Part shown: in pieces, positions 1-32,997 of the stretch
Position numbering within the stretch: the first letter of the stretch is position 1
Layout: each line of letters starts with the position of its first letter
NCBI GenBank assembly: GCA_014239585.1
Contig: JAAZYP010000003.1
Location: 1 to 32,997, forward strand
Direction: 5' to 3'
DNA: 32,997 nt
Source: Nanobdellota archaeon
GTDB taxonomy: Archaea > Nanobdellota > Nanobdellia > UBA10117 > ARS21
Program-made: the position numbers and the translations under genes
The notes under the pieces: generated by a model
Seen by the model: only the letters and a program-made list of their open reading frames with translations
Told to the model about the DNA's origin: nothing
The model's database searches: none

Positions 1-253
1 GCATAAATCTGAACCAACTAAACCATTTGAATTTAGAACCTTTAGGATCATATTGATAAACTAAAAATTTATTATGCGTATCTTGATATGTTGAAGTCCA
101 AATACTTGGCCATATCCCAGAAGAATATCCTAACAAAGTATCTAATTTCAAAAAAGATCCGTCCTTCTTCAATGAATTCATAAACGGAGTATTCGGACCA
201 ATATAATCGGGACGTACTGCATCCAAAAAGAAAATTAAAGTTTTACTTTTCAT
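1..253 (-). CDS. Alkaline phosphatase superfamily hydrolase/transferase (N-terminal part, cut by window edge)
   Basis: The gene starts at 253 and its first 84 codons run open to the window edge. It begins MKSKTLIFFLDAVRPDYIG, the usual first strand and metal-binding Asp (D11) of the alkaline phosphatase/phosphodiesterase/sulfatase fold. About 35 residues later comes a GYSSGIWPSIWTS segment, where this fold carries its Ser/Thr nucleophile. No signal peptide is visible, so the visible part looks cytoplasmic. It overlaps the upstream GT4 gene by ATGA, so it is the next cistron of the glycan operon. In such loci, members of this superfamily often add or remove phospho-groups on glycans; that role is inference here. 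The C-terminal half, with the remaining metal ligands, lies outside the window, so the exact subfamily cannot be fixed. Confidence 0.72.
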   Translation of the reverse strand, partial: MKSKTLIFFLDAVRPDYIGPNTPFMNSLKKDGSFLKLDTLLGYSSGIWPSIWTSTYQDTHNKFLVYQYDPKGSKFKWFSWFRFM

Positions 254-1236
254 TTTTTTAGTTTACCAAAAGCATTCTTAAACTTTACTGATTGAGATTT
301 ATCATTTATTTTTTCTGATTTAGATTTTAATGATTTTAGTAAGTTTAGTTTATCAGTATTACTCAAACTCATAAGTTCAATAATTTTATTTGATATATCA
401 ACTACACTTTTTTCATTACAAATAATTTTGGATTCAGTTAGTACCTCATTATTACCGTTTTTTCTACCAGTGATAGGTATTACTCCACTCAACGAATACT
501 CCAAACCATTGCATCCAAACGGCTCGAAATTTGAAACATTATATCCAATCAAACTATTATTTAATTCAGAATTAAGATTCTTAACAAATCCCTTAAACTC
601 AATTTTGACACCCAAATCTGATGCAAGTGACTTCAAATTATCTGAATTTCCTGGACCAATAAACACCAATCGACTTTCTGGAATTTTCATCTTAACTTTT
701 ACGAAAGCCTTAATCAATCGTTCGAGATTCTTTTCAGATGAAATTCTACCCACGTGAATAATTTGTTTAGAATTTAGATTTGGTTTAAATTTAAAGTTAT
801 TAACTTCCACTGGCGGATAAACAACTTCAGAATTAATTTTCAAATATTTTTTAATAGATTTAGCAGATAATACTGAATCCGAAATCACATAGTCGATTTT
901 ACCCAAGAATAAATTTAAAATTACCTTTTTCAAACCATTGAGATGGTTATAGTCCCGAAGAAATAGTAAATCGGCATCATGATAAATTATATTTATTTTT
1001 GGTCTCACGATTTTCAGTACGCTCGAGAAATAAACTCCTGACATACCCTCACATAGAAAATTTCCAGACGGATACTTAAAATAAAGATAAGGCAATCTCA
1101 AAAAAGTAAAAATTGGTATAAATATAATTGGAATATGATTAGGTATTGGCGTTATCAATTCCGAATTTACACTTTTTGCAAAAATTAGATGTGATCGGTG
1201 TGAATTAGGTACATTTTGAACAAAGTAATTTTTCAT
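250..1236 (-). CDS. GT4 family glycosyltransferase
   Basis: This 328-residue protein is a probable retaining GT-B glycosyltransferase of family GT4, transferring a sugar from a nucleotide donor to a growing lipid-linked glycan at the cytoplasmic face. The C-terminal domain has the typical VGRISSEKN segment (residues 162-170) and an E-x7-E motif (E238 and E246, in EPFGCNGLE) that binds the donor nucleotide. The N-terminal domain is somewhat short and carries a hydrophobic patch near residues 35-55, possibly for membrane association. It lies one base after the flippase stop codon and overlaps the next gene by four bases, so it is co-transcribed with the glycan operon. Donor and acceptor cannot be read from the sequence. 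Confidence 0.85.
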   Translation of the reverse strand: MKNYFVQNVPNSHRSHLIFAKSVNSELITPIPNHIPIIFIPIFTFLRLPYLYFKYPSGNFLCEGMSGVYFSSVLKIVRPKINIIYHDADLLFLRDYNHLNGLKKVILNLFLGKIDYVISDSVLSAKSIKKYLKINSEVVYPPVEVNNFKFKPNLNSKQIIHVGRISSEKNLERLIKAFVKVKMKIPESRLVFIGPGNSDNLKSLASDLGVKIEFKGFVKNLNSELNNSLIGYNVSNFEPFGCNGLEYSLSGVIPITGRKNGNNEVLTESKIICNEKSVVDISNKIIELMSLSNTDKLNLLKSLKSKSEKINDKSQSVKFKNAFGKLKK

Positions 1237-1237
1237 A

Positions 1238-2737
1238 TTAATTTTTTAGTTTATACAAATTTATAATATCATTTATTTGATTTATCGAAACAACTCTTAA
1301 AATAAATAATGATGCAATATAAATTACTCCTGATATTCCTACAACCGTAATCGTTTCAAGCCATATATTTGAAAACTCCAAATAATTTTTCAACAAATTT
1401 AATGTTCCGAGAAAGATGAATCCCGAAACAATTGAATATACTATTCCTTTAAAATCAATTGTTAATTCTTTAAATTTACGTGAAATGGCTCTAAAACTCA
1501 AAATACTCATTAGTGAATATCCAAATAAGGTAGATAGCGCTGCACCAACCAAACCATAAATTGGAATTAAAAATAAATTCAAACCGATATTAAAAATTGC
1601 TCCAATCGAAGTTATACGAAGATTTGATTTTGCCTTCTCTAACCCAATTAGAATATGAGTATTAATTACGAAAAATACAGATAACACCGAAGACAAACTT
1701 AAGATAGATAGTGCTTTTGCGGCAGGAAGATATTTATCTGTAAATAAAACCCGAATAACTAATTCCGGATAAACAATGAGTATCATTGCAATAGGCAATA
1801 ATAAAACAATATTTAATTTGTAAAGAACATTAACTAATTTATTCATAACTTCAAATTTTCGTTTAGAATACAATGATGCAGTTAAAGGAATCAAAATTAA
1901 AGTAAATGCGCTTGAGAAGAATAAAATTAATTTTGCAGTTGGAACCGCAACATTATACAGACCAACTTCTTCCAAATTTCTTAATGCAGTTAGCATAATT
2001 GTATCAGTATAATTCAAAACATAAACTCCAAACGCAAATAATACGTTCAGTAATGCAAATTTCTTAATTCTCGCATAATTCAAGGAAACATTAGTTATTT
2101 TTGTTTTTATTTTTTCCAAATGTTTAGCTTTAACTAAAAAATAAAAAATAAAACTCGGAATTGCATTTCCGATAAACAGTGCAAATATTGGGCTCCAAAT
2201 CCCAAATCCAAATAGTAGGAATAAATAAAGCAGTAAAAGTTGTACAATAATTTTAACTACCTCATAAAATGAATATAATTTTTGATCTTGAAAGGTCTGT
2301 AAAAGAGTATTTATGAAATTAAAGAAAATATCAATAAAGAAATAAACAAAACCCAGTGCGATAAATAAATAAAATGCAGCAACATCTCTGAAATAATAGG
2401 ACGATAAGAATTTTGAAGATAATAATACTAAGATCAAAAATAATATACCGTTTCTAATTTTATATCTCAAAAAATAATTAATCAATGAATTAAATTTCCC
2501 ATTTTTCCGTTTACTCAAAAATTCTGAACCAAATTTTTGAAATGCAGGAGAAATACCCATATCTATCATAGTAGTTGCAACCAAAAAGAAAGTTACAATA
2601 GAATAAAATAAACCATATTCATAAACGGTTAAATTCTGAATCAATAATAATCGATATAAAAATGCTAATGCTGCGGTAATTACAGTTGCACCACTTATCC
2701 AAATTCCACCACTTATCAATTTTCGTTTCAAACTCAT
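1238..2737 (-). CDS. Wzx-like oligosaccharide flippase (MOP superfamily)
   Basis: This 499-residue integral membrane protein has about 12-14 hydrophobic segments spread along its length. The N-terminus (KRKLISGGIWISGATVITA) followed by a segment with DMGISPAFQKF matches the start of polysaccharide biosynthesis/flippase proteins of the MOP (MATE-like) superfamily. The expected role is to move a lipid-linked glycan from the inner to the outer face of the membrane, where AglB could use it. It overlaps the GT9-like gene upstream by ATGA and is followed after one base by a GT4 gene. Its presence with aglB in one same-strand cluster supports a dedicated N-glycan or surface glycolipid pathway. Substrate specificity is not visible. 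Confidence 0.85.
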   Translation of the reverse strand: MSLKRKLISGGIWISGATVITAALAFLYRLLLIQNLTVYEYGLFYSIVTFFLVATTMIDMGISPAFQKFGSEFLSKRKNGKFNSLINYFLRYKIRNGILFLILVLLSSKFLSSYYFRDVAAFYLFIALGFVYFFIDIFFNFINTLLQTFQDQKLYSFYEVVKIIVQLLLLYLFLLFGFGIWSPIFALFIGNAIPSFIFYFLVKAKHLEKIKTKITNVSLNYARIKKFALLNVLFAFGVYVLNYTDTIMLTALRNLEEVGLYNVAVPTAKLILFFSSAFTLILIPLTASLYSKRKFEVMNKLVNVLYKLNIVLLLPIAMILIVYPELVIRVLFTDKYLPAAKALSILSLSSVLSVFFVINTHILIGLEKAKSNLRITSIGAIFNIGLNLFLIPIYGLVGAALSTLFGYSLMSILSFRAISRKFKELTIDFKGIVYSIVSGFIFLGTLNLLKNYLEFSNIWLETITVVGISGVIYIASLFILRVVSINQINDIINLYKLKN

Positions 2738-3561
2738 TTTAACACCTTAATTACTTTCTTGACAGATGGATTTTTAAGTTTTTTAACAATAACATCGCCC
2801 CAATTCAATATTTCAGAATTACTATTTAAAAATATGACCGCAGTATTTGTACCACTTGCAACCGCAACATGTGAAAATCCTGAATCGTTACCGATATACC
2901 AATCCAACTTAGATAATATTGCCGCAGATTTGCGTACAGATAATTTCCCCTTTACAAGATTAATTAGTTTATTTCCAAATTTAGATACAACTTCAGAATT
3001 ATATTTTGTATCATAACCCAGTAAGTATATTTCAAAATTTAATTTTATTAACTCAGAAATTAATGTAATATATTTATCGACTGACCAAGCTCTATCGATA
3101 GATCTGGATTCGATATTTATTCCAATCTTCGTTTTATTTGTGTTTTTTATATATTTATCTGAAGCCTTCAACTCATGTTTATTGAAATAGAATTTTGCTT
3201 TATTTGAAGGCAGATCTTCCTTTAGGATGGTTGGAGTACCAACCAAATTAGATAAAAACGAGAATAAATATTTGTTTTTTTGAGTAATGATGCATAAATC
3301 GTATTGTCTTATTTTATTTAATGCTGAAAGAATACATCCAAAGGATGCATAGATCTTTTCAAAAATAGAAATGTCCGTCGCTAGTATATCTAGGCGTTTA
3401 TCCACAATTAGTTTACCTGCTAACGGATTACCTGAATAACAATCCTTTATTATTGAACTTCCAATAACATCTGTTTTTTTACCAAAAGAGTGTAAAATTG
3501 AAGTTTCACGGATAGTGTCACCAACAATTCGTCCCCGAAAATTCCACATAACAACTTTCAT
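2734..3561 (-). CDS. GT9-like (heptosyltransferase family) glycosyltransferase, short form
   Basis: This 275-residue protein resembles family GT9 (ADP-heptose:LPS heptosyltransferases) but is shorter than the usual 330-370 residues. The N-terminal GRIVGDTIRETSIL segment matches the family's G-D signature, with D15 at the place of the catalytic Asp. The C-terminal half has the Rossmann core with WYIGNDSGFSHVAVASG, the family's conserved N-D-x-G-x-x-H donor-binding loop. It overlaps both neighbours by four bases. With the larger GT9 protein at 5785-6873, the locus encodes two GT9 members, so the glycan may contain two heptose or heptose-like residues. A different donor is possible because GT9 also covers non-heptose enzymes. 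Confidence 0.75.
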   Translation of the reverse strand: MKVVMWNFRGRIVGDTIRETSILHSFGKKTDVIGSSIIKDCYSGNPLAGKLIVDKRLDILATDISIFEKIYASFGCILSALNKIRQYDLCIITQKNKYLFSFLSNLVGTPTILKEDLPSNKAKFYFNKHELKASDKYIKNTNKTKIGINIESRSIDRAWSVDKYITLISELIKLNFEIYLLGYDTKYNSEVVSKFGNKLINLVKGKLSVRKSAAILSKLDWYIGNDSGFSHVAVASGTNTAVIFLNSNSEILNWGDVIVKKLKNPSVKKVIKVLK

Positions 3562-4209
3562 TTAATTCCAAAACCAAAACATACTTTCATTGAATTCATA
3601 ATTTTATTAAACGGAAAGTTAAATTCATCATTATCAAAGGTATTAAATTTAGTAAAGTTTGCCATATTAAAAAATCGTTTTAGCGATTCTTTATTATACG
3701 GTCTTATGTGAGTGGGATCATTATAAAATTCATAAGATGGTCTAGGTGTAAGGACAAACAATATTCCATTTTTTTTCAACATTTTTCTGGCCCGCTCAAA
3801 AAATACAGGAACATCCGATACGCTAAGATGTTCAATTAAATGTAAAGATACTATAAAATCAAATTTTTTAGAAGGTAATTTATCAGTAATTATGTTTTTA
3901 TTAATGAATTTTACATTTTTTGGAAGCATATTCTGGACGTTAGAAATATCCATCCCATACAATTCAGCGTTAGGTCGGACATTACGTATAAAATTTAAGA
4001 ATCCACCTTGAGCACAACCAATGTCTAATAATTTGATTTTACCCCCCCCCCCTTTGTTTGGAATTAGTCAGCAATTTATTCAAAATAAAGTAATATCTTG
4101 ATATAAACGGGCTTACAGACAAAATTTTAAATAAAATTTTTTTTAGAACACTCATCGGTTTATGATTAATAGAGTTATAATATTTTTCAGGATAAGATTC
4201 AAGACTCAT
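3558..4209 (-). CDS. Class I SAM-dependent methyltransferase, interrupted by frameshift at an 11-base G tract (possibly phase-variable)
   Basis: Two adjacent reading frames make one methyltransferase. The 5' part starts at ATG 4209 (ATGA overlap with the upstream GT4) and reads 52 residues into an 11-G tract (4042-4052), then hits TAA, giving a 56-residue product. After the tract, in another frame, the sequence continues KIKLLDIGCAQGGFL, the SAM-binding motif I, then VSLHLIEHL and a KNGILFVLTPRP strand typical of Methyltransf_11/23 proteins. With 10 G instead of 11, one open 216-residue protein results (…KQRGGGKIKLLDIGC…). The 3' part also has a possible TTG start at 3962, but that start would omit motif I and is unlikely to be functional. 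The likely job is O- or N-methylation of a sugar in the glycan. The frameshift could be a sequencing error or a real on/off switch; the rest of the gene shows no decay. Confidence 0.75.
4042..4052. repeat. Homopolymer tract of 11 C (G on the coding strand) inside the methyltransferase gene
   Basis: An uninterrupted run of 11 C on the plus strand lies inside the methyltransferase coding region, exactly where the reading frame breaks. It is exceptional in such an AT-rich window; I noticed no other G or C run approaching this length. Runs like this mutate by slipped-strand mispairing and underlie phase variation of surface-glycan genes in Campylobacter and Neisseria. They are also prone to length miscalls. 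Confidence 0.95.
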
Positions 4210-5339
4210 TTTATTAAAACACCCCTATACACTTTTAATATTTTGTTAGTCATAACAGCTAAAGTATGATTTTTATTTACCTTTGTGTAACCATTTAATC
4301 CAATTTTTTCCAAATGAGTTTTAGTCATATCTTTAATTTTCAAAATATATTTTGATAACACTTCAACATTTTTTGAAGGAATAACAAATCCATCCTTTCC
4401 TTGATAGATTAATGATTTATGCTCTCCAACATCAGTTACAAGAACAGGTAATTTTGCAGACCAAGCTTCAAGCAACGTTAAAGGTAAACCTTCAAATAAT
4501 GACGGAAGAATGAAACAATCTGACGAAACATAATAATTTTTCAATTTAGTATCGGATATTCTACCAGTGAATTTAACTAATTTATTCAATTTTAGCGTTT
4601 TAGATTTAGCTTGCAATTTATTGCTTTCAGGACCAGATCCGACGATAATAAATTCAACTCCATCCAACTTATTTTTAATTTGACTTAATGTGTCGAGTAA
4701 AATAGAAATCCCCTTCTGTGGATGCAGTCTACCAACAAATAAAAATCTAAATTTTTTAGAGCTCGTTTTAGTAATACCGCTAAATTTATTGACATCAATC
4801 GCGCTATGAATAACTTTAATTTTTTTATTCAAGTTTTTCATCTTGAAAAAAGTTCCATCAACACTAATTTCAGTATCATAAATTATTCCTGTCTGTAAAA
4901 ATCTTTCAAATATTCCTAGACCCAACGCAAACGGATTAAAACCATACATTTGAAAAATAGATTTTATTCCACTACCATGAACTGTATATACTATTGGAAT
5001 TCCTAAATATTTACTCATAATTTTTCCTGGTAAACCAGCTAAATTCGCATGAGCATGGATTAAATCATATTGTTTGGTTTTATTCAGTTTTTTAATTGCT
5101 CTACAAACATTAATACACCACTTCAATCGATTAATTATATTAAATTTTGATTTTGATTTACCTACTCGAATTACGTTAAAACCACCCAAGTTTGAAATCG
5201 TAGGTCTACCATCCAGATTCATAGTAAATAAATCGACATCATGACCTCTTTCCACCAACGTTCGAGATAAGTCAGAAGTATGTATTTGACCGCCTCCCCA
5301 TTGCGGTTTCCACGCATCAATCATCATACAAATTTTCAT
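4206..5339 (-). CDS. GT4 family glycosyltransferase
   Basis: This 377-residue GT-B glycosyltransferase of family GT4 has the N-terminal glycine-rich acceptor-domain signature WGGGQIHTSDLS (residues 14-25), the IHAHANLAG segment near 94-102, and VHGSG near 120. The C-terminal domain carries FVGRLHPQKG (201-210) and the E-x7-E donor-binding motif (E283 and E291 in EGLPLTLLE). Length and motif order are standard for the family. It sits between the heptose-phosphate nucleotidyltransferase and the methyltransferase genes, overlapping both by ATGA, so it belongs to the same operon and probably adds one sugar to the lipid-linked glycan. The donor sugar cannot be assigned from sequence. Confidence 0.9.
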   Translation of the reverse strand: MKICMMIDAWKPQWGGGQIHTSDLSRTLVERGHDVDLFTMNLDGRPTISNLGGFNVIRVGKSKSKFNIINRLKWCINVCRAIKKLNKTKQYDLIHAHANLAGLPGKIMSKYLGIPIVYTVHGSGIKSIFQMYGFNPFALGLGIFERFLQTGIIYDTEISVDGTFFKMKNLNKKIKVIHSAIDVNKFSGITKTSSKKFRFLFVGRLHPQKGISILLDTLSQIKNKLDGVEFIIVGSGPESNKLQAKSKTLKLNKLVKFTGRISDTKLKNYYVSSDCFILPSLFEGLPLTLLEAWSAKLPVLVTDVGEHKSLIYQGKDGFVIPSKNVEVLSKYILKIKDMTKTHLEKIGLNGYTKVNKNHTLAVMTNKILKVYRGVLIK

Positions 5340-5797
5340 TTTTTCATTTTTGATATTAAATCAGTGGTTGATTCAATTTTTTCTCCACTAAATAATATTT
5401 TTCCACCATATTTTTCCACAGATTCTCGTTCCAACAAATTTTCAGAATATTCGTTCCCTTTAACATGAATATTGGGTTTAATTATTTCTAACCAAGTTAA
5501 CGGAGTTTCTTCTTCAAAAACGAATGCGTAGTCAACACAATCCAATGCTGAAACTATCCGAACCCGTTTATTTTCAGAAATAATTGGTCTATCTTCAGAT
5601 TTGTATTTTTTAATTGATGAATCTGAATTCAAACCCACAATTAGAATGTCCCCTTGTTTTTTCGCGAATTCTAAATTGGATAAATGTCCCACATGTAACA
5701 TATCGAACGCACCGTTGGTAGTGACCAGTGTTTTAGATTCAGACCTCAGTTGCTTTACGAGTGATTCTAATTCAGATATATTAATTATTTTACCCAT
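5336..5797 (-). CDS. rfaE2: HldE C-domain type heptose-1-phosphate adenylyltransferase (stand-alone)
   Basis: This 153-residue nucleotidyltransferase matches the C-terminal half of bacterial HldE/RfaE, which makes ADP-D-glycero-beta-D-manno-heptose from the heptose 1-phosphate and ATP. Signature features are TTNGAFDMLHVGH (residues 26-38, with the H-x-G-H nucleotide motif), VGLNSDSS, an EDRPI segment, FEEETPL (94-100), and the closing STTDLI (143-148) that corresponds to the STT-x-I-I end of the family. Length agrees with stand-alone RfaE domain II proteins. It overlaps the GT9 gene by 13 bases and the following GT4 by four. The kinase half is encoded separately at 6863-7831. A cytidylyltransferase of the same fold with another substrate is possible, but the neighbours argue for heptose. 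Confidence 0.88.
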   Translation of the reverse strand: MGKIINISELESLVKQLRSESKTLVTTNGAFDMLHVGHLSNLEFAKKQGDILIVGLNSDSSIKKYKSEDRPIISENKRVRIVSALDCVDYAFVFEEETPLTWLEIIKPNIHVKGNEYSENLLERESVEKYGGKILFSGEKIESTTDLISKMKK

Positions 5798-6873
5798 AAT
5801 ATTTTTTTAGCCAACCGGACAATCTCCACAGGATTAATACGATTTATTCTTAAACCTCCATCTTCCTTAAATTCTTTCAAATGAACATTAATTAGAGGTC
5901 TGCCTTCGGATTTATATATGGAATGATTTTTTGAACCATATGGACTAAATCTAACTGGCGTATTTGGACCAAATAAACCGATTGTGGGTGTTCGCTGAGA
6001 AGCACCGACGTGCATCGGTCCAGTGTCATTTGAAATAACTAGATCTGATTTTGAAATCAAGCAAAATAAGTCTTTATTTTTTAATTTACCATTAGTGATT
6101 ATTGCCTTTGCATGATTCAATTCTGAATTTTTTAAGATAAGTTTATCATTTTCAATCTCTGAATTAGAATAACCTGTCAAAATGAAGCAAACATCTTTTC
6201 GATCTAATCGTTTCATAACTTTTGAAAAATTAATAGGAGACCAACATCTATTTTTATTTGTTGAACCAACACCACCGTGAATAATTATTTTTTTCTTATT
6301 TCCGATACCTTTCAATAAACGTTTAACTTTATTTTCAGAACCTAAACCATATTTAAGTTTTATCAGGTTTTTTGGAACAAAGTACTTTCCGATAGGTTTC
6401 ATCAGATCAAGAAATGTCAAAACAACATGTTGTTTATCATTGTAAATTATATTCGCATCCCATTTATCTTTACGGGAACAAGTATTGAATCCAATGGAGT
6501 AACCATTAATAAATTTAGCTAACCATAAAGATATGTTTACAAACGGTTCGGTATCAATGACAATATCATATTTATTTCGTAAAGATAAAATTTTTCTCAA
6601 ATCCTTTAATGGATTCAAGCTAATAATCTTCGATTTATTTATGAATTTTTGACCTAAGAATATATCTTTGTTAAATTTACTACATAATACGTCAACTTTG
6701 TAACCTTTCTTAGCTAGTTGAGAAATTAAAGGCAAAGTTAGAATACTTTCACCCATCGACCAAAGTCGAATGATTAGAATTCGCTTACCTTCCGGAAGGG
6801 ATTTGGAAGGAATCAAATCCAAAATGAAATTAAACTCTCCAATTAGATCATCTAAGATTTTTTTATTTTTCAT
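5785..6873 (-). CDS. GT9 family glycosyltransferase (heptosyltransferase-like)
   Basis: This 362-residue protein fits family GT9, which transfers L,D- or D,D-heptose from ADP-heptose. The N-terminal IIRLWSMGESILTLPLI segment aligns with the family's G-D-x-L-x-T-x-P start, but the residue at the catalytic Asp position is Glu (E42). The C-terminal domain shows HGGVGSTNKNRCWS (199-212), a TGYSNSE strand, and the ADP-binding loop VISNDTGPMHVGAS (279-292) followed by GLFGPNTP. It lies between the heptose kinase and the nucleotidyltransferase that would make its donor, overlapping both, which is strong context for heptose as the sugar. Acceptor unknown; it is presumably a dolichol-linked or lipid-linked glycan. 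Confidence 0.87.
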   Translation of the reverse strand: MKNKKILDDLIGEFNFILDLIPSKSLPEGKRILIIRLWSMGESILTLPLISQLAKKGYKVDVLCSKFNKDIFLGQKFINKSKIISLNPLKDLRKILSLRNKYDIVIDTEPFVNISLWLAKFINGYSIGFNTCSRKDKWDANIIYNDKQHVVLTFLDLMKPIGKYFVPKNLIKLKYGLGSENKVKRLLKGIGNKKKIIIHGGVGSTNKNRCWSPINFSKVMKRLDRKDVCFILTGYSNSEIENDKLILKNSELNHAKAIITNGKLKNKDLFCLISKSDLVISNDTGPMHVGASQRTPTIGLFGPNTPVRFSPYGSKNHSIYKSEGRPLINVHLKEFKEDGGLRINRINPVEIVRLAKKILWVK

Positions 6874-7831
6874 CAGTCAACTCTCTTTGAATTTCAATTA
6901 AAGATGTGCTTGCAGTTCCAGATTTAGATACAACCATCCCTGAACAAACATTAGCAAATTCTGATGAAAGTATAAAATCAGTATCTAAACTTGCTAAGAC
7001 AAATGCAGCTAATGCTGTATCTCCTGCACCACTAACATCTTTCAATTTTTTCTTATCAAAAATATCAATTTTTGTAGAGTTATTATTTTTGATTTCGTGA
7101 ATTAATGAACCTTTATTCCCTAAAGTTAGAAAGATATTGGAATTATATTTTTTCGATAAATTTAATGCAATTTCATCAACCTTCAATTCATTTCGTTGAA
7201 TACCTAAGGCCATCATTGCTTGCCTCAAATTAGGTTTTAGTAAATATACATTCTTAAACAAATCATATTTTTCAGGCTTTGAATCAACATAAATTGGCTT
7301 ATTTTTAGTTTTCAAATAATTAACAATTGACTCAGTAATAACGCCTTTTGCATAATCTGAAATTATAATTGCATCAATATCTTGAACGGAATCAATCATA
7401 TCCAAAATTTCTTTTTCAACATTACTGTCTACAATATTTCGAATCTTTTCAACATCTTTTCTTAATAAATGAGTATTTGATGCCACAAATCTCTTTTTGT
7501 GAGTTGTTGGAAAATTATCATAAATTAATCTATTTGTTATATTAAATTTATCCAAAAGAGAATTTATTTGTTTAGCACTATCGTCATTTCCTACAATACT
7601 AATTATTTCGACATTCGCACCCAAAGTACTAAGATTTAATGCAGAATTCCCTGCACCGCCCAACATATATTTGGAAGTATTTGGTTCAAATACTGGAACT
7701 GGAGCCTCAGGACTAATACGATTTGCAAAACCATAACAAAATTCATCAAGCATAATATCTCCAATTACTAAAATTTTTCTTTTACTGAAATTGTTTTTCT
7801 TAATAAAATTAAGAATTTTTGAATAATCCAT
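6863..7831 (-). CDS. rfaE1: HldE N-domain type heptose 7-phosphate kinase (PfkB/ribokinase family)
   Basis: This protein of about 322 residues matches the N-terminal kinase half of bacterial HldE/RfaE, which phosphorylates D-glycero-beta-D-manno-heptose 7-phosphate at C1. Numbering from an in-frame TTG two codons upstream, visible signatures are VIGDIMLDEF (24-33), the HldE hallmark ISPEAPVPVF (41-50), the sugar-binding MLGGAGNSALN (58-68), and the PfkB C-terminal motif DVSGAGDT (267-274) with catalytic Asp D273. I chose ATG 7831 over that TTG at 7837. It overlaps the end of gmhA by 23 bases and the next GT9 gene by 11. A PfkB-type kinase implies the beta-anomer, ADP-heptose branch rather than the GDP-heptose branch, which uses a GHMP kinase. 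Confidence 0.88.
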   Translation of the reverse strand: MDYSKILNFIKKNNFSKRKILVIGDIMLDEFCYGFANRISPEAPVPVFEPNTSKYMLGGAGNSALNLSTLGANVEIISIVGNDDSAKQINSLLDKFNITNRLIYDNFPTTHKKRFVASNTHLLRKDVEKIRNIVDSNVEKEILDMIDSVQDIDAIIISDYAKGVITESIVNYLKTKNKPIYVDSKPEKYDLFKNVYLLKPNLRQAMMALGIQRNELKVDEIALNLSKKYNSNIFLTLGNKGSLIHEIKNNNSTKIDIFDKKKLKDVSGAGDTALAAFVLASLDTDFILSSEFANVCSGMVVSKSGTASTSLIEIQRELTDEK

Positions 7832-8387
7832 CTTCAATATATTTACAAATAATATGAATTATCAAGATATGACTTTCTTGAATTCTCGCAGTATTCTCGT
7901 CATTAACAATTAAATTAACATCAACTAAATCTGAATCTTTCAAAATACCGCCATCTCGGCCATTTAATACGATCGTTAACATATCTTTAGCTCGAGCTTT
8001 TTCTAAGGCTTTAATAATATTTTTTGAATTTCCTGAAGTAGTCAATCCGATAAAGATATCGTCCTTTTTACCTAGCCCCTCTACTTGTTTTGAAAATACG
8101 CGCTCATATCCGTAATCATTAGAAATTGCAGTTAAATTAGTTAAATCGGAAGATAAACAAATACCGGGAAGTGCTTCTCGTTCCAACTCAAATCTACCTA
8201 ATAATTCACCTACAAAATGACTTGCTTGAGAAGAACTACCGCCATTTCCTGCAGCTAAGATTTTATTGCCATTTCTCAAAGCATGAACACACATTTGCCC
8301 AACTTTTTCTAAATCCGCAATAAATTCAGGAGTTAGTAATTTAGTTTTAACGTCAATACTCCGTCTAATTATTTTATCGATATTCAT
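7809..8387 (-). CDS. gmhA: Sedoheptulose 7-phosphate (phosphoheptose) isomerase GmhA
   Basis: This 192-residue SIS-domain protein has the length and motif pattern of GmhA, the first committed enzyme of heptose biosynthesis (sedoheptulose 7-phosphate to D-glycero-D-manno-heptose 7-phosphate). It shows AGNGGSSSQASHF (46-58), then ELLGRF with E61 at the place of the catalytic Glu, a TTSGNS phosphate loop (116-121), LNGRDGG, and a helix with Q170, H173 and H178 that matches the QxxHxxxxH active-site helix of E. coli GmhA. A good TATA box lies about 26 bases upstream and a GAGGG purine stretch lies between, so this gene probably opens its own transcription unit for the heptose genes. The kinase follows with a 23-base overlap. 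Confidence 0.92.
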   Translation of the reverse strand: MNIDKIIRRSIDVKTKLLTPEFIADLEKVGQMCVHALRNGNKILAAGNGGSSSQASHFVGELLGRFELEREALPGICLSSDLTNLTAISNDYGYERVFSKQVEGLGKKDDIFIGLTTSGNSKNIIKALEKARAKDMLTIVLNGRDGGILKDSDLVDVNLIVNDENTARIQESHILIIHIICKYIEDGLFKNS

Positions 8388-8408
8388 TAAAACCCTCTTT
8401 CAGATTCA

Positions 8409-8417
8409 ATTTATATG
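8409..8417 (-). promoter_or_regulatory. Predicted TATA box for gmhA and the heptose operon
   Basis: On the minus strand the gap between the GT2 gene and gmhA reads CATATAAAT, centred about 26 bases before the gmhA ATG, the normal archaeal TATA spacing for a transcript starting at or close to the start codon. The site suggests the heptose genes can be transcribed separately from aglB. It was found by eye only. Confidence 0.55.
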
Positions 8418-8419
8418 TA

Positions 8420-9097
8420 TTATGATTTAGCACCAAATCTCAATTTTATCAATTTATATAAAACTTCAATTGATCTTATAATTGTATTTCCGCCCTTATT
8501 AATTGTATCGGCAGAATAACGAATATTTACTGGAATTTCGCTATACTTAAGTCCATTCTCTTTAATCCGATATATAATCTCAGAGGCATGAGCCATACCG
8601 TTCTCGTTAATTTTTATCTTACGTGCAGCATTTGAATTAAATGCCCTAAAACCGTTATGCGCATCACTAAGTTTTATTCCAAGAAAAATTCTTTCAACCA
8701 AGATACTGCCTTTCAACAGAATCTTGCGTTTCAAAGGCAATTTCGTCTTTTTCAAGAAACGAGAGCCTAATACTACATCATAACCAGTATTAATTTTTTT
8801 TATAAATTTTTTAATTTCACTAGCCCTGTGCTGTCCATCAGCATCAAAAGTTACAATTATATCTGATTCTGAATCTAATGCGGATTTGATGCCGATTCTA
8901 ATTGATGCACCTTGTCCCAAGTTAGTTTTATTATTGATTAATTTAACTTTCCCAAATTTCTTTACTATTTTTGAAGTATTATCTGACGAACCATCATTAA
9001 CAACTATAATTTGATAAGGGTATTTTAACAATTTTTTCAAAACTTTTCCAATTCGATTTTCTTCATTGAAAGCAGGTATAACAACTGTTGTTTTCAT
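8420..9097 (-). CDS. GT2 family glycosyltransferase (DPM1/polyprenyl-phosphate sugar transferase-like)
   Basis: This 225-residue GT-A enzyme of family GT2 starts TVVIPAFNEENRIGKVL and carries VVNDGSSDNT (32-41), NLGQGASIRIGI, and the metal-binding D-x-D in TFDADGQH (D85, D87), followed by VLGSRF. The HNGFRAFN segment and overall length are typical of dolichol-phosphate mannose synthase-like enzymes without the C-terminal membrane domain. Such enzymes either charge dolichyl phosphate with a sugar or add a sugar to a lipid-linked glycan. It overlaps aglB by four bases, which ties it to protein N-glycosylation. No membrane helix is evident, so the soluble form probably binds the membrane peripherally. 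The sugar is not known. Confidence 0.88.
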   Translation of the reverse strand: MKTTVVIPAFNEENRIGKVLKKLLKYPYQIIVVNDGSSDNTSKIVKKFGKVKLINNKTNLGQGASIRIGIKSALDSESDIIVTFDADGQHRASEIKKFIKKINTGYDVVLGSRFLKKTKLPLKRKILLKGSILVERIFLGIKLSDAHNGFRAFNSNAARKIKINENGMAHASEIIYRIKENGLKYSEIPVNIRYSADTINKGGNTIIRSIEVLYKLIKLRFGAKS

Positions 9098-11568
9098 AAT
9101 ACATAATTTTCTGAAAATTCAGGCAATTTTTCAGGATCTAAAAATCTTTCAACATTATTTAAATTGGTCGGATAATCAAGTTTCCAAATTTTTATTGGAC
9201 CAATAATCCTTCCATTCATGAAAGATAACGGAATTGTATCAGTATACACTAAGTTATATCTTTCAATAACTTCAGAATGTAAGTAAAGTCTAGTAAATAA
9301 TCCGTCTTTTACTTTCTCAGAAAGATATAACATTGCTCCAACTTCATTTACTTGATCACCATTTCTCATAGGAATTATTTTTACACAAGAATCTAAATTA
9401 CCTTCGAAACTAAACTTTATATCGTGAATATATACACATCCAATTTCAAAATCTCGGTTATAATTATCTGAAACTAACGTTGCAGTAGCAGGAGCATAAA
9501 CTCCCAAATCATCAATATAAATATTAATTTCGGAGATATATCCTTGACCTGAAGCTATAATTCGCTTATTATCAACAAAAGTTTCATCTAAATACCATTT
9601 TCCGCGATAAGTTAATTTATTTCCATCTCTAACTTCGTTAACTTCAGATAAACCAAATGTCCCAATAATTGATTTTCGGTCATTATTTTTATCTGAACCT
9701 AAGTATGCAAATGCACCATATTTTCCAAGCTCTTCTGCAGAGTATAATAGGTGAGTAGTATCATGCGAATTAAAATATTCAAGCGATTCGTGCGGATCAG
9801 TATGAGTCATTCCATATCTTGCCAAAGTATAAATCATAAATCCTCCTCCCGGCTTACCTCCATCCTGTACCGACGCCCGTTTTCCCACCGATTGCGTCCA
9901 ATAACCATAATCCCACCAATGTGCAATGACTGAATCATCAGCAGTATGATTACTCAAAAAAGTCATTGAACCTTCCCATTGACCAGGTAAACTTGAGCCA
10001 GTTCGAAGATTCTGATTATAACTCAGTTCAGCAAGATTAAAAGATAAAATTGCAACAACCAATATTATTGCAATCTTCCCAAATTTTAGTTTTTTTGAAT
10101 GTTCATAAATATCATTTAATGCATATGCTGCCAAAACTACAACCGCGGGTCCAAATAAAAACAAGAATCTTGTAGCAGTTCTTGCAAGAAGTCCAGAAGT
10201 TATGAATAATGAAAGAATCAATAATAATTTCGGATTGGCCAGATTACTTACTTTATCGTATTGACCAATATGATAGAGATATGAATAATAAATTATGAAT
10301 AATAGTCCGATAACTCCCAAAAATTGTAGATATAAATTTTGCATAATGCTAACTGAATAACTCCAGTTACCTAATAAAACTAAAGTTATTGATCCGACGG
10401 TAAGACTACTCAAAATAAATCTATTTTTCTTATCAAGTTTTTTGAATATTATCGAAGATAAAATAAATAATCCCAGGATAGATATAAAAATTAAATATCC
10501 GTAATTACTAAAATAGCTATTCCCGCTCATAACAAATGCCCTACTTACTTCAGATGTAGTAAAGTCTACCTTCGAGGAACCCCCCGCATTTATTAGATTA
10601 AAGACGAATGATTTCAAATCAACAATTTTAAATAACGCATTGAAAATAAATCCGCCAATAATTGCAACAACGATTGATGCAACTTGATTAGGAATTCTAA
10701 ATTTAAATTTATTTATTAATTTACTAACAAATAAAATCCCTAAAGTCGCTAATGAAAATAAAAGACCATAATTACCTAAATCGAATTTCCCAAAAGGAAT
10801 AAGCATAATTGAAAAAGTCAAAAGCCAAGTTAAATAATAATTCAAATCAATTTTAGCAAAAAAGAAGTTGAATAAATAAAATAAAGATATTGTAATTATA
10901 AGAAAAGGATACGCGCTCCAAGATAGAGCCATTAGCCAAGTGAATATTCCGGCAGTAAAACCATATATATACTTTTTATTTGATTTGAAATCCAATCCTC
11001 GACTGAAGAAGTATATTGCGCTAAAAAAGAATAACATTGCTAGTGCTTCATGATCTGCAAAACCAGCACCTGTTCGGAAAATATAACCTGGAATTATGGA
11101 AAGAAATAATGCCGAAATTAATGCAATTCTTTTTGAAAAAATATTTCGTACAAATAAATAGAATGGAACTAGCGATATAACCATAATTACTGGAGGATAA
11201 ATAATATGAGCCATTTCCTGAGATAATCCAAATAATCCTAAAAATTTAGACCAGTATGCCATGAAATAAGGGAATAAATCTACAGATGGCTCATGACCGA
11301 AAGGAGGATTTCTAAATAAATCGGGAGACGAAAGAAAACCGTTCTGAATTATTTCTTGAGCTTGTCTAAAATAATAATACGGGTCCAATCCAACAAGATA
11401 CTTACCTTTCAAAAGACGAAGATTTCCAGTTCTCAGAAATAATGCTAACAGTGCAACCAATCCGAATAATGTGTGTTCCTTGTATTTAAAATCATAAACT
11501 TTTTTGTAAACACCCTTTACTAAATTAAAAATATTTGATAAATCAATATACTCTGAATCTTTACTCAT
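9094..11568 (-). CDS. aglB: Oligosaccharyltransferase AglB (STT3 family)
   Basis: This 824-residue membrane enzyme transfers a dolichol-linked glycan to Asn in N-x-S/T sequons outside the cell. After a short cytoplasmic start there is a first membrane segment, then the first acidic metal-binding motif in GLDPYYYFRQ (D62) and a second in GFADHEA (D172, E174). About 13 hydrophobic segments reach roughly residue 500. The soluble domain starts with the diagnostic WWDYG motif (551-555, within HWWDYGYWTQ), which recognises the +2 Ser/Thr of the sequon. The remaining 250 or so residues are beta-rich, as in archaeal AglB. It overlaps the GT2 gene downstream by ATGA, and a TATA-like element lies 25 bases upstream. 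The pilins in the same window are plausible substrates. Confidence 0.95.
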   Translation of the reverse strand: MSKDSEYIDLSNIFNLVKGVYKKVYDFKYKEHTLFGLVALLALFLRTGNLRLLKGKYLVGLDPYYYFRQAQEIIQNGFLSSPDLFRNPPFGHEPSVDLFPYFMAYWSKFLGLFGLSQEMAHIIYPPVIMVISLVPFYLFVRNIFSKRIALISALFLSIIPGYIFRTGAGFADHEALAMLFFFSAIYFFSRGLDFKSNKKYIYGFTAGIFTWLMALSWSAYPFLIITISLFYLFNFFFAKIDLNYYLTWLLTFSIMLIPFGKFDLGNYGLLFSLATLGILFVSKLINKFKFRIPNQVASIVVAIIGGFIFNALFKIVDLKSFVFNLINAGGSSKVDFTTSEVSRAFVMSGNSYFSNYGYLIFISILGLFILSSIIFKKLDKKNRFILSSLTVGSITLVLLGNWSYSVSIMQNLYLQFLGVIGLLFIIYYSYLYHIGQYDKVSNLANPKLLLILSLFITSGLLARTATRFLFLFGPAVVVLAAYALNDIYEHSKKLKFGKIAIILVVAILSFNLAELSYNQNLRTGSSLPGQWEGSMTFLSNHTADDSVIAHWWDYGYWTQSVGKRASVQDGGKPGGGFMIYTLARYGMTHTDPHESLEYFNSHDTTHLLYSAEELGKYGAFAYLGSDKNNDRKSIIGTFGLSEVNEVRDGNKLTYRGKWYLDETFVDNKRIIASGQGYISEINIYIDDLGVYAPATATLVSDNYNRDFEIGCVYIHDIKFSFEGNLDSCVKIIPMRNGDQVNEVGAMLYLSEKVKDGLFTRLYLHSEVIERYNLVYTDTIPLSFMNGRIIGPIKIWKLDYPTNLNNVERFLDPEKLPEFSENYVL

Positions 11569-11587
11569 TTCTTAAGAATGTTAATCA

Positions 11588-11597
11588 AATTTAAAAA
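11588..11597 (-). promoter_or_regulatory. Predicted TATA box for aglB
   Basis: The minus strand reads TTTTTAAATTTG upstream of aglB, centred about 25 bases before its ATG, in the 31-base gap after the SpoIIM-family gene. Position and composition fit an archaeal TATA box, but AT-rich gaps make chance matches common. Confidence 0.4.
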
Positions 11598-11599
11598 TA

Positions 11600-12448
11600 C
11601 TATGAATAAATCAAGGGAGAAACCGAAACTTCAATAACTGCAGATAATATTATAAGAATTATTGCAACTAACGTAAGAAATAATGCATCTTTCATTATTA
11701 ATCCAAAATTATCATCAAATAATTCATATCTTAACATACCAATTGAAATTAATCCGCCTGCAAGACCTGCAATAAAGAATGCCCCGATTTCAGGTATACC
11801 ATGTATTAAATATCGGGATAATCCAGTAGAAACTGCAGTAAAATATGTGCTAGCACTAATTGCACCTGCACCCAATGCCGCATTGGCCAAAATTTCCCGA
11901 ATAACCGTGCCAATTGCAACAGAAATAACTGAAGCATTCCAAGTTAGAATAAATATTGCACCTGAACCATAAATAAATGAGAATAGAAGTGCAAAAACCA
12001 TAACTTTCAAATTATTTATTACAATTATTGGGAAAAACTTCCCTAAAAACTCACCTGAAATTGTATCAGCAATTTGATTATTTACGCCTTCGATTGTACT
12101 TATTTGAATATCGAACAGTGCACGAACAGTTTCTTCAGGCATTAAAACAAAGAATAAAGTATATGCTGCAACCATACCAGTGAATAATGATATGAAAAAC
12201 ATCAAAGTATCTTTATGATGTTCAGTTTGAGGTCTAGCAAACAATTTTCGTTCCTCGAACATTATCATTTTCATCATCATCGGAATTGCGGCCATTACGG
12301 TAAAAAATACCATGGTTAAACCCGCATATTGCGGAAAAACCCAAATAGACAATAGGATCGCAATAATACAATAACTGAATGTCAAGAAAAATAATTCGCT
12401 TGGCCTTTTTTCAAGTCTAAAAGGTTGACCAAGTGATTCAAGTACCAT
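11600..12448 (-). CDS. SpoIIM family (stage II sporulation protein M-like, DUF95) membrane protein
   Basis: This 282-residue multi-spanning membrane protein has about six or seven hydrophobic segments. The central region has the family pattern: an N-N-L-K-V stretch leading into ALLFSFIYGSGAIFILTWN, and the conserved HGIPEIGAFFIAGLAGG segment near residues 225-241, where H-G-x-x-E is the family's signature. Bacterial SpoIIM acts in membrane and peptidoglycan remodelling during sporulation; archaeal homologues are widespread and of unknown function. Its position between secD and aglB suggests a link with membrane or envelope biogenesis, though the neighbours may be chance. The ATG at 12448 is supported by the hydrophilic start MVLESLGQPFRLEKRPSE. 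Confidence 0.82.
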   Translation of the reverse strand: MVLESLGQPFRLEKRPSELFFLTFSYCIIAILLSIWVFPQYAGLTMVFFTVMAAIPMMMKMIMFEERKLFARPQTEHHKDTLMFFISLFTGMVAAYTLFFVLMPEETVRALFDIQISTIEGVNNQIADTISGEFLGKFFPIIVINNLKVMVFALLFSFIYGSGAIFILTWNASVISVAIGTVIREILANAALGAGAISASTYFTAVSTGLSRYLIHGIPEIGAFFIAGLAGGLISIGMLRYELFDDNFGLIMKDALFLTLVAIILIILSAVIEVSVSPLIYS

Positions 12449-12483
12449 TAATTAAAAATAACGTCTTTGAATAAAAATCTTGC

Positions 12484-14001
12484 TTACTCTACAAGCTTTT
12501 CAAGCATTTTAGCAAAAGCAGGACGAGTTACAAATACACCGATAGTTACACCAATAATTGTAGTTAACGCAAATCCTTTCAAAACTCCGGCACCAACAAA
12601 ATAAAGTGGTAACATTGCGACTAACATCGTGAAATATGCCGCAAAAATAATGAAAAAAGCTTTTTTCATTCTTTCAATCCGAGATTCGTCACTTGATTTT
12701 CCACGCATAACTTCATCAGTAATAACTATTTGATCATCAACTCCCGTACCGACTGCCGCAATAATACCCGCAATTGCGGCCAGATCTAAATTCCACCGAA
12801 TTAATGCTGCAAATCCCAATATAATTACAACTTCACTGAGACCCGTAAATATCATGGGTAAGGCGATATTCAAATTTCGATATCGTGCAAATATAACTCC
12901 GCCGACGGCAAAAATTGCCAACACGATCGAAAATAATGCTTCACCAAAGAATTTTTCACCCAATGATGCCGAAATAACATCTACTCGTTCAACTTCAACT
13001 GAATAAGGTAAAGAACCCGAAATCAATAAAGTTTGCATTTCTTTCATATCGGTTAATGCATTTTTCACTGCATCTTCTTCAGTCAAACCATTACCTGAAC
13101 CAGATATACTAAATGTAGTTGCAACAAGTCCCTGCAAATTTTCTGAAATAAATAAACTATTTACTAATTCATCATCCAAATATAGATCCAATTTTTCAGA
13201 TAAATATCCATTTTCAAGAGTCAACTTTGAAGTTATATCTGAATGTTTTTGTGCTGATTCAGTACTTACTCCAACACTAAATTGATGTCTACATTGCCAT
13301 TCACCGCCCTCAATTTGATAACAACCATTTTGGAAAGATATACCCGCGCATTCAGGAGATCGACATACACTCTTAATGTCTGTCCCACCTCTAAATACAA
13401 TTTCATCGCCAATTTTAGCTTCAAATTTTCCTTGTTTTGATACTAAATCAACAATTTCTTCTCGAGAAGCACCTGCGATTTCAATAATAATATAATTTGT
13501 ACCTTCTAGATCTCGCGAATTACGTATAGACATATCACTAACTCCAAAAACATTCAATCTTTTTTCAAGAAGGTCAACCATATCAATAATTTCAGATTCT
13601 GCCAAATCTACAGTTGGTCGTAATACAACTCTAACTCCGCCAACTAAATCTAAACCCTTTTTGAGATTTGAAGTACCAACTTCCTTCGCAATAAACCCAT
13701 TTTCATTTTCTTTTACAAAACTAACTTGACCATTATTTGTTTCAAATAGAACAATTTCACCAATTGAGTATGAATCTAACTTAACTAATAATTCGTCAAG
13801 AGTATCAGTTGCAGTTCCATCAACAGCATAGATTATATCGCCCTGAGTCAATCCATTAAGTTTTACGCTAGAATCATCAACTAAATTAATAACTTCTAAA
13901 CCGTTCGCCCAAGGATTGGGAGATATAGCAATAAATGACATTAAAATAAAACTGAGTAAAATCATTACTCTTCCTGTAGACATAACTTTCAATAATTTCA
14001 T
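12484..14001 (-). CDS. secD: Protein-export membrane protein SecD
   Basis: This 505-residue accessory component of the Sec translocon works with SecF to help move proteins across the membrane using the ion gradient. A first membrane helix (about 12-28) is followed by a PDZ-like region (about 35-105, with GLTQGDIIYAVDG), then the SecD signature KGLDLVGGVRVVLRP (115-129), the periplasmic-equivalent P1 domain, and five further helices near the C-terminus. The AAVGTGVDDQIVITDE segment carries the conserved G-x-G-V-D of transmembrane helix 4. The P1 domain contains four closely spaced cysteines (213, 218, 227, 237), which could form disulphides outside the cell. It overlaps secF by ATGA. The identification is firm; the PDZ-like module is inferred from sequence pattern only. 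Confidence 0.93.
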   Translation of the reverse strand: MKLLKVMSTGRVMILLSFILMSFIAISPNPWANGLEVINLVDDSSVKLNGLTQGDIIYAVDGTATDTLDELLVKLDSYSIGEIVLFETNNGQVSFVKENENGFIAKEVGTSNLKKGLDLVGGVRVVLRPTVDLAESEIIDMVDLLEKRLNVFGVSDMSIRNSRDLEGTNYIIIEIAGASREEIVDLVSKQGKFEAKIGDEIVFRGGTDIKSVCRSPECAGISFQNGCYQIEGGEWQCRHQFSVGVSTESAQKHSDITSKLTLENGYLSEKLDLYLDDELVNSLFISENLQGLVATTFSISGSGNGLTEEDAVKNALTDMKEMQTLLISGSLPYSVEVERVDVISASLGEKFFGEALFSIVLAIFAVGGVIFARYRNLNIALPMIFTGLSEVVIILGFAALIRWNLDLAAIAGIIAAVGTGVDDQIVITDEVMRGKSSDESRIERMKKAFFIIFAAYFTMLVAMLPLYFVGAGVLKGFALTTIIGVTIGVFVTRPAFAKMLEKLVE

Positions 14002-14849
14002 TTTTTATCACCCAAATATAATCTCAATATTCCAGCATTTTGAATCCAAGTGTTCAAAATATCTAATAATAAACCGATAACTAAAGTTAATGAAATAATT
14101 TTCAAAATATCTGCAGTACTAGTAAGGTACAAAACTAATAATGCAACAATCGAAGTTACAGACATAGTTAGTCCGGTTTTTACTGCAGAAGTAATTCTAT
14201 CTTCTAAACTATCTCGTTTATTTTTCAAAACTCGTGCAGTTAATACTATATTCGAATCAATTGAATATCCCAACAACATCAGAATTGCGGCAATTCCCGA
14301 TGCAGACAAACTGATTCCCATTAGGCTCATTGCTGCCAAAGTACCAATAATATTTGAAACTCCAGAAAGGACAATTGCAGCAGCCGGAACAACTTTTCTA
14401 AAATATATGAAAATAACAAAAGACATTGCAATTAGTGCCATCGTGATTGCCTTCAAAGTTCCTTCCCAGAATCGTTGACTGATTGCAGGAGAAATCTCTT
14501 CAATACTATAGTCCGTAACTTCAAATAAAGATCTAATCTCGATTATAAAAGAATCAATATCATCACCACCGTATGCTAAAGTGTAACCTATTGCTCCACC
14601 TGTTGCAATTGATTTCAATTTTTTGACTGCAACGTCATCTCCGAGTTGGTTTTCTAAATCTAAAGTTGAAAATTCTTTATCTGTTTCAACCGTTATTGAA
14701 TATCCGCCCTTCAGAGAGACATCTTTTTCAATAAAATCTCCGAAAGTTGAATAATTATTTCCTAAAATTCCCAAAGAAACTACCAAAATCAATACAGGTA
14801 GTATCATTAATTTTTTCCAATTTTTATTATAGGAAGATTTGAAACTCAT
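13998..14849 (-). CDS. secF: Protein-export membrane protein SecF
   Basis: This 283-residue partner of SecD has an N-terminal helix (about 15-31), an extracytoplasmic domain with LKGGYSITVE (the SecF G-G motif), and five C-terminal helices. The AILMLLGYSIDSNIVLTARV segment carries the conserved G-Y-S-x-D-S-x-x-V of SecF helix 4. SecF precedes secD and overlaps it by four bases, so the two are translated together. The upstream 70-base gap is shared with the divergent trmI gene; a minus-strand TTTAAAA-like element lies about 26 bases before the ATG. The length is normal for archaeal SecF. Confidence 0.92.
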   Translation of the reverse strand: MSFKSSYNKNWKKLMILPVLILVVSLGILGNNYSTFGDFIEKDVSLKGGYSITVETDKEFSTLDLENQLGDDVAVKKLKSIATGGAIGYTLAYGGDDIDSFIIEIRSLFEVTDYSIEEISPAISQRFWEGTLKAITMALIAMSFVIFIYFRKVVPAAAIVLSGVSNIIGTLAAMSLMGISLSASGIAAILMLLGYSIDSNIVLTARVLKNKRDSLEDRITSAVKTGLTMSVTSIVALLVLYLTSTADILKIISLTLVIGLLLDILNTWIQNAGILRLYLGDKK

Positions 14850-14871
14850 GAAGATTCTTACGATACTAACA

Positions 14872-14879
14872 TTTTAAAG
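14872..14879 (-). promoter_or_regulatory. Predicted TATA box for secF-secD
   Basis: The minus strand reads CTTTAAAA centred about 26 bases before the secF ATG, in the intergenic region shared with trmI. The position fits an archaeal TATA box directing transcription of the secF-secD cluster. Confidence 0.45.
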
Positions 14880-14888
14880 CTTGTCAAT

Positions 14889-14899
14889 ATATTTATATT
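14889..14899 (+). promoter_or_regulatory. Predicted TATA box for trmI
   Basis: ATATTTATATT on the plus strand is centred about 25 bases before the trmI ATG. An AGGTG ribosome-binding-like stretch lies four bases before the ATG, so this gene may use a short leader or be leaderless. Confidence 0.5.
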
Positions 14900-14919
14900 C
14901 CTGACTAAACAGGTGTAAT

Positions 14920-15657
14920 ATGCGAAAAGGAACTAAAATATTGTTGTTAGGAACTGAAAATCGTTATCTAATTAAATATCGAAAAGAAAAATTCCACACT
15001 AAAGACGGTGCAATTGATTTAGCAAAAATCAAAAAATTCGGAGACAAAGTCCCGAGTGCCAATGGACCAGTTTTTACCGCAGTTGAACCAACTTTATTTG
15101 ATTTAATGAAGAAATTCAAAAGAGGCCCACAGATAATTTTACCTAAAGATGCAGGATTAATAATTGCTGAAACTGGGATCGGTGAAGGTTCTAAAGTTAT
15201 TGATGCTGGAACCGGAACCGGATGGATGGCAACGTTTCTTTCAAAAGTTGTTGGATCAAAAGGAAAAGTCGTAACTTATGAAAAATCAAAAATAAATCAT
15301 AAACTCGCAAAACAAAATTTCGACGACATTGGATTGAAAAATGTTCGAGCAAAACACGGCGATGCATATGTAGATATCAAAGAAAAAAACTTTGATGTTA
15401 TGATTTTAGATTTAGCAGAACCTTGGAATGTTTCAACAATGAAGAAAAATATCAAAACAGGAGGGTATATTGTTGCATATTTACCTCAAATTTCTCAAGT
15501 TCAAGAATATGTATCGTTTTGTGAAAAAAATGAATTCATCATCGAACGAATTATCGAACTACAAGAAAGAGAATGGTCAGTAAAGGGCAGAATTTCCAGA
15601 CCAAAGTCACATTCAATTGGACATACGGCATTTCTAATTTTTTCTAGGATTCTCTAA
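14920..15657 (+). CDS. trmI: tRNA (adenine(58)-N1)-methyltransferase TrmI
   Basis: This 245-residue class I SAM-dependent methyltransferase of the TrmI/GCD14 family methylates A58 (and A57 in some archaea) in the T-loop of tRNAs. The N-terminal small beta domain is followed by PQIILPKDAGLIIAETGIG, the family's linker motif, then the SAM-binding motif VIDAGTGTGWMATFLSK and YEKSKINHKLAKQNF. The MILDLAEPW segment corresponds to the catalytic D-x-x-x-P-W motif. The length fits archaeal TrmI (about 250). A TATA box and an AGGTG purine stretch lie upstream. The 3' end overlaps the convergent helicase gene by 14 bases. Confidence 0.9.
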   Translation: MRKGTKILLLGTENRYLIKYRKEKFHTKDGAIDLAKIKKFGDKVPSANGPVFTAVEPTLFDLMKKFKRGPQIILPKDAGLIIAETGIGEGSKVIDAGTGTGWMATFLSKVVGSKGKVVTYEKSKINHKLAKQNFDDIGLKNVRAKHGDAYVDIKEKNFDVMILDLAEPWNVSTMKKNIKTGGYIVAYLPQISQVQEYVSFCEKNEFIIERIIELQEREWSVKGRISRPKSHSIGHTAFLIFSRIL

Positions 15658-17779
15658 TAATTTTTTGTCCAACTTGTTCTTTAACCTTCTCCGCAATCGC
15701 TTTACCAATAATTCTTGATAGTTCATCCAATTTTGCAGTTCTTAACTTCAAAACATTTTTGAAACCAGCACTATAAAGTCTACGCGCCCGAACACGCCCA
15801 ATTCCCCGAAGTCTTACTAATGGAATTAATTCAGATTTAATTCCGTTCTTCACTCGTAATTTTATTTTATTTATCTGATTGACTTTCGCCAAATTATCGG
15901 TCAGTTTACATAATTCAGAGGCACCATAGAGTAACCAATCTGCACGAGAGATTACATTTCTTAATTCACCAGGTGGAACATTATATTCATCCAGAATAAA
16001 TTCCTCATTACTTTCGTGAATCCATTCATTCATCAAAAAACAAGTTTTACATTTTTTCAAAAATGCAGTATATGTCCAATCCCATTTGTTAGGAGGTTCA
16101 GCTACGATTTTATCCATAATTTCTTCAACAGAAGTCTCAATCCATTCATAATCTTTCTTTTGAATATTTGTCCAAGGATACATTTCCCAATTTGACGCAA
16201 TTAAATGTAAGATTGCAATATTATCAAAATCAGTATTCATTTTATTCAATCCTTCAATTAAATCATGTGCTGCATCCGGATAGATATACAATTCCGAAAC
16301 CCGTCTCCCGATTTTAGTTGGTAAAATTGTGTTATCTGTTTGTTTCATAAATCCAAAATCAATTAATGAAGATACTGCATCCTCAATTTTTAATCTAAAA
16401 CCAAAATCATCACCAAATTGTTGACCATAAAATGTTTCCTTGAAAAATTCAATAAGGTCATCCAATTTTATTACAAATCCGCTAGCAACTAAACTTAAAA
16501 CTGCTGATCTCAAAACAGGTTCAACAGAAAGTTTAGAAGTTATTTCTTCTGAATCACCTTCAACATATTTCTCCTTGATAAATTTAAACTCCTTTTCGGT
16601 TCCCGCCAAAGTTATTGCTTCACCAAAATCATCACCAAAATCAGGTCGACCTGCACGACCAGTCATCTGATGATATTCTAATACGGGAATCCAATCCATA
16701 CCTCGTCCTGTAAATCGCTTCAAACTTTTCATAATAACTCGGAAAGCAGGTAAATTGACACCCATCGCCAAAGTAGGGGTACAACAAATAATTTTGATCT
16801 TATTGTCCTTAAATCCATTTTCAACTAATTTTTTTTGTTTACTCAATAATCCCGAATGATGAAATGCAGTTCCAGCAGTTACACATTTTGATAAACGAAT
16901 ACATTGACGCGTAGCAGAACCGGCAGAACCCATAATTTTTGACGAAAGATCATCATTGAATTTCTCGTTAATTAAATCTGCAATTTTTTCAGCAGTTGCC
17001 TCGGCAGATTTTTTAGTTGGACAGAAAACTAATGCTTGTTTACCTAAGTTAATAGTATCCATTGCTACATTTAATGCGCTATCTGAAACAGTTTTCGAAA
17101 TTGGTTTATCATCTTTAAATTTTAAAAATTTCAACTTATCTTCGTGAAATATACCTTGATGCAATTCAACAGGACGCCACTTATCTTCAATTAGTTCTGC
17201 ATCTAACCAATCTGCAAATTCTTCAGGATTACCAATTGTTGCACTCAATCCAATAATTTGAACGTTTGTCAAAACTCGTTTCAATAAAGTGATTATAATT
17301 TCTAAAGTTGGACCACGGTTGGTATCATTCAATAAATGTATTTCATCAAAAATCACCGTTTGAACATCCTTTAACCAAGGGATATTATGTCTCAAAAGAG
17401 AATCAAATTTTTCACTGGTACACACAATTATATCGTATTTGGATAACCAACCTTCACTTGAATCAGGATCCCCGATAGATAACGCAGTTTGAATTCCGAA
17501 ATCAGTATATTTTTCTTTAAACTCATCCGCCTTCTCTGAAGCCAAAGATTTAAGTGGAACAATGTAAACCATTTTTCCACCATCTTCTAAAATTCGTTTA
17601 ATTCCTGCTAATTCTGCAACAAAAGTTTTCCCTGATGCGGTTGGAGAACAAACCAACATATTTTTCCCTTCTAAAAGTCCAGCATTTATCGCCTTTTCTT
17701 GACTCGGTCTAAATTTATTAAATTCTAATGATTCGTAAAACTTCTTCGGTAATTTATTTTTTATTTTCGAAACTAGCAT
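15644..17779 (-). CDS. hel308: Hel308-type ATP-dependent DNA helicase (Ski2-like)
   Basis: This 711-residue superfamily 2 helicase is involved in unwinding lagging strands at stalled replication forks in archaea. Motifs in order: Q-motif-like region KFRPSQEKAI (22-31), Walker A SPTASGKT (45-52), DEIH box (145-148), GLSATIGNPEEF (motif III), FHHSGL, and motif VI QMTGRAGRP (371-379). The C-terminal part has the winged-helix and ratchet regions and ends with a helix-hairpin-helix segment RLRGIGRVRARRLYSAGF, as in Hel308 domain 5. The length is normal. It starts 34 bases after the last gene of the pilus operon and has its own TATA-like element in that gap; its tail overlaps trmI. Confidence 0.93.
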   Translation of the reverse strand: MLVSKIKNKLPKKFYESLEFNKFRPSQEKAINAGLLEGKNMLVCSPTASGKTFVAELAGIKRILEDGGKMVYIVPLKSLASEKADEFKEKYTDFGIQTALSIGDPDSSEGWLSKYDIIVCTSEKFDSLLRHNIPWLKDVQTVIFDEIHLLNDTNRGPTLEIIITLLKRVLTNVQIIGLSATIGNPEEFADWLDAELIEDKWRPVELHQGIFHEDKLKFLKFKDDKPISKTVSDSALNVAMDTINLGKQALVFCPTKKSAEATAEKIADLINEKFNDDLSSKIMGSAGSATRQCIRLSKCVTAGTAFHHSGLLSKQKKLVENGFKDNKIKIICCTPTLAMGVNLPAFRVIMKSLKRFTGRGMDWIPVLEYHQMTGRAGRPDFGDDFGEAITLAGTEKEFKFIKEKYVEGDSEEITSKLSVEPVLRSAVLSLVASGFVIKLDDLIEFFKETFYGQQFGDDFGFRLKIEDAVSSLIDFGFMKQTDNTILPTKIGRRVSELYIYPDAAHDLIEGLNKMNTDFDNIAILHLIASNWEMYPWTNIQKKDYEWIETSVEEIMDKIVAEPPNKWDWTYTAFLKKCKTCFLMNEWIHESNEEFILDEYNVPPGELRNVISRADWLLYGASELCKLTDNLAKVNQINKIKLRVKNGIKSELIPLVRLRGIGRVRARRLYSAGFKNVLKLRTAKLDELSRIIGKAIAEKVKEQVGQKIIRES

Positions 17780-17798
17780 AATATTATTTCGGAATCAA

Positions 17799-17808
17799 GT
17801 TTAATAAT
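17799..17808 (-). promoter_or_regulatory. Predicted TATA box for hel308
   Basis: The minus strand reads ATTATTAAAC, centred about 24-25 bases before the helicase ATG and located in the 33-base gap after the upstream pilin-like gene. This suggests transcription independent of the pilus operon. Visual call only. Confidence 0.4.
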
Positions 17809-17812
17809 CAAT

Positions 17813-18418
17813 CTACAGTTCACCAGTATAATCAATTTGATCAGATTTATAACTTACATTATAAATTTTACTGGTATTTGAAGTTTCATTAACAAAAATA
17901 TTTTTTTCTCGGTAATTGTTAACAAATATTTTACTTGGACTAACTGAAATATTTTCAGATTTAATTATCGTCCCATTCACAGTATTAGTGAAGGGTAAAC
18001 TTGATCCACTTGCCAAAGGAGACAGTGAATAATAAATATAAAATTCTTTACACTTATTTCCATCAAAATTAAATTCAGAAGGTTTGATAAAAATCCAACA
18101 ACTACTCGTACTAATATACACTAGTTCTTCAGAATAAATATCATTACATTCAGCTTTGGGAGTTATGTTTATACTTGTATTCACGTAATCTGTTTCACTA
18201 GTATCTGAAACACAAATACCAATTTTTCTTCTAGTATCAAAATTAATATTAACCCAATTATCTGGAACTGATCGGCCATATGCGTTTTTGTAATTATCAA
18301 ATTCCAAATCAGTTCCCGATTCAATTCTTAATTCTTCGGAACTGTTTGCATAAGCTAGTGAAACAATTAATATTACTGCAATCACCACAATGCTCGAAAT
18401 AAAAAATTGACCCTTCAT
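17813..18418 (-). CDS. Pilin-like protein with class III leader (minor pilin, function unknown)
   Basis: This 201-residue protein starts MKGQFFISSIVVIAVILIVSLAYA: a very short positive leader with Gly3 as the likely prepilin peptidase site, followed by one hydrophobic helix. The rest is extracellular, with five cysteines scattered over about 65 residues and eight N-x-S/T sequons (for example NTS, NIT, NGT, NET, NVS), so heavy N-glycosylation by AglB is plausible. It is the last gene of the ATPase/platform operon and overlaps the preceding gene by ATGA. I do not recognise the globular domain. A role as a minor pilin or pseudopilin is inferred from the leader and context. Confidence 0.72.
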   Translation of the reverse strand: MKGQFFISSIVVIAVILIVSLAYANSSEELRIESGTDLEFDNYKNAYGRSVPDNWVNINFDTRRKIGICVSDTSETDYVNTSINITPKAECNDIYSEELVYISTSSCWIFIKPSEFNFDGNKCKEFYIYYSLSPLASGSSLPFTNTVNGTIIKSENISVSPSKIFVNNYREKNIFVNETSNTSKIYNVSYKSDQIDYTGEL

Positions 18419-18789
18419 AGTTTACTCCAAACATACAATCTCAAAATTGACCACTGTGCTGTTGAATCACGATAAGCATATTCTGCATAACTCAAATCTT
18501 GATTTCCGAGTGCAGAAATATCAGGAGTTCCGCTAGTCAAATAAAATCCAAAGTTATCAGGCAGATATGAATCAATAAAATATTCAACAAATACTGAATT
18601 GTAAGCTGCATCATCGCCAATAATGTTATGGTTGTGTAATTCACGCAATAAATCATATGCAATTAATGAATTAATCTCAACAGTTCTATCTTGATTTAGT
18701 GAGGTAACTTGTAATGAAGTAAACAAACTAAATGCCAAAATTACTGCAAAAATTATCTCAATGAAATATACATAACCGCGTTTGTTCAT
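18415..18789 (-). CDS. Small pilin-like protein with class III leader
   Basis: This 124-residue protein begins MNKRGYVYFIEIIFAVILAF. The KRG/Y junction (Gly5) is a likely prepilin peptidase site, with a Glu at position +6, close to the conserved Glu of type IV pilins, and a single hydrophobic helix. The remaining 95 residues are soluble, without cysteines, and include conserved-looking aromatic residues near the end (LRLYVWSKL). It overlaps both neighbours by ATGA inside the ATPase/platform operon. It resembles small pseudopilins in size and layout, but I do not recognise a named family. Pilus or pseudopilus subunit is inference. Confidence 0.7.
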   Translation of the reverse strand: MNKRGYVYFIEIIFAVILAFSLFTSLQVTSLNQDRTVEINSLIAYDLLRELHNHNIIGDDAAYNSVFVEYFIDSYLPDNFGFYLTSGTPDISALGNQDLSYAEYAYRDSTAQWSILRLYVWSKL

Positions 18790-19805
18790 GTTGAAATTAC
18801 TTTAACCTCCCCAATAAAATTTCGAGTAATATTAACTTCCCTTTGCTCACCAAAAATACTCTGATTTATCAAAAATGAATTATCATCCTCAATTTTGTAA
18901 AGTCGTTTATATTCACAACCTTCTGCGACAGGAGTACCCCAAGTTAATTTAGCCAAAGTATCATTTCCTAAATAAATCGGATAATCTTTATCAAGATCTT
19001 TATTAGTAAATGATATATCACGAATAAAAACTAAATTATTATTTCGTTGAATATCATTTATTGCTTGAAAATTTGGACCATATCTTGTCCAATCCTCATC
19101 CCAATCAGCATGAGTTGAAGTATCAGTTGTGTAGGAAATATATCTATGATCGCAACCATTTCCAATTGTAGATTCATAATTTACGACCAAACCGTAATCC
19201 TTTTGCGTATAAGTAATGGTATCGCCACCGCCTGAATGACCGCAATACCCTGAATTTGTATAACTTTTAACCAGAGTACCATTTGGAAAAACCATTTCCA
19301 ATTTTAAATATACTAAATTTGGATCTGAAATGTTTTTTGCAGAAGCAATTCCAATGGTATTATGAACGATACTATTGTTATACGAAGTATAATTTAACCA
19401 AATTTGTGCAACAGGTGAATTACGTCCAGCATGTTCAATATCAGCGCGTTTGGTAGAGTAAGCAGATTGAACATCGAAACCCTTTATTTCATAAGCCAAC
19501 TGAAAAGAATCAGTTTTGTTGGTATCATTATTATAATTTGATAAATTTTTATTATCGTAAAGATATTTCAGTGAAGCATAATTTACCGTTGAATTTTCTG
19601 CACTGACACCGTATTTTGAAACTTTAACTTCATTATCAACTAACTCTTTGAATATCCGCTCTGCAGTTTCACAAGATTCATGATCTTGAGCAAGACTTAA
19701 TTCTTCAGCAGTAATTAAAATAACTCTATCCACGATACCAACAAATAAAATTAGAAAAAAGAAAGTTACTATAATATATTCTCCAACAACATAACCCTTT
19801 TTCAT
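18786..19805 (-). CDS. Large pilin-like protein with class III leader, rich in glycosylation sequons
   Basis: This 339-residue protein begins MKKGYVVGEYIIVTFFFLIL. Cleavage after Gly4 would leave Glu at +5, the canonical position in type IV pilins, within a single hydrophobic helix. The extracellular part carries eleven N-x-S/T sequons (such as NST, NLS, NDT, NKT, NYT, NIS, NQS), an unusually high density, and a few cysteines. It overlaps the upstream platform gene by one base (TAATG) and the downstream pilin-like gene by ATGA. It probably acts as a minor pilin or pseudopilin of the adjacent secretion/pilus machine and is a strong candidate substrate of AglB. The globular domain is unrecognised. 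Confidence 0.72.
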   Translation of the reverse strand: MKKGYVVGEYIIVTFFFLILFVGIVDRVILITAEELSLAQDHESCETAERIFKELVDNEVKVSKYGVSAENSTVNYASLKYLYDNKNLSNYNNDTNKTDSFQLAYEIKGFDVQSAYSTKRADIEHAGRNSPVAQIWLNYTSYNNSIVHNTIGIASAKNISDPNLVYLKLEMVFPNGTLVKSYTNSGYCGHSGGGDTITYTQKDYGLVVNYESTIGNGCDHRYISYTTDTSTHADWDEDWTRYGPNFQAINDIQRNNNLVFIRDISFTNKDLDKDYPIYLGNDTLAKLTWGTPVAEGCEYKRLYKIEDDNSFLINQSIFGEQREVNITRNFIGEVKVIST

Positions 19806-20947
19806 TAGCTAATTACTCTAATCGTTCTAACGAAATTTTTAGTGTCCTTATCGTGTTCGATAGTTATACGAATATCATATTCTCCTGCCTGTTCAGGCGT
19901 AGTCCAAAAATATCTAAATTCCCCTGAATTATCTGTAAATATTTGTTTGGGAAGTCCAGTATTATCTGTAATTATTACTGTAGCTCCCGCAACAGGTGCC
20001 CCCTCCGAAAAGGTTTTCCCAGTAATTGTTATCATACTATCGATTGGTGCTTCACTAGGAAAGACTGATATTTCGACAGATAATTCTGAAGGAAATACAA
20101 ATACAAAGAAAATAAATATACTTGCTGAAACCATTATCAAAATATGCTTTATTCCTGCAACCAATTTTTCTTCAGCGATAATTCCTGCAATAAATCCAGC
20201 ACAAATCGCCTCTATTAAAGTCATTAGAAAGAATAAGTTTCGAAAGTATTCAATTGTTAATTTAGCGCCACCTTCTTGAATACCGATCCCGGAAAATGAA
20301 CCAATCTGCTGAACATAAAGTATTGGAGATAATATCTTGTAAAGTGCAATAATAACTCCAACGAATACAAAGAAAATAATATACATGACAATAATTTGTT
20401 GATGCATAATTGATTTTCTTTCAGATTCCATATCTTTGATAATATTAACATCTTCCGCAAGAGAACCAAGCGTCTTTTTTACATCTCCGCCACTATGAAA
20501 TGCCTCTAAGATAATGGCATTAACTCGGCGGATTAATTGACTTTTGGCAAGACGATTTGTAAATTTTTCCCAAGCTTTAGGAAATGCCTGATTCCAAGAT
20601 AACCAAATATTTAATTGTTTGATATGTTTTGTAAGTTTCCCATAATTTGTTTTACTTGCAACTGAAATTGCTTGAGGTAAAGTCATTCCCGCAGATGCAG
20701 ATTGAGATAAATCTTCCAAAAAATGTGGAAATTGATCTTCCGCAGATTTAATTTCTTCAAATTCTTTAAATGAAATCCAAATTGAAGGTACAACAACAAT
20801 TATTAATCCGATTGAAATTAATGCAATAATTGTGGTGCTGCTTCCACCGAGTAAAAATGCGCCCAGTGCCAAAATAAATGGAACTGGCAAAGCCAGGACT
20901 GTGTAAAACAATTTCTTATCTTTCATTAATTCTTTTATTCTGCCCAT
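19805..20947 (-). CDS. T2SSF/TadC-like pilus platform protein with fused C-terminal Ig-like domain
   Basis: This 380-residue membrane protein has helices near residues 14-34 and 38-58, then a cytoplasmic type II secretion F (T2SSF) domain with FLEDLSQSASAGMTLPQAI (77-95), AFHSGGDVKKTL (149-160) and the basic RKSIMHQQIIVMYIIFF, and four or so further helices up to residue 286. This is the inner-membrane platform protein of a type IV pilus or secretion system. Unlike FlaJ it contains one T2SSF domain; the other is in the adjacent gene (20935-21804, 13-base overlap). The last 90 residues form a beta-rich Ig-like or carboxypeptidase-regulatory-like module (ITGKTFSEGAPVAGATVII, then a DNSGEF turn), an unusual addition expected to face outwards. 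Confidence 0.85.
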   Translation of the reverse strand: MGRIKELMKDKKLFYTVLALPVPFILALGAFLLGGSSTTIIALISIGLIIVVVPSIWISFKEFEEIKSAEDQFPHFLEDLSQSASAGMTLPQAISVASKTNYGKLTKHIKQLNIWLSWNQAFPKAWEKFTNRLAKSQLIRRVNAIILEAFHSGGDVKKTLGSLAEDVNIIKDMESERKSIMHQQIIVMYIIFFVFVGVIIALYKILSPILYVQQIGSFSGIGIQEGGAKLTIEYFRNLFFLMTLIEAICAGFIAGIIAEEKLVAGIKHILIMVSASIFIFFVFVFPSELSVEISVFPSEAPIDSMITITGKTFSEGAPVAGATVIITDNTGLPKQIFTDNSGEFRYFWTTPEQAGEYDIRITIEHDKDTKNFVRTIRVIS

Positions 20948-21804
20948 GGTGATGAACTCTTAATTAGTAATATTACTCCAGTAGTTATTAATGGTAATCC
21001 TGCAAAAATCGTTAGATAATGCAGTAATTTAATTGTTGATACTGAAACTCCACCAACTGCACCCATTAGCGATGAGACAACAATGAAGAAAATAGTACCT
21101 ACAATAATTATTGTGATATATAAATTCATTAACAAAGTTAGAGTTTTTCCAAATGCCTCAAGTTTTCGTTTATATTCGTGAACAAAACCTATTGATTTTT
21201 CATTAAGATATTTGTCTAAATCTCCGCCAACTTCAATACTGTTTTTAATTCCGGCTAAAAATTCAGTCCATTCAGGAGACGGTGAACGTTTGATTGCACG
21301 ATCTAAAGATGTTTTCAAATCCATACCTAATTTATTAACTTCATGATCAATTTTCCTGGCCTCATCTGCAGCAGTAGGATAATCTTTGAAATTACCTAAT
21401 AATCCAAATATTTTTTGAGGTTCAAACCCTGATTTCGATAGTGTAGACATATAGATTGAAACAAAAGCAAGTGAATTTTCAATTTTCTCTTTCTTTTCAG
21501 AAATTACAAAAGAAGGATACAAATAGATAAATCCACCAACCAATATTCCGATAAAAATTGCAACAAATAAATTCATTAAAATTCCAATTAAACTAAAACC
21601 GACCGTAAGAAGACCGATTAGTGTAAGAAATAAAAATGAAACTGCAAAACTGCTCAACGTTAAGAATAAAATTAGTGAACCATATGCTTCAATTGGAACT
21701 TTTATTCTAGCAATCTTTAATTTTGGTTCAATTAATTTAAAATATTTCTTGTTATTCTTAACTATCTTACCAAACAATTTATTCGCGCGACCATAAATAT
21801 TCAT
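20935..21804 (-). CDS. T2SSF/TadB-like pilus platform protein
   Basis: This 289-residue membrane protein carries one T2SSF domain. A basic start is followed by two or three helices (about 40-115), a cytoplasmic T2SSF domain with SLAFVSIYMSTLSKSGFEP (a TadB/FlaJ-like motif), the SIEVGGDLDKYLNEKS segment, and then two to three C-terminal helices. It follows the ATPase gene with an ATGA overlap and precedes the second platform gene. Together the two correspond to the two halves of archaeal FlaJ or to bacterial TadB/TadC. The expected role is coupling ATPase movements to pilin extraction from the membrane. Confidence 0.85.
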   Translation of the reverse strand: MNIYGRANKLFGKIVKNNKKYFKLIEPKLKIARIKVPIEAYGSLILFLTLSSFAVSFLFLTLIGLLTVGFSLIGILMNLFVAIFIGILVGGFIYLYPSFVISEKKEKIENSLAFVSIYMSTLSKSGFEPQKIFGLLGNFKDYPTAADEARKIDHEVNKLGMDLKTSLDRAIKRSPSPEWTEFLAGIKNSIEVGGDLDKYLNEKSIGFVHEYKRKLEAFGKTLTLLMNLYITIIIVGTIFFIVVSSLMGAVGGVSVSTIKLLHYLTIFAGLPLITTGVILLIKSSSPWAE

Positions 21805-23468
21805 TTTTTCATCAAATCAAATACTGCATTGGGATGAACATAATACATTTTGATAATTTTAGATACTTCATCAAATCGAGTAATTTCCGATTCACTCATC
21901 CATTTCAAAATATTTGCTCGTCTCATAACTTCTTCTAAAATTGTTGATGCATCTTTAGCATGAGTTTCAGAAATTTTAGATAGTATGAAACTTTCATGTT
22001 TTTCGAAGTCATCAGTTGCAGGATTCCAAATAATTGCATCATTAACTTTCAATTCCTTATTTTTTGCATCGAATCCTTCAATTTCAACAATTTTAGCAAG
22101 TTTTCTAAAGAATTTTCCTTCACGTTTTATTTTTTCTAAGAAAATAATTAAATCCAGATTCTGTAAAACAGATAAAGGTAATTCAATTGGAGGAGTAGAT
22201 AATCTATCTATAACTGCAGCAGTACTATCGGCGTGTATCGTAGATAATCCCGGATGACCTGTGGCCATAGCCTGAAATAATACTTCAGCTTCAACACCTC
22301 GAACTTCGCCTACAATCAGATAATCTGGTCGTTGTCGCATAGAAGATTTCAATAATTGATGCATGTCAATCTCACCATATTTGCTTGGTCCAAATCCTGC
22401 ACGGGTTACTTGAGGCAACCAATTCGTGTGAGGTAGTTGAAGTTCAGCAGTATCCTCAATCGAAACAATTTTGTCATTTGGTCTAATGAAGAGTGAAACT
22501 GCATTCAAAAAAGTAGTTTTACCTGTTGCAGTTGATCCCGCAATCAAGATTGATTTTTCCCGTTCAATTGCGAACCACAAATATGCTAGTGTTATTGCAT
22601 CAACAGTACCAAATTTCATCAAATCTACTGGACTTAGCGGCGTTTTGAAGAACTTTCTAATTGTAAAATTGCTTCCACGTCGAGCAATATCAGTACCATA
22701 TGTAATTTGAATTCTTGAACCATCTTCCAAAGAACCATCCATAAGCGGATTTGCAACAGAAATAGATCGATTCGCTTTTTGAGCTAATTTCATACAGAAT
22801 GAATCCAATTCCTCTTTAACTTCAAATTTTATATTTGTGGCCATCTCACCATAAAGTGGATTTCGATGAAATATAAAAATCGGGAGACCGACACCATCAC
22901 AACTTATATCTTCAATATTTGGATCCATCATTAATGCATCAATCTTATCTAAACCAATTGTTTGTCTAAACACATAATATTTCATTTTTAGTCCATATTC
23001 AATGGACGGAGTAACACCAATTTTTGACCAAATACCGTCAATTTTTTTATTTAAGTACTCATAAATTTCAGTTTTATCAGTTAATTTTCCAAAATCCATA
23101 TCTAAATTTTCATGTAATTCTTCAACAGTTCGATTGGTCAATTCTTGCGAATTTTCATCTAATATTGGTTCAGATAAAGTATATATCAAGGTTTGATGTT
23201 CAGGATTAAATTTTATGTTAGTATAAGCTAAACTTGTCGATTTTCCGTCCAAAGTTGCACTAATTAATGAATAAGTTTCATCAACAGATTTTAATTCTTC
23301 AGCAATATTTTCAGAACTTTCTTTATGTTTGAGATGTTCATTTGGAAGTTGAATTCTCAGTGTTTTTTCGATTTCTTCATCAATTTTTATTTTTGGAGTA
23401 ACTTCTTCAGACGGGATTGGTTTTTTTCGAAATTTATTAAGCATACGGAGAGCCTCAGGATTAGCCAT
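21801..23468 (-). CDS. Type II/IV secretion (pilus assembly) ATPase, GspE/TadA/FlaI family
   Basis: This hexameric-type ATPase of about 555 residues powers pilus or secretion. Numbering from an ATG two codons upstream (23474), an N-terminal region of about 160 residues precedes the core; then come IEDISCDG (187-194), ISVANPLMDGSLEDGSR, Walker A GSTATGKTT (313-321), the Asp box with EDTAELQLP, a Walker B-like RPDYLIVGEVRG (382-393) and the His box GHPGLSTIHAD (406-416), all standard for the archaeal GspE/VirB11 group. I prefer ATG 23468 because a TATA box centred near 23492 lies about 24 bases from it but only 18 from 23474. It is the first gene of a six-gene operon with the two platform proteins and three pilin-like proteins. 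Confidence 0.92.
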   Translation of the reverse strand: MANPEALRMLNKFRKKPIPSEEVTPKIKIDEEIEKTLRIQLPNEHLKHKESSENIAEELKSVDETYSLISATLDGKSTSLAYTNIKFNPEHQTLIYTLSEPILDENSQELTNRTVEELHENLDMDFGKLTDKTEIYEYLNKKIDGIWSKIGVTPSIEYGLKMKYYVFRQTIGLDKIDALMMDPNIEDISCDGVGLPIFIFHRNPLYGEMATNIKFEVKEELDSFCMKLAQKANRSISVANPLMDGSLEDGSRIQITYGTDIARRGSNFTIRKFFKTPLSPVDLMKFGTVDAITLAYLWFAIEREKSILIAGSTATGKTTFLNAVSLFIRPNDKIVSIEDTAELQLPHTNWLPQVTRAGFGPSKYGEIDMHQLLKSSMRQRPDYLIVGEVRGVEAEVLFQAMATGHPGLSTIHADSTAAVIDRLSTPPIELPLSVLQNLDLIIFLEKIKREGKFFRKLAKIVEIEGFDAKNKELKVNDAIIWNPATDDFEKHESFILSKISETHAKDASTILEEVMRRANILKWMSESEITRFDEVSKIIKMYYVHPNAVFDLMKK

Positions 23469-23487
23469 GTGCATTATACTCGTCCAG

Positions 23488-23496
23488 ATTATATAT
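23488..23496 (-). promoter_or_regulatory. Predicted TATA box for the pilus ATPase operon
   Basis: The minus strand reads ATATATAAT just after the stop of the upstream pilin-like gene, about 24 bases before ATG 23468. It supports separate transcription of the ATPase operon and the shorter start. Visual call. Confidence 0.5.
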
Positions 23497-23500
23497 GTTT

Positions 23501-23962
23501 TTAGTTAATTTTAATGCCTGAGGTGTTCGAGGTTAAAGTATATTTTCCGCCCGATAGTGAAGAAGGAATGATAAACAAGTTAGTATCAATATCTTTACTG
23601 AATATGGTTTTTGATAAAGTAAATCGCTGTTTGGCATCCTTTGTTATAATAATTTGATCATTATCTGAATAACCACCTTTATTATTGGAAGTTCCATCTG
23701 CACGAAGAGTAATTGTGTAAAAATCTTCACCCAAACGAGTAGGTATATTTCGAGTAATTTCAATTTTTCCGCTAGTATTCAAACTTTCGATATAATAAAT
23801 ATCCGTTTCAATTTTTTCAATAATACTATTTATTTCAAGTTCAGCCAATAAATCTGTGTTTGCATCCTTTATCGATAAATTCCAAACCAAAATAATTCCA
23901 AATATTGCTAAACTTATTACTGTCAAAATACCTAAATAAAAAACACTTACTTGCCCTTTCAT
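23501..23962 (-). CDS. Pilin-like protein with class III leader (unknown)
   Basis: This 153-residue protein begins MKGQVSVFYLGILTVISLAIFG, a short positive leader with Gly3 as the likely cleavage site and a single hydrophobic helix, followed by a soluble domain rich in beta-type sequence and without cysteines. It overlaps the upstream pilin-like gene by ATGA and is the last gene before the ATPase operon. The similarity of the leader to the protein at 17813-18418 (MKGQ start) suggests a shared processing route. I do not recognise the domain; minor pilin is the best inference. Confidence 0.68.
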   Translation of the reverse strand: MKGQVSVFYLGILTVISLAIFGIILVWNLSIKDANTDLLAELEINSIIEKIETDIYYIESLNTSGKIEITRNIPTRLGEDFYTITLRADGTSNNKGGYSDNDQIIITKDAKQRFTLSKTIFSKDIDTNLFIIPSSLSGGKYTLTSNTSGIKIN

Positions 23963-24561
23963 TCTATATCAATTTCAACGGTTGGTTTAAGTATACTGGA
24001 ACAACCATTTTCAATAGTAGTATTCAGATGATTATACTTCAGTTTTATTCGATGTTGCCCCTTTCCGGCACCCGCATTATTACCAGCCTTTAATCGAATT
24101 GCAAAACAACCGTTACTATCGTTCAAAACCGGATAATATAATTCATAAATTGCACTACCTTGCAAAGTTAAACAACTTGAACTATCGGTTCCAATTGAAC
24201 CATTTGTTGAAGTATTTAGACAAGCACCCCCTGCAGTTTTATTATTCCCTCGAACAACAATTTTTTCACCACTTGAAATAGGCAAATCGATATGAGTATA
24301 ATAAACTAATTTGCTGGAACTTTCCATCAATAAATCGCCAGATTTAATTTCAAAATCAATAGTTCGCTGAGATTTTTGAGTGGCGACTTCTTTGATCATA
24401 TTGTCTAATAAAATCATTCTATTTTCAACACGATCTAAATCATTAACGTCCTTCGAATTTTGAATTAAAGGATTGGCCCAAATAAAAACAATAGCAGTTA
24501 CAGATAACATAATCAACGTTATTAATGTAAATCCAACAATTTGCGCTTGACCTCGTTTCAT
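23959..24561 (-). CDS. Pilin-like protein with class III leader, four cysteines
   Basis: This 200-residue protein begins MKRGQAQIVGFTLITLIMLS, with Gly4 as the likely prepilin peptidase site and one hydrophobic helix. The extracellular part contains four cysteines (in GGACLN, SSSCLT, NGCFAI, NGCSSI), suggesting two disulphides, and several N-x-S/T sequons. It overlaps the 615-residue gene upstream and the 153-residue gene downstream by ATGA. It forms part of a run of five consecutive class III leader genes. The fold after the helix is not recognised; minor pilin is inferred. Confidence 0.7.
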   Translation of the reverse strand: MKRGQAQIVGFTLITLIMLSVTAIVFIWANPLIQNSKDVNDLDRVENRMILLDNMIKEVATQKSQRTIDFEIKSGDLLMESSSKLVYYTHIDLPISSGEKIVVRGNNKTAGGACLNTSTNGSIGTDSSSCLTLQGSAIYELYYPVLNDSNGCFAIRLKAGNNAGAGKGQHRIKLKYNHLNTTIENGCSSILKPTVEIDIE

Positions 24562-26405
24562 ATTGCGGTAGCATTTACCTCTATGCTACTTTTTTGTTCT
24601 TTAGTAAAAACATTCAAAATTTGAAAATTATTACCTATGTTTAAACGCGAAGTAAAATCAGTTTCATATCCATATTTCGAGATGTCACAATCACTATCTT
24701 CGATTGATAAAGTTAAATCTGAACATTCTCCTCGCTTCAAAGTTTGATCACAACCTTCTTTACAATATACTTTTCGATCAGTACATTGAGTAAATGTTTC
24801 CAATTGTTCAATCGATTGATAACTTGTATTAGTATATACTTTAGTCATACTAATCAAATTGCCTAGCTCAGTAAATTCTAAATCAAAAATATGTGAATTT
24901 GTATAATCAGTACCACCTGCAAAGATTGAATTACCTAATGTTGCAAATGTTTTAATTGAAATTGGAGTTGGTAAAGTAACTAAAGAAGGTATATAATCTG
25001 GACCCAAGTGTTCGATAAATAAGACTTCAGTTTCAGTAGTACCAAAATTAGATTTTAAGAATACCGCAACTCGAGAGAGATTATCAAAATAAGTTATGTC
25101 AGTAATATTTAATCTGATATCCATTCCTAAACTTGTAGTATCTAAACAATAAATTATTGTTTGAGGTGAGTCATATCCGGTATAAAATATAAAGGGAGTA
25201 CCTTTTCCCGCAACCGTTGCAGCATTGACTCCAATAAAAACTGGTTTTTCTGAACCAAGATTACTATCTCCTGAAAATTCTTCGGCATAAAACATAGCGG
25301 GAATTCCTCCAAATTCAATAGTACAAGCTGCTACTTGTCCGGGATCAAAACCACAAGCTTCAAAGCTGGATGCATCATAAGGGCATCCTGAAACAGGATA
25401 ATTTTGTTCAATCCCTCCGACAATATATTGAGTTTCATCAATGTATGAAACTCCGCCAGCACTAAGATTGCCAGTAACTCCAACCAATAATTGATTATTA
25501 CCATTTCGAATTATTCGTTGAACTGCAGTAATCGCAGCATTAGAAATTGATCTTCCATTTGTACCAAATTCGAGCAATCTTTCAGGTTTGTCATACGGAC
25601 TGAATTGTCTAGTTATAATCGCTTCAACATGTTGTTGATTTAATGGATCAACTAAGGCACCGCCTTTAAACAAATGTTGTTTTGGATCACCGGATTCAAT
25701 AGGACTTTGAGTAATGTCAAAAAATTCAGTAACATTGTCATCCAATCCCTTTGTATTATATGAATTACCTACTAACGAATTATTCAAGATGGCGCTAATT
25801 GCAATACGTGTTCCGAGTTCAGAATTTCGTCCAGCGCCCATCAAAATTAGATTCTTCGGAGCAGTACAATTATCTCCGCCCTCGACAAAATCACCTAGAT
25901 GATTGAAATCGAATTTATTATATCCTGAATAAATATCCAAATTTTTGGGAGTCCAAGCTGAACCGTCATTTGAAGTCAACAAAGTTATTCCTTGATGAGA
26001 ATTATTTCCTCCCATAACTCCGATTATTTTCTGAGTTTCAGATTCGCAACCACAACTTAATCCGAATTTGGAACAAACCAATTCTGTATTTGAACCATAA
26101 CCTTCGTACAATTCAAAACTTATTTCATCAGAGTCTATGTTTACAGATTTATCATCTGCACAAATTGTTTGCGTTATTTCGCCAAAATTGTTCAAATTTT
26201 GCTCATTATCAGTTTTATAATATTGATCAATTATTGAAGTTGCGCGAGTTATAACTTGTTCTTGAACTTCTTCAGTAAATGTTTCAGATGCCGCCATAGA
26301 ATCAGAACTTAAATTACTAAACCAAAAATAAAATGAGGCACCCACAGTTAAAGTCATCATTATTACGAGAATAAATGCGATCAAATTAGACAGGCCCTTC
26401 TTCAT
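24558..26405 (-). CDS. Large pilin-like protein with inserted (possibly beta-propeller) ectodomain, candidate adhesin
   Basis: This 615-residue protein begins MKKGLSNLIAFILVIMMTLT, the archaeal pilin N-terminal pattern with Gly4 as the likely cleavage site and a helix ending in FYFWF. Residues about 80-120 hold a cysteine-rich stretch. Residues about 125-530 form a long region of short beta-like repeats with phrases such as TSNDGSAWTP that recall BNR or kelch propellers, though no exact repeat is clear. The last 76 residues return to a cysteine pattern (C541, C548, C552, C561, C573 with KEGC) resembling the C-terminal half of the small pilins nearby. This suggests a pilin fold with a large insert. 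It overlaps the next gene by ATGA. A tip adhesin role is inference. Confidence 0.72.
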   Translation of the reverse strand: MKKGLSNLIAFILVIMMTLTVGASFYFWFSNLSSDSMAASETFTEEVQEQVITRATSIIDQYYKTDNEQNLNNFGEITQTICADDKSVNIDSDEISFELYEGYGSNTELVCSKFGLSCGCESETQKIIGVMGGNNSHQGITLLTSNDGSAWTPKNLDIYSGYNKFDFNHLGDFVEGGDNCTAPKNLILMGAGRNSELGTRIAISAILNNSLVGNSYNTKGLDDNVTEFFDITQSPIESGDPKQHLFKGGALVDPLNQQHVEAIITRQFSPYDKPERLLEFGTNGRSISNAAITAVQRIIRNGNNQLLVGVTGNLSAGGVSYIDETQYIVGGIEQNYPVSGCPYDASSFEACGFDPGQVAACTIEFGGIPAMFYAEEFSGDSNLGSEKPVFIGVNAATVAGKGTPFIFYTGYDSPQTIIYCLDTTSLGMDIRLNITDITYFDNLSRVAVFLKSNFGTTETEVLFIEHLGPDYIPSLVTLPTPISIKTFATLGNSIFAGGTDYTNSHIFDLEFTELGNLISMTKVYTNTSYQSIEQLETFTQCTDRKVYCKEGCDQTLKRGECSDLTLSIEDSDCDISKYGYETDFTSRLNIGNNFQILNVFTKEQKSSIEVNATAI

Positions 26406-26440
26406 AAATATTCAAGCTTATTTTTAGTTAAATAATTATC

Positions 26441-26962
26441 TTATATTTCGAGATTTCTTCCGGTGGCGGCTTGACCCGAAAAGTCTAAAGTAAATGAAAT
26501 AGATGTATCTTCAGTAAATGAAGTAAGTGAACAATCGCTTGCTAAATCAATTACAATTTTCTGAGTTTCACCAACTTGAATATCACTATTACATCCGCTC
26601 GTACAATCAGCGCTAGCACTACCTAAATAGGTCTGACATATTACTGTGCCGTCTCCCTCTTGAAGTATAAATGACGTCGTTGGTGAGTCGGCACCCGTAT
26701 TTACTGGTATATCAATTCCACCCATATTTTTAACATAAACTTCTAAATCTCCTGAAACATAATCTGCAACTTGAATATAAACGTTAGAATTTATTGTTTC
26801 ACTTAATTCTGCAGCATAATTTTCTCCGCCAGATTGAAGTTCACCTTGAATTCGTACAAACCAGAAAAATGCAGCTCCTGCCGCAGCTACAGTCATCATC
26901 ATCAATAAGATTACTGCGATAACTGGGGTTATTCCTCGCTTATTCATTCGTTTCCGTCTCAT
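26441..26962 (-). CDS. Archaeal type IV pilin (Pilin_N type)
   Basis: This 173-residue pilin has a long basic leader, MRRKRMNKRG, with cleavage expected after Gly10, then ITPVIAVILLMMMTVAAAGA, the hydrophobic assembly helix of archaeal pilins (Pfam Pilin_N, DUF1628 type). The extracellular part contains a C-x(11)-C-T-S-G-C-x(18)-C-type cysteine arrangement shared with three other pilins in the window and ends with a beta strand TLDFSGQAATG. It overlaps the upstream pilin gene by ATGA and probably forms the pilus shaft or a major subunit together with it. The start at 26962 is preferred because of the overlap, though Met6 could also serve. Confidence 0.88.
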   Translation of the reverse strand: MRRKRMNKRGITPVIAVILLMMMTVAAAGAAFFWFVRIQGELQSGGENYAAELSETINSNVYIQVADYVSGDLEVYVKNMGGIDIPVNTGADSPTTSFILQEGDGTVICQTYLGSASADCTSGCNSDIQVGETQKIVIDLASDCSLTSFTEDTSISFTLDFSGQAATGRNLEI

Positions 26963-27489
26963 TTTCTAAATGTCCCCGAAGCAGTAGTTTTACCACTAAA
27001 TGAAATTTTTGCATAAATTAATGAATCATCGGATTCACCATCAATATCACAATCTTTTCCATCAGTTAAAGTTAATTTGATTAATCTGAGTTCTTTCAAA
27101 CCTAATTCTGAATCACATCCACTCGTACAATATACGTGATCATTTGAAGTTGCAGTACTGTTCCAACTAGAAGTACAAATTATATCTTGTTCACTATCAA
27201 GTAAGGTCCATTGTGCATTGGGCGCAGCAGTTTGGTTAGCAATAGGAATTTTAGTTGTACCTGTATTTAAGATATTAATACTTAAAATTCGAGTTGTTCG
27301 ATTAAACGTGGAATCTTGCCAAGCTACATTCGAAGTCATTCGTTCAAAAGTTTGCTCTTGAAATTGTTGAGTTCCACCTTGCAGTTCACCCTGAATTTTA
27401 ATTAACCAATAAAAACTAGCTCCTGCCGCAGCTACAGTCATCATTAATAGCAGAATCATAGCAATAACTGGAGTTAATCCTTTCGACAT
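26959..27489 (-). CDS. Archaeal type IV pilin (Pilin_N type)
   Basis: This 176-residue pilin starts MSKGLTPVIAMILLLMMTVA. Cleavage after Gly4 would expose LTPVIAM, the archaeal assembly helix. The ectodomain carries the same four-cysteine arrangement as the neighbouring pilins (IICTSS…YCTSGC…KDCD) and ends in AKISFSGKTTASG, a strand also similar to them. A TATA box lies about 22 bases before the ATG, so this gene opens the pilin transcription unit that continues with 26441-26962 and possibly further. It shares the F-S-G-x-T/V-x-T ending with the plus-strand pilins, indicating one paralogous family spread over both strands. Confidence 0.88.
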   Translation of the reverse strand: MSKGLTPVIAMILLLMMTVAAAGASFYWLIKIQGELQGGTQQFQEQTFERMTSNVAWQDSTFNRTTRILSINILNTGTTKIPIANQTAAPNAQWTLLDSEQDIICTSSWNSTATSNDHVYCTSGCDSELGLKELRLIKLTLTDGKDCDIDGESDDSLIYAKISFSGKTTASGTFRK

Positions 27490-27506
27490 GGATTAAGTAT
27501 TGTTTA

Positions 27507-27516
27507 TTTATATAAA
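27507..27516 (-). promoter_or_regulatory. Predicted TATA box for the minus-strand pilin operon
   Basis: The minus strand reads TTTATATAAA about 22-23 bases before the pilin ATG at 27489, a strong archaeal TATA match. The transcript would have little or no leader. Confidence 0.6.
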
Positions 27517-27520
27517 AACC

Positions 27521-27937
27521 TTACAGATTCTTAGTCCGATTATACTTAACTTTCAGTCCACGCGGGAATCGTTCATTAAAATATGATTTTCGTTTTATTG
27601 AAGAATGTAAATTTTGTGTCTCTTGCTGAAGATTTTTGTTCGAGTTTTCCAGACTTTCCAATCTTGCTAAAATTTGTCCTAACTGATCAACTTCGGAACT
27701 CTCCTCTTCAATATCACCTGAAAATATTTCGAGAAGTTTATCTAATTTATTTGTCAATTTATTTAAATTTTTAACCGTCAATTCAAATTTATTTTCAATT
27801 TTAGAAACCGCATTCAAAATATTCGTATATTCTTTAGGTGAATTTTTTGGTTTTTCTGAGGAAGTTTTAACCTTTTTCAATTCAAGCTCCAATTCCTTTA
27901 ATTTCTTAGAAGGCACTAATTCAAATTCATCGGACAT
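27521..27937 (-). CDS. Coiled-coil protein of unknown function
   Basis: This 138-residue, highly charged, soluble protein has no membrane segment. Residues about 8-28 (KKLKELELELKKVK) and 40-110 (for example KLTNKLDKLLEIF, and ARLESLENSNKNL) show heptad spacing of Leu/Ile typical of coiled coils, and the C-terminus is strongly basic (RFPRGLKVKYNRTKN). It lies directly before the minus-strand pilin operon and diverges from the thermosome gene. I do not recognise a family. Because of its position it may be a cytoplasmic partner of the pilus system, but that is only a contextual suggestion. Confidence 0.7.
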   Translation of the reverse strand: MSDEFELVPSKKLKELELELKKVKTSSEKPKNSPKEYTNILNAVSKIENKFELTVKNLNKLTNKLDKLLEIFSGDIEEESSEVDQLGQILARLESLENSNKNLQQETQNLHSSIKRKSYFNERFPRGLKVKYNRTKNL

Positions 27938-27960
27938 AACTACACTATAACTCGTTTAGT

Positions 27961-27969
27961 AATAAATAT
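27961..27969 (-). promoter_or_regulatory. Predicted TATA box for the coiled-coil gene
   Basis: The minus strand reads ATATTTATT about 28 bases before the coiled-coil gene's ATG in the divergent intergenic region. It is AT-rich enough to be a TATA box, but the match is only moderate. Confidence 0.35.
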
Positions 27970-27983
27970 TGCGCCAAAAACAA

Positions 27984-27993
27984 GTCTTAAAAG
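27984..27993 (+). promoter_or_regulatory. Predicted TATA-like element for the thermosome gene
   Basis: GTCTTAAAAG on the plus strand lies about 25 bases before ATG 28014. A purine-rich GAAGAAGAAAT stretch directly before the ATG could be a weak ribosome-binding site. The arrangement supports ATG 28014 as the start rather than the upstream TTG. Confidence 0.4.
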
Positions 27994-28013
27994 TGTTCTT
28001 CCGAAGAAGAAAT

Positions 28014-29618
28014 ATGAATCAAGTTCAACCAATATATATTCTTCCTGAGGGTTCGACACGGAATCAAGGAAAAAACGCTCAAAAATCAAATATTGCTGCA
28101 GCTAAAGCTTTAGCAGATACGGTTAGAACAACATTAGGTCCAAAAGGGATGGACAAAATGATTGTAAGCTCATCCGGACATGTTACGATAACAAATGATG
28201 GAGTCACAATTTTAGATGAAATGGAAGTCGAACACCCTGCAGCAAAAATGTTAGTGGAAGTTGCTAAAGTTCAAGAAGCAGAAGTTGGCGATGGAACAAC
28301 AACTGCAGTTATTTTGGCAGGCGAATTATTAAGCAAAGCAGAAGCGTTACTTGACAAAAATATTCACCCCACAGTTATTGCCAGAGGATATGAATTGGCA
28401 GCAAGAAAATCACAGGAAATTTTATTAAAATTAGCAAAAAACATTACGCTGAAAGACAAAAAATTATTGGAACAAATTGCGATGACAGCAATGACAGGAA
28501 AGAACGTAGAATTTGAAACCAAGAAAAAACTTTCAAAATTAGCTGTAAAGGCAGTAACAAATGTTATCGAAGAGACTAAAACTCAGATAATTATTGACTT
28601 AAATGACATTAAAATTGAGAAAAAGGCAGGGGATGACACCGATAATTCCGAACTAATTGAAGGGTTGGTTATAGATAAAGAAAGAGTTCACACCTCAATG
28701 CCGCGATTAATAAATAAGGCTAAAGTTTTACTTTTAGATACACCAATTGAAATAAGTGAAACTGAAATCGATGCTAAAATTCAAATAACTTCTCCTGCAC
28801 AAATGCAACAATTTGTTGAACAAGAAGAACAAATGCTGAAAGAAATGGTAACTTCAATAGTTAAAACTGGAGCAAATTCAGTTTTCTGTCAAAAAGGAAT
28901 TGATGATATTGCGCAACATTATTTGGCCAAAAACGGAATTTTCGCAACCCGAAGAATGAAAGAATCAGATATGAAGCGATTAGCAAAAGCAACAGGCGGA
29001 AAGATCGTAACAAGTCTTAAGGACATTTCAAAGTCAGATCTGGGATATGCTGGAAGAGTGGAAGAGCGAAAAATCTCTAACGAACACATGATATTTATTG
29101 AGAAATGTAAATCTGCAAAGGCAGTAACATTATTGGTTCGAGGCGGAACAGAACATGTTGTTTCAGAAGTCGAAAGAGCATTAACCGATGCAATCGGAGA
29201 TTTAGCAGCATCGGTCTCAACTAAGAAAATCATTGCAGGTGGATCATCAATTGAACTCGAAATATCTCGAAACATCAGACATTATGCGGACTCTTTTTCT
29301 GGAAGAGAACAATTAGCTATTTCCGCATTCGCAGATAGTTTAGAAGTAATTCCAATAACTCTTGCCGAAAATGCAGGATTAGATCCGATAAACACTTTGG
29401 CTGATCTGAAATCAAAACATGATGCAGGTAAAATTTGGGCAGGATTAAATGTATATAATGGAAAAGTTGAAGATATGTGGAAAAATGGCGTAATTGAACC
29501 AATGAAAATCAAATCGCAAGCAATTTCTTCATCCAGCGATGTGGCAATTATGCTTCTAAGAATTGATGATATAATTGCATCCAGACCATCTGCACCCGTA
29601 TTGCCAGATCAAGTATAA
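28014..29618 (+). CDS. ths: Thermosome subunit (group II chaperonin)
   Basis: This 534-residue archaeal group II chaperonin subunit forms a double-ring ATP-driven protein-folding machine in the cytoplasm. It starts [19 protein letters not shown]; the in-frame TTG at 27969 would add fifteen residues unlike any thermosome start and is rejected. Visible hallmarks: [36 protein letters not shown] (nucleotide pocket), the ATPase motif [15 protein letters not shown], and [21 protein letters not shown] in the C-terminal equatorial domain. The usual G-G-G-A segment is changed to [10 protein letters not shown]. The C-terminus ends in [10 protein letters not shown] without a Gly-Met-rich tail. The length is normal. 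Confidence 0.95.
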
Positions 29619-29655
29619 ACGATATACTAGAAATCAAAAGAGAGAGACAAGTAAG

Positions 29656-29664
29656 TTTTATATA
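29656..29664 (+). promoter_or_regulatory. Predicted TATA box for the small membrane protein/pilin unit
   Basis: TTTTATATA is centred about 25 bases before ATG 29686, a strong archaeal TATA match after the thermosome stop. A leaderless transcript starting at the ATG is expected, which also supports the short form of the next gene. Confidence 0.65.
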
Positions 29665-29685
29665 GTTCAGAAGACATTCAACATT

Positions 29686-29904
29686 ATGAGATTACAAGAT
29701 CAACAAGATTTTATCGAAAAAGGTTTACTTGGTATCTTAGCAGTATGGAGTCTCGCAGTATTATATTTAGTTAATCAAGCTGCCACAGCAGAATTGAACG
29801 TCTTAAGTTGGGTTTCATTAACAACCTTCTTTAACGGATTCTCAAGTGTAGTATTGATTGTTATCGCTATTTTATTAGCTAGAATTGGTAAAAATTTAAG
29901 ATGA
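29686..29904 (+). CDS. Small two-helix membrane protein linked to pilin genes
   Basis: This 72-residue protein starts MRLQDQQDFIEKGLLGILAVW. It has two hydrophobic helices (about 13-31 and 47-66) separated by a short polar loop and ends in a basic ARIGKNLR tail. ATG 29686 was chosen because a TATA box sits 25 bases upstream; the longer in-frame version would overlap the thermosome gene and add a polar, unlikely stretch. It overlaps the following pilin gene by ATGA, so the two are translated together. The function is unknown; it may assist pilin insertion, stability or assembly, which is inference from the operon only. Confidence 0.75.
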   Translation: MRLQDQQDFIEKGLLGILAVWSLAVLYLVNQAATAELNVLSWVSLTTFFNGFSSVVLIVIAILLARIGKNLR

Positions 29905-30461
29905 GACGAAAATTAAGAAAAACAAACAAAAAAGGAGTAACTCCGATCATTGCAATTATTTTACTTATGATGATGACCGTAGCTGCAGCAGGAGCTGCAT
30001 TTTTCTGGATTCTCCGAGTACAATCTTCATTCACTGGAAGTTCTGAACAACATGCAGAATCCCTTAACGAACACGTTAATTCTCAAATTTTAGTTAATCA
30101 TATTGAATATACGCCAGATGGTACTACTTACGGTAATTTAACTATGGTTTTAGCAAATGTCGGCGCACAACCAATACCATTAGATAATAGTGCATCTTCA
30201 CCTACAACTACACTGATACTGAAAAATAATGACCAGCGTATAATTTGTAGCCCGGCTAACGTTAATGCCGCACCCGCAGAATGTATCTCAGGATGTGGTT
30301 CGGGAACAACATTAGATGCAGGAAGCTCAGCAACAGTTAAAATTAAATTATCAAGTGATTGTCTAATCGCAAGCGACACAACTTATCCAAACGGAACATT
30401 GTTCTATGCAAACTTGGATTTCTCAGGACAAGTAGGAACGCAAGCAAGTTTCACTAAGTAA
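29901..30461 (+). CDS. Archaeal type IV pilin (Pilin_N type), paralogue A
   Basis: This 186-residue pilin has a long basic leader MRRKLRKTNKKG and a predicted cleavage after Gly12, then VTPIIAIILLMMMTVAAAGA, the assembly helix. The ectodomain starts with a SSEQHAESLNEHVNSQ helix shared with the next gene, has the four-cysteine pattern (IICSP…ECISGC…DCL), two N-x-S/T sequons (NLT, NGT), and ends in FSGQVGTQASF. It overlaps the small membrane protein gene by ATGA and has a close paralogue 31 bases downstream with nearly identical ends but a diverged middle. It is probably a major or variant pilus subunit, N-glycosylated by AglB. Confidence 0.9.
   Translation: MRRKLRKTNKKGVTPIIAIILLMMMTVAAAGAAFFWILRVQSSFTGSSEQHAESLNEHVNSQILVNHIEYTPDGTTYGNLTMVLANVGAQPIPLDNSASSPTTTLILKNNDQRIICSPANVNAAPAECISGCGSGTTLDAGSSATVKIKLSSDCLIASDTTYPNGTLFYANLDFSGQVGTQASFTK
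30040..30086 (+). repeat. 47-base direct repeat, copy 1 (in pilin paralogue A)
   Basis: This stretch is identical, base for base, to 30608-30654 in the next pilin gene, including synonymous positions, while flanking coding sequence differs. It encodes the SEQHAESLNEHVNSQ helix of the pilin. The identity suggests a recent duplication or gene conversion. Confidence 0.9.
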
Positions 30462-30472
30462 AATATATAAAG
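30462..30472 (+). promoter_or_regulatory. Predicted TATA box for pilin paralogue B
   Basis: AATATATAAAG lies directly after the stop of the first plus-strand pilin and is centred about 26 bases before the ATG of the second. It suggests the two paralogues can be transcribed separately, with a leaderless second transcript. Confidence 0.6.
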
Positions 30473-30492
30473 AAAGAGCTTATTTTAACAAC

Positions 30493-31062
30493 ATGAAAAA
30501 GGGAGTTACACCAGTTATTTCAACGATTTTACTAGTTATGATGACTGTAGCTGCAGCAGGAGCTGCATTCTATTGGATTCTTAGTGTGCAAGGCGGACTA
30601 ACTGGCGGTTCTGAACAACATGCAGAATCCCTTAACGAACACGTTAATTCTCAACTTCTAATTGATGAGATTCAATATGATGTTAGAAACCCATATGGTC
30701 CTGCTACATCAACCAATTCGGAAAATCTTTCAGGAAACATTACTATGGTTTTATCTAATGTCGGAGCACAACCAATCCCAATAGATAGTTCCACAACTTC
30801 ACCGCTAATGTCTATAATTTTGAAAAATAAAGATCAAGTATTAGTCTGTAGTCCATCTGACGTAAATGGGTCTAATGTTGATTGTATAAGCGGTTGTGGT
30901 GATGGAGCTACATTAGATGCGGGCGAAAGAACTACCGTTAAATTATCGTTAAATGAAACATGTGATATTGGTAATATCACAACTTATCCAAACGGAACAT
31001 TGTTCTATTTGAATATGGATTTCTCTGGACAAGTGGGCACTCAAGCAAGTTTCAGAAAATAA
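30493..31062 (+). CDS. Archaeal type IV pilin (Pilin_N type), paralogue B
   Basis: This 189-residue pilin starts MKKGVTPVISTILLVMMTVA, with cleavage expected after Gly4. Its ectodomain shares the SEQHAESLNEHVNSQ helix, the four-cysteine pattern (LVCSP…DCISGC…ETCD) and the FSGQVGTQASF ending with paralogue A. The central region is more different and carries six N-x-S/T sequons (NLS, NIT, NGS, NET, NIT, NGT), more than paralogue A. Unlike A it has a short leader and its own TATA box. It is likely an alternative or co-assembled pilus subunit. The identity of short DNA blocks with A suggests duplication followed by local gene conversion. Confidence 0.9.
   Translation: MKKGVTPVISTILLVMMTVAAAGAAFYWILSVQGGLTGGSEQHAESLNEHVNSQLLIDEIQYDVRNPYGPATSTNSENLSGNITMVLSNVGAQPIPIDSSTTSPLMSIILKNKDQVLVCSPSDVNGSNVDCISGCGDGATLDAGERTTVKLSLNETCDIGNITTYPNGTLFYLNMDFSGQVGTQASFRK
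30608..30654 (+). repeat. 47-base direct repeat, copy 2 (in pilin paralogue B)
   Basis: This is an exact copy of 30040-30086, at the same place in the paralogous pilin gene. Two shorter identical blocks flank it (23 bases in the leader-helix region and 31 bases near the 3' end), with diverged sequence in between. Confidence 0.9.
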
Positions 31063-31084
31063 TTTTTCCGGGGAACGGGAAATG

Positions 31085-31097
31085 TTTATATTATAAA
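31085..31097 (+). promoter_or_regulatory. Predicted TATA box for the unknown soluble protein/secreted protein unit
   Basis: TTTATATTATAAA lies about 25 bases before ATG 31114. It is a strong archaeal TATA-like match and predicts a near-leaderless transcript for the next two genes. Confidence 0.55.
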
Positions 31098-31113
31098 GTT
31101 CTTTATAGAAACC

Positions 31114-31620
31114 ATGGGTCAAACAAAGAATTTAATCAATCATGTTACGATTACGAAAGGTGATTTTATTTTCGATTTTCAAGAATTTTATACGCATGCA
31201 GGAGATTGGCTAAAATGGCGAGGTTTCGGGTTAATTGAATCAAAATATGTCGAAAAAGTAACTCCTAACGGAAAAGATTACGAAATTCATTGGAGATGTG
31301 AAAAAGACATTGATGAATATTCGCAACAACAATTATTAATTATCTGGAAAATGTTCAGTGTAAATGATGTTGAAGCATCAGTTGACAACAAAAAAATCAA
31401 ACTTCAAAAAGGATCCATAAATATGGATATGAGTGCAGTAATTGAAGAAGATATTGAAAAAAAATGGGGAAAAACAATATTGTTTTCTGCATTCAAACAA
31501 TTTTATGAGAAATATATCTTCAGATCATCAAAAAAACGAATTGAGGAGGAATTATGGGGAATATCATGGGAATATCATGCTGAAATCAAATCCTTCTTAG
31601 AACTCTATAAATACAATTAG
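31114..31620 (+). CDS. Soluble protein of unknown function
   Basis: This 168-residue protein has no leader or membrane helix and is expected to be cytoplasmic. It is rich in Trp and other aromatic residues (for example HAGDWLKWRGFG near residues 27-38, and WGISWEYHAEIK near the C-terminus). The first half looks beta-rich with alternating charged and hydrophobic residues; the second half looks helical (KKWGKTILFSAFKQFYEKY). I do not recognise a family. The stop codon is followed immediately by the ATG of the secreted protein gene, so the two are probably co-transcribed from the TATA box at 31085. Confidence 0.7.
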   Translation: MGQTKNLINHVTITKGDFIFDFQEFYTHAGDWLKWRGFGLIESKYVEKVTPNGKDYEIHWRCEKDIDEYSQQQLLIIWKMFSVNDVEASVDNKKIKLQKGSINMDMSAVIEEDIEKKWGKTILFSAFKQFYEKYIFRSSKKRIEEELWGISWEYHAEIKSFLELYKYN

Positions 31621-32997
31621 ATGCGAAAATTCCTACCCTTATTACTTTTAATATCAATTGGCACAGTATTCGCAATCGGATTAGTTGACACAAACATAAT
31701 TTCAACAGGAATAGATGTAAACACTGGAATCGAAACAAAATCACTCTCTGCCAATAATATAATTCAATCAACAACACTTCCCGCAAATTTTACAATTTTT
31801 GCATCAGCGGTAGAAGGATTGGGACATGAAGGCGCATCTGAATGTATCAACAACAACGGAAAATTTGAATTAAAATGTTCGGATGATTCAATAATTTATA
31901 CTTACGCTTCTTGCCTAGGTGCAGGATATTATGATTTCGGAGAAGAAACAATCAATATGAATACGCAATCGTGGAGTCAATCACCAAACGGCTACACTGT
32001 TTGTGTTTCCGAAGATTTTTCAATTTTACCTGATAGTTTATCGCCAGCATGGGGAATTATTGTAGGAGGAACTTATTCTTCATGTGAAGATATACCATAT
32101 TCTTCAGAATTTTTAGATATTAAATCAAATATTTATGACGCATTTGCTTCTTCAAGTCATAGTATCACCGGTCCAATGCAATTCGCAAGTACTACAAATG
32201 GAAATATGTGTATGTTTGAACAAAATTCTAAATATTATTATTTGACCGATTTAGGAATGAATTTAGTTTCAAATATTTATTCTACAAGTAATTGGAACGA
32301 CTTTTATCAATATCTTTATGACGAAACAGATTGTGAAGGAAGTTATGATTTGGCAACTCAGCAAAATATAATCAAAAATTCATGCAAAGCTAAATTTTTA
32401 GCAAAAGATTATTCTTCGAAGTGTGATTTATTGTCAGAATTCCAAAATTCAGGGGCGTCAAATTTAAATTCATTTTCAGTTGGAGGAGGCGGAGGAAACC
32501 CAGTATTTAATTTACAGAATAATGCGCTAACAAATTATAATTTTGAACCATCCGAATTTACCGAATATGAGGGAGAATGGGTTTCTGAAAATGAGATAAT
32601 TACTAAATGTCACGAAAACCCAATTAATCCAAATGTTGATATTTATTTGAAAGATTATCCTGATTTAACTTTTGAAGATGGAAAATGGCCCGCAGGAACA
32701 GATTTAACTCTCGATGCAGCTGATTCAACACCTGAATCAGTATCTTATCATTGGACAGGAAGTACAATGAATGTCTTCCTGAATGCCCGAGAATCTTCTG
32801 TTGAAATCTTACCAAATATCGGACAAAGCAATCTAAATCTAGAATTAACAACAGCAGATGGAGCATGGACATACGATGTTCCGATCAATTTAACGATTGA
32901 AGATTTTTTCTATGTTGACATTCAAACAAGTTTAGCAGGGGAATCAGTCTCTCCCGGAACCCCATTCACTTTCCTTCTAACTTCATTCACTTTTGAC
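31621..32997 (+). CDS. Large secreted protein with Sec signal peptide (C-terminal part beyond window edge)
   Basis: The reading frame is open from ATG 31621 to the last base, 459 codons without a stop. It starts MRKFLPLLLLISIGTVFAIG, a typical Sec signal peptide with a likely cut after VFA. The rest is extracellular, rich in Ser, Thr, Asn and Tyr, with spaced cysteines through about residue 340 and a five-glycine stretch near residue 290. From about residue 340 onward the sequence turns beta-rich (LKDYPDLTFEDGKWPAGTDL, then VEILPNIGQS), suggesting Ig-like or surface domains. There is no class III leader, so it is not a pilin. The function is not recognised; it could be a surface or binding protein. 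Confidence 0.78.
   Translation, partial: MRKFLPLLLLISIGTVFAIGLVDTNIISTGIDVNTGIETKSLSANNIIQSTTLPANFTIFASAVEGLGHEGASECINNNGKFELKCSDDSIIYTYASCLGAGYYDFGEETINMNTQSWSQSPNGYTVCVSEDFSILPDSLSPAWGIIVGGTYSSCEDIPYSSEFLDIKSNIYDAFASSSHSITGPMQFASTTNGNMCMFEQNSKYYYLTDLGMNLVSNIYSTSNWNDFYQYLYDETDCEGSYDLATQQNIIKNSCKAKFLAKDYSSKCDLLSEFQNSGASNLNSFSVGGGGGNPVFNLQNNALTNYNFEPSEFTEYEGEWVSENEIITKCHENPINPNVDIYLKDYPDLTFEDGKWPAGTDLTLDAADSTPESVSYHWTGSTMNVFLNARESSVEILPNIGQSNLNLELTTADGAWTYDVPINLTIEDFFYVDIQTSLAGESVSPGTPFTFLLTSFTFD

Follow-up and report, generated by a model that had tools for sequence, protein, structure and literature searches.

Heptose-type enzyme genes and an archaeal GT9 glycosyltransferase in a probable AglB N-glycosylation locus of a Nanobdellota archaeon

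Organization of the locus

The window, i.e., the entire stretch of 32,997 nucleotides analyzed here, contains a run of glycan-related genes on the minus strand (Table 1). Four genes of heptose type, encoding GmhA, an HldA-type kinase, a GT9 glycosyltransferase, and an HldC-type nucleotidyltransferase, lie together on this strand at positions 5336–8387, as had been described in an earlier note on this DNA; neighboring genes overlap or abut, and the operon-like run includes aglB. The kinase and the nucleotidyltransferase are encoded by separate genes rather than by an HldE fusion, as that note also held, and the GT9 gene is placed between them. By contrast, its placement of gmhA directly after aglB was incorrect, because a GT2 gene intervenes. 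The aglB and GT2 genes overlap by 4 bases, as do the nucleotidyltransferase gene and the GT4 gene adjoining it. The kinase gene has a TTG start, with an alternative ATG at position 7831. The second GT9-like gene and the Wzx-like flippase gene of the earlier description are both real, and the frame of the methyltransferase gene breaks at an 11-G tract (window positions 4042–4052).

The AglB/STT3 protein carries the WWDYG motif and its gene lies in a run with GT2 and GT4 genes, an arrangement that marks an AglB-dependent N-glycosylation locus. It is the sole copy detected in the genome (a single tblastn match in 443,919 bases). The GT2 product matches both PpgS (NF058614, 1e-47) and AglJ (TIGR04182, 1.5e-23), in each case below the cut-off.

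Table 1. Genes of the glycan-related run, with window positions and supporting matches.
Gene product	Position	Strand	Motif, profile match, or remark
GT4 glycosyltransferase	250..1236	-	PF00534 2.7e-22
Wzx/MOP-type flippase	1238..2737	-	PF01943 2.5e-16
Second GT9-like protein, short, 275 aa	2734..3561	-	PF01075 1.7e-14
Class I methyltransferase, frame broken	3558..4209	-	PF13489 on the 3558-3962 ORF
GT4 glycosyltransferase, same operon-like run	4206..5339	-	PF00534 8e-38
HldC-type heptose-1-phosphate nucleotidyltransferase, 153 aa	5336..5797	-	TIGR02199 9e-47
GT9 glycosyltransferase, presumed heptosyltransferase, LWxxGE type	5785..6873	-	PF01075 1.1e-24
HldA-type heptose-7-phosphate kinase (PfkB)	6863..7837	-	TIGR02198 9.2e-77
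GmhA, sedoheptulose-7-phosphate isomerase, 192 aa	7809..8387	-	TIGR00441 2.1e-58
GT2 glycosyltransferase (polyprenyl-phosphate-sugar synthase/AglJ-like)	8420..9097	-	PF00535 4e-30; between aglB and gmhA
AglB/STT3 oligosaccharyltransferase, 824 aa	9094..11568	-	WWDYG; TIGR04154 2e-30, below cut-off

Identity of the heptose-type enzymes

The GmhA- and HldE-type identities proposed in the earlier note are borne out by profiles, solved relatives, and active-site residues, with scores below the strict cut-offs. The best NCBIfam models are TIGR00441 (gmhA) for GmhA (196.7 bits against a curated cut-off of 209.5), TIGR02198 (rfaE_dom_I) for the kinase (258.2 against 345), and TIGR02199 (rfaE_dom_II) for the nucleotidyltransferase (158.5 against 181.5). 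Among solved structures, GmhA is best matched by Campylobacter GmhA (1tk9, 170.6 bits), and the catalytic Glu, Gln, and His of the SIS fold are kept in an alignment with archaeal and bacterial rows. The best solved relative of the kinase is Burkholderia HldA (4e84, 118.8 bits, the next scoring 31), and its RISPEAPV, LRxD, and GAGDT motifs are present. The nucleotidyltransferase is closest to 5x9q and keeps the HxGH and STT motifs, the latter as Ile-Glu-STT, which deviates from the G-x-STT consensus.

The subthreshold NCBIfam scores and this deviation might suggest that the three enzymes act on another sugar phosphate and that the donor is not manno-heptose. However, heptose-family models and structures are well ahead of ribokinase and glycerol-3-phosphate cytidylyltransferase for these enzymes, and clusters of the same phylum also hold GmhB, with HldD above the curated cut-off in 14 of 80 genomes, so that we regard a different sugar as very improbable. 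Neither the solved relatives nor the kinase tree places the proteins with other sugar-phosphate enzymes, an outcome that would have counted against the earlier reading; both point to heptose enzymes. The gene products are predicted to convert sedoheptulose 7-phosphate to an NDP-heptose, and judged from their sequences the window genes very probably make an activated heptose.

Archaeal enzymes of the same families make ADP-heptose in vitro (Tang et al., 2024, Science, as summarized in PMC11461863), and that summary mentions neither a glycan nor a link to AglB. The STTR5 type of nucleotidyltransferase also makes CDP- and UDP-heptose, whereas the window enzyme lacks an Arg near the STT motif and is thus not of the STTR5 type. 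Compared with the bacterial ADP-heptose pathway (GmhA, HldE or HldA plus HldC, GmhB, HldD, and the GT9 heptosyltransferases WaaC/WaaF), the window shares GmhA, kinase, nucleotidyltransferase, and GT9 with active sites kept. It differs in that the locus is archaeal, with aglB and without LPS genes, in that the GT9 gene separates the split kinase and nucleotidyltransferase genes, and in that no GmhB or HldD was found.

Archaeal affinity and missing steps

In the phylogenetic tree, the kinase falls among heptose kinases and inside an archaeal clade specific to the phylum (SH-aLRT 99), on a long branch. A recent import from bacteria, on which the earlier note had asked for trees, receives no support from the kinase tree; for GmhA and the nucleotidyltransferase, tree resolution is too low to decide on such a transfer. 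Bacterial contamination could be dismissed, since thermosome and aglB genes are present on the contig, the G+C content of the heptose genes (0.299) is similar to that of the window (0.317), and the kinase and GT9 clades are archaeal.

GmhB and HldD lie outside the window, as the earlier note had observed, and a search of the assembly (86.7% complete, so that about 13% of the genome is missing) returned no GmhB match even at E ≤ 10 and no HldD at E ≤ 1e-45. The best HldD candidate of the genome, a short-chain dehydrogenase/reductase (SDR), was judged to resemble GalE; it reaches 112 bits, and the HldD cut-off is 274.6. A generic HAD protein (C11:215282, PF13242), whose match to the TIGR02253 family is below the cut-off, was considered as a GmhB substitute and set aside as possible but unsupported. 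Transketolase and transaldolase were likewise not detected by tblastn in this assembly; in two relatives, transketolase N and C subunits and a TalC-like transaldolase/aldolase adjoin the heptose genes.

The absence of GmhB and of transketolase from the assembly, together with the long kinase branch and the broken frame of the adjacent methyltransferase gene, could indicate a decaying or incomplete cassette that lacks GmhB, HldD, and a source of sedoheptulose 7-phosphate and would yield no donor unless a partner cell supplied metabolites. Against this, neither the three enzymes nor the GT9 has lost a catalytic residue, the heptose genes are open and tightly packed, and part of the genome is missing from the assembly. 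Furthermore, GmhB is also without a match in six other genomes that carry GmhA, kinase, and nucleotidyltransferase, including two that are 95% (G108) and 92% (G141) complete. A decaying or incomplete cassette is considered quite improbable. The earlier suggestion that the donor is D,D-heptose if no epimerase exists is consistent with the absence of a detectable HldD.

An archaeal GT9 subfamily

The GT9 encoded between the kinase and nucleotidyltransferase scores 87.6 bits against PF01075 (cut-off, 22), carries the D-[TS]-G-x-x-H donor-site motif as SNDTGPMH, and has 3tov, followed by WaaC, as its closest solved relatives. In the tree it is separate from WaaC/WaaF and belongs to a purely archaeal clade (SH-aLRT 99) containing 12 of the 12 AglB-adjacent GT9s, with which it shares the LWxxGE motif. 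The Asp in the N-terminal GD motif acts as the general base in WaaC; Glu replaces this usual Asp in the window GT9 and in all 11 readable AglB-adjacent GT9s. Heptose is not an obligatory substrate of GT9 enzymes.

Distribution across the phylum and association with AglB

Glycan genes cluster in general, and neighborhood alone is no proof of heptose on an AglB glycan. In a set of 371 genomes from the phylum, co-occurrence with the kinase is well above chance for both the nucleotidyltransferase (70 genomes, 22.8 expected) and GT9 (78 genomes, 27.5 expected), and GT9 is present in 38 of the 39 genomes carrying GmhA, kinase, and nucleotidyltransferase. One relative of the same family holds gmhB, GT9, gmhA, and a fused hldE in one cassette; nucleotidyltransferase and GT9 are both absent from the other two genomes examined in that family. 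Three genomes belonging to the same order (G004, G006, and G007) gave weak TIGR02199 matches, which were attributed to different nucleotidyltransferases and excluded.

AglB lies within approximately 10 kb at 19 of 62 heptose loci of the phylum, and at 12 of these loci AglB, GT2, and GT9 follow in series on the same strand. The link to N-glycosylation is stronger than in the first reading, because AglB adjoins heptose cassettes in 18 other loci. It is conceivable that the activated heptose is destined for another polymer or glycolipid, flipped by Wzx independently of AglB, and that the nearness of aglB reflects a shared glycan island. The Wzx-like flippase and the several GT4 and GT9 genes of the same run are compatible with such a product, as are the 43 of 62 heptose loci where AglB was unseen in the stretch examined, some of these stretches being short. 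However, the repeated order of AglB, GT2, and GT9, the position of the window GT9 in the clade of those loci, and the overlap of the only aglB found with the GT2 gene argue against it, and we consider this destination unlikely.

On balance, the locus probably serves to assemble an N-glycan and also supplies the heptose donor for it, with heptose put on the AglB glycan by the GT9. Briefly, GmhA would convert sedoheptulose 7-phosphate to D-glycero-D-manno-heptose 7-phosphate, the HldA-type kinase would phosphorylate the heptose at C1, and the C7 phosphate would be removed by a phosphatase not found in the assembly. The HldC-type enzyme would then couple a nucleotide, most likely AMP, to give ADP-D-glycero-D-manno-heptose, which would stay in the D,D form without HldD. 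The GT2 and GT4 enzymes would build a lipid-linked glycan, to which the GT9, perhaps with the second GT9, may add heptose; the Wzx-like flippase would turn this glycan outward, and AglB would transfer it to asparagines of surface proteins. From the gene content, heptose is likely part of the surface glycans of these cells.

Perspective

Earlier work has described both active heptose enzymes from archaea and archaeal glycan loci that contain ADP-heptose clusters. In Iplasma, a member of the Thermoplasmatales with a reported full L,D-heptose pathway, the cluster lies near N-glycosylation genes and heptose is possibly placed on the S-layer protein (Yelton et al., 2013, PMC3750248), an idea of archaeal protein heptose common to the present locus. 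In the methanogen Methanococcus maripaludis, strains KA1 and JJ have ADP-heptose genes inside a glycan biosynthesis region with strain-variable cassettes, and the excerpted account (PMC12667266) does not describe a GT9 clade beside AglB. A literature search on heptose glycans in DPANN archaea gave nothing direct. The apparent novelties in this phylum are the recurrent linkage to AglB and the archaeal subfamily of GT9. A broader proposal, which we hold tentatively and at slightly less than an even chance, is that manno-heptose occurs phylum-wide in AglB N-glycans through a dedicated archaeal GT9, here in the D,D form and with methylation perhaps switched by slippage at the 11-G tract.

Heptose is usually taught as a sugar of bacterial LPS, and the human receptor ALPK1 detects it. 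Should members of this phylum attach heptose to proteins via AglB, the range of sugars in archaeal N-glycans would be broadened, archaeal heptose enzymes so far known solely from assays would gain a function, and a glycosyltransferase subfamily would be identified. More speculatively, such surface glycans could affect host attachment and virus encounters of these probably host-dependent cells.

Gene Organization and Identity of the Predicted Heptose Enzymes

The earlier note had placed GmhA, a PfkB kinase, a GT9 glycosyltransferase (presumed heptosyltransferase), and a nucleotidyltransferase within 5336-8387, and four minus-strand genes for these proteins are confirmed there. It had also read gmhA as directly following aglB, the gene of the oligosaccharyltransferase of N-glycosylation; in fact, a GT2 gene sits between the two. 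Downstream of the nucleotidyltransferase gene are genes for a GT4, a methyltransferase, a second GT9, a Wzx-like flippase, and another GT4, and nearly all genes of the glycan locus overlap or abut. The window is archaeal, since a thermosome subunit and pilin- or archaellin-like proteins are also encoded in it. The genome assembly comprises 443,919 bases in 21 contigs (86.7% complete), and aglB is the sole copy in the bases read.

Coordinates of the features discussed (window unless a fetched locus is named)
Feature	Record	Position	Strand	Remark
aglB	window	9094-11568		upstream of GT2 gene
GT2 gene	window	8420-9097		upstream of gmhA
gmhA	window	7809-8387	-	first of the four in transcription order
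PfkB kinase	window	6863-7837	-	second
GT9 gene	window	5785-6873	-	third
Nucleotidyltransferase	window	5336-5797	-	fourth
Methyltransferase	window	3558-4209	-	
11-G run	window	4042-4052		
Pilin- or archaellin-like series	window	17813-31062		
DUF2304 protein	L098	3956-4288		
GSU2086-family protein	L098	6907-7830		
Split transketolase, TalC-like gene	L136	1170-4169		by heptose genes
Split transketolase, TalC-like gene	L103	11094-13711		by heptose genes

The GT4 gene ends in an overlap with the ATG of the methyltransferase gene, whose frame is broken by 11 consecutive G. No other G/C run in the genome reaches 8, and in related glycan loci, about 1 Mb in total, the longest is 9. Possible explanations for the tract are a slippage switch for glycan methylation, a sequencing error, and gene decay.

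The top NCBIfam models for GmhA, the kinase, and the nucleotidyltransferase are gmhA, rfaE_dom_I, and rfaE_dom_II, respectively, with neighbouring families far behind and all three matches short of the curated cut-offs. Among solved structures, the kinase is closest to Burkholderia HldA (118.8 bits; runner-up, 31), GmhA matches Campylobacter phosphoheptose isomerase, and the nucleotidyltransferase matches 5x9q, titled putative cytidylyltransferase in the PDB, which we take to be Burkholderia HldC. In alignments with archaeal (38 to 59 rows) and bacterial (10 to 80 rows, depending on the family) homologues, the Glu/Gln/His set of GmhA, the RISPEAPV, LRxD, and GAGDT motifs of the kinase, and the HxGH and STT motifs of the nucleotidyltransferase are conserved. 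The last His of GmhA is what sets it apart from DiaA. Lacking an arginine near STT, the window nucleotidyltransferase is not of the STTR5 type, described as promiscuous in PMC11461863. We infer ADP as the nucleotide of the heptose donor. The approximate E. coli HldE (93.6% identical to a Salmonella record), GmhA, and TktA query sequences carry no part of this argument.

Missing Steps and Sedoheptulose Supply

The search for gmhB and hldD elsewhere in the genome, proposed in the earlier note, returned no GmhB (TIGR00213) match at E ≤ 10 and, for HldD, only a GalE-like SDR in the 86.7% complete assembly. A GmhB match is also missing in 7 of the 39 phylum genomes having GmhA, kinase, and nucleotidyltransferase, including G108 (95% complete) and G141 (92% complete); this genome is therefore not alone in having lost a dedicated GmhB. 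Because heptose synthesis is not abolished in E. coli gmhB mutants, another phosphatase can replace GmhB. Probe searches of the same assembly yielded nothing convincing for transketolase and transaldolase, and this lack of detectable genes is the main biochemical gap. Two relatives, at loci L136 (genome G213) and L103 (G236), encode the N and C subunits of transketolase alongside their heptose genes, together with a TalC-like transaldolase/aldolase; these sets, which would provide sedoheptulose 7-phosphate locally, fit this compound as the starting material.

Distribution and Origin

Across 371 genomes of the phylum, the nucleotidyltransferase was found in 96, the kinase in 88, GmhA in 80, GmhB in 100, and GT9 in 116. 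The nucleotidyltransferase occurs with the kinase in 70 genomes (22.8 expected) and with GT9 in 79 (30.0 expected); the p-values overstate certainty because related genomes are not independent, and the matches nonetheless span many family labels. GT9 is present in 38 of the 39 genomes having GmhA and both other enzymes. Within the window's own family, G003 has gmhB, GT9, gmhA, and a fused hldE consecutively, and G001 and G002 both lack nucleotidyltransferase and GT9. Of the 80 positive genomes, 14 have an HldD above its cut-off and 41 have an HldD-like SDR at E ≤ 1e-45, by coordinates often between gmhA and the kinase. As these proteins occur in part of the genomes, the phylum probably contains the D,D version of the pathway as well as the L,D one.

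Fusions vary, including kinase with nucleotidyltransferase, GmhB with nucleotidyltransferase, GmhA with kinase, and GmhA with nucleotidyltransferase (loci L103, L104, L105-L110, L113, L117, L123, L131-L133). Furthermore, between gmhA and the kinase, at a spot often taken by HldD in other loci, L098 has a gene of the GSU2086 family of unknown function (NF052581, 414 bits), and similar genes recur in 13 loci.

A tree of 139 kinases places the window enzyme in a 59-row clade (SH-aLRT 99) made up of 54 same-phylum rows, the window itself, one named Nanoarchaeota, and three bacteria; the bacterial kinases had been selected for their similarity to the window enzyme, and most of them fall elsewhere. 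Its branch is long, and its closest relative is not the G003 enzyme. Long residence of the kinase in this phylum therefore has more support than recent import from bacteria. The kinase tree does not show the branching inside bacteria that the earlier note proposed to look for; GmhA and the nucleotidyltransferase also fall among archaeal rows, without strong support.

Proposed Link to N-Glycosylation

Genes in neighbourhoods of up to 20 kb around the heptose loci were classified using profiles built from window and G003 seeds. AglB lies within about 10 kb of 19 of 62 heptose loci, counting the window, against a chance expectation of 1 to 4 loci if AglB is assumed to occur in 2-6% of random 20-kb stretches. 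In 12 of these 19, AglB, GT2, and GT9 are in series on one strand, under several family labels (f54, f20, f80, f64, and f8); locus L098 is a full example (AglB-GT2-DUF2304-GT9-gmhA-x-hldA-gmhB-hldC). The DUF2304 membrane protein gene of L098 sits between the AglB-adjacent GT2 and GT9 genes, and similar small proteins recur in about 22 loci.

All 12 AglB-adjacent GT9s and those of the window and G003 fall in one all-archaeal clade (30 rows, SH-aLRT 99), whose sole row labelled bacterial, L169, is a Nanoarchaeota record. LWxxGE is present in the window GT9 and in all 11 AglB-adjacent GT9s whose motif could be read; by comparison, of the 33 other archaeal GT9s that are readable, 12 have Glu there (Fisher p 2e-4). 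The AglB-adjacent GT9s carry Glu where Asp is usual in the N-terminal GD motif, a replacement that marks a GT9 subfamily.

Archaeal NDP-heptose enzymes have been demonstrated to be active (Tang et al., 2024, via PMC11461863), and ADP-heptose clusters were reported near N-glycosylation genes in Iplasma in 2013 (PMC3750248) and in Methanococcus glycan loci in 2025 (PMC12667266). Among open-licence papers, none was found that deals with heptose and AglB together for this phylum. Named from sequence alone, a long series of genes in the window encodes pilin- or archaellin-like proteins, accompanied by a secretion-type ATPase and membrane proteins; the pilin- or archaellin-like products are likely targets of surface glycosylation. 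What appears to be new is the repeated occurrence of an AglB-GT2-GT9-heptose operon, the archaeal clade of GT9s, and the window's reduced, split version.
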